In this document: one piece after another, positions 1 through 64,000 of the stretch | Position numbering within the stretch: the first letter of the stretch is position 1 | Layout of the letters: every line of letters starts with the position of its first letter | From: Paramacrobiotus metropolitanus | Lineage: Eukaryota; Tardigrada; Eutardigrada; Parachela; Macrobiotidae | NCBI RefSeq assembly: GCF_019649055.1 | Contig: NW_026570324.1 | Coordinates: 620,001 to 684,000, forward strand | Length of the DNA stretch: 64,000 bases | Direction of reading: 5' to 3' | Program-made: the position numbers and the translations under genes | Notes under the pieces: generated by a model | Told to the model about the DNA's origin: nothing | Databases searched by the model: none | What the model saw: the letters and a program-made list of their open reading frames with translations, nothing else

Positions 1-2654
1 AAGCGCATAAAGCGATCTGACGAATCCATGGATATGCCCAATTTCTTGCCGCCTGATGATGATCCCGTTGAGAATTTGCCAGAGGATGCGCCAGGTGTTA
101 TTTGTGGACTGTCGGACGAACTTTCGGACGTTGCATTTGGACCGGAAGTTAGCTTGGAGTGTGGTTATGAGAGCAACCATGGAATAGGTACAGTACAATC
201 AAACATTTTTACGTTTCGACTTTCGAATCACTCGGTATTTATAGTCCAAAATTATAGGAAGATTCTGTTGAGATTTTCTGGATTGTGGGAATACATACAG
301 TAAATTCATTTGTTTCTGAGACTTCCGATTCTTAGCATCCGGCCAGTTCTAATAGACGCCCGCGTTTTTAGCCAAGCATTGAAACATTGAAATTATGCGG
401 ATATTCGTGCCGCGAGAATGTTCAGAAGTCTCATTTTACAATTCAGGGTTTTGCGATCACTTGGTTGATTATTTAATTGTTCCTGTTTACAGAGGAAGAA
501 AAGTGCGAACTGAAAGCGCTAAGTGACAACTATGGAGCGAGCCAGGACACCGAAGCTGCATTACAACAATGTCCCGTTAATATGTCCGACACATTGATGG
601 AGAGAATGGACAGTTTAAAATCCAAAGCCCATCTTGGATTGCACAAAACCGGAGTGTGTTTGGTCTGCGGCGAACGAGTGGAGAATCTGCCTGACCATCT
701 GGATACGAAGCACACCGATGAAGACATTCAAGCTGTGGATGATGCATGTTTCATCTGTTACCGGAAGTTCAAAAACCGCTCGACAGTGAGCCACCATTTC
801 AAGCTTGTAAGCACACTGGTGCGTCGCATTTTTCCTTGTTTAGTGTTCAGATCGAAGGACCCTTGCAGGTTCACCGCGCAGCGGCGATCGTGCCCGATGC
901 AGCCAGTCAAGCGGCCGCTCTGGAATTTATGTGCCGAACGGGATTTTTAAATTACCGCTGCTCCGAATGCCGAGTCGTGTTTCCCAGTAAGAAGCTTCTG
1001 GATGTGCACAGCTTTGAGCATAATTCAGACCACACTAATCAGCAGCAGCGCCGCTGCTCCGAATGCCCGTTTCTGGCGACTAGTTTCGCCGCTCTCGTCG
1101 ATCACACTTCGCAGCATGCTCTGCCGGCAAAACTCAAACATTATCCGTGCTTACTCTGCGGTGTCGCTGCACGGACCGGGGCACGCATATATATGTACAG
1201 AAACCATCCTGAAGCGATGAAGCTGATCACGGAAGCATGGGCGTTCCAGTGTCCGGAATGCCGGGAGAAATTCGCCGAGAATTTCGATCTGAACTCGCAC
1301 GTGTGGGCGGCTCACAAAGGTTGGCAGTGTGTGTACTGCGGATACCGTGGACCCCGGGGGTGGTTGGCTTTCGACGAACACATCACAACGCATCAGATGG
1401 ACAATTTTGTTTCCTTGCCTGGTTTGTGATAAATTCTTTGAAAAATATGACCAGCTGTGCATTCATGTCCGAGACTGTCACCAAACCGAGTCCCTAACAC
1501 ACGCGGATATGGCGGCAGTGGCCGATTCCGCTTTGGCAGTATCTCCGGCGATGGTGGAACGCGCCGTCGAACATATGCGGGAGACGCAAAAATTCTCCTG
1601 CTACTGCGTTAAATGCAGTCAGTTCTTCGCGAGCTTTGAGCTGCTCGATCTGCACACACTGGGGCACAGTGAGCCGAACGAACTGCAAGACGATCCGCGA
1701 CGTGGTTGTCCCGTCTGCTCGTTCCACGGAGCGAGTTTCGCGGAGTTGGTGCAGCACACGTCAGAGCACCGTCTAGGGAAGAGAGACTCGCGGCCCTGTC
1801 TGATCTGTGGGCAGAATGTCGTCGGCATGCGCGGTCATATCTCCGAAAAACACCCCGATGTGATGCAGCGAATCACGGGGACCTGGAAGCATCAGTGTCC
1901 GGAGTGTGGAGAGCGGTTCAGTCGTCGCGGGAAGCCAGATTTTCACACCAAGGTCAAGCATAAAGGGTTCCAGTGTTGGTGCTGCGCCAAAGTGTTTCAG
2001 AGTTCGTATCTGCTTGGCACCCATGTTGTGGAGCACTGCGTCAACGGCGAATATCCCTGTTCGATGTGTGATAAGATCTTGCCCAGTTATACATTAGTCA
2101 ACGTGCATTATCAGACGTGCCACGATACGACGCGGCGGAAGACGTGCATTGTTTGTCAGACAACGTGTGTGGGGCAAGACAAGCTGGACGAGCATATGGC
2201 GACGTGCCACACGGACGGCACGAAGAAAAGGTCCGTGAGGCGAGCGCCGACAAGCAGCTGTAAATCACGTACGTGTGAGTTTTGTGGGAAGCAGTTCGAA
2301 AAGTATGGAAGCTGGTATTACCATCGGCTTTACGTGCATTTGGGAAAGCCGAAAGAGCGCGTGCACTGCAATCAATGCGACAAGATGTTTGTCGATAAAC
2401 AAGGCTTGGCGATGCACATACGGTGGGTGCATACCGGCGACGCCAGGAAGAAGTATGACAGGGTCCGTGCGGAAAGAAGAGCGGCCGGTCTTCCCGAAAA
2501 TCCCTACCCGAACTATGTCGATCCGCGGAAGCGGACAGCCTTCGCGGATTTCAAGTATAAATGCGAGGAATGTCAGCTGGGTTTTGTGCGGCAGATTTCG
2601 CTGACAAAACACAACGAATCCCGGCATCGGGAGAAGACCCTTCACAACACCTGA
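1..2654 (+). pseudogene. PRDM-type zinc-finger gene, copy A (5'-truncated by window, one frameshift)
   Basis: This is the 3' part of a PRDM-like gene; the knuckle and PR/SET exons lie beyond the left edge. Exons by comparison with copy B are 1-187 (linker exon with the MPNFLPPDD motif), 493-806 (two C2H2 fingers) and 869-2654 (16 fingers). Phases agree with copy B (1, 0). The last exon reads in one frame from 869 to a TGA at 1427-1429. Relative to copy B there is one extra base at about 1400-1415, and the next frame is then open to 2654 with every later finger intact. Finger 5 has also lost its first zinc histidine (Tyr where B has His). The 400 intact codons after the shift suggest a very recent lesion or an assembly error, so this could be a working gene. 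The likely role, by family, is a sequence-specific nuclear DNA-binding protein. Confidence 0.75.
188..492 (+). other. Intron of PRDM copy A
   Basis: The donor GTACAG follows an ATA-G codon split and the acceptor is TTTACAG at 486-492. Copies B and C have an intron at the same place and in the same phase (409 bp and 337 bp). Nothing else was recognised in it. Confidence 0.7.
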
Positions 2655-3774
2655 GCAGCAGTTAATTTGTCAGGGTTTTCTGTTTTTCTGCATAGTTCCG
2701 CTAGATCTTGGTACAGTGGTACCTGTATGTAACCGGAAATGGCTGTGTTTTTCTGTAGACTGGTTGCGGCTCATGTTTTGAATTGTTGTACCGACTGTAC
2801 ATTTGATAATGCTTATCCAACTGGTGAGCATTCCAGTTGTATTTGTAATCCGGCAGATGTGAAAGTCACTCCTAGTGCTATGAAAAGAAAGGAAAAAGTG
2901 ACTGCTGCAAGCAAGCGAGATGGCTGGCAGCTACTACACTCGCCTGTCATGCCCCAACTCGTCGAAATACGTTATGAGCCGTACACACAGGCCTGTTTCC
3001 GGGCGATTCCAGCGTTAGTTGTTTGTATGCAATATATGCCTAGTCAGCCTAGATTTTGTGCTCACAACATACAAGTCGCAACTCTTTTTCTACTAATGTT
3101 TTTAAAATTTCTAAACTTTAACGGGCAACATGGGCACCAAGAACGCGACACACGAACATCGATCGTGGGCCCGTGGCCACTTCCGGTCGCAAAAGGAGGT
3201 CTCAGTCCTGAGTTTGAAGGAGCCTGGCCTACCGAAGCCGTATTTGACGTGGTATAAGTAATGGTACGTGTTATTAGCGGAATGCGCTTCACGCGCATAG
3301 GAAAACACAAAACGGGAATTCTTTTATATTTATGAATTACAGTTGCGGTCTTATGGACGGATGGTTACCTGTCTTGCCCATGACCGGAAGTAAAGAAAGG
3401 AAACGATTAAGCAGCCGCCCAGGACGGCTGCTTCAAGGCCAATGCGAATACTGTCACAGTGGATCACAGTGCTTATTAATAAAATAAACTGTGTGTTAAC
3501 AACTTAACAGTGTTACGAGTATTACACATAAATAATTAGGCACTTAATTTTATTATTGATTTTCGTTTTTAAACAGTTACTTTTTTCCAGTGGGAGTACG
3601 AAGAATATTGAGTTGGAGACTTTGAAATATACGTAGCTCGGAGTGTCGGACATACCTGACAGTAGTAACAGTAAACTTCGTGACGGACAACTTCGAGTAC
3701 CCTGGATTGTACGCTGACAACATTACTGTACCTTGGATGTTGGATCGAAAAAAATAATTCTTCACTTCCCAGCC
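2655..3774 (+). other. Intergenic region between PRDM copies A and B
   Basis: No convincing gene. An ATG-started open frame of 172 codons (2739-3257) resembles no family I know and has no counterpart between copies B and C, so I do not call it. The right half contains a block at about 3373-3450 that is repeated upstream of copy C, and AT-rich DNA with an AATAAA at 3478-3483. Confidence 0.6.
3373..3450 (+). promoter_or_regulatory. Conserved upstream block of the PRDM copies, with hairpin
   Basis: The stretch runs from CTTGCCCATGACCGGAAGTA through GCAGCCGCCCAGGACGGCTGC. The second part is an inverted repeat (GCAGCCG / CGGCTGC). A clearly related block lies at about 8822-8895, ahead of copy C. 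Both sit a few hundred bases before the first recognised coding exon. They may be a shared promoter or 5' UTR element, or simply co-duplicated sequence. Confidence 0.4.
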
Positions 3775-6700
3775 ATGCCTGCTCCGCAGCGCTGCGAACC
3801 CCTGGAGCAGATTTGTAAGATTTTGTTTGCTGGAAGTGCTTTACTGTACAGTCTGTGCTTACAGCTTATTGCATCAGTCTGCATGCACTGACAGGCCTTT
3901 CTCTGTCTACAGAAGCCTCTTGTCACACGGCTCTTGGTAAAGCTGAGCTTTTTACTTTTTTCTGCGATTTCTAAGTCTCTTTGGAACTTATTTTCAGTAT
4001 TACTTTTTGCGTTTGTTAAAGGCTTGGTTATTTCTGCATTTACAAATAACGATCAGCCGATGTGGGATATTTTACTTCGCTGCGTTTTTCAGTTTGCAAG
4101 CAGTGTCAGAAATGGACGAGTCTTCCCTGTTCTTCGCACGCCAAACGCGTCCGAGATGCCCCTGTGTTCCCGTATTCCGTGGCCAGTCTTCCGCCGATTT
4201 TGTATTTGGACGTACCTCAGCATGGCCGGGCTGGTAAGAAAAGTTCACTAGTAACCAAAAAAGTACAATGAAGTTTAATTTAAAATTGTCAAATACTTCG
4301 AGTGCATGATACATTACTTATTTTTTGCAGATTTGATTCTACGAGTACAAACAACCACTAGAGTAGAGTAGTTGCTTGCTGCACGATATATTTGAATCCA
4401 GCTAAAAGAGATAATGCCATTGTCTAAGTAGTAATTTTTTTTTCAGGTAAAGCCGTTTTCGCCAAAGAAGCGATTCCGCCTCTGACAGTTTTTGGACCAT
4501 TAATCAGTAAATTCACTACAACGAGACCAGCGAACGTTGCATTCGCCTGCGGGAGTGCGACAATGAAAGAACTGCATTATTTCCAGCTGGAATCGGATCA
4601 GACGACCAACTGGATGAAATTTGTCAGATTTGCACAGACTGCGAAGGAACAAAATTTAGCTGCATACGAAGTACGGTAATTACTCAAATAATTTAGTCGA
4701 AATTGTCCGCAGTCATCAGGAGGGATTTTCGAACGCAGATGGGAAATTCAAACTTCGATATATTAATTTAGCAACATAACTTTAAAAAAGCTTTTTCTGG
4801 CTTCAACTGATAATTTTAACTTGCTGATTTTTGCGCCTCAAATGCTTGATGTTTACTGTTCGTTATAGTGTACTTGTATACAAAATCATCCTACAAAATA
4901 CTTCAGATGTTAATTGAAACTGTTGTCAGCTCTTTGGAAGCCCACGGTAATAGTTAACAAATGAGAGAAATTCCACAGAATTGATTTTGTAGGTACAAGA
5001 AAGGTCTCCGCTGCTGTCGGGTCCGGATGCTGTTTTCCCTACGCAAAAACACGTGATATTCGTTACGACGAGAATGATTCGGCCTGGGGAAGAACTGAAG
5101 GTGGCCTATTCCCTGATTTATTCCCAAGCGATCGGCTGTCCCGTTTCCCCGAAGTCTCAAGTTTCTCAACAGACCGGTAAAAAAACAACGCCAGCTAGTC
5201 ACTCTGATGGACAGGATCATCCAGATTCTTCATCCGTTTTCCTGCTTCTCACGGGACCACCCCTCCTACCAAGTGTAGCACAGAGCGCGGCAGATGACAC
5301 AGTTAACACACTGCATCAGGATCCGGTCCGGAACGTTAAGAAACGACATTTGCCACAGAATCACAGTAGACCGCGGTCCCCATCGAATGAAAACGTTGTG
5401 TCCCTCACAGATAAGGAAAACCATACCAGCCAGATTTCCATAATCTCAGGTACGCAGGGTGTCTGACGAGTGTAGTATTATGAACATTGTAATGATTCAT
5501 CGGATGTGAGTGCACTTTATTCACCGTAGACGCGATGACGGGGAAACGCAGAAAGCTATCGGAGGAATCTATGGACATGCCCAATTTCTTGCCGCCTGAT
5601 GAAGTCACCGGAAATTTGCTGGAGGATTTAGGATGTGCTAACGCGTGCGGTGTAAGCGCTCTCGCAACGTCGGATGACCTAGTTGAACCGCAGTTTGTCG
5701 CAGTACTCGCCGCTGCCGATGTTGGGGAATTCCATGCCGCTGGGAACGAAAACATAGGTAAATTTTAAAATTTTTGAAATCTATTTCAAAATCGGAAGAA
5801 AACGCTATGAGCCTGATATTGGTTCATGGTTCACTTTCGACTTAATGGCCATGCGTCTTTTACAGCAAAGTTTCAAGAAGATCGGGCAACAACCAGACTT
5901 TCGGTGCACAGCAATGCATTTAAACTTTTCGCCCATTTTAGATCGCCATATCTCGGCAACCGGTTGTTTGCGCGCGCAAAAAGTTTTCAGAACAATGCGT
6001 ACAAATCACTTAGTTTAGAATGACAAGTATTACGAAAACGTGATTCAGAGAGTGCGCGAAAGCGAAAGTTTTAGTGTATGTATCCCATTTTCACACTATG
6101 TACCGGCACATTTTCTTAAGACAGATCAACAGATTTGAATAGGAATTTGAATATTCCACTTTTCAGAGGAGGAAATGCCGGAGTTGGAGGTGCCAGTTTT
6201 CTCGGAAGACAGTGGCGGATCCAGCCAGGCGATGGAAATTGCGTTACAAAATAGTCCCGTCGAAGCATTAGATGCATTGATAGAGAAAATGAACAGTCTG
6301 AAGTCGAGAACCCATCTCGGACTGCGCAAAACCGGAATGTGTTTGGTCTGCGGGGCACGAGTGGCGGATCTGCCCGGCCATCTGGACAAGATGCATACCG
6401 ATGAAAACATCCAAGCTGTGGATGATGCGTGTTTCATCTGTCACAAGAAGTTCAAGAATCGCTTGGCGTTGGAGAATCATTTCAAGAAGGTGAGCACATG
6501 AAATATTCTTCATTTCTTGTTATTCCAGTATTTATGATGGAAACTGTTAACAGGTTCATCGCGCAAAGGCGGCCGTGCCCGACGCAGCCAGCCAAGCAAC
6601 GGCTCTGGAATTTATGTGCCGAACGGGATATTTAAACTACCGCTGCTCCGAATGCCGGGCCGTGTTTCCAAATCGAAAACTTCTGGATCTGCATGGCTTT

Positions 6701-8350
6701 AAGCATAGTCCAGACCATCTGATGGATCAGCAACAACGCCACTGCTCAGAATGCCCGTATATAGCCACGGGAGTTGTCGATCTCGTGGAGCACATTGGGC
6801 AGCATGCTTTCTCGCGCATGACAACACGGCATTGGTGCCTGCTGTGCGGTGTCACAACCCGCACCACAACACGCAAACACATGTTTCAAAAGCATCCGGA
6901 AGCCATGAAGACGATCATGGAAGCATGGCACTACCAGTGCCCGGAGTGCCGTGAAAAGTTCGCCGACAATTCCGATCTCAGCGCCCATGTGTGGAGGGCT
7001 CACAAAGGCTGGCAGTGTGTCTACTGCGGATATCATGAGCTCCGGGGGTGGTCGGATTTCCACGAGCACGCCTCAGCGCACATGATGGACCAGTCATTTC
7101 CGTGCCTGGTTTGTAAGGAATCGTTTCCGGAGTATCATCGCCTGTGCATCCATATCCGGGATTGTCACGAAACCGAACCCCTCCAACATTCGGATGTGGT
7201 GGCGGTATCCGATTCCGCGGCTTCGGCTGCTAATCCCGCGATAGTCGAACGCGCCATCGAGCACATGCGTACGACGCAAAAGTTCTCCTGCTACTGCGAT
7301 AAATGTGATCGGCATTTCGCCAGCTTCGAACTCCTCGATCTGCACACACTGGGGCACAGTGAGCCGAACGAACCGCAAGACGATCCGCGTCGGAATTGTC
7401 CCGTCTGCCCGTTCCACGGGGCGAGTTTTGCGGAATTGGTGCATCATACATCAGAGCACCGTCTCGGAAAGAGAGACTCGCGGCCCTGTCTGATCTGTGG
7501 GCAGAATGTCGTCGGCATGCGCGGTCACATCTCCGAAAAGCACCCCGATGTGTTGCAGCGAATTACGGAGACCTGGCAGTATCAGTGTCCGGAGTGTGGA
7601 GAGCGGTTCCCGAGGCGCGGGCCGCTAACGTTCCACACCAAGGTCAAACATACGGGCTTGCAGTGCCGGTACTGCGCCAGGATGTTTTCTGCTCCTTCGG
7701 TCCTTAGCTTCCATGTCGTGGAGCACAGTGTGAACGGGGAATATCCGTGTCCAGTGTGCGAGAAGATCCTGCCCACGTATACACTACTCAACGTGCATTA
7801 TCAGGCGTGCCACGATGCGACGCGGCTCAAGACGTGCAGTGTGTGTCAGACCACCTGTTTTGGACAGGACAAGTTGGATGAGCATATGGAGTCGTGCCAC
7901 AGTAAAACCGGCGAAAGGGATACAAATACAGCGGCAAGCAACGCCACACCACGTGTCTGTGAATTTTGTGGAGAGCACTTCAAAACGTATCAAGTGCTAT
8001 ACAGTCACCGGCTTATCGCGCATCTGGGGAAGGAGGAGAAAAAGCCACCCAGCGTGTGTTTGCCGTGCGACCAGTGTGGCAAGAGTTTTGACAATAAGGA
8101 CCGTTTGTGTCGTCATGTGCGGTGGGTGCATATGGGGCAAGCCAAGGAGACGTACGCCCGGAAGCTTGCGGAACGGAAAGCGGCCGGTGTACCCAGCAAG
8201 CCCACGCCGCCACCACGGATTTCCATGGATTTGGCGGATTTCAAGTATAAGTGCGAGGAATGCCAGGTGGCCTTTATGCGGCAGTTTGCGCTGACGAAAC
8301 ACAACGAGTCCCGGCATCCGGAGACGCTTCAGCACCTGAGCTGCAGTTAA
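3775..8350 (+). CDS. PRDM-type PR/SET-domain C2H2 zinc-finger protein, copy B (intact)
   Basis: Seven exons join in phase: 3775-3814, 4093-4233, 4447-4670, 4993-5449, 5530-5757, 6167-6489 and 6554-8350. They total 3210 nt, or 1069 residues. Residues 15-29 form a zinc knuckle (C-x2-C-x7-C-x2-H), with the same spacing as the PRDM9 knuckle. A PR/SET domain follows at about 45-185, with FGPLIS, NWMKFVRFA, KEQNLAAYE and IRPGEELKVAYSLIYSQAIG; both tyrosines of the PRDM active-site strand are present. A basic, disordered linker (to about 363) contains KRRKLSEES and MPNFLPPDE. About 18 C2H2 fingers follow, two in exon 6 and 16 in exon 7. PRDM proteins are nuclear DNA binders, some of them histone H3 methyltransferases; methylation here is inferred only. 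The closest PR-domain pattern is PRDM9/PRDM4. The fingers are diverged from one another, unlike the near-identical PRDM9 minisatellite. A CAG just before the ATG leaves room for an extra 5' exon. Confidence 0.85.
6554..8350 (+). repeat. Internal six-finger duplication within exon 7 of copy B
   Basis: At protein level, fingers around residues 500-700 and 717-905 align as two blocks offset by about 217 residues. The order of finger types is the same: a CxxC-LLDLH finger, a SF.ELV.H finger, a CLxCG finger ending in KHPE/KHPD, a CPEC.E.F finger, an aromatic C.YC finger, and a C..C finger ending in H followed by CH. The leader ALEFM...YRC parallels AIEHM...FSCYC. The same arrangement is present in copies A and C, so the duplication predates the tandem copies. 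Confidence 0.7.
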
Positions 8351-8642
8351 TTCTGTCGGATTTTTGAGTGCATAGTTCAGCTTAATCTCCCGTGCATTGG
8401 TTAGGCAAGAAATAACCGCATTATTTAATGTACAGTGTCCTATGGAGATTGTGCACTGCCGTCATGCATGTGCTATTTTTATCGTTGGCCTAAAAAGCTG
8501 GTTTGATAAAATTATGAGCCATGGATGTCCTTGTTCCGACTGAAAATCGTGTTCAAATATTTGTTGCTTTACTTTTTTACATGTTGATATATTGTGGCAG
8601 ACTTGTGATCATGGGGGTTTGGTCTGCTCAGAATTAATAAGC

Positions 8643-8648
8643 AATAAA
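8643..8648 (+). terminator. Possible polyadenylation signal of PRDM copy B
   Basis: An AATAAA hexamer lies 293 bases after the stop codon of copy B. It is placed by position only. Confidence 0.35.
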
Positions 8649-9084
8649 CGAAACTACAGATTATCGTGCAAACACAGTGCAGGAGCAACCTACCCATAAA
8701 CCAATTTTCTGAGCATCATGGACGCGCCATGAATATCTGAGGAACGCAATGGTATTATGGGCATACTGAAAATAACCGGATTTCATTGGAAACCGTTACG
8801 GCGCGGTGAACAGTTACAGTATCTTGCCCATGAGCGGAACCGGAAGTAAGAAACAGAAGTTAAGCCGCCCAGGACGGCTGCTACAAGTGCAATGTCTCGG
8901 TGCTGTGCTCATATGACAAACCGCAAACGGTCACAAACCTTCGCATTTTTAAAATTTTGACATTTGTTTAAGTCTATAGTCTCTAAACAAAGATTGATAA
9001 TAATAATGTATTACAAATTATTGACTTGTACAAATTGACGTCGGAAGAAGAAGAAGTCGGGCGGGAATCTATGAGTTCTCAGCA
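8649..9084 (+). other. Intergenic region between PRDM copies B and C
   Basis: No gene seen. It carries the second copy of the upstream block (about 8822-8895: CTTGCCCATGAGCGGAACCG, then GCCGCCCAGGACGGCTGC), followed by AT-rich sequence up to the first exon of copy C. Confidence 0.5.
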
Positions 9085-12000
9085 ATGCCTGCTTCGCAGC
9101 GCTGTGAACCCTTGAAGCAAATTTGTAAGTTTTTGCACCTAATGGTATTTATACATATTAATTGTGTACGCTTCTACTGTTAACTGCTTGATTACTTTCT
9201 GCAGTTTTTTATAATGTACAGTCAGCTGTTTGTAACGATCGGATATTTAGTTTATTCGCTTTGCAGTTTGCGAGCAGTGTCAGAAATGGACAGTTCTTCC
9301 CTGTTTTTCGCATGCCAAACGCGTGCGAGATGCCCCTGTGTTCCCATATTCCGTGGCCAGTCTTCCGCAGATTTTGTATTTGGATGTACCTCATCATGGC
9401 CAGGCTGGTGAGAATAACTGGATAACGGCAGACAAACTCAATCTTCTGCACCAGTTATTAACATTTTGGTAGAACATTTTTAAGTAATAACGTGAATTTT
9501 AGAAACTTTTCGCCAATGTGATGCATGCAGATATGTATTTCAAAAATCGAAATCGCACAATAAAAATTTTTATGGGTGTTAAAATTAAGGATGATTTTGT
9601 TTGTGTGGAAAATGCAAATGACTGCTTCTGCTTACATCGACATTCTTCGCTTTTGTAGTACAAATGTCTTCATTGCTTTATATATTTAAAAGCTGAAAAC
9701 TTCCGGCAGGCGAGATTAAAAAATTATTTTTTTTTCAGACAAAGCCGTTTTCGCTAAAGAAGCTATCCCGCCTCTGACAGTTTTCGGGCCATTAATCAGC
9801 GTACTCAGCACAACAAAACCAGCGGAAGTTGCTTTCGCTTGCGGAAATGCAACGAAGAAAGAACTGCATTATTTCCAGCTGGAATCCGATGAGACCACCA
9901 ACTGGATGAAATTTGTTAGATTTGCAGAATCTCCGGAGGAGCAAAATTTAGCTGCATACGAAGTACAGTAAATAACTGCTAATTACAACCGGTTTGTTTA
10001 GTAGAAGAACAAAATCAATACTTCGAAGTACTCATACAAAAGTTATTAGCACATAGTAGTCATCAGAAACAGCTGGTGGTAATTTTGTACCATTACGTTG
10101 AGCAAATGTTTTAACAATTTTGATTTATGATTATTACTCGTTAATTTAAATTCTTAATTTCTCACTTACGATTAATTAATTTACCAATTACGTTACGTTA
10201 ATAATGTAATGAATTAATGGATCTGATTAAAACTAGGTTTAGAAAACAAAAATAAAAATATTCAGTAGAATGTTTTCACTGATGTTCGTGTTTATGAGAG
10301 CATTCTATGTACTGTTAATTGAAATTTTTTCTTCTCTTCGAAAGCATAAGCGAACAGTAAAAAGAAATTCAAGGGAATATGCTTTGTAGATGCATGAAGC
10401 GTCTCCCTTGGTGTCAGGCGCGGATGCTGTTTCCCCTACGCAGACACACGTGATATTCATTACGATGAAGGCCATCCAGCCGGGCGATGAACTGAAGGTG
10501 GCCTACTCGCTGATTTATTCGCAGGCTATCGGTTGTCCGGCTTCCCCGAAGGCTCAACCGACCGGCGGTAACCTAGCGCCAGCTGACCATGTTGGTGGAC
10601 ATGATAAGCCGGATTCTTCGCCCATTTTTTTATTATACTTGTGGGACCAGCCCTTCAGCACAGTGTAGTGCCGAACACGGGGACGAATTTAATTGACCAA
10701 CCGCCACCGGATGCGGTGCGGAAGGGTAGGAAACGACGGTTGAGACAGACTGATAGTGGACCGTGGTCTATATCGATTCCGCACGGTGTGTGCCTCACAG
10801 AAAAGGAAAACCATCCCAGTCAAAGTATCCACGATCTCAGGTACGCAGTTCGACTGTTCATGATGTATACTGTGACCGCCTAAGATGGCGGCGCAGAATG
10901 AAAATGTCTGTTTTAATGGATTTTCTGCTGTAGCTTGAAATACAGCAGAAAAAATATGCCTGTCCATGATAGCATTCACGAAGGGTTTTGTTACGAATTT
11001 TCGTTTTGTTTTTAATGGCTACGCGACAGTTCGGCGCGGGACATTTGGTTTTACAGACATTTCGTCTAAGGACAACTCGTTTTTATGGCAAATAGTCATA
11101 TGACTGTTCGTTGCCAAAAAGCAGTTGGTAATTTTTCGACTCCCCAAAAGTCGCGCGAGCAAATGACATATATGAAACGGCTGCAAGAACGAGTTGTCCC
11201 AAAACAGATTAGCCGCTGCGACGGAAAACATGTGGCAAAATGTCCCACGACGAAATGTCCCGCGAGCACCTTGGTGTCACGGTTTTTATCTCATTCAAGT
11301 ACAGTGACACACTTACTACTAAAGGTTAATGCCTGAAATTATAGTGATCTAGAATTATATATTGTTTATGTATCTCTTTTATTTTATGGAAGGAATCTAT
11401 GATTTAGAGACACCTTAAGTTTCCCCCATATTGTAGATTTTTAGGAGATAGGTAGGTATCGGTAGCTACCTGTGACGCGTGTGTTCTGAGTAGAACGGTC
11501 CATCCATACGACTTTGTATGTAAAGGCAATTTGTTCAACACAGATGCGACAATGAGAAAGCGCAAAAAGCTAGCCGACGAATCCATGGTTATGCCCAATT
11601 TTTTGCCGCCTGACGAAGCACCCGTTATGAATTTGCCTGACGTAGTGGCAGACGTTGTGTATGGATCAGCCTCGGTCGAGGTGTAGGACGTTTCGGTTCA
11701 TCCGGAAATGGATGTATTTGGAGTGGATTTCGACTTGGAGGTCAACGAGGGCATTGGTAAAACCACAAGTTTTTCCATTGTGCATATCTCCTTTTTTTGT
11801 ACTAGGCGTTCAGTGTAGGAGAATATTTCGGACTGCAGAAATAAGTACATTGTCTTTTGGCCTCACGATGTTGCTTGTTGCTTACCGTATCCAAATAATT
11901 TGAACAATCGTGCACTATCGAACCAGTTTGTTTAGAAACCAATAAGCGCCGTGCTTTGCAAATTGTACGTAAGTTTACGGAAATTTGTTAGCATTCACAT

Positions 12001-14276
12001 TTTCAATTACGTGGATATTCAAGTTGCGAGAATGTTTTAAAGTCCCACTTTTGGATTTGGTTCGTTTGGTGATTGAATTATTCTTTCTTGCAGATTTACA
12101 GACGTCGGATCCCGAACTGACGATTCCGCCGGATGACAGCTGCGGAGCGAGCCAGGCGACCGAAGCTGTGTTACAAAATGTTCCCGTTAGTACGCCCGAT
12201 GCACTGATGGAGAAATTGAACGGTCTGAAATCCAAGGCCCATCTCGCGTCGCGCAAAAGCGGAGTGTGTTTAGTGTGCGGCGAACGAGTGGAGAATCTGC
12301 CCGACCATCTGGACGCGATGCACACCGAAGAGGACATTCAAGCTGTGGGTGATGCGTGTTTCATCTGTCACAAGAAGTTCAAGAATCGGGCGTCGATGAG
12401 CTCTCATTTCAATATTGTAAGCACATAAGATCACTGATTTTCTGTTCCTAGTTTTAGGAATATTTGCAGGTTCATCGCGAAGCAGTAGCCGTGCCTGATG
12501 AAGCCCGTCAAGCGGCCGCTCTGGAGTTTATGCGTCAAACGGGTTTGTTCAGTTATCGCTGCGGCAAATGCCGAACTGTGTTTCCGAATAAGACCCTCCT
12601 GGATGTGCACAGCTTCCTGCATAATCCTCTTCCTGACCATCAGCCCCAGCGGAACTGCTCCGAATGTCCGTTCGTCGCGACGAGCTTTGCCGAACTGGTC
12701 AAGCACACCTCGCAGCACGTATTGCCGCCGAAAACGCGACAGGCATGTCTGCTGTGCGGCGTCACCGTCCGTACCGCGCCACGCCGACACATGAAAAAGC
12801 ACCACCCGGAAGCCTTGCAATTGGTTAATGAAGCATGGAAGTTCCAGTGTCCCGAGTGTCGCAAGAAATTCGCAACGAATTAGAATCTCAGCTCGCATGT
12901 GTGGAAACTGCACGACGGCTGGCAGTGCGTGTACTGCGGACACCGGGAGCCCGGTGGGTGGTCGGCGTTCCATAAGCACGTCAGAGCGCATAAGTTGCAC
13001 AAATCGTTCCCGTGCGTGGTCTGTATAAAACCTTTTAAGAAATACCATCGGCTGTGCATCCATATCCGGGATTGTCACAAAAACGAACCCCTTCCACACG
13101 CGGATATGGTGTCGGTGGCCGAATCCGCGGCACTGGCAGCTTCTCCCGATATTTTGGAACGCGCCATCGCGCATATGCGGGAAACACAGATTTTCCTGCT
13201 ACTGCCACAGATGTAACCGGCATTTTTCCAGTTTTGAGCTGCTCGATTTACACACGCTGGGGCACAGTGAGTCAAACGAACTGCAAGACGATCCGCGTCG
13301 GGATTGTCCCGCCTGCTCGTTCCACGCGGCGAGTTTCGCGGAGTTGGTGCAGCACACGTTAGCGCACTTTTTAGGTAAAAGAGACTGGCGGCCGTGTTTA
13401 ATCTGCGGGATGAATGTCACCGGCATGCGCGATCATATCCAGGAGAAGCATCGCGATGTGATACAGCGGATCACGGCGTCCTGGAAGTACCAGTGTCCGG
13501 AGTGTGGAGACCGGTTCCACAGTCACGGAACGCTGGACTTCCACACCAAAATCAAACATAAGCGCTTCCAATGCTGGTACTGCGCCAAGCTGTTCCAGAC
13601 GTCCAACCTGCTGGGCTGTCATGTCGTGGAGCACAGCATCAACGGGGAGTACCCCTGTCCTGCGTGTGACAAGATCCTACCGAGTTATCCACAGATCAAC
13701 GTCCATTATCAGACGTCCCATGATGCGACGCGGTTGAAGACGTGCAGTGTGTGTCAGACAACGTGTTGTGGAGAAGACAAGCTGGACGAGCATATGGCAA
13801 CCTGCCACAACAGTGCGGATGGTACGAAGAAAAGAGCCGTGAGGCGTGCCACGACAAGCAACGGTAAATCACGTGTGTGTGAGTTTTGTGGGAAGCATTT
13901 TGAAAAGTATCCCAGCTGGTATTACCATCGGCTCTACGTGCATCTGGGAAAGAGGCCGAAAAAGTCAAGTAGTACAGTGCGCGTACAGTGCGAACAGTGC
14001 GGCAAGATGTTCACCAGTCAAGGAAACTTGACGAAGCACTTGGACAGGGTGCATAGCGACGATGGGAAAGAGAAGGATGCGCGGGAGCGGGCGAAACGAA
14101 AAGCGGCCGGTCTGCCCGGCAATGGAGCCCATCCGGGCTATGTCGATCCGCGAAAGCGGACAGCTTTTGCGGATTTCGAAATGCGGGGAATGCCAACTGG
14201 GATTTGTGCGGCAGATTGCGCTGACGAAACACAACGAAGCCCGGCATCCGCAAAAGGTCATCCATCACCCAGTTAA
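9085..14276 (+). pseudogene. PRDM-type zinc-finger gene, copy C (multiply disrupted)
   Basis: The exon pattern matches copy B: 9085-9124, 9267-9407, 9739-9962, 10390-10840, 11544-11756, 12094-12416 and 12470-14276. The first three exons have the same lengths as in copy B (40, 141, 224 nt) and keep the knuckle and PR-domain motifs. Lesions: in exon 4 the frame shifts near 10630 and hits TAG at 10666-10668, with a compensating indel near 10815; there is an in-frame TAG at 11684-11686 in exon 5; TAG at 12881-12883 replaces a finger codon; a 2-bp deletion lies near 13190; and about 5 bp are missing near 14170, shifting the last finger. Intron 4 carries a foldback insertion. Splice sites and most finger sequence survive, so loss is fairly recent. 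A short PR-domain-only product from the first exons is possible but unproven. Confidence 0.8.
11035..11264. mobile_element. Foldback/MITE-like inverted-repeat insertion in intron 4 of copy C
   Basis: The left arm begins CGCGGGACATTTGG and continues to GGACAACTCGTTTTTATGGC. The right arm reads GAACGAGTTGTCCC and ends AAATGTCCCGCG. The centre is a palindrome around AGTCATATGACT, flanked by GGCAA and TTGCC. The arms are imperfect inverses about 100 bp long. The intron here is 703 bp against 80 bp in copy B, consistent with insertion after duplication. No coding capacity; the transposon superfamily is not identified. Confidence 0.6.
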
Positions 14277-15733
14277 ATTGTTAATGCAGACAGTTAATGC
14301 TGTCCAGATTTTGAGAACATCTCGTTATCTTTATCCGACCGGAAACGTTTGCATTATTCAGTAGCATGCTTTCAGTGTGGATTTTTGTATTATATTGTAG
14401 CCGTACAAATAAGATCGGCAGTGTTACAGTAATGATGATGAGGATTTCATTGGTGCTAGTTGAAGCGGAAAACATCTGAATGTGTACTTGTACGAATCTT
14501 CACTTTTATCGTGGATTTCTAGACTGGTTTGGGAAATGTCTAACTGATCTGAATTCATTCTTGCTCTTGCCCTTGCCCTTGCCCTTCTCCAATGTTTTCA
14601 GCTGAAGAAAAATGTGTGCGTACGCGTTGACAATGTGTTCCGTTGCCGGCTTTCGTTAAGAGTTAATTGCATAAGCGATCTTAAAGTAATTCGTTAACAC
14701 CACCAGAACTTCCGATCGTGGTACGGGTGTGTAACCCACTCCACTAGGGACAGCTTAGAAGTTGTCATTGCAATATGTTGTTGTTTATTTTGTTGTTTTA
14801 TTGTTTGTATTATATTTTGTTATTGTGGCAATTGACAAGTGCTTCTCCACGTGATCGCCATGAATACTGGGGCATGCAAGTTTGGTTTAGAAGCACGGGC
14901 TGTTTTGATCTCTGTTTTAGTGTCTAGAACACCAATCTTCTGATATGAAGTAAAAAGAGTGCACATGTGACATGTTTACCCGGAAATATCTTCCGGTCGG
15001 AACCGTCGGATGAACCTTCCGCAAATACCAGTAAGGTACTACGTAACTTTCCCGGCTAAACATTGCCGACCCAGGTAGTAACGGTCCAGGTACCAAGTAA
15101 TTAAAAACGAAAGAATTAACAACCATCATGGATTGATGCTTCCTGCTTAATGATCGATGTCAGCACCGAACTAACTTATTTCTTTAACTTATTTGTACAG
15201 TACTTCGATTTATACTTATTTAAGTCTGTTATTTTCATGATCTGATTTAGCGAAAGCGAAATAGAAAAAGATTTTTATTATCGTACTTACCAACCTATGT
15301 TAATATTTGTTTAGGGTTTTGCGCAAGTACTGTCACGGTGTAAACTGTCACCGCGCCCACCATGTCTCTTTTGCGAAGACAAGCAGCAGTCTGAGCAAAC
15401 GCATTTTTAATGGTAAAAACTTCCAACTGTACGCGTGACACCCACAAAGAAGTTGTACAACACTACCGCGGTACGTAAATGCCCTTAACCAGTAAAATTG
15501 CAGAAATCACCACCCAGCTTGAATCCCTTCCCCAAGAACGACTTTCTCTGACCTGTGTCTAATTAGCGAAATATTAAATTATGTGGATGTGGTATCACTC
15601 GTCCTAGTCGAATTCCAGCATTACAACGATTTATGGTACTACAGATGGTATATCACCAGACCTGTACATTACCATAAATCGCTGTAATGCTTGCAATTCA
15701 TAGGAAGGACGAGTTTCCCCAGTGACCACAGAA
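14277..15733. other. Intergenic region after PRDM copy C
   Basis: No gene seen. A hexamer run of CTTGCC lies at about 14570-14590. The stretch at about 14870-15000 (AAGCACGGGCTGTTTTGATC ... AAAAAGAGTGCACATGTGAC) recurs at about 20130-20240 behind fragment D, so it belongs to the duplicated segment. Near the right end lies the hairpin at 15600-15711. Confidence 0.55.
15600..15711 (-). repeat. Long inverted repeat in the 3' flank of secreted-protein gene copy 1
   Basis: Arms of about 38-42 bp: one contains GCATTACAACGATTTATGGTA and the other TACCATAAATCGCTGTAATGC; the matching extends outward to CGTCCT / AGGACG. The loop is about 32 bp. It begins 22 bp past the stop codon of the minus-strand gene, so it probably lies in its 3' UTR, or it is a small foldback element. 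Confidence 0.6.
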
Positions 15734-18343
15734 TTATTTAACGGACCCCATTTCGTTGATCACATTGAGGCGCTTTTCGTTGATTTCGGCAACCGTCCAA
15801 GTGTTTCCACTGCTGATAGGCACAAAATACTGTGCCCATAGTGTATCCCCACGGTAGATCTCCACGGTGGCCTGCGAGTTGGCTAGATTCCATTCCGGCC
15901 ATCGGGTCTCCGGTTTTGACCGTAGTGCATCGGTCTCCTGGACGAATATCCGATAGGTACCGGACAGTTGCTTCTTTATAAGAACGCTACCAAATATCCG
16001 GTCCATGTAATCGTAGACCATGAGTTTGTCCGCGCTGACAGTGACATTTGCGTTCACTTCGGCACGTTGGATGGGGTTGTTCTGCAGCGGCCCCTTAACC
16101 ATCAGTTTAACATCGAACGGGCCGTAATTGCCGTTAGCTATCAGTCCGGTCGCTCGCAGGACGATTCGGACGTCTCCCTTGGCAAACTGTGGTGTTAGTG
16201 CCCAGTCACGCATGTTATCCCATCCTCCAGGTACCGCTTGCACAGTGAACGGAGGACCCGCGAATTTGTCATCCGGCTTCGATCCTGTATACACAGCAAC
16301 AGCTGTGTAGGGTCCTCCCGGGAGCGGCACTGACCACGTGCCGTTTATCGTCGTAGTATTCGCCGCAATTGGACCCGTGACGTTATTTATTCCAGCTCGC
16401 AGTTGGACTTGAACTCCTGACATTGAATAGGCGCCGCTAGTGTTGACCAGCCGTATGGCTCCCATTGCTTTGCCAATGCCCTTCAATTCGCTGCGAGTAA
16501 ACATCAGCGGTTCCATGAAGACCTCCCTGCCTAAGCTGAGCACCTGGGTGAAGTTGCGCAGTGTGATGGGAGCATATGGATATCCTGCGAATCCAGAGGT
16601 TTCGAAAAGGATGTTGTAGTCCTTGGTGCGTGGTAGTCGAAGCGTAAATTCTCCCGAGAGAGGAGTGGTTGTTACGTTAGTGGAATTAAAAGGTTTGTCG
16701 TTAAGGTCGCGAAGTGTCACCACGATAACTGCATCGGAAAAGGCATACAGATTGTCGGCTCGGCGAGCCTGCCAGTGGACGGTGACCATGTCGACCCCGG
16801 GGCGGTCGAACGGGGATTCTATACAAAGCACACGTCTGAACGATCAGTGCAATAGCTAATATAAAGATAATAGATGATTATACCAAGGAAATCACGGACA
16901 CCACCAATAATATCGAGAAAATATCGTAGTGCAGTGGCTCTAATTCTGGGATAAGGTGAGTGCAGCAGCATCATGCACGCTTTGCCGTACAGGATGAAAT
17001 TACAGTAGCGCAGTGTACTTAAGCCTGCCGATTGGCTCAAGCCCATGTTTTCACTTTCTGCCGCTGTTGTGAGACGGGCTCATGTTTACTTAATTCATAA
17101 TATTGTGTTAAAAGGTCAAGGTTCTGTTACCAGAAGCAGAAGTACCGGTTAAAAGGTAATTTCACATACCGGGTTGGATTCTGTTGTGGCAGCCCGCCGA
17201 TGGCGTTGTCGCGTTCGCAACACTTTTACCGGTGTTCGCGGTGGCTGTATGGATCGTTTTCGTCCCAGCGGGCATATTAGGAGAAAATGACACGAACAAA
17301 TGCGACGCGAAACGGGCGCTGTCCGACTGCAGCGCCGTCTTGGTTTCGTTGCAGGCCGCCGGTGTTTGACAGCGGATGCACAACGACAGCGTGGGCGGCA
17401 ATGGCGTACTGGTAAATGGCTGCCATGAAATCGAACTGTTGCTGAAGCTGGGAGCAGCACTGTTTGGCGCGTACTCTATTCGAGTCCATTGGAAGGGAAT
17501 TAGAGAAACGACGGTCTGTGGATCTTTTGTGCGCTGTATGACGGCGTCTTGGATAGCCGACACGTAATCCTTATCCCACAACTTGATTTCGACAAAGACA
17601 CAGTTGGTTCCGCTTGCCGGGTCGAGGAAGATTTCCGTCGCATCCGGGAGGAGAGTGGCGACTGGTGCGTAATAGAAGGTTGGATGCGGTGCCGGAGAAG
17701 TCTTGTTGAAAATCGCAATCTGGAGGCTGTTGTAGGGAACGGTAAAGCTCGGTGCGCTGAGGTCAGCGTCATTAAATGGGACTGGAAAAACAGCAAAGTA
17801 CGAAATTGCTATAACCGGACTTTCAAATAAGGAAACCACTACTTCTAGCGATCATGGTACAGTAACAGTATGGTCCGTATCTAACGCGTACGTCGCAAAC
17901 ATTGCATCATAATATTATTATCTTGTATTTGCGCGAAAGTGCATTTAATTGCAAATACGGTGGCTATAAAAATCCAGGGTGTGTTAAAAAAATAAATGAA
18001 TTAGAAAAGGGTGTCTATAATTGACGGGAAGCGGAAAGGGGGGTGGCTATAAAAAGCGGAGGTGTTAGGGGTGGCTACAATGTCACTCTTTAAATAAACC
18101 TTATACGATAATAATCCTAATTATTATTATGATATGCAATATTTAAGGTGCAGCCGCCTATTTCATCTTTTTGTCCTTTAAGCGCGACTGGAGCAGCCGA
18201 TTTCGTCACTACAGATATGTACCCGGTATTACCTACAGCCATAATAACAATAATAGAATAAAACTGTAAAATGTGCACGTACCACTATAAGCCATGCCAA
18301 AAGAAAGACAAAAGAGCAGTATTCGGTATCCGAATTGGTGCAT
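15734..18343 (-). CDS. Secreted protein with C-terminal YfaP-like beta-sandwich domain, copy 1
   Basis: Three exons on the minus strand: 18343-18283, 17781-17170 and 16818-15734. Both junctions are phase 1 and the total is 1758 nt, or 585 residues. Exon 1 codes for a signal peptide (MHQFGYRILLFCLSFGMAYS). Exon 2 (about residues 21-224) is rich in Ser, Thr and Pro with several cysteines. Exon 3 looks like carboxypeptidase-regulatory-like beta repeats (ITGEF/SGEFTLRLP, PGGPYTAVAVYTG) followed by a domain with GDVRIVLRA, SGTYRIFVQE, ATVEIYRGD and NTWTVAEI. That last pattern resembles the YfaP/DUF2135-type fold found in extracellular proteins. Many NxT/S sequons (NSTN, NVTT, NFTQ, NGTW) support secretion. 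The function is unknown; adhesion or matrix roles are guesses. A tandem paralogue lies at 21989-24104. Confidence 0.75.
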
Positions 18344-19257
18344 CATTGACGTATTAAATGAGCGACCAGAGGAACAAGAAAGGTACAGAGTACAAGTTCC
18401 ACGAATTATAAACGTCGGTGGCGTTACAGCACCGGTATCGTTATCATAAGTTTTGTACAGGAATGATCCAGTCTTCAGACTTTTGCGTTTCTTACAACTG
18501 TTATTTATACGCCATATGAGTAGATTACCTGGATTTGCCGCAAGCTGCACGCAGTTGTGTGATTAGGTATTTTGTACGGAATTCAGTATTTTACGCAGCA
18601 CTTTTTCCGTCGCTCAATAAATCTTGCCAATATAATGACAGCCTTTTAAGAATATCATGGTAACTGATCATCTTAATTATCATAGCTTACCGCCACCGTA
18701 ATAATTGTTAACTATCATTGCCTGCAGTGGCCGTAATGATTATGACTACCGGTGCCTCGAATTATGACTCGAGTAGTGCTTTACCGGTCGGCATAGCCTG
18801 CCGACTGGTGAGGGATTGTAAATTAAATGCATCCCCAGGTACATGCATTGCATAACAGCAGCTTGCTCTTGCCGTTCGAGCGGCAATATAGTCACCATTT
18901 TCCGGGTTCCATTCCAATTTTCTTGAAAGCCCCTCGACGCAGCCGGCAGCCAAGTGCTACGACGGAACAACCCGGAAGTATCGGCATTTATCGGCAATTA
19001 CTACAGAAACTGCTGAGATAACTCGCAGACATTTGAGACTGCATATACCGCAGCCAGCACGCGTGAGAGGGAAGCCATTACCGGAAGCAGTGGCTGCGCG
19101 TCACATCAAAAAAGCATGGCGAAGATGCGTAAACAACAGCAGCAGAGTGAAGCATACACGATGCTAATGCGTTTTAATATCCCGTAAACAAACTTTGTTT
19201 GTTCCAGCTACAGTAATTAATTTTCTTAGGAAGACCGGCAATGCTTCATCGAGAAAG
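18344..19257. other. Duplicated upstream flank of secreted-protein gene copy 1
   Basis: No gene. The stretch at about 18890-19080 (TTTTCCGGGTTCCATTCCAA, then GCCGGCAGCCAAGTGCTACG) is repeated at about 24430-24620 upstream of copy 2. Open frames in the two copies are not conserved, so it is probably promoter or flanking DNA carried along in the duplication. Confidence 0.6.
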
Positions 19258-19955
19258 ATAGTCATGTCGTGGAGCACAGCGTCAATTGAGGATACAAATG
19301 TATCCTTGTTCGGCGTGTGATATGATCCTGCCAAATTATCCGCTGGTCAACGTGCATTAGCAGACGTGCCATGATGCGACGCGGTTGCAGACGTGCGGTG
19401 TTTGTCAGACAACGGAATGTGTTTGGATGCAGTTCGAAAAGCATCCAAACTTGTATTACCATCGACTCTACGTGCAGTTGGGAAAGAAGCCGAAAAGGTC
19501 AAAATGTCACAGTGTGTGTACAGTGCGACCAGTGCGGCAAGATGAGAGTGAAGCAACCTTGACGCTAAAGATGAGAGTTATGATAATCTTCGGCCGGATG
19601 GTGTATCACAGCTGACTTGGAGAAACGGATTACAACTGGCTTGGGAAGTAATATGTGTGGACACGGTTACCTTGTCTAACGGCATCAGCAACAGTATCAA
19701 AGCCGGGAAGCGGCTAGAAAAGCGGAAAAAGAGAAGTGCCGGAAATACGAGTATCTGGCAACCGAGTATTAGTTTGTTGCTCTAGCTTTTGAGACTTTCG
19801 GCCGGTCTCTCAGCCGGGCTATGACGATCCGCGAAAGCGGATAACTTTTGAGGATTTTAAGTATAAGTGCGAGGAATGCCAACTGGGATTTGTGCGGCCG
19901 ATTGCGCTGACGAAACACAACGAGCCTCAGCATCCGGTAAAAGGTCGTTCATCAA
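19258..19955 (+). pseudogene. PRDM zinc-finger exon fragment, copy D (relic)
   Basis: It starts abruptly with TCATGTCGTGGAGCACAGC, which matches codons in the middle of exon 7 of copies A-C (13620 in C). It follows the exon to the last finger (GTATAAGTGCGAGGAATGCC at about 19861) and on into GACGAAACACAACGAGCC. In-frame stops come at once (CAATTGAGG), about 130 bp are missing after the CAGACAACG triplet region, and the middle section around 19560-19790 is scrambled. There is no upstream exon. The sharp 5' edge coincides with the end of the repeated gene-copy-1 flank, so it marks a duplication joint. Confidence 0.75.
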
Positions 19956-20300
19956 CAAGATCATGCAGACGATTAATTCTGTCAGGTTTTCCGGACAGTT
20001 CGTTATCTTTAATACACCAGAAACGTGCGCTTTATTCAGTAGTATGTTTCCAATTGGGATCCTTGTATTATTGTTTGCTGTTTGGAACAATTAGCAAATT
20101 GTTCCCTGTGATCATGAAAAAAGGGCGTACAGATTTGATTTAGGAGCACGGATTGTGCTGATCTCTGTTTCAGTGCCCAGAAAACGAATCTTGTGATATT
20201 TTCTCATGTTTGTGAAGTAAAAATAGTGTACACGTCACATGCATTTCCTGCAACAACACACATACCGAATATATAAGTGTCCGGATCGCAGTCCCACTTA
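19956..20300. other. Co-duplicated 3' flank of fragment D
   Basis: No gene. The part at about 20130-20240 matches the flank behind PRDM copy C (about 14880-15000), including GATCTCTGTTTCAGTG and the ATAGTGTACACGTCACATG stretch. Confidence 0.5.
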
Positions 20301-20307
20301 CCGTATT

Positions 20308-20517
20308 CTAAATTATGCGAAACCGGGCAGCCCCAGCAGATGCCGATGTTGATGCTGATATATTCGCTGGCGTAGATATCGCGTCGCTTAGCTCGAATGT
20401 TTCAAGTGCATTTGGTAGGTCGGAATCAAGCTCCAGCGTGAAGCTCCAGTTTCCGTAACGGACTTCGAATTCGCCGACCGGAAGGGGCAACGACCGTGCA
20501 AAGGCGAACGTGTTCAT
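20308..20517 (-). CDS. Unrecognised short open frame, possibly an exon relic
   Basis: An ATG-started frame of 69 codons with a regular hydrophobic/acidic pattern (LPVGEFEVRYGNWSFTLEL) that looks more protein-like than random. Just upstream on the same strand another frame contains RQEVFMASVTYVR, faintly like REVFMEPLMFTR of the neighbouring secreted proteins. It could be part of a decayed third paralogue. No splice structure can be established. Confidence 0.2.
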   Translation of the reverse strand: MNTFAFARSLPLPVGEFEVRYGNWSFTLELDSDLPNALETFELSDAISTPANISASTSASAGAARFRII

Positions 20518-20829
20518 GCGAGGTCCGGGGTGCTCTCATTAATTCTGGAGATTGCAGACACACCTATCGTAGTGTCACTGTCACATTGTCGCACCGGCGG
20601 TCTGCGAACGTACGTAACGCTAGCCATAAAGACTTCTTGTCTGGATTCGCAGATTAATCCGATAATGATGTAAACACCGCGCCATACGCAGGTAGTGACG
20701 ATAAAAAGTACCAAGTAGGTAACCAGTCGGAGACACCCTTCTGTGTTTTCACGCGCGGCCGGCGGCCGGTTAGGCAGAAATAAAACCTTTTCAATACTTC
20801 GCCGTTGATGCCATTTTCTTTCAGCTTGA

Positions 20830-21311
20830 CCAGAAGCCATTCAAGTTAAACGGATCGGACGCCTTTTTTAAATCGAGGAATGCAACTGCCGTGACATCCC
20901 CTCGATCCATGGACTGTATGTATCCATGCATCTGTCACTTTGGTTAACAGCATTTCCCACGAGTGGCCTTTCCGGAAGGCCGAAGGGGCGGGCGTAATTG
21001 CTTTTGGGGGGTGCGCAGCCATTTTGGGGCTTCTGCGCACCCCCATCGCTCGAACCTCGCTACGGCTCTGTCTGCCGGAAATCAGGTAACTGCATCTGCA
21101 CACATCGTTCGAAAACTTTGGATATATTGCATAGCAGTGATATCGGCCGCAAATCGTCAGCACTGCGAGCGGCAGCCACTTTTGAAAGCGGATGGACGTC
21201 CGCCATTTTAAACACTGATGGAAATACACCCGTTCGTTGCGACTTGCTTACCATGTGGGTCAACGGGGGAACAAGGACAGACGCAACCCCACCGAGCAGG
21301 CCAGCTGGCAT
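20830..21311 (-). mobile_element. LINE reverse-transcriptase fragment (internal piece)
   Basis: On the minus strand, 21311-21070 reads PLTHMVSKSQRTGVFPSVFK, then DLRPISLLCNISKVFERCV, the conserved block ahead of the RT palm in non-LTR elements. After a break the reading resumes with FRKGHSWEMLLTKVTDA and then DRGDVTAVAFLDLKKASDPF, an RT motif-A-like segment. Frames change several times. A perfect 12-bp inverted repeat (GGGGGTGCGCAG / CTGCGCACCCCC, 21007-21044) sits in the break and looks inserted. The ends of the element are not visible; it is a dead fragment. Confidence 0.65.
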
Positions 21312-21988
21312 TCCGAACGGTCCTGATGCTGTTTTCTTTACTTTATTTGTTGGAGTATGGACATTACAACGTCAGGTGGGACGTGCGAAAAGCCATGGTG
21401 TGACTGTCCAATATCTGCGAAATGCTGATTTAACGTGTTTGAATCCACATTACAATCTGCCATTCTCTGCTGCTTTCCGCAACATTCTTCCCACTTCCTT
21501 CCATTACCGAGCTGTTTGTTTGCGATTTTCATGAAAACACTGCTTTTCGTTAATATCGTACTGATCATGATGCATCTGCATGTAAAATTGTTAATGGTTC
21601 TTTCGAGTTTGCATAAGTACCGTGGAAACCGTAGCCACTCACGATGTTTCTTTTGAGAAAACAAACAGCAAACTGAGCAAAGGTATGAAAAAAACGTCCA
21701 ATTGTACGCGAAAACCCAGCAAGCAATTATACAACACGAACACTTCCGTGGTAAATGGTGCCCTTAACAAGTAAAACTGTATAGAAATCACAGTCCAGCT
21801 AATTCTCTGCCCAAGAACAACTTTCTATAATCTATGTGAGTCATTTCTCGGATCTGCATTACAACGTTTTATGGTAATACAAATATTTAATTTACTAATA
21901 AGGCAACGCCATACAGTATGACATTGCCTAATTAGTAAAACACAAGTCGTTGGAACCCATTCCGTGAATTTTCCCCATGGCTGCAAAA
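21312..21988. other. Intergenic region and 3' flank of secreted-protein gene copy 2
   Basis: No gene. It contains an inverted repeat at 21891-21940 (TTTACTAATAAGGCAACGCC against its near inverse ending TTAGTAAA) and one arm (GCATTACAACGTTTTATGGTA) of the hairpin seen behind copy 1. Confidence 0.45.
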
Positions 21989-24104
21989 TTATGTACCGGT
22001 AACTTTGCTCATTTCGTTGATCACAGTGAGGCGCGGTCCGCTGATTTCGGCAACCGTCCACGTATTTCCAGTAATAATCGGCACAAAATACTGCGCCCAC
22101 AGTGTATCGCCACGGTAGATCTCCACGGTGGCCTGCGAGTTGGCCAGATTCCACTGCGGCCATCGGGTCTCCGGTTTTGCCCTTAGCGCATCGGTTTCCT
22201 GGACGAGTATACGATAGACACCGTCCAGTTGCTTGCGGATCAGGACGCTACCAAATATCCGGTCCGTGTAATCGTGGACCATTAGTTTATCGGCACTGGT
22301 AGTGGCATTTTCGCGCACCTCCGCACGTTGAGTGGGATTGTTCTGCAGCGGACCGGACACCAGCAATTTAACATCGGCCTGGTCGAAATAGCCGTTAGCT
22401 ACCATTCCAGTCGCTCGCAGGACGATTCGGATGTCCCCCTTCGCAAACTGTGGCGTTATAGCCCAGTCACGCAGGTTATCCCACCCTCCAGGTACCGCTT
22501 GCACAGTGAACGGCGGACCCGTGAACTTGTCCTCCGGCTTTGATCCTGTATACACAGCAACAGCTGTGTAGGGTCCTCCGGGGAGCGCCAGTGACCACGT
22601 GCCATTTGTCGTTGTTGTGTTCGACGCAATCGGACCCGTGACATTATTTATTCCAGCTCGCAGCTGCACTTGAATTCCTGACACTGAATAAGCACCGCTA
22701 GTATTGACCAGGCGTATGGCTCCTGCTGCGTTGCCAATCCCCTTCAAATTACTCCGAATGAACATCAGTGGTTCCATGAAGACTTCCCTGCCTAAGTTGA
22801 GCACCTGGGTGAAGTTGCGCAGTGTGATTGGAAAATATGAAAATCCTGCGTATCCAGAGGTTTCGAAAAGGATATTGTAGTCTTTGGTGCGTGGTAATCG
22901 AAGCGTGAATTCCCCCGTGAGAGGAGTGGTTGTTACGTTGGTGTGATTGAATGGTCGGTCGTTAAGATCGCGCAGTGTCACCACTATTTCGGCATCCGAA
23001 AAAGCCCACAGGTTGTCGGCGCGGCGAGCCTGCCAGTGGACGGTGACCATTTCGGCCCCGGGGCGCTCGAACGGGGAATCTGTACAAAAGCACACTGAAG
23101 AATTAAAAGAGCAAAAGCTATTATAAAGATCAGAGATGATTGATGATACATAAAATTATGATTGAAAAGGTCAAGGTTCTATTACCGGAAGCAAAAGTAC
23201 CAGTTAAAATGTAATTTCGCGTTCCGGGTTGCGAGTGTTTGTTATGGCAAACCGATGGCGCTGTGGTGCTTGCAACACTTTTACCGGTGTTCGCGGTGGC
23301 TGTATGGATTGTTTTCGTCCCAGCGGGCATATTAGGAGAAAATGACACGAACAAATGCGACGCGAAACGGGCGCTGTCCGACTGAACCGTCGTCTTAGTT
23401 TCATTGCAGGTCGCCGGTGTTTGACAGCGGATGCACAACGACAGCGTGGGCGGCAATGGCGTACTGGTAAACGGCTGCCATGAAATCGAACTGTTGCTGA
23501 AGCTGGGAGCGGCACTGTTCGGCGAGTACTCTATACGAGTCCATTGGAAGGGGATTAGAGAAACGACGGTCTGTGGATCCTTGGTGCGCTTTATGACCGA
23601 GTCTTGAACAGCCGACACGTAGTCTTCATCCCACAACTTTATTTCGACAAAGACACAGTTAGTGCCGCTTTCCGCGTCCAGTAGGATTTTCGTCGCATCC
23701 GGGAGGAGAGTGGTGGCTGGTGCGTAATAGAACCTTGGATGTGGTGCCGGTGTAGTCCTATTGAAAATCGCAATCTGGAGGTTGTCGTAGGGAGCGGAAA
23801 ACTCGGTACGCTCAGGTCAACGTCAGGTGGGGCTGGAATAACAACAAGTAAGTACGAAATTGCTTTAACTTCCAAATAAACCTCATACGTTACATAATAA
23901 TAATATTATAATATGCAATACTTAAAAGTGCAGTCGAATATTGTTGCCGTTTTAAGCGCAAACTGAAGCAGCTGATTTCGTCACGAAGTATTAATTGTAC
24001 TATAGTGTGTAGTAATAATAAACTTGTAAAAATATACACGTACCACAACAAGCCATGCCAAAGGAAAGGCAAAACAGCAGTAGTCGGTATTCGAATTGGT
24101 GCAT
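21989..24104 (-). pseudogene. Secreted protein with YfaP-like domain, copy 2 (1-bp frameshift)
   Basis: Paralogue of the gene at 15734-18343. Exons: 24104-24044 (signal peptide, LLLFCLSFGMACC), 23832-23186 and 23079-21989. Near 23797 exon 2 lacks one base compared with copy 1 (TTTTCCGCTCCC against TTTACCGTTCCC), so the frame from the signal peptide stops at about 23639. Past that point a long frame is intact, and exon 3 is open to its stop. The exon-2 donor used by copy 1 (G|GTATG) is destroyed here (GGAACGCG); a phase-1 GTAATAG farther downstream (exon end 23186) restores the correct phase into exon 3. One lesion in an otherwise clean gene could be a recent mutation or an assembly error. The C-terminal domain is as in copy 1. 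Confidence 0.65.
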
Positions 24105-27100
24105 CACTGATATATTAAATGAGCGAGCAGAACACGAAAGGCACAAGTTTCCCGAATTACCAACGTCGCTGGCGTTATAACAGCAGGAATTGGTATGCTA
24201 AGTTGGATTCCGCAACGACCCAGTCTCGAAATCTTTGAGCTTCTTACAGCTGCTATTTATACGATATACGAGTAGGTTGCCTGGTTTTGCCGCAAGCTGG
24301 ACGCAGCTGTAGATCAGGTACTTTATACGGAATTCAGCATTTTACGCAGCACTTTTACCGTAGCTCAACAATTCTTGCCAGTGAATAATGACAGCCTTTT
24401 AAGAGTATCCTGATAATTGATCATCTTAACTACGTTTTCCGGGTTTCATTCCAATTTTTCTCGAACGCCCCTCGACGCGGCCGGCAGCCAAGTGCCACGA
24501 CGGAGCAACCCGGAAGTATTTATCGGCAAAACTACAGACTGTGGAGATCTCTCGCAGACATTTGGATCTGCGTATACTGTATTCTGCAGCCAGTACATGT
24601 GCGAAGGGAAACCACCGCAGGAAGCAGCGGAAAAACTTGGCGAAAATGCATAAAGTGCTGCAGCAGAAGCAGAGTAACGCCGCTCAAACGATGCTTAAGC
24701 GTTTTAATATCCCGTGAACATATTCTGGTCCAGCTTGGGCAAGTCGCTACAGTAATTTCTGAAGAAAACTGGCAATGCTTGACCGGGAAAGCTATTATCA
24801 TATGTACTGGCATTTGCGGACGTGCTTGTCAAATAACTGGCGGCCGCGGACCTAAGAATCTTAGGTTAGGTTTGTTACTTTTGTAGGTACGCGTACCCGC
24901 TCGCAGTCGCTTTCCTCTTGCTCAAACTGATCCAGTCCTATGAATAATGTCTTCCATGGTTAGTTCTGCAACATCTCACAAGTTGCTGTTACAAAAGGGG
25001 GCCAAAACGAGCAAGGCTCTCTAAAACGGCGTCGGCTGTCTGTTCAACGTCGGCTGTCTGTTCAATCTTTAAGCCATAGAATTAGCACAAAATTAAAATT
25101 AATCATATTAGCGCAAAGGTCACCCGTTTCTGTGATCCATCGCAGCGCAAATGCTCCCGCTGCAGGACGTCAGATTGGTGAGTTGCGGTCACTTAGGAGA
25201 TTATAAAGAGAGCTACGAGATTTCGTTCGTCAGTATACAGGGGCGTGGCGTGCCGTAGTGATTTCCGCCTCCTTTACGCTTGTTACTGCCTGCATATATA
25301 TGCCTGCCTACATCGACGACAGGACGAAAAAAACCAAACGACGTCGAGGAGATTGAATAGATAGCACAGCATCAGCACCCTCTTTTGTCGACGCTGTAAG
25401 TGTACACGGTGGCTGCCGAATTGCAGTGCATGTTGTCTCGTAAAGTGCGCGTGCGGCGCCAATGCGCCCCATGTGAGTAATTATAATTGATCGCACGGCT
25501 TGACAATCGTCCGTGATCTTTGGCGCGCACTGGCCATCCCGACGGGATTACGATATGTGTGTATGTCGATGCAATGTGTGCGGCCGTGCATGCTCCATTG
25601 CGTTTTTTCCTCAGCGCGAGAAAGAGCGCGGAATATAAGAGGCAGATCCATATCGAGAGATCTGTTTATGTAACCCAACGCGCACTCGCGTCGCCAATAT
25701 ATACCCACAACGCTGCATCGACCTTTCAAAGTAACAACGTTATGACACAGCGCGCGGAAAGTGCACCGTGTGTTGACCGTTTTGTCTGGGAAAACACACA
25801 CCTTCACGCGGCCAGGTTTTCACCGAAACCGGCGCGATCGAACGGCGCTAATCAATTTAATAGTGGAACGAGCGAAGCGAAGAGCTTTTTACATCCTGTA
25901 ACCATCGTTTTTACGACAGTACGCTTTTTCTTAAATTTTTTAGCGGATTTGCAGTAATTTGTAAAGGTCACGGAGTGGCTGACTAACCGTTGCCGGTGAT
26001 TTGCCGTTTTTTAAAGAAATTCTTGGCCGATTTCTTACGAGATTTCGACCATGTTGCTTGACTAATCGATGACAAGTGTATACAAGCGTAGTGTGTATCG
26101 TCAAGTTGTGAGTTTACAAGAAACACGCGTAATGGATACATTTGCTGGCAATTCCGTTCTTTGTGTTTGTGTATGTACGGCAGGAAGCGTTGCTGTTGCT
26201 GGTGTGTCATGGCGCAGGGAGAGAGTGAGGCTATTGAATAAATGGGCACTGCAGCGACCCCGGCGCAATACGACACCACTTCATCATCATTTGTTGCTAA
26301 TCTTACATCAACTGGCCTGACACTGATTCCCTCCATTAGCTCCCACTGCCTGACACACTCCCATCCAACCAACACAACCAATCTTCGCTGTATTGTGGAT
26401 GCACATACGGAAAAAACGTTGCTGTAGTTTGTGTGCCGGTACATAACGGTTCCGGTGTGTCTTCTGCACTTCCCAGTACATCTAAAATTAGCCTCACTAA
26501 TACGGTTTTGTGCTACAAAAATTTTACTTGTAGCACATTCTAAAAAATCAATATTGCAAAATAAAACTCTCACATAAGATTTTCCTTATTTTAAAAAAAT
26601 CGATTCTTCGATATACCAACACACTAGAATTTTCTGGAATAATTGGTAAGTAAACCAGTTTTTGTTGGACATACTGTGTAACTCAGACGAGATGACTGAT
26701 ACTAGTAAGTACATAAATAAATCTTACAAGATTCAGACATTCTTTCCGAAAACTCTGTTTGTTTAACTAGTTTTCGCATTTTGACGTGGTTCTGTTCAGG
26801 CTCTGATTATCTGTAAGTAAACGATAATGACGCTTTGGCCCAGTTTTAAGTCATAAACTTTCTCTATATTAAAAAAATACTGTACATAGTTTTTTGGATT
26901 TTTATATGTCGTAATATAAATTGCTACTGACTTTTCATGGAAATGCTGTATCGCCCACAAGTCACCTTTTTTTGCAAAATATATAATTTTCGATTTTCCA
27001 TTAATACCGAAATAAACGGTAGTGCCGTGATCCGGTTATTAATAAAAAATGAATATACTGTCGTATACAGGGAAGAACCGCCCACGCGCGGCGTATCGAT

Positions 27101-30100
27101 CGCCCGGTGCGTGTAGCGTGCTGTATATGTCATCCAATCAGCGCCGCTTGTACGGCCCACACAAAAGCCGGGGCATCCCAGATTTGCGCCCGGCTGCCAG
27201 GATGAATACAGTGAATACCAGCTCCACCAGCCGCCCATATGTTCCCCCTGCCAACGCCTGACACTGAGCTGATTTTCACACGCCGAATCCTGGCGGATAA
27301 TCGGACCAGAGTGATGTTATATCTGTATTAGCAATAAAAAATCCTCCCCACTGTAATTAACCTTCCAAGCGGACTTTCATATATAATCGGCAGATATTCA
27401 CTGCACGCGCCGGTCACGGCTCCTTATTGTCGAATGATAATAGTTGTTTGTTATTGCTGTTATTTGCACGGGATTAATCATCACGTTTGCGAGAGCTGAT
27501 CAGATATTGTATGAGATTCGCGGGAAACCGGCACCGATTATCTGCGCGGCGGAAATACGACGCTGACAAATCAATCCGGTGTGGATTGTGCTGTCTAATG
27601 GATTTCTAATTTTGTGTACGTCTGTGGCGTCACTGGGATTGTAATTATGGATACAATAAGGTAAGGAAATTCAATAGCTATTTTTATCCAGAATAATATT
27701 ATGTGAAATTTCCTGGATGGATCGTTTTCCGACGTCCAGACTTTCACCGGGAATTTTAAACTACAGGCTGGGATATAACCATGATCTCAGCTTCTAAAAA
27801 TTATTTATAATTCAGCATTTGAATTTTCCAGAGGAAAAATTATTCCTTCACAAAATTTTTTTGTGGAATATATTTTGTGCAGCTCATAAAAATTAAAGCT
27901 AAGTGACAATTGCAATTTTTAGCCGCTTGGACTATGAATTTTGCTGTCTTTGTAAAGTAAACTGGGAAAATTTTAAAACCTTTTAAACTCACTTTTACTC
28001 CTGTATTCGTTATTGTTTTTGTGTAAATGCTATGGAACCTGAATCATGAAAGATTCGTATATATACGAACAGCATTTTTTGTTGAACGTTTTTAAAATTG
28101 TTGCATAATTAAATTCTTTTGAAATTACGTAAAGAATTTGTAAGTAAATCAGTGGCTGAAATTCCATTGGAATAAGCAGATGACAGTGAAATATAATTGG
28201 CTGACAAATGCTTTTTGCCGGCTTGCCGTTGTCCGGCAGCTGACTTCCGATCGACTCTGTATCTACTATGCACAAATAACACCATCCAACCGGCGACAAC
28301 TGCCACGTTGCATAACAATAACCGCGACGTTTCGTTTAAGCTGCACCTGTCTCTCTGTGCGCGCGCCCTGTCTGTCACCTTTCTCGGCGATTAGCCGTGG
28401 CTAAAGTGGCTTTTACGGGACTCCGGCATGGCGGGGATAAATTTGCCTTAATGCTGTGTGTTTCCTGTTTATGGAGCGGCTGCAGCTAGCAGCGCAACTG
28501 CCGCGATTATCGAATAATTCCGAGTGAATATATGGGCGATAGTTTTATGACGGTATTCATATATAATATCTGCGTGCCGCTTATGTCGCGCCAATAATCG
28601 CAATAACTGCATAACCCAAATCGATCAACATTTTTCCCCGGTCTGTCCCTGTCGCGCCGCTGCCGGTTTATGACGTGTAGTCAATCGGCAATTTTCACCT
28701 TTTTTTCTAGACGATTTTCGAGTCGTTTCCTCACGCATAATATTTCCATCACGTATCACTAAACAAATAAATTTTGATCTATCGAAAATTAAATAAAAGT
28801 TGGTTGTATTATTGCCGCAGTTTTTAGACAAGTATTTTTTACTTTAGCTTGCCCGGTTATTTTTGCCAATAACTTAAAAGCAAAAAAAATAATAATAATA
28901 CTTATTACTGGAGAGAAACACTATTCACTAGCGTTGTAACCTTTATTTATTGAAATCGTATTCATTGATTTTTTAAGGAAAATAATATTTATTATTAACC
29001 GATTCTATGCTTTTGAAAATTTCCCCGGTATCCGCTTAATTAAATTAACGTGAGTCTAATTATTTTTGCAACTAGTATATGTCCACGTGCCACTGATTTC
29101 TGACATGCTTAAATTCATAATCCACCGTAGCATATTGACAAAAACTGCCGATGATGAACGGGCTATTCTCCGCGCACATTATTACATAATTCCGGGCATT
29201 GATTGTCGGCTCGTGTTACGCCGCGCGCTGCCACTCTCCCTTAAAACTGACATTTCGGCCGGCGTATGCTGTACGCGGGCCGTGGATTACCGGGATTTGT
29301 CGGCCTCGGACCGCGTTGCATTCAGCGATATTAATGCTGGATTTCCGCCTGACAAAGCTGCTTAATTAAATGAGCGGGGGCTTCGCCGCGCACTGATTAG
29401 TCTTTAACCGCACCGCAGTATTTAATTAGCGGCATTGCTGCCCCCTCCCGAAATTCCCGGCCGCGTCTCCCCCCGATCTAATTGCCTGTGATTTAATCAA
29501 TGCGCCAGCAGCCGGCCGTGGCGGCATATAAGGTCATCCCGCTAATTGACGACGCGGCCGGGTTGCTAATGGTTATCGCCGTCATCGCGTAATACAGCGG
29601 CAACAGCTGCTTAACAGACCCATTCGTTCCGGTGTTTGCCGGTTGGCGCGTCGTGACGAACTTTGGAGGGATGGGATTAGTTTTTCGACACCGGATATAA
29701 ATCACCACGTTGATACGAATTATGTGTCTGCGGAAAAAAAGCATAATTAATAATCTGATGACGGAATTAACACGCAGTGCTTGCGAAAGTAAAAAGCTTT
29801 GGAATGAACAAATTTCGAAATCACGGGTGATGATCGTAGTGCAGTGGCATCTAGAACGCGCTTAACAGCATCTATCACAAGTTTTGCCTTAAACTTCATC
29901 ATTATTACACATTTAGCACATTTTTGCCGTATTGGGATTAACCTTTACAGCTTTCGTATCTCGATAAAAAAGAGTGAATAATTACTAGATAAAATTATGC
30001 AATAAATATATACCCCGTAATAATTTTTCACATGCAACAGTATTTATAAATCTGGAATTACGACACCAACTACAAAATTTAGAATTAGGTTATCGTGAGA

Positions 30101-31592
30101 ATTAATTAACGAATTTTTTTCCTATCGAATTTTTGCACACATGTGCCGTGAAATTTTTCCCTCAACCGGCACTGCTGAACGGAGGCGAGGAAGTCGCCAG
30201 CATCCGCCACTACAAGCGCATTAACGACGCTCCGGCACGGCTGTCCACTTGAGCCCGAAAGTGTACATACACACAGCATACGGTATGCCAGTGTGTGGAG
30301 ATGGTATATTGGTTTGCCAACCAGCCGGTCCCGGGTTAATAATCTCTTCCCCTTCAGCCACAATGTACACAATGTATTTATAATCAATTTCCGCTCACGT
30401 CGCTGCAGCCAGTGTATATATCGAGGTCCCCTCCGCTTGATCACGATCGTGTGCGTTAGGTTGGCCAACATTGCCGCTCTTTCGCGTTTCTATATATGTA
30501 CGGCAATATCTATTCGATAATCAACATACACACTCACTTCTCCTCGACAGCTCAATATTCCCCCATCCGCCAATATCTCCGTAATCCAGGAAATTAATCC
30601 CAATCATCACATCAACAGCTCGCCGGCGCTCGCTCGACCCCGGCACACCTGCCATTCAGATTATGCATATGCTGTATATGCTGCGATATTCTACCGCGCC
30701 GCGTTCTAACGCGGACCGGTGACGCTATTGTTACCCGGCTCAATGCAATGACAAGGTCGTCGATTATTTATGCAACGTGTGATTTCTCAGCGCGCTGACT
30801 TTACGGTCTCTCCTAACCAAAATTTATTTCGACAATTTCCTTCGTTAACCTAAATTAATGGAAGATAAATATTGTGAATTTATTTTTAATTTTCTTCTAT
30901 TAGTTGATGGAAAAGTTCTGATTTTATTTTCAATGTGCTTCATTCGTAAGTGTGTGTAAATGCTGTATTTTCCTTTTCAATGCCATAAGAATCAGTACCA
31001 CAAATTTAATTTGTAATATAAAACTGTAAGCCAAATAATTGTTGAAATTAAACGGTACGGCATAGAGCATTTACATTTGGTAATCTGAATGAAAATCCAG
31101 TGACCCGGAATTCGCTATAATTCCATAATTTAATCATATAATTTCGATGAATATTTTATTGGCGTTTCTGCCGTTATTTATCCATCTCCGCCTTATATGC
31201 CGCGGAGATATGTATAGTAAATCAACGGCATATTCACTACAGAGAAACAACACCCTAGATTAATAAATTCCCGGTTTTGCATTGTGCATTTATTTTAATT
31301 TTTAACTGTATAAGAAAGGTATTACTGTACACATGAAGTGTATATGGGTCCCTATATAAATTTTCCCTTGCAGCATGGCGAGACGCCACTACCGCGTGAC
31401 CTTAATCAACTAAACAAGCCCAATTACACGCCGCCTTACCTTCCTCTACCACACCCGCCCGCGCTGGCCAGCGCGTCTCCACCCGATGCGTTGCGGTGCC
31501 GCCGCCGCCCGGGGGGCTGCTGCAGCGGCGGCGCTTAACGTTCACGGCGCTCCTCATCGTCGTCGACGCGCAGCGGAAGCGGAAATGATCGT
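24105..31592. other. Long gene-free region upstream of the receptor gene
   Basis: I see no supportable gene. 24430-24620 is the second copy of the duplicated flank. Two longer open frames (25520-25957 plus; 25983-26573 minus) have no recognisable domain and composition typical of non-coding DNA here. The AAAGGTCA motif occurs at about 25114 and 25961. The CGTAGTGCAGTGGC repeat motif is at 29835. Much of 26500-31300 is AT-rich. Distal exons or enhancers of the receptor gene could hide here. Confidence 0.5.
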
Positions 31593-31733
31593 ATGGCGGA
31601 AATGCGGCAATTCCCTGTGCAGCCGCTGTACACGTTGTTGTTGTCGTCGGTGTGGCGCGGGCCCATTAGCGGTGATGGGCCGCGGGAGACCCATCACCCA
31701 CCACCGCCTGCCCGCCCACAGGGGCCCATTACC

Positions 31734-34700
31734 ATGAGGGCGCTTATCCTCACCGGCATTTTCCTCATGATCAGCCTGCAGCGGGCGGGATTGGTCGACG
31801 CCCGCGGGCGGCAGCCGGCACCGGGGTCCGTCCACCGCTCCAAGACACACCACTTCCCGGTGGCGGATGGACTGAATCAGGGGCATCATTCCAGGGAAGC
31901 CGGAAGGAACGGTAAGGATGATCTTTTTTTTCTCGATTAATCAGTCATGCGAGGAATTTTGGGCGTTTTACAGCACTTCCCTCGTTCCACGAATTCCTGT
32001 TTTCCTTAGCCGGCTTTGCTCTCTTGCTTAAAAAATATCTTAACTACACTTATCCGGCAAAAACTACTGATTTATTAAATCAGTGCTTAAAGAATTAAGA
32101 TTAATTTAATTTCTTTTTTACAAAATTTTTATCTATGGTTTTGTATTAATAATTTTTTGTTTAATTAAATTAAATTCATTTTTAGCAAAATCGAGTAGTA
32201 TACCCATTAAGACAAATGCTTATATTAAAATATTTTGGTGAGTGCGCTTCGAACAAATTCGTTGTGATAATTTTTGGTAACGTAAATCTCCCGTTTTACT
32301 CAAGAAAACCATTCCCATTACTCGCATCCCCGTCCCAACTGCCACCCGGAAGCGTTCCTGCGCAGTCTGCGCTCGCGGTTCCCCCGCAACGCCAACCTGG
32401 AGGCGGTACGGCTGCCGACCGGTGAGTTTGTGAACATCAGCTGGCCGGTGAAGCGGGTGGCCAACATTGAGGGCTCCGTCGTCCTGGGTGGTCTGATGAT
32501 GGTGCACGAGCGCGAAGAGAAGGCCACGTGCGGCAAGATCATGCGGCAGGGCGGCGTGCAGGCCATGGAGGCCATGCTCTACACCATCGACTACGTCAAC
32601 ACCCACCTCACCGGCATCCACGCCAAGCACTCCCAGAATTTCCTGCCCAACGTCACGCTGGGCGCTTACATTCTGGATGACTGCGATAAGGACACGTACG
32701 GGCTGGAGATGGCCGTGGATTTTATTAAAGGTCAGTTTTCCATTGATAATTCTTAATTTTTGTATATGGTTTGCAATTTTTTAATTTTATCCGAAATTTT
32801 ATTCTGCATAAGAATTATATTACGCATGACCTTTTGCGTAAACCATTTAACATATTCAAAAATAACAAAAATAAAAATTTAATTATTTAATTTATTTATT
32901 ATTTATTTTTTAGTTTTTAATTTCAGATTTATCTATTAATTTGTATTTAAATTTAAATTTACATTACGGGATATGCCAAAGGTCATGCTTATTTTTGCCG
33001 GCTTTTAAGCTTCAAAACCCGGTAATTTTGCAGTAACACGCGACGAAGGTCACCTTTTTTAAGCTACCTTAAGTCGGCGTATTAAAGGTCACCGCTGCAA
33101 TGTTATTCAGTTTTCTTGTTTTGAGCGTTAATGCGCGGCGTCATCGCATTATAACGCCGGATCAAGCTTAACACCGCCGCCGGGCAAAGCCGGAATCATT
33201 GCTTGTCTTAGTAATAAGCGGTAGAGATTAAAAGGTCATGTACACACGACGGTAATTAGCGGCGCTGGGCGCGCTACCATTAATGCGCGGCTGCGTCAAA
33301 CGGAAGTCGGATCAGGGCGTTGCACGTTTTTCAGTATAGAACCCGGATAACCGGCATCGCATGACCCATTGGTGTGGCCTCATTTACGACCGCGTCCCCC
33401 CTCCAGCACGGCGGCCACTTGTGCGGCAGCGAGTCAATATTATGACATTGCCTTCATTTCCTTAACGATTATTACCCCATCAACAGCTCGTTTGGGGTCC
33501 GCCTAAAAACACAGACATTCGTGCTCATCCATAAGTTGTGCGCGCGAGTGTGTGTGTTGGGCAACTTTATTGATTCTACAAATGGGATCGGTTATAGCTG
33601 CATCATGATATGCGATATATTGACGGCCAAGAAATTCGATACGCTGCATCTCGTGCAGCGAAAAATTCCGATAAGCGCGATTAGCATTAGAGAAAAATTC
33701 AATAACGAAGGTTGGCTTTTAATAAATACGCAAACAAATATTATTACATTAAAAAAATTATAATCAATTTTTAAAAATACCTTGGCAATGAAGGAATAAC
33801 TGTACGATATCGGTTTATATAGTTTGCTCAAAATAGTGTCCACAAAATGAAAAAAATACTCACTAATCGTTACAGTAATAAGAAAACTGGAAATCTAAAA
33901 GTATACCAGTTTTTCCGATTTTTTTGGCGCGCGCTTTAAAAATTTTCAGTGAAAATAGAGTAATTGCGTTGGCCAGAAAAAATAAATTAGGCCTGTATTA
34001 TCCTCGTTTCCGGTTGGGGAAAAAAGGCATCGCTTGAAGAGATCATGCTCTTTTAACAGCGCCGGCACATTTTTTCCGCCCGCCGGCGCACTAATGAAGT
34101 TTCTTATTTTGCCGGGCCCGGCATTTTGTCCGCCCACTCAGGAGTTTCTGCTGTGTAAGCCGACTGCAAGAGCGCGAGAGGGGAAATAGAATAAATAGAA
34201 TTAGGGAAAAGGGTCCGTGAAATATAATTTGATTGGGATTTGATGCTGACCCACGAGGTGAAGCACATTGGATGCCGGTCGGCGTATATATGTGCGTCTA
34301 TATACGCAGCAATCCGGCAGAGAAGCTTTTAGTCAATACGCACGTCACTGCACACAGTGCACAGGAAAATGCCGGGCTTGCGCGATCAATGGGCAGCATC
34401 GCTAATGTCGGGCCCCGGCCGAAGGAAATGCCATTATGGATGCAGTGTTTCACGCGCCGATGATCTGACGATTACGAGTCTCTAAGTGGATAGAACGAGC
34501 CAGCGCCAGCGGCCTCCCAGGCATATAGGCCGACCATGGGACCGGCAGCTAGCGTAGACGTTGCCGATTAACGACCACAGCGAAATTTTAATTTTATATT
34601 CGTTTATCATTATTTAAACGTATTTTTTCAAGCTAATATTTCTAAAATAAATTAAATTTAAATTTAAAAAAACGTAGATGCAAATTTAAAATATACAATA

Positions 34701-37700
34701 TATAATGTTAAACCATAACATTTCATAGAAGGTTATTACACAGACATCAAAGAGCACATTGCCCGAAAAAGTTAAGATTAAAAATAATGATCACTAAATT
34801 AAAAGCGGTTAAATTCGGCATTTAATAGTATTCCAAAAATGCGGAATAAAATTCAGAAATTAATAAATGGACCAAGAATAGATAGTGGAAATTTCCGCCA
34901 TGCAAAACATTAAATGGCTGTATAATTTTTTCAGAAGCCCATATAAAATAACTTCACCAAAATTATATGCACAGAATTTTAAGAACAGCCAAAATTACGC
35001 AGCAGAACCTATTGAAAAAAATTAATAAATAAATGTAAAGTGATGGCGCGATTGTGGTGGAGCAGATCATGAGGACGAAAGCGCCGGGTGGCTGTCAATG
35101 GCGCGGGAAGATGGAGTGGCCCGTCCAGCGAAACAGGGGGGACGTTTTGTATATCGGTCCGGCACGCTCCGCTGCGCGTCTAACTCGAGTATAATTGTGC
35201 TGTGCCGCCGCGACGCAACATTCTCCGTTGATGTTTTATCGTATATATAGTGTTGTATTCAGATGCATGAGAAAAGACAATCCCCGGGTGCATGTATTTG
35301 TTCTTACACATCCGCTGCGGCCCATTCAGCCCCGACTGCCCCGCATAATGGACCGGCACAGCCGGGTGCCGGCTGCCGCTTCCCCGCCAGCAAACCAACA
35401 CAAACACACAAAATATCGGCCGCATGCCGCTTTTCTGTTTTAACATATGATAAAAATAAATCACTGTATAAATAGAATTTTTTCGTTGAAAGCATATAAT
35501 TCGGCTGGGAAAAGAATTAGAAGATTAATTACAGAAAGCGAAAAGCCAGTTAAAGTGTACAGAAAACCGTAGTGAAGAGGCACAGTAGCGTCAATTCGGT
35601 TTGGTTGCGTACGCACAAATACTAATTATAATTATTGGCCGTCAGTTAACGGAAACGCTTATCTTTATACTTTTTATAATTCTGCTTTAATTTCTTATCA
35701 GATTAACCTTCTTTTTTGAACTTCTCTTGTAATTCAAAACAGCGAAATCGTTGGGCTAAATAAATTAATTTTATAATTAAAATTTCTGCGCTCGTAGCGA
35801 AACTCGCGTGACGAGTTAATAAAACAGAAACGCGATTCGTAAGTTGGAAAAAGTTAAAAAAAATGTCTGCCACTGCCGCTTCGATCCGTTGCATTATACT
35901 GAACTTATTTAATCGGTACATAGTGAACAAAGTAGCGTAAACAGATGGCATTAAGTGTGGCCAATTGTTAGTGAATAAATAGTGCCCATTTTGAATAACT
36001 TCCCCGCATGACGCTGCCCTATAAACACATACACGCACGGTACGATAAAAATAAAACAGCAAAGCACAAATGAAGAAAACCGTAGTGCAGAGGCACACTT
36101 AGCTTATTTCAGTTCGCTGTAGAATTCTGTAGTGGCTGCCTGCCTGTATGCAAACATTTGCTTGTTAATTCAGGCCTTCACTTTTTCTGTTCTTTTTCCT
36201 AAGTCTGCTTTAATCCTTCGTCAGCTAACGCTATTTCGTCAGTTTGTTAAACGCTATTTTTTTGTAACCAAAAAATCTTTGGGAAAACTTTTAATGCTCC
36301 CTTCCCGTCCTGAAAGAAAACATTGGCATCTCCAGCTAATAAAATATCAACCCGATTTTTCAGAAGCCCTATCCATGCACGCAGTGATGTAACACATCAT
36401 AATGTTAAAAAAACTTGAAGCGGTAATTTATTAAAAAGGTTTTTGCCACTGCGCCTTCGATCCGCTACATGATACTGAATTTATTTAATCGGTACATAGT
36501 GGACAAAGTAGCGTAAACAGATGGCATTAAGTGTGGCAATGGTCAATGCACATCTTGAATAAATTCCAACCCATGCATCGATCTTCTATAAACATATACA
36601 TAAGTATACACACATTCCACAGTGTGGGTATTATAGGAAAAATACACAATCGATGGTGTTGTTGTACAGCACTAATCAAACCACCGGAAACGCAACGGTC
36701 AACCCTAGAAAAGTCGAAAATCCCCGTATAAATGCCGGGGTAGCCGGCCGTGTTTTCCTCTGTATAGAAGAAAGTGGATTGTTTAATTTGCTTGTCTGTG
36801 TACGCATATGGCGGGTCTCCTTCATATCCGTATCCGCTCGTCGGGTGTCCCGTGCCTGACAACATCCCGCCACTGTGCAGCTCGATTAGCTGTGCTTTCC
36901 GGCAACAACGTTCGCGTATATGGGAAAGTTCATTAAGTTGTCCGCCCGTTATATAGATGTTGTATTGATTCCGCTCCAACGGCTGCTGTACGCTGATGGG
37001 CAGTGCGCATGTAAAAGGCCAACATTAAGTGCGAATTGACGATCCATAATCGCATACAGTGCTGCCACACCATCGCGTACTGCGTTTGATCACCGGGAAC
37101 GGCGGACATGGTGGGGGCGGACGCGTGTTTTTTTAAGTGCATATCAAAGGGTCAATCAACTGAATTCTTCCTTAAAGAAAACAGAAACATGCTGTTTGTT
37201 AATGCGCGCTTTACTACGCCCAAAAATCCACAGAAATTTGACAGCATTACTGCTTGTGATTGTATCAGGCAGAGCTTCAAAGGTGTAGCATAAACTATAA
37301 ATTTTTTTAATTATAAAAGCAATCGTAAAAAATTCTGTCTTATTTACATGGTAAATGCAGGACAGTTTATAAAACGCTTGGTTTATCGATGGCGGAAAGA
37401 AATTATGAAGAAGACCGTAGTGCACGGGCAGTAGGCGGGAGCATACATTGGTTGTGCACGTGAAAAAATTAATATCCGGTTGATGTTCCGTCAGTTAGAA
37501 TACAGAGTATTTATTTTTTCCTGATTATTAAATTACTAATGTTTTCCTGATTATTAAATTACTATAAGTATCTGCAACAATATATCAACAAATATGTATT
37601 TAATCTATAATTAATGCGCATTTAGAAGTAAAAACAAAAATTCGCTGTATTTAATTTGTAATTTAATGCGCGTAATTAGTACTTAAAAGACGTTTTTCCA

Positions 37701-40700
37701 TTGTGTACATCAAGAATTGGCGTTGTCGTGTACATGTCGGCGACTCGGCAGTAACTTGAGTGTTAAGGAAAGATCTACAATCAGAAATTATATTATTTTC
37801 CTGTATTGAATTCGCAATTTATTCTACGTAACGTATTTTCATTCGTTATTTAATTTTCTCGATTTTACTGTGTGCATAAAAAAAAACATTTTGGTACATG
37901 ATAAGAATTGGCGTTGTCGTATACATGTACGTGTCGGCCGTTGGACGGAGTGTTAAGGGATTAAAAGCAGCCGGAAGCCGGATGCATGTCACGCTGTTCT
38001 CCGGGTCTCTATAATCATCGGTGTATCGCACTGACAAGGCCCGACTAATGCCCAAATGAGTCCCGTAATTAATGCCTGCCGGGCTCCATCCACGGCCTGT
38101 ACTCCCATGCGCAGCCGGGCCAACAAAATGTACATTTATATATATTGCATGGCCGTGACGCAACCGCTGCTCAGAAGGCCACTGGCGCCGATCCAGAGAA
38201 GAGTGGCTAATGGGATTGTCAGCTCCCATTAATTACCCACCGGCGCAATAATTAATCACTACCCCGGCATGTATCACTCAAACGCCCGCGGATTGTACTC
38301 GCTTTCATCAACGTCCTTTTTTTAGTCGAACCGGCAAATTTATCAGTCGAATATATACGTATATTGCGCCGGAAACAAGTGAGGCGATACTTAAGCTGCA
38401 AGTAAATACGTTCAGGAAACGGCCATAATGATTAGGAGTAGAAAAAATACGCTGTAGTAAAATTAATTGGTTATAGCAGATGCAAGAGTATATATGAGAA
38501 TGGATGGTGGTTTTTGCAGGTTCGATTTCCAGTTTGAACGGCGAAGGCGCCTACCGCTGCACGGACGGCAACGCGCCCAGTGGACCGGCGGTAAAGGTCA
38601 TCCCCGGCGTCATCGGCGCCGCCAGCAGTGTGACGTCCATCCAGGTGGCCAATCTGCTGCGGCTCTTCAAAATCCCGCAGGTACGCTGCCCGATAAAAAT
38701 GGATGCATTAATAAAATAAAATCGCGTTACTGGAAATTTAATAGTAATAAAAAGTAATCCGAAAAGTGACACCAAAAGAGAAGGCACGTAGGTAACTTTT
38801 GTCGGCAGTACGGCGTAAAACGTAGTGCAAAGGCACTGTCAAGAACCCAAAACGTCGTTCAGTGTCTAACAATCATCAGCTAATGCAAATTATTTCAACC
38901 CATTTTTTCACTCGCGCTACATAATCGTGTTTTCAATAATTTAGTTATCAGTTTCTTTTGATTTTATGAACGTTCCCGTTACACAGTGCTCAAAATTAAT
39001 TTGTGGGGTTGAATAAATAAAATATAGTAAATATATTATCTGATCCTAACGACGTCACGAGTCACTAAACATAAATCCAGAGCTTCTCCCACTTAAATTA
39101 CATATTATGTATTTGCAAGTCTTCATAACGCGCTTATCGTTAGGGCAATAAATACAACAGCAACACCAGCAAAATCATCAATACTGTATTACAGATCAGT
39201 TTTTTCTCGACGAGCTCGGAACTGAGCAATAAAGACCGCTTCGAGTACTTCTCGCGCACAGTCCCCTCGGACGCCAACCAGACCCGGGCCATGGTGGATC
39301 TGGTGAAGCTGCTGAACTGGACGTACATCTCCATCATCTACGAGGAATCCGCCTACGGAATCCAGGTAAATGCCGCCGTCTAATCTCGTTAATAACAGCG
39401 CGCTGATTGTGCCCGTGCGACAGGCCTTCGCCGCGCTACAGCAGCTGCTGGAAGACAACAAGATCTGCTTGGCAGCGCGGGAGAAACTCCCCAAGGATTC
39501 CGGGAAGGCCGGGGAGCGGCACTATGACGAGCTGGTGGAGCGGCTCAAACTGACACCGGAAGCGAAAGGTCACGCGTGCAAAAAACACTAAGAAACGCGT
39601 TGAGTGCCGGTGAAAGTAATACGATGGGTGTGTGCAGGGGTTATTGTGTACGGGTCGGATCAGGAGGTGGCCGAGCTGATGCGCTCGATTCGACGCCGGA
39701 ATGCTACGGGATGGTTCACCTGGATCGGGTCGGATGGGTGGAGTGCACGGCCGGTGGTAAGTGTTGACTGAACGCAATTTATTTTGTAGGCTTTTTAATT
39801 ATAGATTCATCATACAACGTCTTGCACATAAACATTATTGGCTTATGCATACTGCATGCCGAAAATTTATTTTTATTTTTAAAAAAACAATTTAGGTTAT
39901 TTTTGTCTGGAATAACAGTATTCAAATTGCGCATCAATGCAGGAACATGGCGGTTAACCCTCCAACGCCAAAGTTCTGGCAAGCAGAACCATGTGCAGCA
40001 TGTTAGAAGACCGAACCAACAAGACCTTATCCGATTTACATAATTATAAAAGTGTCGCAATTGCGCCCGCCCGTACTTCAGGACCATACATGCCCAATGG
40101 TGTCTGCACGCAACACGAGTTTTCGATGGACTGTGGCCATCCACTGTTTAACTTTCAGAACCGATAATTGTTATTTTTTAATAAAGCATCACTGATAGTA
40201 CATTACTGAATTATCTCAAATTAATTGACTTAGTGACTAATTAGTTAATTATCAGGACTTTCGGGAGGTCAGAAAGTTCGAAATTAGCGACGTTCGCGAC
40301 CTCGTGGTTCTTGAGGGACTTTGGATGCCAGTTTGGTTTGTTTTTTTATTGCTGCTGTAAGGTCTCGTAACGCTAATTACGCTATCAGATAGTGGTTAAT
40401 TGCTCTTGTTCATTAAGAAAAACATTTTGAAGACCCTGTTGCGCCCCAACACCAATGGGCGTCAGTGGGTTAACCAAATGGCAAAAAATATATAAAAATA
40501 TATTTATAAAAAAAGAGGGGATGGGCCAAGAAAACAAAACATGAATTATTAATTTTAAAAATCATCTGAAAACCCCCTTTGTATATTTAGTGCTTAAAGC
40601 CTCGAAAACGCTCTATTAAGCGCGATAATGGCTTAATTTAAAAAAAATGGTTGTCTCTGATGGTTTGCTTAATTTTTAAAAAAATGTTTTCCCAAAAAGA

Positions 40701-43700
40701 TGTCCAGTAAACGGGTCACTGTTAAGTGTTATCTGAGTTAGCATTTCTTTTTGAGAAAGGTTGACTCCAGTTTAAAAACGCCCACGTATATTTCGGGAAA
40801 AAATGCCAATTACGAAAATTACATAAATCTACAGTTTCGCGAGATGCTCAACATCGGTGTCAGTGTACACTGGGGCTAGGTACGCAATATCAACAAGCCA
40901 CAATACTACGTTTTCTTTGACTTTCGCAACGCTTTTTCAACGATGATGTCAATACGGCAAACCGCGAAATTCAATGTTTTCAGTGTAATTTACTATTACT
41001 GCATAACCTTTTTTCTTTATAAAAGTGTACGAAAGTAAACAGTGGTGACAACGACCCGAACAACCAATTTTTGAACGACATCGTACGCTCAAGAGGAATT
41101 TAAGGGGAAACGTATATCGCGCTTAGAGCATCCTCAACTACTGTACAACGTGCTAAAGTTTGTTTGATAGTCACAGAAATTTTTCCCGGCATATACTGGT
41201 GTATACCCGATAACTCCTCGTATTACACGTTGGTGTCACGGTGTTCGTTAGGGAAATTGGTAAGCGGATCAGCGGCTGACACAATGTGGATGTGTTGATA
41301 GGTGTCGGATGGCAGTGAGCCGCAGGTGGAGGGCACCCTCTCCTTCCAGCCGATGGCGCACCCTGTTGACAAGTTCGACCACTACTTCAAACAGCTCACC
41401 GTCTACAACAACAAGCGCAACCCCTGGTTCGTCGGTTAGTCCTCATCTCCCTTCAACATACCTTGTCAAATTAAACAAATAAATAAATTAAACAAATTGC
41501 GCCGGTCAGCAAATTTTCTATATGATGACCTTTATTACACATTGTAAACAGTTATGGGAAATGCCCCGCGCATTTGATCAATTATTGACTCGCATTCTAG
41601 ATTCGTTGCCGTTACGAACATTTTCAAATTTTAATGTTGACCATTTATTCATCAGCTTTAAATGGTCAGCAGCTTTAAATGGTCATTGATGGTCAAAATT
41701 CATTTCAGTTACTACCGCAAAAAATTCAGAAAATAAATCAATAATAAAATTAATTAGTTCTTTCAAGTTTTATTTGTTCTAAAAATAATTAGGTCTCAGT
41801 GTAGAACGTTTTTTATTTTATTTAATTACGAAGAAATCGAACGCACTCATAGTAAATTCGCCAAATAAAGGCAAAAGCCGTTGTACTACGATTTTCTTGT
41901 CTAAAAAATGCTTGGGCTAAAACTAGTACGAGTAGGTACGGGACAAATACCGCAGTTTACTGCTATTGCACTGTTATCCCTTTGCTGAATTATTCTCCGA
42001 AATGATATTAAATACAGCGATGACAACGATCAGAACCAGAAATCTTGCACAACGTCCAGCATTCAACTCCCAGAAATCAATTGCCGGAGAGATCTCGATT
42101 AGTGGATTCTTAAAGCTATAGCATCAATTAAATATGCACCTATACATGTATAAATATACAGAGTACTGCAAGTTTTCTCGATTAGGATTTATTTGTAGCC
42201 ATGAACATAGTCGGTGTGCCTGTATGAAAGAAACATTACAAATTAAAAAATTTTTCTAGAATATTGGGAAGACATGTTCCAGTGCAAATTCATCGATTCC
42301 CCGTTGACACCCAACAACGCCCACCTGGAAACGGAGTGCACCGGTGATGAGGAGTACCAGCCCAGCGGACCGTTTCAAATGCAGCTGGAACCGCAGCTGC
42401 AGTTCGTCAGCGACGCGTACGTCACCGTGTTGTTTTTGATTAAGCACCGCCATTAAATAAATTCAAATTTCGCATTTTTTTATTCGATTAGTTTGTAATT
42501 TTGTTTATTTATTCTTTATATTTATATATTTTTGTATATTGCAGAGTAATGGCCTTTGCACACGCTCTGCACCTGATGCACCAGGAACTCTGCCACGGCC
42601 GGCCGGGACTCTGCGCCAAAATGCAGCCGATCGACGGGGCGGCGCTGCTGCGCTATCTCCGAAAGGTCAAGTTTGTCGGGCTGACCAAGGATGAGTTCGA
42701 GTTCGATCAGCAGGGCGACGGACCGGCGCGCTATAATATCGTGCATTTTAAACGCCTTTCCAATCTCGATCCGCCGCAATGGGGATGGGTGAGCGGAATT
42801 TTCTCGGTTTTCCTGTTTCATAAATCTGCGTTTTAAAAATGTTTTTTGACATACGTATGTCAAGTATTTCAGTTTTTATCGAGGTAAAGGTCACCTAAAT
42901 GATGGTTACGTATATATAAAGTGCTGATGGCGGAATTATGTTAAAGGTCAACGTCGGAGAATACGACAAGAGAGGCTTGCGGTTGGACTGGCCGGAAGTG
43001 CGTTTCAACGATAGGATAACCGGCGCCGAGCAGAAACCGGAGTCAGTGTGCGGGAAGCCCTGTGCGCAGGGTCAGGCTAAGAACATCAATCCCGAGCGAA
43101 AATGTTGTTGGACATGCGTGGTACGAATTGTCCTTATTCGAACTCATTTTATCATTTTCAGCACACCCACATATTTTTAATAACGTTTGATACAAAAATT
43201 AATATTTAAAAGCTGCAAAAATTATGTATGTGTATTTGATGTTTGGAAAATAATTACTGATTAATAGCTATTTTGCTGCTGAAGAGGCTGCGCGATCGCA
43301 GTGTTAGAAATTAATTTAGTTCAGCTTTATTTATATTTACTTTAAGTGTTTTCTTCATTTCTGAAAGTCGATGTCTTTAAACTGAATTAGAGTTTTTCTA
43401 AATCTGCCTCTAAATCGGCGATGGCGCAGCCGCCAAAGTACGGTGGTGACTCCAATTTTGTAAGCTTAGTGCAGTGACTCATGTGGCGTGGCTAAACCGC
43501 TTTCGTCACTGATTTCTTTACGACGCAACTGCAAGAAAATGGTTCAAGCTTTTTTAAAAATTTCAAGTACTCTGTAAAGAGTAAATCCTGCTTAACTGGA
43601 TGAAGAAAAAAACTGGAAGAAAATCGGATTGGGGAATTATTTATTTCGGGTGTTCCACTTGAACGACCATCGCTTGTTCACTTATCATACTGTTTCACTT

Positions 43701-46700
43701 GAACGACCATACGAGTAGTGTTTTAAAGTGTGAACGAGTTTCTTACCATCACGCTTTTTTTGACTGCCCCAAAGCTGCTTAAATTTTTAAATCGAACGAA
43801 TATGCTTGAAGCTCGTATCTTTCTTTCTTTTCCCAAATAAACACATCACAAACATCATAAATTTGCGTCTTTGGTTACTGTCATGATGACACGCTTCTTA
43901 TTTGTCTTTTTCTCTCTTAATCAGAATTTTCTGTCTTAGCTTAAAACGAGGCGTAGCAAAGAACAATAAACCAGTTATTAAGCATTATTGTTAATGTATA
44001 CACTGTGCTGTATATACCGTATTTTTTTTGTATTTTTGTTCGTGTAGAACTGCAGCGATTACCAGTATCTGGCGTCGGAGTCGGAGTGCATCGACTGCGG
44101 ACCGGGCCGGCTGCCGCTCCCCAACAAGACCGGCTGCTACGAGATCGCCTCGCACTACCTGTCCTTTGATTCGTACTGGGCGGTGGGCGTGGCCATCTTC
44201 GCCTGTCTGGGCGAGGCCCTGACCATCCTGGTGATTGTCGTCTTTCTCAAATTCAACCAGACCACCGTGGTCAAGGCATCCGGCCGGGAGCTCAGCTACG
44301 TCCTCCTCGCCGGCATCATGCTCTGCTACAGGTTCGGCCAGAGTCTGAAAATTTCCAGAAAAATACAGCTTCGATTAAAACAGTATTAAATAAAACCGGC
44401 ACACACAATTTAAACATCTGAAAATGCAACATCACTTCTAGTAAATTCGTTCCGCACATTAATTAAATTGATTTCGTTACTCGTATAATTAACTCAATAA
44501 TAAATAATAGAAATTATAACAAAATTTTTATAGAATGTCAGAATTTAGTTGTCAAATATTTTTTATTGTTTTTTGTATTTATGGTATTTACTGTAGATTT
44601 TTTTCTTAGTATGACTGGATTTTTATTGCTCAAACCGGGCGCGGTGGTCTGCGGCGTGCAGATGTTCGGGATCGGTATCTGCTTCGCCATCTGCTACTCG
44701 GCCTTACTGACCAAAACCAACCGCATCGCGCGCATCTTCCAAGCCGGGAAGCGCAGTGCGCGCCGGCCAAACTTCATCAGTCCGCGCTCGCAGCTCATCA
44801 TCTGCGCCGGCCTGGTCTCCATACAGGTACCCGTTACCCAACGTTGATCGTTGACCATTAACCCTTCACCCAGCTAGCTTCCTCACCAGCGGTCAACAAT
44901 ATTAAAACAGATTTATTTCATTAATTTCGGGATATTTTCCCAGCATTGCTTTGGCGTGAGAAAACCGCGGTCAGATTGTATTTTTACACAAAACTTAGTT
45001 TCCTTACCAGCTGGTCAATAATAATAAAATAGATTAATTTGCGATTAATTTCGGAACAAGTTCCCAACAGTAACATGGCGTGGGAAAATCGGAGTTAAAT
45101 AGTGTTTCTTTACCGGTGACAAGTGTAGTTTTGTTTTGTGTGTGTAGATTGTGATAATTATCGTGTACATGGCGTACAGTCCGCCGGCGGCGGAGTTCTA
45201 CTACCCGACGCGGGAGGACAACGTGCTGGTGTGCCGGTCGCACATCGACGCCTCGTACATGATCGCCTTCGGCTACCCCATTCTCTTGCTCATCATCTGC
45301 ACCGTCTACGCCGTCCTCACCCGCAAAATCCCCGAGGCCTTCAACGAGTCCCAGCACATCGGCTTCACCACCTACACCACCTGCATCATCTGGCTGGCCT
45401 TCGTCCCCATCTTCTTCAGGTCAGCTGCGCTAGCGTCAACCACGTTGAATATCTTCCAAAGTACCACTTTTCTGCATTTGTGTGTATGTTAAAAAGGATA
45501 TTCAAATACGCTTGTGATTAAAATCGGTATTTCAATTACTAAAATTTATTGACGTCGCACAATGCCGATTTTGGGTGGAAAACAGTGAGAAATAACCACA
45601 GAAAGCGAAAGACGGCTCGCTGCTTGTAATGTGCGACGACAACGCATACAACTTATCGAAGCATACATCGTTAAGCTGGTTATCATGTAGACAGTAGACG
45701 CGATACTTTGCGAATGGCTGGCTACCCTAGTGAACTACAGAGGATGCCAAGAATTAAATTAAATTAATTTTTTGCGCTTCTTGATGTTATACGAGTGTTG
45801 TATGCTTTAATTAGATTTGTAAAAATTTTCGGCAAACTCTGAAAAATATAAAGACTATTACAGAAATATTTACTGCAGTTAACTGCATGAGTCTGCATCC
45901 AATGGCAGCACAGTTATGAATTAAACTGTAGTATAAAGGCACCTTGCGTATTTCCGTATGGTATTGGTATTGTTACTTTCGTACTGAAACTGCTTGATCA
46001 ATCAATATTACTCATGTCAGTAGCTCAAATTTTTCACTTTATGTATTTAGTTTCCCGTTCTTAATTAAATATTTATTGTCACTTGATTTCCATTGCTCGA
46101 AAAGAGCACTCGGATATGTAGTTACGCATATAATTCTAAATAAACTAACATTAAAAAATTAAAAAAGTTTTTTTGAAAGTCAAAACTTTTTTAATTTCAA
46201 CATAATTACCAAGAATTATTTTCAACTTTTTTGTTGTACGAGCATATCGTTTTGTGCCGAGCTACTAGAGGAAGCCGAAAATAAAAACCAAAGAAAGATA
46301 TGCATATATATGCGTTGTTTGCAGTACGGCGACGAACATCCCGCTGCGCATCACCACCTTGTGCGCCTCCATCAGCCTGAGCGGGACAGTGTCGCTGATC
46401 TGTCTGTTCGCGCCGAAAGTCTACATCATCCTCTTCCATCCGGAGCGGAATGTCCGGCAGTCGCTGATGATGAGCGGCGCCAAGTACAACGCCACCAAGA
46501 CCAACACCACCTCCTTGATATCCCACACCGGCAGCGGGGCCAGTCAGAGCTCCATCGCGGCGGGGGACAGCAACGACGTCGGCAAGACGGTGAATAATTT
46601 GAAAGAGCCGGCGCAGGCCGAGAAAATGAAGCTCAACCTGCTCAAGTGCCCCGGGCCGGCGCTGGACGATTCCGAGCTGAAGCCTTTTGCTAATAATCTG

Positions 46701-47462
46701 AAGAAGAACGGGAAGTCGGTTAACCTCTCCACGGGTACGTTTGCAGCGACCATCATCGCCAGAATATGAACAATTTATACACACATCAATCAAAACATAT
46801 ACGCAACCCTTAAAAAGACGGTTTTCGAGTGACCTTTTCTCGGCCGGCATTTACAAAAGCCGGCGCGTCAAAAAAAACCGGTTGGAAAACAAAAAACGCT
46901 AACGGCTCCGGTGACCTTTACGGTTGCCGGTACAAACCAGTGTCAAGAACCATAAATCACACTTATACCGCACCCAGTGATTCAGTGATATTGTAAATAA
47001 CGTATCAAAATTATTTATTTTGTTTTACTAAGCTAATAATTTTATCACCTAACTACATTCTCTATTTATTTATGAACGATTTTTTTATAGTATGTATAAT
47101 CAATAATGTAGACTAAAATTTTTAACAGTGTAATCAGTGGCGTGACCTTTGCAGGGAATCTGAAGGACGCCAACCTCCTCTCGCCGGACCTGAAGGACAA
47201 ACGCTCCACCCTGGGCGGTTCCTTCAGCAGTCTGCTGCGGCGGGCCAGCAGCACCACGCAGACACTGAGCGCCAGCGACGACCACCTCAGCTTCAGCCTG
47301 GATTCCCTGCCGGCCGCGCACTCCAGTCCGCAGCGGTCGCGGGTGAGTTCCGCGGCGGCCGGTGGTGGCGGCACCCCCGACCGACCGGCGTCTCTGACAC
47401 CCAGCAGTGCCTTACCCAAGAACACCGTACACCAGTTCCAACCCGACGATGTACAGCTGTAG
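31734..47462 (+). CDS. Metabotropic glutamate receptor-like class C GPCR
   Basis: Fifteen coding exons join in phase: 31734-31911, 32305-32730 (or from 32353), 38520-38680, 39195-39365, 39424-39568, 39638-39756, 41302-41434, 42260-42416, 42545-42788, 42947-43120, 44048-44331, 44610-44826, 45148-45419, 46325-46734 and 47155-47462. The product has about 1132 residues. In order: signal peptide (MRALILTGIFLMISL); Venus-flytrap ligand domain (IEGSVVLGGL, SIQVANLLRLFKIPQ, SRTVPSD, WIGSDGW); cysteine-rich domain (PERKCCWTCV ... CIDCGPG); seven transmembrane helices (KASGRELSYVLLAGI, SALLTKTNRI, TTYTTCIIWLAFVPI, PKVYIILFHPERN); and a Ser-rich tail. An in-frame ATG at 31593 exists, but the one at 31734 has the better context and starts the signal peptide. 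Plasma-membrane, G-protein-coupled. Ligand residues equivalent to rat mGluR1 Tyr74, Arg78 and Lys409 are Gly, Ala and Gln, so glutamate may not be the ligand; the insect mXR-type group is the likeliest home. Confidence 0.92.
35567..36602. repeat. Two copies of a roughly 0.5-kb dispersed repeat
   Basis: Each unit begins near CCGTAGTG(C)AGAGGCAC (35567 and 36080). Some 300 bp later both carry GCCACTGC.GCTTCGATCCG (35868, 36444), then TTTAATCGGTACATAGTG.AC, AAAGTAGCGTAAACAGATGG and CATTAAGTGTGG, ending in TATAAACATA with CACAC. The middle parts are poorly conserved. The head motif recurs alone elsewhere in the window. It may be a SINE- or MITE-like family; no terminal structure was confirmed. 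Confidence 0.5.
37711..37960. repeat. Direct repeat pair of about 55 bp
   Basis: AAGAATTGGCGTTGTCGTGT ... GAGTGTTAAGGAA at about 37711-37765 recurs at 37902-37960 as AAGAATTGGCGTTGTCGTAT ... GAGTGTTAAGGGA. It is intronic and non-coding. Confidence 0.5.
39757..41301 (+). other. Intron 6 of the receptor gene
   Basis: 1.5-kb intron with donor GTAAGT and acceptor GTTGATAG. No gene or recognised repeat. Confidence 0.7.
41435..42259 (+). other. Intron 7 of the receptor gene
   Basis: 0.8-kb AT-rich intron with donor GTTAGT and acceptor TTTTTCTAG. A short direct repeat (CAGCTTTAAATGGTCA, twice) lies near 41655-41690. Confidence 0.6.
43121..44047 (+). other. Intron 10 of the receptor gene
   Basis: 0.9-kb intron. 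It contains two copies of a 16-bp unit, CACTTGAACGACCAT with a preceding T/C (about 43652-43710), and a TAGTGCAGTGACTC variant of the dispersed head motif at 43467. No coding sequence. Confidence 0.6.
45420..46324 (+). other. Intron 13 of the receptor gene, with hairpin
   Basis: 0.9-kb intron. An inverted repeat at 46155-46197 (AAATTAAAAAAGTTTTT / AAAACTTTTTTAATTT) lies about 130 bp before the acceptor. A CTGTAGTATAAAGGCACC variant of the dispersed motif is at 45927. No coding sequence. Confidence 0.55.
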
Positions 47463-47993
47463 AAAATGCTTATATATACGAAGAACATCCGTTGTGCTTT
47501 TGCAAACGCCGGTCGCCGGTGTGTAATGGATCGGTTGACATGGATCTCTTTTTTTAAGCTGTGCAATGGTATTAGCAATCATCCTGTAGAGTGTATAATG
47601 AAATTGATCTGTTTCCGGTGTTAAGGGATAGTAACAGAATATACTGTACCGTCGACATGACACAAAAAATTAGCACAATGCAACAATGATTGCAAAATGC
47701 GACAGTGCGGCTGATATAAACGTTAACACGTATTAACAATATAATTGTATATGACTAAAAATACTAATTATTAATCTGACAAATAAATACTAGTGCTACA
47801 AGTAAAAGAAGTGTGTATCAATACGACAATTACATAGAAAATAATTTATGCGGCAGTAGTTTTTATCATTGCTGGAAGGATCGATCGCATAAAGGTCACA
47901 CACAATTATAGGCAATTAAATGACACAGAGCTTTAATTATAACCGCGACAGCTAGCGCGCAGATGCGTTGATCATCGGGTAAAGGTCAACCGT
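47463..47993. other. Convergent intergenic region with receptor polyadenylation signal
   Basis: It separates the receptor stop codon from the stop codon of the minus-strand membrane-protein gene. AATAAA at 47782-47787 is a plausible receptor poly(A) signal. AAAGGTCA motifs lie at 47891 and 47981. Confidence 0.45.
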
Positions 47994-48347
47994 TTACTGC
48001 GTTTTGCGGGCCGTCGGGGGAGGCGCCGGCGGGGCAGCCGCCGCGGGATCCGGTGGCGTCGGTTGTGGCGATTGTGGCGATTGTGGAGCGGTTGGAGGCG
48101 CGCCGGTTGCCGGGTAACCGTAGGCTGGGTACGGGTACGGCGCCGGCGGATAGGTCACCGTGGCCGCCTGCCCGACGGGGTAGGCCCCGGGCGCCCCCGA
48201 CACCACCACGCCCTGCACCGTGCCGTGCTTCTTGCGGCGGTAGCAGACGATGCAGACGATAATCAGCGGGATGAGGACGGTTATGGCCAGCACGATGAGC
48301 AGGATTATCCACCAGGCGATAAAGGCAGTGTGCACGTTGGATTCCAT
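47994..48347 (-). CDS. Small single-pass membrane protein with proline-rich tail
   Basis: A single-exon frame of 117 residues. An in-frame TAG lies just upstream of the ATG, so this start is firm for this exon; the same TAG could be a splice acceptor of a 5' UTR intron. Residues 1-11 are short and polar, residues 12-36 form one strongly hydrophobic helix (AWWIILLIVLAITVLIPLII), and YRRKK follows as the stop-transfer signal. The rest is Pro/Ala/Tyr/Gln-rich (YPPAPYPYPAYGYPATG), resembling the cytoplasmic tails of shisa-like or WW-domain-binding adaptor proteins, but with no diagnostic cysteines. Predicted orientation is N-terminus outside. GC-rich coding sequence in AT-rich surroundings supports a real gene. 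The function is unknown. Confidence 0.65.
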   Translation of the reverse strand: MESNVHTAFIAWWIILLIVLAITVLIPLIIVCIVCYRRKKHGTVQGVVVSGAPGAYPVGQAATVTYPPAPYPYPAYGYPATGAPPTAPQSPQSPQPTPPDPAAAAPPAPPPTARKTQ

Positions 48348-49056
48348 TTCGTCCTACACAACCGGAGACACAGTATAATGCATGCGATCAGATTCAGCAG
48401 AATAAAAATCAATAAAAAGTGAATTACTTTCAGTTATTTATTTCAAAAATAATATTAACACGCTGAATACAGTTACATGTATTAATCGAATAAATGTTCC
48501 AGATATTAGATCAAATACTTTTCTTAGTTTTCTAACATAAGACAGATTGTATGGCCTATTACAGTACTTGAAACGTTCAATTTAACCGAAACAAACCGAA
48601 TTTGAATACAGTGGAAATCGTTCATAATAAGCACAGCTGCTTTAGAAGTACTCGTAAGCTGAAATAATCACGCTGGCATGCTTTGTTTGCAAAAACATGT
48701 TCAATGTTCATGAGGTCTAGTATTTACTAAATTAGCGGTAAAAGAATATTTATACTAGTATATAATTCATGCAACATAAGACTAGGAAAGGTTAGCGCTA
48801 GTGGAATAAAGTTAATACAGTTTTTCCAGTATATTTACTGTTACATATTAGTTTTATAAGCCATATGTACGCCATTTTTAACAGTGTAAAAATTAAAAAG
48901 AGTACGACGCACCATGGACTGAGTCACCGGATGGGCAAGTGTGGCATACGCAAAATCTGAATCTGGTTGGCGAAAAGTGTCGCCCTGGTTGTCGTTGGTC
49001 GCGCCCGCGTCCTCGTTGTTGTCGTTCGTGTTACCCGCGTCCTCCTCGTCGCTCAT
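48348..49056. other. Gene-poor stretch upstream of the membrane-protein gene
   Basis: It should hold the promoter of the minus-strand gene. Nothing definite is seen apart from the acidic open frame listed separately. Confidence 0.4.
48841..49056 (-). CDS. Possible small acidic protein or first exon
   Basis: An ATG-started frame of 71 codons. The first 28 residues are almost all Asp, Glu, Asn, Gly and Thr (MSDEEDAGNTNDNNEDAG), followed by a more ordinary segment. A GTGCGT that could serve as a donor follows the QSM codons at about 48918, so only the N-terminal half may be coding and spliced to another exon. No homologue is recognised. The biased composition could also come from a local repeat. 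Confidence 0.3.
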   Translation of the reverse strand: MSDEEDAGNTNDNNEDAGATNDNQGDTFRQPDSDFAYATLAHPVTQSMVRRTLFNFYTVKNGVHMAYKTNM

Positions 49057-51829
49057 GCTAGACCCTCATCGTTTACTCTTCAGATAATCGCCAGAATCTC
49101 ACAGGCACCGTATTTCGGAGTACGACAAAAAATTCCTTATTTAATAATGCAGTAATACGCAGTAATGGAGCAGTTGACGGTTCTGCGTCATCATGAAAAT
49201 TATTTTTTGTTTTTTCTGAAAATTAATGTCAACAGCGCTGCCCTGCCTTAATTAACATGACGATTCGAGTGCGTTGCATGGATCAACACAACGAGCAACG
49301 GTATGACGTTGTCGATAAGGGCGTATACCAACACATGACGTCACGTACGCAACGCGCAGATGGTACAGAAAAAGGTCACCGCGTAAGTGGCCGCGGGAAT
49401 AATTAAGCGGAATGGCAGACACGGACACCGATGTACAAACCGATCCGTGGATGCCAAGTTGCAAACACTCTCAAGATCTTGGTCGTTCATGTAATAAATT
49501 AGGCCGATCTCGTCCCCTGATGTTAACATCCAGATTCCAGCGGTAGGGAGAACACACACACGGACCAGTGCTACTATGCAGAATCGGGCTTGTACTGTAT
49601 ATACTATATTGTATCGGTATCTGCGCGTGATTCTGGTAAATATCTTCGACTACCGAAAACCTTAAAGAACCGGTTGAGAATTTAAGGTGCACCAAAGTTC
49701 GCAACCGCAACTGCACGATATTCTGGCTAATAATAACATATTTTGTTAATATATACGTATGTTATAATAATATCATAATAATACTCGTATTATAACATAA
49801 CACTTATCAGGCACGACTCACGCACGACTCGGCTCGAATACCGACCGTATCGGAGAGCAACTGTGTTACGTGTTCGCACGGTAAGGTGACCGTCATTTCG
49901 TCGACGAAAAGTCGTCGACCTGCATTACTAAGTTGAAGAGACACGCTGTCGACGCGTGACGACGCCGAACTAGCGTTTCGCTGAACTGTCTTAGCTTTCC
50001 CAGGTTTCTTAATTTTCCTTAGGGTTTCTTAAGTTTCTTAGATTTTCTTAGGTTTCTTAGGTAGTTGCGTTAGCCGTCCTCCTCGAGACGGTCGACGTAA
50101 TGGCGGTAGACATTGTGGCGGTCAACGAAATATCGGTGTTGTGGATAATCATGGGTCCAGTTGCAGCTGTGCAACTTATTAATTATCGCGATCTCTGTGC
50201 CTGATGTTTTGAAATTTTTAATTGTTTCTGGCCCGCACGGAATACGGGCGGTACAGTTACTGTACTTACAAGTAAAAACCACATTAATTAAAGTACCCCG
50301 ACAACGTGCTCCGTTCCAAAGACATTGGTAATATTGATATGTATCTGCAGTCTAGATCCTCCGCTAACGCCGACTTGGTGCCTGCATAATGCGTATGCTC
50401 CGTAGGATTTCTTACAGGGAGCCTATATCTGGTAACTTTATTCAGGCGGCAAATTGTGGAATTTCAGAGATTATCGATTGTGCTACAGCAGCGGAAGCCG
50501 GATATGGCTCATAACCGACCGCTAGCCACCATAGCAACGCGTTCTGCATACCTGTGTCGTTATTATATATACAAAGCTAACTTCGCCGGTTTTTTTCTCC
50601 CTTTTCCTCCAACACCGTTCGGCGCTGAATTTCGCTCGATAGCTTAAAAATATACTAAATTCCTGTAGTTTGTCCCTACAACTTTAATTTTTCGATCTTC
50701 TCTTTCTTCGAATTACGAAACATTACCAAAACGAATTTCGTTGATTGGCTTATCCTAAAGTATTATTATCGGATTGGCGGAAATGCGTATATTTTCGAAC
50801 AGAAACTGCTGACACAGCATAGCATATAACTGGGGCATAAAACTGCGGTGCATTAGTAATCGGTAAAGTTTAATACTCCTGTTTGTCGAAATTTTGTAAT
50901 TGGCAGATCGATAGTACATTAACATTTTTTTGGCGGAAAGAGGAAAGGGCAACAGTATAACGTGATTATCTGTACGGCAACGGGCAACTTACGTATAATC
51001 GCAAAAATCATTACTGCGTATTAGATTTTGTTAGAACGTTACTTCGAAGTTGCAAACACCACATTTCGTGAAATTAACTGCGTAATTTTCCTTCTTATTT
51101 GTACAGTGACTTCGGTTTTTTGCATGTGACAATCTTATATTTAACAATTCGCGGTATGCTAGTGATTATTAGTAGAGAAAGAATTATTTGTTGAGTGAAT
51201 TACTTTTATTATTGGTTATTATTTAGATAATTAATTACTCTACTGATTATTAGAAGACTAGTGTTTTGGTGCTCTTCCATTTCCCCATAAATTCATTTCA
51301 GCACAAGAAACAAATTTCATTATGCAGACATTCACTCGCTGCATCAGGCTGGACTTTCGCCATACCATTGTTGCTTATCCGGTTCCGTAAACTAATAGTT
51401 TTATCGTAGTTTTATAATTTATAATAGTTTTATCGACAATTTTAATAACCAATACTTTTAACTGGAAATATTATTCCTGTAACACAAAATAACGTTCTGC
51501 ACTCAATTTTGAAAACAAAAAAGTAATACTTATAAACAAGGAATAATAAACACTACTATTAGAAATAAACAAATAACAATAATTAATAATAATACTGATA
51601 ATGATAAAAATCGGTCATTATAATAATTGGCTCGAAAACCGATTGATCAGTCAACACGCATGATCACCAATTAAAAAAAACCATGTCAAATTAAAAACAT
51701 TTTAGCAAGCGGACGCATTTACTCATTGTTTCAGGTGGAAATTTTGGCATTCTGATGGTTTTAGAATAAAGTCAATACGCAAGAGAAAGTTTAGTATGCG
51801 GACACAGCAGCACAAAATTGCGGCCTGTT
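49057..51829. other. Intergenic region, mostly featureless
   Basis: No supportable gene. A short irregular repeat of TTTCTTAGG units lies at about 49990-50062. A minus-strand frame (50070-50282, no ATG) has CKYSNCTARI and HSCNWTH, vaguely like a FLYWCH-type zinc-binding motif from a transposase; too weak to call. An AAAGGTCACC motif is at 49371. Confidence 0.45.
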
Positions 51830-51833
51830 AAAC

Positions 51834-52101
51834 AGAGAGTTAGGGATTTTCGCCGGTCAGACAAAAGGGGATGGAATTTCGCCAGATAGACAGAGAGGTA
51901 GGGATTTTCGCCGGTTAGACTAAGGTACAGGGATTTTCGCCAGATAGACAGAGGGGTAGGAATTTCGTCCGATTAGACAGAGGGTAGGGATTTTCGCCGG
52001 TCAGACAAAGGGGCAGGATTTCCGCCGGTTAGACATGAGGGTGGGTTTTTCGTCGGTCAGACACAAGGGTAAGGATTTTCGCCGGATATGCAGAGGGGTA
52101 G
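51834..52101. repeat. Minisatellite with a unit of about 30 bp, about nine copies
   Basis: The unit reads approximately AGGGATTTTCGCCGGTCAGA followed by CAAAGGGGT. Nine units are visible, alternating between a GCCGGTCAGAC/GCCGGTTAGAC form and a GCCAGATAGAC form, with small indels. It is non-coding in all frames. Confidence 0.85.
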
Positions 52102-55100
52102 TAGTTCGTCATATTACAGTAAAGTTTGCTAATCAATAATTCCATAATCATTATTAACAATTATAAAAAATAAAACAATAATCAAAATTCAATGCTACAG
52201 TTTCCCAACCGAGGCCGGAGGCCGAGGTTGGGCTTGTTAGCACAAGTCAGTCACGTTACAAATTTTTTTACAAAAACAACTTACCAGCCAATTTGCCGCG
52301 ACTGCCATATTACACCACATGCATTACCAACGTTGCCATTGTCACTACCATCATCAGCATCCCGCCGCCGGCTACCGCCAACACGCAGCCGTCATGGTTA
52401 CGTCACGGAAGTTAGTTCGCCGTTCCATCTTGCGGCAACTTTTTGGCTGTAATGGGAGGCGCACTTGTTTTTGTTGTGTACTGTAAGATGGCGTTACCAG
52501 TGCATACGCAATACATGGATAAAGATCACAGTAAAGTATACATAAGTAGTTGGTTAAAGTAGTAAGATAAAGATCACAATTAAAAGCGTGGGGAAATGGT
52601 CGAAAAAATTCCTGGAAACCTTGAAGACGACGGAGTTGAAAATGTGCGGTATTACGGTAATTTACTGTAGCAGGAACTTCCTAATCTAAATTTATCGATA
52701 CCGCAGAAATCTGGGGATTTCGAAATCGAATAATTATGTATCAGAACGCCCTAACGTGATATTTGCACACCATATTATTGTACGAGTTCTCATGTTTATT
52801 ATGACAACTAACTGGCTCTGCGTTGCTTTGCCGAAATTAGGTACATACTGCGTTCGATTTTGATGGGATGAACCATAATAATACTGTATGTAATAATTAT
52901 AATAACGTACAAAAAAAATTTCCAAAAACATTCTTGTGTCTCTTTGTCCGCTCGTTAGCATGTCGCATTTTATTTTGTAAAACCGATTTATAGCCAATCT
53001 TATGTGTCTGCTGCAGTCAGTGTCAGTGGCTGCAGTTATATCAATATGTGCATTTACCTAATATATTGTACAGTGAACCTGCCTCCGAAATACACTTCAA
53101 ATTGTAAATCAATACGCCTGGAAGTAAATACCCTCGAGTTTTGACCGGCGGCGCGCGTATGTAACTGCCGGCTTTTACGGTAAATCAAATACCTAGTTAG
53201 TTATTCTTTTCACAAAATAATTTTAACAAAATAGCCACGTTTTGGGAAACAAGGAAACTATTAAATAAGCATGACTGATAACGGGAAAATGTTCGCACTT
53301 ACGGAAGCCGGAGGCCGCACACAGATATTATAATCACAGCCCAATAATAGTACTGGCTTACTAATACTACTACTAGTACTACTACGTATACGTAGTTAAT
53401 TGGCTGTGGTATTATGTAAACTGGTGAAATAGTCGTAATTAATGCTAGCCACCGGAAGTCACAATACCTCTTATATAAGAGGTATAAGCCGATATATATA
53501 TCGCTTGATTGATTGATTGCTGGACATTATTATCATATTCTAAACACGTACAGCAGTTCACTACAGCCGTCGATTTCTAAATTTCGAATTTTTTAATCAA
53601 CAGGTGTAATGTAAGCAATGTAATGTACGGAGTACTTACTCGTACTTATGGTTAGTGGAAAGTTGCAAAACCGAACGAGATGAAGCATTCTAGCACTAAC
53701 AAAGCTTTGTCGTACTACAAACCAGCTTTTGTAGCGGTAGTTGCTGCATTTGTGAACTCAAATCCATCAGAACCGCGCTATTAGTTCCAGAAAATGTATC
53801 TGTCTTACTTATTTTTGATAACTCCGCCTAGTGTTTATTCGTCGAGGTTACGGATCGGTGTGGTTCTGATGGAACCAACGTGACAGAAAATCCCTACATT
53901 GTGTAAAAGCCCGATGGAAACAAGGAATTGTTAGGGATTGACCTTTTTTCTGCGCGCCGGATCAATGACTTCCTTACCGATAACATATCTGTATTACTTA
54001 ATTTCGATCTGCGACTACCCTCCCAGGTTGTTGACGTGTTGTCATCTTGCACTGGAGGCTGGAGCTGTATCTACTCTGTACTTGGCGTAAAATACCATAG
54101 TATCATCATCCAGTAACCAGTTAACAAGGAGATACATATCACATGTCACGGCACACGTCATTCAGTAATGCACGTTGGAAATAAGTCCGAGGTACTGTAG
54201 ACGTACAATTTGAGCGGTTCCCTTTTCAATCAATTGAACCTTGGATCAATGGGAATTAATTCTTCCGCTGTGCCATAAGATTTTTTACACATCAACAAGT
54301 AGGTGAGGTTTTTTCGTTCAAGGTTATGCGCGCTGTGCTAATTATAAAGATCGATGAATGACTATTAAACTTCGTTCGAAACAGAATTATAGATTATCGG
54401 AATGAAGCATAACAAGCGTTGTCGATTAAAAATGAGAGAGTGCCGGCGAAATTCGAATTAAACCACACATTTTGCTACGCGTTATCGTAGGATTATTCTT
54501 TTCCAGTCATTTTATTTTCTGTGCACGTACTCGACTGGTGAAATTAAAGAATATTACCTGTACTGTACGAATAGAATTGTTGATATTTTTCAAAAGGTCA
54601 GATGAGCTCAGTAACGAATCCGATGTAAATGAAATGCGTAAATGCGATATTTAGAATAAATGCGTGTGATTATCAGATTATGTATAATACCGAAAGATTC
54701 CAGTTACACAATGCTTTTTGCAACGCAGTAAAAGCGCAATTTTTCGGCAGCTATACGCCAAAAAAACAGGAAAACAACTTGATAATTAAGAAGCAAGTAC
54801 AATTGCAGCAAGTATTGCAAGTACAATCTGCAGCAAAAGATTTTCGAGCGCGGTACGGGATACCGATATTTTATTGCCTACGTGGTTGTCTTTCCAGCTT
54901 CCACTATTTATAATACTAATGGTAGTACGCTATCTGACATTGCTCCGACAGCTGCTATTGAGAGTAGCAGTAGAACGTCTAAAATTTAAGTGAAAGAATT
55001 TTCCTCAGAACTATCAAATGATAGTTTCATACAGGGCTACACTTAGCCAGCCCGAAAATCGAATTGAAAAACACTAGAAAATGTGTCCTTCTGGTAAGTG

Positions 55101-55248
55101 TTCGTGTCTTTTTCTGTTTTTTTTTTGTGTTCGTAATGTTAGCATGTAATGCAGTATAATTAGGCACATATATCGTGCGACCTTTTATTCTGTAATCTTT
55201 TTCTGGCCACTTTTTCACCGGTGAGGGTTCTATTTGTTCTTTCTTCTC
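52102..55248. other. Gene-poor AT-rich region
   Basis: Nothing supportable as a gene. A near-palindrome (CCCAACCGAGGCCGGAGGCC ...) lies at 52203-52231 and a perfect 18-bp palindrome ACCTCTTATATAAGAGGT at 53466-53483. The open frame at 54629-54913 looks like chance. Confidence 0.45.
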
Positions 55249-55560
55249 TGGCTGGCCGTTTGCGCCGCTGATGTTGGCGCATTGTATTCCCCGGAAGTAT
55301 TAGGAGAAAGTAAAAATAATTTTTTCGCAGCATGCCTAAATCTTGTTATGAATTCAGTTCAGTATTCGGCGCCCCTACTTTTGCGCTCCCAAAAGCACTG
55401 CGAAAAAGCGTACAGTACGCTTGCTGTTATGTAACTTATGTGCATTACGTTTTATCTTTAATACGTAAAGTATTACAGAAGAGCGATTCAGAGTGCGGTA
55501 AAGCGAAAGTTTTAGTGTATGTATTCCATTTTTGACGCCATGTACCGGGTCATTTTCCTT
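55249..55560 (+). pseudogene. Relic similar to the PRDM linker exon and intron (copy E)
   Basis: The start (GCCGTTTGCGCCGCTGATGTTGG; product AVCAADVG) resembles the end of exon 5 of copy B (product AVLAAADVG, about 5697-5757). It is followed by a GTAAAA at the donor position. The end (about 55490-55560: AAGCGAAAGTTTTAGTGTATGTA and CCATGTACCGGGTCATTTTC) matches intron 5 of copy B at about 6055-6115. The spacing is similar, so it looks like a decayed copy of that exon-intron segment 47 kb from the array. It could instead be a dispersed repeat that also sits in the PRDM intron. Confidence 0.45.
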
Positions 55561-56014
55561 AAAGCTTCGGCGAAACTATCTGATTTTTCTTCGACCACGC
55601 TTGTTATGCGCTATTCCGATGATCCACAAATTTTTTCAACAAAATGCAATAGGCAGACATCGATCTGTCTCTAAACAATTAGCACAGCGTGCACATCATT
55701 AAAAGGAAAAACCTCTCCTACTCGTAGACGTCTAAAAAATCTTATATATGGCACAGCGGAAGAATTAATTCGCATTGATCCCAGATTCAATCAATTCAAC
55801 GATGCACCGCTTAAATCCTACCTACCGGGGACGTATATCCAAAGCGGATTATCGAATTATGTGTGTCATTACCGCGGATGTGTATTTGTATTAACTCGAC
55901 GATTATAATGTTGTATTTCACGCCCGATATAAAGCAACTGCTGTGCAAGTCAAAGTGCCGCAGTGTTGTCTGTTTCTATCGGTAAAATGCCACAACCGAT
56001 GTTTTTTATTTCAG
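55561..56014. other. Region between relic E and the orphan exon
   Basis: Nothing recognised. Confidence 0.4.
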
Positions 56015-56466
56015 GTGACACCGCTGGCCGTCAACAGCTTCAGGAGCTTATTGCAGGCGGTGTTAAGGTAGGTATCATGCAGTACTTGGGAAACTTCACC
56101 TCGATATGCCCACCCCACCCTACCACCGTCACCAACGATTCGCCGGATCCTGGTTTCTGGGATTCGTGGAGATTTTTATTAAACCCGGAACCTTGGATAC
56201 GTGACCTTGGCATGCCTTTAGTGGCCATGGTGCTTGTTGCGAAACTATCCGGTCAACTGTCCTTCCGTGCGCTTCTTGTGGGACTGAAAGAATTTTGTTG
56301 TCGATTTCGGCCATGCCGTGATTGTTTGGGGAACGATGAGAAAGTCCAGACGGCAATGGACGTCATCTTCGGATACGCGGCACTACGCCCCCTCCTTGCC
56401 GCTGCTTTGCATCTGACCTGCAGGCTGTATGAAGATGAATGCAAAGATGACACTGGGGCACCCAAA
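56015..56466 (+). CDS. Orphan exon of unknown gene
   Basis: An open reading segment bounded by a good acceptor (TTTTTTATTTCAG) and donor (CCAAAG|GTGAGT). It has about 150 codons, reading GDTAGRQQLQELIAGGVK at the start, then a hydrophobic stretch (MPLVAMVLVAKLSGQLSF), a Cys/Arg-rich segment (CCRFRPCRDC) and a second hydrophobic segment (AALRPLLAAALHL). GC is higher than in the surroundings. I recognise no family. Partner exons are not identified; the next downstream sequence is a LINE 3' end, which may have disrupted the gene. Confidence 0.35.
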
Positions 56467-56544
56467 GGTGAGTGCCTGTGGAATCATTAAATTAATAAAA
56501 GCAAGATATTATGTGGTAAAAATAGTACTGTGATATGTTGTGTG

Positions 56545-57468
56545 TTATTGCAAACCATATATAGCAGTGTGTATACGTTAAGCGGTGAAAGCATTCCCGT
56601 ATCCGACAATGTGAAGTACCTAGGCATCTATCTGGACCGACATTTAAACTGGAAACGTAACAGCGATAATCTAGCTACCCGCATGAAAAAAAGAATCCGT
56701 TACCTAAACGCACTGTTTCCATATCAAAACAGTGCGGCTCGAACGAAGTTGTATGATTCCCTTGTTAAACCGATAGCCGATTATGGCAGTTCCGTAGCTT
56801 TCTGTCAACAAAAGTTACAGATTGATCAGTTAGAAGACTGCCAATTTCGATTTTTAAAAAGTATCAGATTCGGACCTTGCAAGTTTGAGTATGCCGAAAC
56901 GCTCAAAAATGCGGGATATAAGTCTCTGTTATTTTGTCGTATTCGTAAATCTCTGCTCCTGGTGTACAAGATGGTGTTCCGTCTTGTACCTTATGGAGAA
57001 AAATTTTTCAAGCTTCGTGAAAAACTTGGTGCTGCCGCTGTTTGTATTGCAGGTAGAACACGCCAAATAACGTCTCTTGATGAACATCCCTACGCAGTGG
57101 AACCCGTGGACACGTGCACCCCGGACGGACGGAAGTTCATCAGCGAGCGCAGCTTTGCTTATCTGATGGCGCACTTGTGGAACGAAATCAAGCTGCCCCA
57201 GGAATCATACAACCGCATCACCAGTTTTGACTCTTGCCTGGATACGGTTGAATGGGCGGATTTAAAATGGACTAAGCGTTTCCTTCAACTTCATGTTGAT
57301 CATTACTGTTTACTGTAAAACTGTTGTTTATGTCTGCGATGTTTTATATGTAAGGCTATCACTCATGTGATAGCCTTTTCTCCCATGTTAGTCTATAACC
57401 TCGTGCAGGACATCCCTGATTGTTGTAGACATTAAGCTCATTAAACAAACAAACAAACAAACAAGAAA
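56545..57468 (+). mobile_element. 5'-truncated LINE (non-LTR retrotransposon) 3' end with (AAAC)n tail
   Basis: The frame ending at 57318 carries the region after the RT palm: VKYLGIYLDRHLNWK, the KLYDSLVKPIADYGS block, and a final HLWNEIKLP motif, typical of jockey/CR1/L2-like elements. There is a perfect 11-bp hairpin (AAGGCTATCAC / GTGATAGCCTT, 57352-57377) in the 3' UTR and a tail of about five AAAC units (57444-57466). The upstream RT and endonuclease are absent. The open frame has no stops, so insertion is fairly recent. Confidence 0.8.
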
Positions 57469-58050
57469 CTATGCTGGCTGGATACCTATTGGCTATTGGC
57501 TATGGACTATTTCTAAAATGTACGCGTATTTAAGCAAAAATAAGCAAACAGTTAAGTGTTAAGAAAACAATAAGACCTTTTCTAGCCATCGGCTTTCTCA
57601 GCATGACCCGTAGGCGACAGCCTAAAATAAGGTTCGTATTTTGTAGAAACCGAGCTACTCGCAGCATATAAAAGAATGCTAAGCGACAAGATGTCGTTGT
57701 TAGCGGAGGACGGACATCCGTAAGTGGTTGAACGCAATCAACGGCAGAACTTCACAAAGCGGGAATTGAGAGATATGCGCCGGATTGTTGAGAAATCTGA
57801 GGTCCTGGGGCAAATGATTGAAGGCGCCTATTCCTTTTTCCGATTTTCGGAATTTCTTCGACGTGGTAAGTCAAATTTCGTTGTATAGATCTGATTTTCA
57901 TAAGTATGCTGGTTTGATCCGTTACTTCATCTGTTTTTAATTTTATAAACTTGGGTGAATCGCAAGAAAAAATGTCAGAGACCGTCAGTAGTACGTTTCG
58001 GCAACTTTTCCCTTTTGATAGCAATAAAATCAATTTTATGTATTGTATCT
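57469..58050. other. Region between LINE and 112-bp tandem repeat
   Basis: Nothing recognised. Confidence 0.4.
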
Positions 58051-58372
58051 TATGATAGTGATGTGGATATTAGCAGCTGAAGACAATTTCTGAAGGGGTA
58101 CATAAATTAGAAAAAGCTATTTTAGAATGCCTTTTGTATTAGAATGCCCTTTGTGTGTTAGCGTATGTAGTGATATGGATATTAGCAGCTGAAGACAATT
58201 TCTGAAGGGGTACATAAATTAGAAAAAGCCATTTTAGAATGCCCTTTGTATTAGAATGCCCTTTGTCTGTTAGCGTATGTAGTGATATGGATATTAGCAG
58301 CTGAAGACAATTTCTGAAGGAGTATTAGAAAAAGTTATTTTGGAATGCCCTTTGTATTATCAGGCTGAACGT
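58051..58372. repeat. 112-bp tandem repeat, about 2.8 copies
   Basis: Units start at about 58056, 58168 and 58280, each with TAGTGATATGGATATTAGCA, then GCTGAAGACAATTTCTGAAG and GAATGCCCTTTGTATTAGAATG. The third copy has an internal deletion and ends early. Few differences separate the copies, so the expansion is recent. Confidence 0.85.
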
Positions 58373-59633
58373 CTAGCCATGTGCAAACTCACTTGATTAA
58401 AGCTGATTTTATAAGATCGATGATGATACTTTGCTCTGCATTCTGTAATACCTAACATTATACGCCCACTGGCTGCTCCTTTAAACGATATTGCTCGTAC
58501 AAAGGCAGATACCCGGGAACCCGGCGTTTGCATGGTTACTTACTTTGATACCCCGTTTTACATACTACTGCAGGCATATCTTTTTATTAATGGTTTATCG
58601 ATGTGCTCCGTAATTGTTCTGATGCTCCTTAATTGTTCTGATGCTCCGTAATTGTTTTTCATTTTATCAGCTCTTTGGTTTAGCACTAGCATTCCAATTT
58701 GCAAAGACAAGGAACATATCGCACTCGAGCTCCAATAAGCACGAGTAATTCAAATTATCGGTCAGTTTTGCTTAACAACGATAGTGAAATGCGTAGGGAC
58801 GAGAATGGCGTCTAACGGTAAGTCACGTCTTCTACTTTGATACTAACAAAATCGCGCGTATTAGTTCGCTCATTTCTGGCTTGCGTCCGTTAAGTACAGT
58901 ATTAAAATTTTCAGTTTCCATAATTTCAGACACCCAGGCTCGCTGAGTACAAGAGCATATGCAAGACTGGTATTTTGTCACATGTGGCCTTCCATTTTTT
59001 ACATATTCCCGAATTTATGCCTCTTGCCTTGGGCCCGTATTAAATCGTGCCGGCCATGGCCAGTTGTCGTTGTACAGTTTCTTAAGACCGGTATTTTACA
59101 TCGATAATTTAGTATTTTACATAGACCGGTACATCGATAAACCATTAAGTTTTGCATTTTAAAGATGATTGTAAGTACTACAATACAGGCTGTAGTATAG
59201 TATGCTGTAAGTACATGTGAAAACGTACAGTACTTTGTAGTATAAACTGTATAATGTATTGTATAAGTAATGTAATGAATATCTTTATTGGCAATAGCCA
59301 CCCAAATGAAAATAATTGCAAGCGCTGGTACACTGCTTAATAGTTAAAAATTAAGGATTAAAAAAACAACCAAAATCCCTATCCTCTCTTGGGTTAAAAG
59401 GCGATGTACAGTACTATAGCTAGTATTTTGTCCAATGCAACTGAAAAAGCATTCAGCGAATCAGCAGCTAGACCACCCAACAAAGTACAAATAAAAGGCT
59501 ATAGATACGTACTATAATAGGGATCTAGCTGCTGATCATGAATGACTTTTCACCTCTCCCGCTTTTATTATGTCTGCTAGTAGAATTTGTCGGTACAGTT
59601 TCATTACAGTAGTTTTCATCTTTATTTTTGCAG
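58373..59633. other. Gene-poor stretch
   Basis: A tiny ATG exon-like sequence (58805-58817, ATGGCGTCTAACG followed by GTAAGT) has a good donor. Its nearest acceptor (58930) leads to an immediate stop, so no gene model could be built. Nothing else seen. Confidence 0.35.
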
Positions 59634-59750
59634 AAAACTCTGGTGCACGTGAGCATCGCCGAGGCATCCAGTCTATTCGATCGGCATGATCAGGAACGGG
59701 AGGCTGCAAGACAACGAGATGCCGCACGACAACAGGATGCTGCAAGATAG
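59634..59750 (+). CDS. Possible terminal exon, charged helical tail
   Basis: A strong acceptor (CATCTTTATTTTTGCAG) is followed by 38 codons and TAG, reading TLVHVSIAEASSLFDRHDQE and then Arg/Gln/Asp/Ala heptad-like repeats (REAARQRDAARQQDAAR). It would suit the helical C-terminus of a spliced gene, but no upstream exon is identified. Confidence 0.3.
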   Translation, partial: KTLVHVSIAEASSLFDRHDQEREAARQRDAARQQDAAR

Positions 59751-62408
59751 TCGCCGCGCATGAGAACTTGCTATTTTAAAAAAACTTTTAAAAAAATCCA
59801 ACGCAGATGCCTGTCTGTTAGGTACCTTCATTTGCATAAAAAATAAACGTTTGCGCGTTTACAGATACATCGACCAGAGTGGAACAGTGCAAGGTATTGA
59901 TCGACAGTGCCGTTTTTTATACTGATAAAATCCGCAGTGATGCGTGTTTCGAATTTATGCACCGTAATGCAGTTCAGTTTGGCTAGCTAATGATTTTTAA
60001 CTAACCGTAAATACGTAAGGGTTTTCTTTTAATGCAGAATTTTTCACTCTCAGAAAACGTAAGTACGTTACTCAATTTTGCATTGTTGCGCTCTGGGCGA
60101 TTATTTATGCTGTGCTTGAAGTATCAAAATTTTGCTTCTGATTAGTCATTTGCTTATGATTTGTGGCAGTGCAGATAATATTATTGGGCTGCTTTTAGAA
60201 AATTTTATCATACTACATACATTAAAGCGGATGAATGTTTTCTAAGCGGTTCACCATGTGTGGTCCCGTTTTCTGACCAGCTTGCCATGATCGTAGCATG
60301 ACTAGACACGTTATCGAAAGCTGCCCATTCTATTTCTCAACCTGATTTTAGTTTTGTTTCTACTTCCCTTCGTACCGGACGCGTTCTAATAAATTTGCCT
60401 GCGATCTGGCCGCACAGTAAACTTGTGTTTCTCGATTCTGGTATTCGTAGTAATAGCTGCTTCGTGACCTCGCATCCTTTTCCAATCTAAATTGTCTTTT
60501 GCTCCTTGGAAGCGCTGTATAAGCAATTCCAGTTGAGGTGCTTTAAGACTATCGTTTTATTATGTACTTCTACATATGTAATATTGTCCATAAATTAAAA
60601 ATTTATAAAGGATTAGTTATGAGCACGCGCATATCACTGATATAATAACGCTGTAAGGCCTTCGACCGGAACAATTTAACATGTTAAGAACGCCAACACA
60701 AAAGCATGATTGCCTATCATACTCGTACAAATATATATATGTGACCTTAAGTGGACACCTTCCATGATGGAGACATGGATCAAACTAAACAATTTTGCTG
60801 TTTTAATGGACATCTGCTGCAGATGTTTAACACAAGCGAGGAAGTGGAAGTGTAAGACAAAGTAAAGAAAAAATCAATAATGCTGTGACAAGTAAACTGA
60901 TCATGGTTTCTTTGGGACTTTGTTGTCACAAAATGTTTCGGACTTATTCTGAGGATCAAAACTTTTATTCAGACACTAAGTAATTATTTTGCAAACAAGA
61001 TTTTACACTACTCGTAAAATTGGTTATCCCGCGATTGTACGGCAGACCTGCAAAGGTCATCCAGACAAAGGAAGCCATCCAGTAATTCGCCCACACCGCG
61101 TAAAGGTCACTCGGGTTTTGTGGAGGTAAGGTAACGTCTGATTATTATATTCTGCAAAACTATTGGATAGGAAACAGCCTGGGACTAAAATTACAGAAGC
61201 GCTCCATCAGAGTAGCCGGTATGAATAAACAGAACTTCAGAACGCGATGGAAGAATGAATCAAAACTGGGTGATTTTATCGGTCGTACAAACTCTATCGC
61301 TAGTAGACTAATAACATTATACTGACTTTTTTCTGACACAATTGGATTCTGTCCATCTCAACAAAATAGCACTATATGGGATCCACGAAATATTATATTT
61401 GACCAGTAGCCAAAACAAGGTCGTGTCGCCTGTTACGTAGATGCACCAAGGTGCATAACTTTGCATAATTATTGCTTGTCAAGGTGCGAATTTTTCTACA
61501 ACCTCAACCCCAAACTTGCGATCGGAAAATGCAGTAAAAATAGGTGAACACCATCAGATTCAGCATGTTTTCAAACCGCCGGTGTTTTCAAACGTTTAAA
61601 GCGTCGTAACATCAAGTACTGTAATAATCAATCGATTTTGCGTGGTTGTTTAGCCGATTTATTCCGCGCAAGGTTACGCTTTCTGCTTGGAAATGATTAG
61701 AAACCGGAAAGATTTATTTTGAAAGCTCTAGAAGCATGGCACATGAAAATTATACTTGATTGGGTTAGTGCCCTGACGTGGCGGGACGACACTGCTGAAG
61801 CTGAACCTTTCTTGGCTACTCTCTGCTCATTATACAGGAGAGAAACAAACAAACGAAGTCGCCGAAGTAAAGACTGCACAACGAACGATCATTTGCAGCG
61901 CTGCATTTTACAACCTACCATTTTAACACAAAACCTAGCATTTTAACAATGCTAAAAACGCGGTGCTAACAGCGCTGGTTTATACTAACAGTAAAATTAA
62001 TATGAAAAATCGTAATCGATTACGAAAGCATCGATTCAATTTAAATGCTTGCTTTTAGTCGGTATATTCTGCGCAAAATGCACGCGTTCTGCTTCGAAAA
62101 ATGACTAGAAATAATAAAGGTTTTATTTTAAAAGCACTGGACGTGGAATTTTTTAAGCGCTTAACAAAAACAACATTTTACAACATTATAACTTCATAAT
62201 GGAAACCGGTGTCATAAATGTCGAGTACTGTAACCTTTAAAATGCCTAATTTTGTTTGCCAGGTGACACAAAACCGAAATTTTATGCCAAATATACGGGA
62301 ATTTGTGATCGAATAGGCAGATATTCCATATTGCTAGCATCCCTACAGCTCATAGACGTCCTTCTCTTTCTGAAACACATACAGGCTACAGGTTAGGTTA
62401 GGCACGCG
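59751..62408. other. Gene-poor AT-rich region
   Basis: No gene recognised. AAAGGTCA motifs lie at 61053 and 61101. Confidence 0.45.
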
Positions 62409-62478
62409 ACCTTGCTTGGAAGGTTCCGAACCTTTCAAGCAAGGTTCCGGTTTTAGCATACTTGTTGGAAAGTATGCT
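62409..62478. repeat. Two adjacent stem-loops
   Basis: The first has 17-bp arms ACCTTGCTTGGAAGGTT / AACCTTTCAAGCAAGGT with one mismatch and a CCG loop (62409-62445). The second has perfect 9-bp arms AGCATACTT / AAGTATGCT (62455-62478). Both lie just after a TTAGGTTAGG stretch. They may be structured RNA or a small foldback element; no further evidence. Confidence 0.45.
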
Positions 62479-63090
62479 GAAATTGTGCAGCTTAGTCAAT
62501 GTATGTAGTGCCTATTAGTTCTGTTTTACCGAATTTCGGCAATCCAGTACGTCGTCTTATGCTAAAAACAAATACTTTACAAGAATTCGTAACCGCGAAT
62601 AGGCAGGTATTTCACGATGACATTCCTACAGTTCTTCGGCATCTCCCATACCCACCAATACAATTTTACCGTTTTTTCGTACGCTATCCACATTCCACGC
62701 TTTTGGGACATTTATCCTTCTGTTGCCTGGGTATTGATAACGCCGCCTTACAGAACATAAAATTTTGCGTTTCCCATCACAGTTAAGAAGTTGTAACTTA
62801 ATGAGGCCGCAAACTAACGCCAGTCGTGCACCATGACGGCACCGTCGGGGTGGTAACCGGCGGTGGGGACACTCTGTGATGTCCGGGACGGTGGCGATGC
62901 AGGATCTATAAGAACAGATTTGTTGCTACGCTGCCTAAATGTCAGTTACACAACTTACACTTACACTGCCTCACAATCCGTATAAGTAGGTGCTTACGTT
63001 TACTTTCTGTAGTGCAGGACTACCTTAGTGTGCGTACGCCCATAGGTGGCTCGGAAAGCTTAGGGTTACTGAATTCGTAATTGCTAACAG
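62479..63090. other. Region before right-end LINE
   Basis: Nothing recognised. Confidence 0.4.
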
Positions 63091-64000
63091 GTATATTATT
63101 ATTATTATTATTATTCATCGTGGAGCAGGTAGCCCATTTCCGGCTAGGGTGACATTCTAGCTGGGATTTTAAACCTGGCCAAATAGCAAAATCGAAAAGT
63201 ACGAGTGCAGATAGACAGAAAAGACGTCCTAAACAAAATTGACACGGTTCAAAGCTTGCTTAAAGGCACCAACTGTATGAATATGGAACAGATCAGAAAA
63301 ATTAGAATCAACAAAAAATGTCCACAATTTATTAAGTTTCCAAGCAAAGGTCGTCTCGCCAACTTTCTTCTTCGCTACCGCCTTGATCAGGATGCGGTTT
63401 CTACTCCGAAGGTTGTACGGCTTTATACGGTCATCAAATTCCACCATCTCAGAGATGTACTGCGGCACATGGAATTTTTCCGGATGTTTGATCTTGTATA
63501 ACCATATCGCTTCCTTTTGTTTCCATCTCGTGAAGAGCGGTAAGATCCCATGTTGGTTCATGAACGATTCCGTGGGTATCTTTGCGTAGTTTGCAGCCGC
63601 TCGGACACCGTTACGATGCATCGCGGCCAATTTATCACGCAAGCGCACAGATGCCCCGCTCCACACTGTAGAGCAGTAGTCCAGATGCGACTGAACAAAG
63701 GCATAGAAAAGCGCAATGCGTTGGGATGTTGGCAGGCCGACTTTAACACGATTTAACAGTGATATACCGTACCGAACATTCTTCTGGACCTTTTAACATG
63801 GTCAGCCCAACTGAGATGTTCATCCAGTATCACTCCAAGATGTTTCACTGACTTTTCTGGAAGTAATTTATGACCGTTCAGCATTACGCTTACGTTGGTT
63901 TCGCGATTATGCGCTGAACTTATTAGTAACAAATTCGATTTTTTCTCGTTGACGAACAACCGGTTGGAATTAAGCCACTCACAGACTGCCGGTAGTGCTT
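63091..64000 (-). mobile_element. LINE 3' part with (TAA)n tail, truncated by window end
   Basis: Read on the minus strand from 64000 leftwards, the product has RLFVNEKKSNLLLIS, then VKHLGVILDEHLSWADHVK, then (after a frameshift at about 63750) HLDYCSTVWSGASVRLRDKL and a terminal IKPYNLRSRNRI region ending at 63229. This is the RT C-terminal half of a CR1/L2/jockey-like non-LTR element. The 3' UTR ends in a TTA microsatellite on the plus strand (63093-63116), equivalent to a (TAA)n tail. The 5' part lies beyond the window. It differs in sequence from the element at 56.5 kb. Confidence 0.75.

Follow-up and report, generated by a model that had tools for sequence, protein, structure and literature searches.

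A large family of PRDM10-like PR/SET zinc-finger genes in the tardigrade Paramacrobiotus metropolitanus

There are 17-19 PRDM genes in human, the PRDM scaffold is the presumed ancestry of the KRAB zinc-finger genes (KRAB-ZNFs), and a survey of Prdm genes across animals reportedly appeared in 2016. The consulted part of another comparison lists 17 such genes for human, 7 putative ones for sea urchin, 3 for arthropods and 2 for nematodes (PMC2082429). PRDM9 combines KRAB and SSXRD, a zinc knuckle (C-x2-C-x7-C-x2-H), a PR/SET domain with three catalytic tyrosines, Y276, Y341 and Y357 (PMC11703093, in the part consulted), and a long C2H2 array of minisatellite type, while vertebrate PRDM10, a single gene, carries ten fingers and ends in a Q-rich region (PMC7368010, likewise in part). 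KRAB-ZNFs and FiNZ-ZNFs are vertebrate families that silence genomic parasites; they form large clusters in which a constant N-terminal module accompanies more variable DNA contacts and recent duplication. Insect ZAD-ZNFs represent the lineage-specific amplification, in an ecdysozoan, of one N-terminal domain plus fingers. The tardigrade family described here resembles PRDM9 in its knuckle, PR/SET domain and long C2H2 array and the KRAB, FiNZ and ZAD families in its mode of amplification, but its effector module is PR/SET plus knuckle.

Copy B and its neighbours

The window is a 64,000-nucleotide stretch of P. metropolitanus contig NW_026570324.1 (positions 620,001 to 684,000), and its genome, which the initial annotation had called invertebrate-like from the letters, is indeed that of a tardigrade. 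The family members in the window are the following.

1..2654, + strand: 3' part of copy A, a finger array with a frame break
3775..3814, + strand: copy B exon 1, the first 13 residues, beginning at the start codon; open frame, GT donor
4093..4233, + strand: copy B exon 2, zinc knuckle CKQCQKWTSLPCSSH, C-x2-C-x7-C-x2-H
4447..4670, + strand: copy B exon 3, opening portion of PR/SET with NWMKFVRFA and EQNLAAY; PF21549 at 3.6e-18
4993..5449, + strand: copy B exon 4, remainder of PR (HVIFVTTR, ELKVAYS), then linker; SET PF00856 match
5530..5757, + strand: copy B exon 5, linker; open frame, GT-AG
6167..6489, + strand: copy B exon 6, finger 1 and the larger part of finger 2 (regex)
6554..8350, + strand: copy B exon 7, remainder of finger 2, then fingers 3-18 and stop; zf-C2H2 PF00096 at 4.9e-19
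9085..14276, + strand: copy C, in which all seven exons can still be recognised; stop codons in exons 4, 5 and 7
about 19258..19950, + strand: relic array fragments (earlier D/E), from repeat families D5 and D9 and the sequence

The seven exons of copy B (3775-8350, + strand) join in frame into 1,069 aa plus a stop, as had been proposed; all six introns are GT-AG, and of 20,000 sets of seven random pieces with matching lengths, drawn from window positions 24,500-64,000, none was open. The predicted combination of knuckle, PR/SET and 18 fingers also held: the PR region passed the Pfam cut-offs for both PRDM2_PR (PF21549, 3.6e-18, best stretch residues 57-138) and SET (PF00856, 3.5e-6, residues 61-174), and a regex placed 18 C2H2 fingers within the last two exons, seven stretches of the last exon being matched by Pfam zf-C2H2 at E <= 1. 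Only 10 residues lie beyond finger 18, with no Q-rich tail in the translated sequence, and the Pfam matches of residues 1-287 include neither KRAB nor SSXRD. Identity among the fingers averaged 30% (maximum 48%, 56 pairs of equal length), and the array contained no finger-length tandem repeat and no minisatellite.

The flanking copies are damaged. The PR exons of copy A (L014) lie just upstream of the window, with a PR frame that is likewise broken; the PR pieces of copy C are in frame, and its stops in three exons make it pseudogene-like.

Family size and genomic layout

Local amplification, suggested earlier by copies A, B and C and relics D and E, was confirmed at a much larger scale. The 169.8-Mb genome contains at least 82 PR loci of the family, mostly clustered, on ten contigs, with 51 on C17, 10 on C73, 9 on C12, 5 on C104, 2 on C448 and one on each of five others. 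The PR frame is uninterrupted in 74 of the 82, and the remaining eight are interrupted, truncated or, over the stretch read, without their second PR exon. A strict knuckle precedes PR in the same orientation at 69 of 82 loci, against a single one of 82 in the opposite-strand control, and the pairing is therefore beyond chance; 8 of the 13 loci lacking the strict form have the motif with x8 spacing. Downstream of PR, a finger array on the same strand was present at 39 of 41 loci read (12/13, 10/10 and 12/13 in three batches, plus L001, L002 and copies A, B and C), a non-random sample in that nine loci (L084-L092) were chosen for an array already seen and some others also lay near matches of the same search. 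The two loci without an array were L030 and the first PR of L006. For the 10/10 batch, the opposite strand served as control and gave 0/10. Arrays at ten further loci contained 5-13 fingers.

Pfam searches of a family sample (E <= 0.01) returned PF21549 for 46 of 46 PR domains and SET for 41 of 46. Three proteins compared with NCBIfam at the same threshold matched nothing. A strict regex detected no TGEKP-type linker, the type found in KRAB-ZNFs, among 458 fingers. It was also noted that 1) arrays on the family's finger plan but without PR occur as a cluster on C70 and a gene on C49, 2) some members carry an additional putative domain of two units, placed between PR and the fingers, and 3) an NPFQYP stretch of two proteins had no significant Pfam match.

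PRDM10 affinity and active-site residues

A link to PRDM9 had been proposed from the knuckle spacing and the domain order. The PR profile ranked PRDM10 first (3.7e-28), followed by PRDM4 (2.4e-24), PRDM1 (1.5e-22), PRDM11 (1.1e-20) and PRDM9 (1.3e-18). In the PR tree, which was rooted on PRDM1 and built from a set lacking PRDM15, one of the comparisons originally suggested, the family joined PRDM10 first and PRDM4 next, not PRDM9; the tree omits L038 because of its shortness, as well as L014 and L024, which are frame-broken pieces that overlap. The clade of the family, human PRDM10 and the genome's own PRDM10-like gene received an SH value of 0.929 (FastTree) and an SH-aLRT of 93 (IQ-TREE -fast), whereas the exact family clade was weakly supported (0.589 and 34.8), so that PRDM10 could sit within the family or beside it. 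The PRDM10-like locus (L079, C154) agrees with the family majority at each of the six active-site positions that were compared (L A R F Y Y), and the signatures CNWM..VR.A and ELKVWYS..YA are common to the family and PRDM10. They differ in that PRDM10 is one gene against 82 loci and in the ten fingers and Q-rich C-terminus of the vertebrate protein, as opposed to the 18 fingers and tail-less end of copy B. Alignments revealed C-x2-C-x7-C-x2-H in PRDM11 as well as in PRDM9, and since PRDM11 has the same spacing, the motif is no hallmark of PRDM9.

Both active-site tyrosines had been thought to remain in copy B. This is correct for the equivalents of Y357 and Y361, but the Y276 and Y341 positions are occupied by L and F. 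Among 80 aligned family sequences, the Y276 equivalent is kept in none, that of Y341 in none (3 gapped) and that of Y357 in 60 (4 gapped), and the N320 position is R in 74. The absence of Y276 and Y341 from the aligned sequences makes PRDM9-like H3K4/H3K36 methylation unlikely, although Y357, still present in 60, leaves some chance of it; the PR module is probably non-catalytic and would act through partner binding.

These data bear on whether the family could be a PRDM9-like recombination factor, in which the array would bind DNA and H3K4/H3K36 methylation would place meiotic breaks. The knuckle spacing, the NWM..V and EQNL motifs and the retained Y357 are common to both, and P. metropolitanus has two sexes (PMC11191345, in the part consulted). 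However, tree and profile favour PRDM10, the active site is altered at the Y276, Y341 and N320 positions, KRAB is absent from the N-terminal Pfam matches of copy B, the fingers are diverse without finger-length repetition, and about 80 copies exist instead of one; we therefore consider such a factor very improbable. A genome search for KRAB and SSXRD returned no match, control genomes being equally silent. On the evidence of tree, profile and active site, we reject orthology to PRDM9.

Constraint, contact variability and possible role

Median dN/dS of the PR domain ranged from 0.14 to 0.26 in seven subclades. In three subclades the closest pairs lay above the medians (0.035/0.071, 0.067/0.090 and 0.096/0.179), suggesting that recent constraint may be weaker, and the PR dS of 0.07 for the closest tandem pair indicates that duplication either happened recently or is still going on. 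In each of the four array sets measured, the first three zinc-ligand columns showed no variation. The DNA-contact positions (-1, 2, 3 and 6) were more variable than the helix positions beside them in 28 of 36 fingers, with 7 showing the reverse and 1 a tie (Wilcoxon p 0.006, fingers of one array not being independent). The excess occurred in four of five array sets; it was weak in set Y1 (permutation p 0.064) and absent from set Zb (5 sequences, 2 fingers). Contact pN/pS reached 0.98 in one set and never exceeded 1, and with synonymous sites near saturation the case for positive selection is not made.

The broken copies A and C, the eight imperfect PR loci and the two loci without an array might indicate a family made up mostly of decaying duplicates, but we give this very little credence given the 74 uninterrupted PR frames, the low dN/dS and the identical zinc-ligand columns. 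Constraint leads us to reject pseudogene status for most copies.

We consider it likely that the family consists of lineage-specific DNA-binding regulators of varied specificities, with a constant and probably non-catalytic PR module, working in the manner of KRAB and FiNZ proteins. A PRDM10-type gene would have given rise, by largely tandem duplication, to the loci now observed, the typical product being knuckle, PR/SET and C2H2 array, with copy B as an intact member. The PR module would have been held constant, probably for binding partners rather than for methylation, and the fingers would set the DNA specificity of each copy, so that the family would work as do those of vertebrate KRAB-ZNFs, fish FiNZ-ZNFs and insect ZAD-ZNFs. 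The genes are presumably expressed and their products would bind DNA; they may regulate, most likely repress, targets that are repeated or change fast, transposons for example.

It is quite possible, though we hold it the lesser prospect, that these are developmental transcription factors of the ordinary kind, derived from a PRDM10/PRDM4-like gene that drift and subfunctionalisation amplified, and that they act on host genes with no link to genomic parasites. PRDM10 activates a reporter via its fingers together with either its PR domain or its Q-rich tail (PMC7368010), and fly ZAD-ZNFs are apparently not transposon-specific (PMC10547256), each according to the part consulted. Copy number, recent tandem duplication and turnover of contact residues fit conflict-driven families better, while host targets would still be compatible with them. 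As a tentative and rather doubtful extension of the regulator reading, the family may be a tardigrade genome-defence repertoire derived from a PRDM10-type gene, independent of the PRDM9-derived KRAB-ZNFs of vertebrates, with PR-less descendants (C70, C49) as in vertebrates and the two-unit domain gained in some branches.

No description of the family was found in titles and abstract beginnings of the literature on tardigrade PRDM/C2H2 genes and PRDM expansions, a sample with most subscription journals outside it, so that a prior report is possible; the main text of PMC10547256 mentions neither tardigrades nor PRDM. With its PR/SET-knuckle module and its size, the family would add another independent case to the KRAB, FiNZ and ZAD families. 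It would make testable whether PR domains lend themselves to a change into repressor modules and whether PR/SET can be lost repeatedly along the same route, and it would open the question of what use a small desiccation-tolerant animal may have for some eighty DNA-binding regulators.

Copy B and the surrounding genes

The seven exons proposed in the initial annotation for copy B, the PRDM-type gene at 3775-8350 (+), proved real: all six introns had GT-AG borders (exon ends 3814, 4233, 4670, 5449, 5757 and 6489), the joined frame comprised 1,069 residues and a single terminal stop, and of 20,000 length-matched random exon sets drawn from window positions 24,500-64,000, none was open. The claimed parts were also present, namely a zinc knuckle (CKQCQKWTSLPCSSH) alignable with those of PRDM9 and PRDM11, a PR/SET domain that passed the Pfam cut-offs in the suggested HMM check (PF21549, 3.6e-18; SET, 3.5e-6), and 18 C2H2 fingers identified by regular expression. 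The local copies were found beside it, copy A being frame-broken and copy C containing stops, with relics at ~19.3-19.9 kb. Other features of the window were as follows.

15734-17851 and 22010-23830 (-): a gene present in two similar copies ~6 kb from each other (repeat families D6 and D8), one frame with a weak, below-cut-off match to PF13620 (carboxypeptidase-regulatory-like), one frame of the other copy with no Pfam match
~31500-47500 (+): likely a class C receptor gene, metabotropic glutamate receptor-like, in which 44048-44386 (+) matches 7tm_3 (5.3e-15) and 32286-32753 matches a ligand-binding region below threshold
56491-57318 (+) and 63229-63792 (-): open frames resembling by eye the C-terminal parts of non-LTR reverse transcriptases, with no match in Pfam

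Extent and composition of the PR-ZNF family

The tandem amplification noted initially turned out to be far larger, with at least 82 family PR loci (typically zinc knuckle, PR/SET domain and finger array). Searching the assembly (169,799,020 bases, 533 contigs; the window is C104:620001-684000) with a knuckle plus PR protein query gave 130 matches, and the PF21549 profile gave 88, 85 of them above the cut-off. The 85 PR loci read consisted of the 82 family members and three others. Outside this count lie weak PR hits (C17:786009 and C104:597080), a hit to the knuckle (C17:817024) and, on contig C43, two that fell below threshold.

L077: non-family PR locus, best match PRDM1 (3.2e-29)
L078: non-family PR locus, best match PRDM14 (1.1e-15)
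L079: non-family PR locus, best match PRDM10 (3.7e-19)

Contig C17 alone held 51 family loci within 0.70-1.51 Mb. The PR domain was uninterrupted in 60 single-exon and 14 two-exon loci, and frame-broken, truncated or early-ending in six (L014, L024, L030, L038, L059 and L073); the stretches fetched for L019 and L023 yielded no second PR exon. A strict knuckle was located upstream of the PR domain in 69 of the 82 (opposite-strand control, 1/82), and the remaining 13 had an x8-spaced knuckle (8 loci) or none in the stretch read (5 loci). Downstream DNA was read for 41 loci, a non-random sample defined by cluster and in part by array matches, and in 39 of these a finger array followed the PR domain; the exceptions were L030 and the first PR of L006.

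No TGEKP-type linker occurred among 458 fingers, a count that takes in PR-less and broken arrays. The copy B array differs from that of PRDM9 in the low likeness of its fingers (30% on average) and in that no finger-length tandem repeat was found. In some branches a two-unit domain, for which Pfam gave no family, separates the PR domain from the fingers; its 22 matches in this genome were all on C17, C73 and C47, inside PR-ZNF regions. Arrays with the family finger plan, opening with TG...C-x2-C...LLDLH or LLELH, were also seen on C70 and C49, the latter having in addition a C-terminal finger ending in HPE; neither had a PR match, and they are possibly PR-less descendants of the family.

L010:2697-4220 and 5264-6865 (+): two-unit domain, NPFQYP/NPFQYS motifs
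L012:1779-3125 (+): two-unit domain, NPFQYP/NPFQYS motifs
C70:706800-714300 (L094): cluster of PR-less C2H2 arrays
C49:1016500-1019500 (L095): PR-less C2H2 gene

Affinity to PRDM10 and the active site

The link to PRDM9 drawn initially was not borne out. A profile built from 46 single-exon PR domains ranked the solved PR structures in the order PRDM10, PRDM4, PRDM1, PRDM11 and PRDM9, and the suggested PR phylogeny, run with PRDM4, PRDM9 and PRDM10 included (89 sequences, 105 columns, rooted on PRDM1), grouped 79 family members with human PRDM10 and L079 (supports 0.929; 93). PRDM4 was next to this clade (0.909; 88.5), PRDM9, PRDM11, PRDM12 and PRDM14 fell outside, and a family-only clade was recovered with weak support (0.589; 34.8). 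Identity of the family with PRDM9, outside in the tree and fifth in the ranking, was therefore rejected. Since ordinary C2H2 fingers lie downstream of the PR domain in L079 (one frame read contained three), a PRDM10-like gene persists alongside the expansion. The 3.5 kb fetched on its upstream side yielded no knuckle, but it may still have one.

Three PRDM9 tyrosines, Y276, Y341 and Y357, are named in PMC11703093. Using PRDM9 numbering worked out from chain 4c1q, we aligned 80 family members, leaving out two loci with overlapping frame-broken fragments. Y276 was kept in none (L 53, F 15, M 9, V 3), nor was Y341 (F 70, L 7, gap 3), and Y357 was kept in 60 (L 13, F 3, gap 4); N320 was replaced by R in 74. 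At each of the six positions compared, L079 had the residue most common in the family, and PRDM10 is marked 'no' in a column of a 2013 review that we took as methyltransferase activity (PMC4009873). We infer that the family PR module is mostly non-catalytic and partner-binding. As the PR domain of PRDM10, together with its fingers, is described as activating a reporter (PMC7368010), repression by the family is not a given.

Diversification of the fingers and possible function

Median dN/dS of the PR domain was 0.14-0.26 in seven subclades of 4-11 members each, with higher values for the closest pairs in some (e.g. 0.035/0.071 and 0.067/0.090). The lowest subclade dS, 0.07, belonged to the tandem neighbours L046 and L047, which adjoin at C17:1333-1341 kb, a sign of recent tandem duplication. 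In the fingers of set X, made up of copy B with five relatives, identity at contact and neighbouring helix positions was 0.39/0.58; it was 0.57/0.72 in set Y (5) and 0.33/0.59 in set Zc (7), with no effect in set Zb (0.80/0.79; 8 contact columns in 5 sequences). All four of these sets were invariant at the first three zinc ligands. Permutation within fingers gave p values of 0.0006 (X), 0.009 (Y) and 0.064 (Y1), and with the five sets pooled, 28 of 36 fingers were more variable at contact positions than elsewhere in the helix (7 opposite, 1 tie; Wilcoxon p 0.006). Because contact pN/pS was at most 0.98 and synonymous sites were near saturation, these data demonstrate diversification of contact positions relative to the scaffold but fall short of demonstrating positive selection.

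Most likely, each member would bind its own DNA target via the finger array, and the constant knuckle-PR module would engage a common partner; duplication and turnover of contact residues would thus yield new specificities. The FiNZ and KRAB families offer a parallel to this proposed mechanism. According to PMC10547256, zinc-finger gene copy number correlates with that of retroelements across animals, and blocking FiNZ-ZNFs in zebrafish derepresses transposons. Transposon control is the most attractive candidate target, with regulation of host genes instead being nearly as likely. The expansion itself is real, and no description of it was found in the papers searchable. The PR-ZNF family is neither PRDM9 nor categorically new; it is an unusual take on a familiar theme, that of zinc-finger families specific to one lineage.
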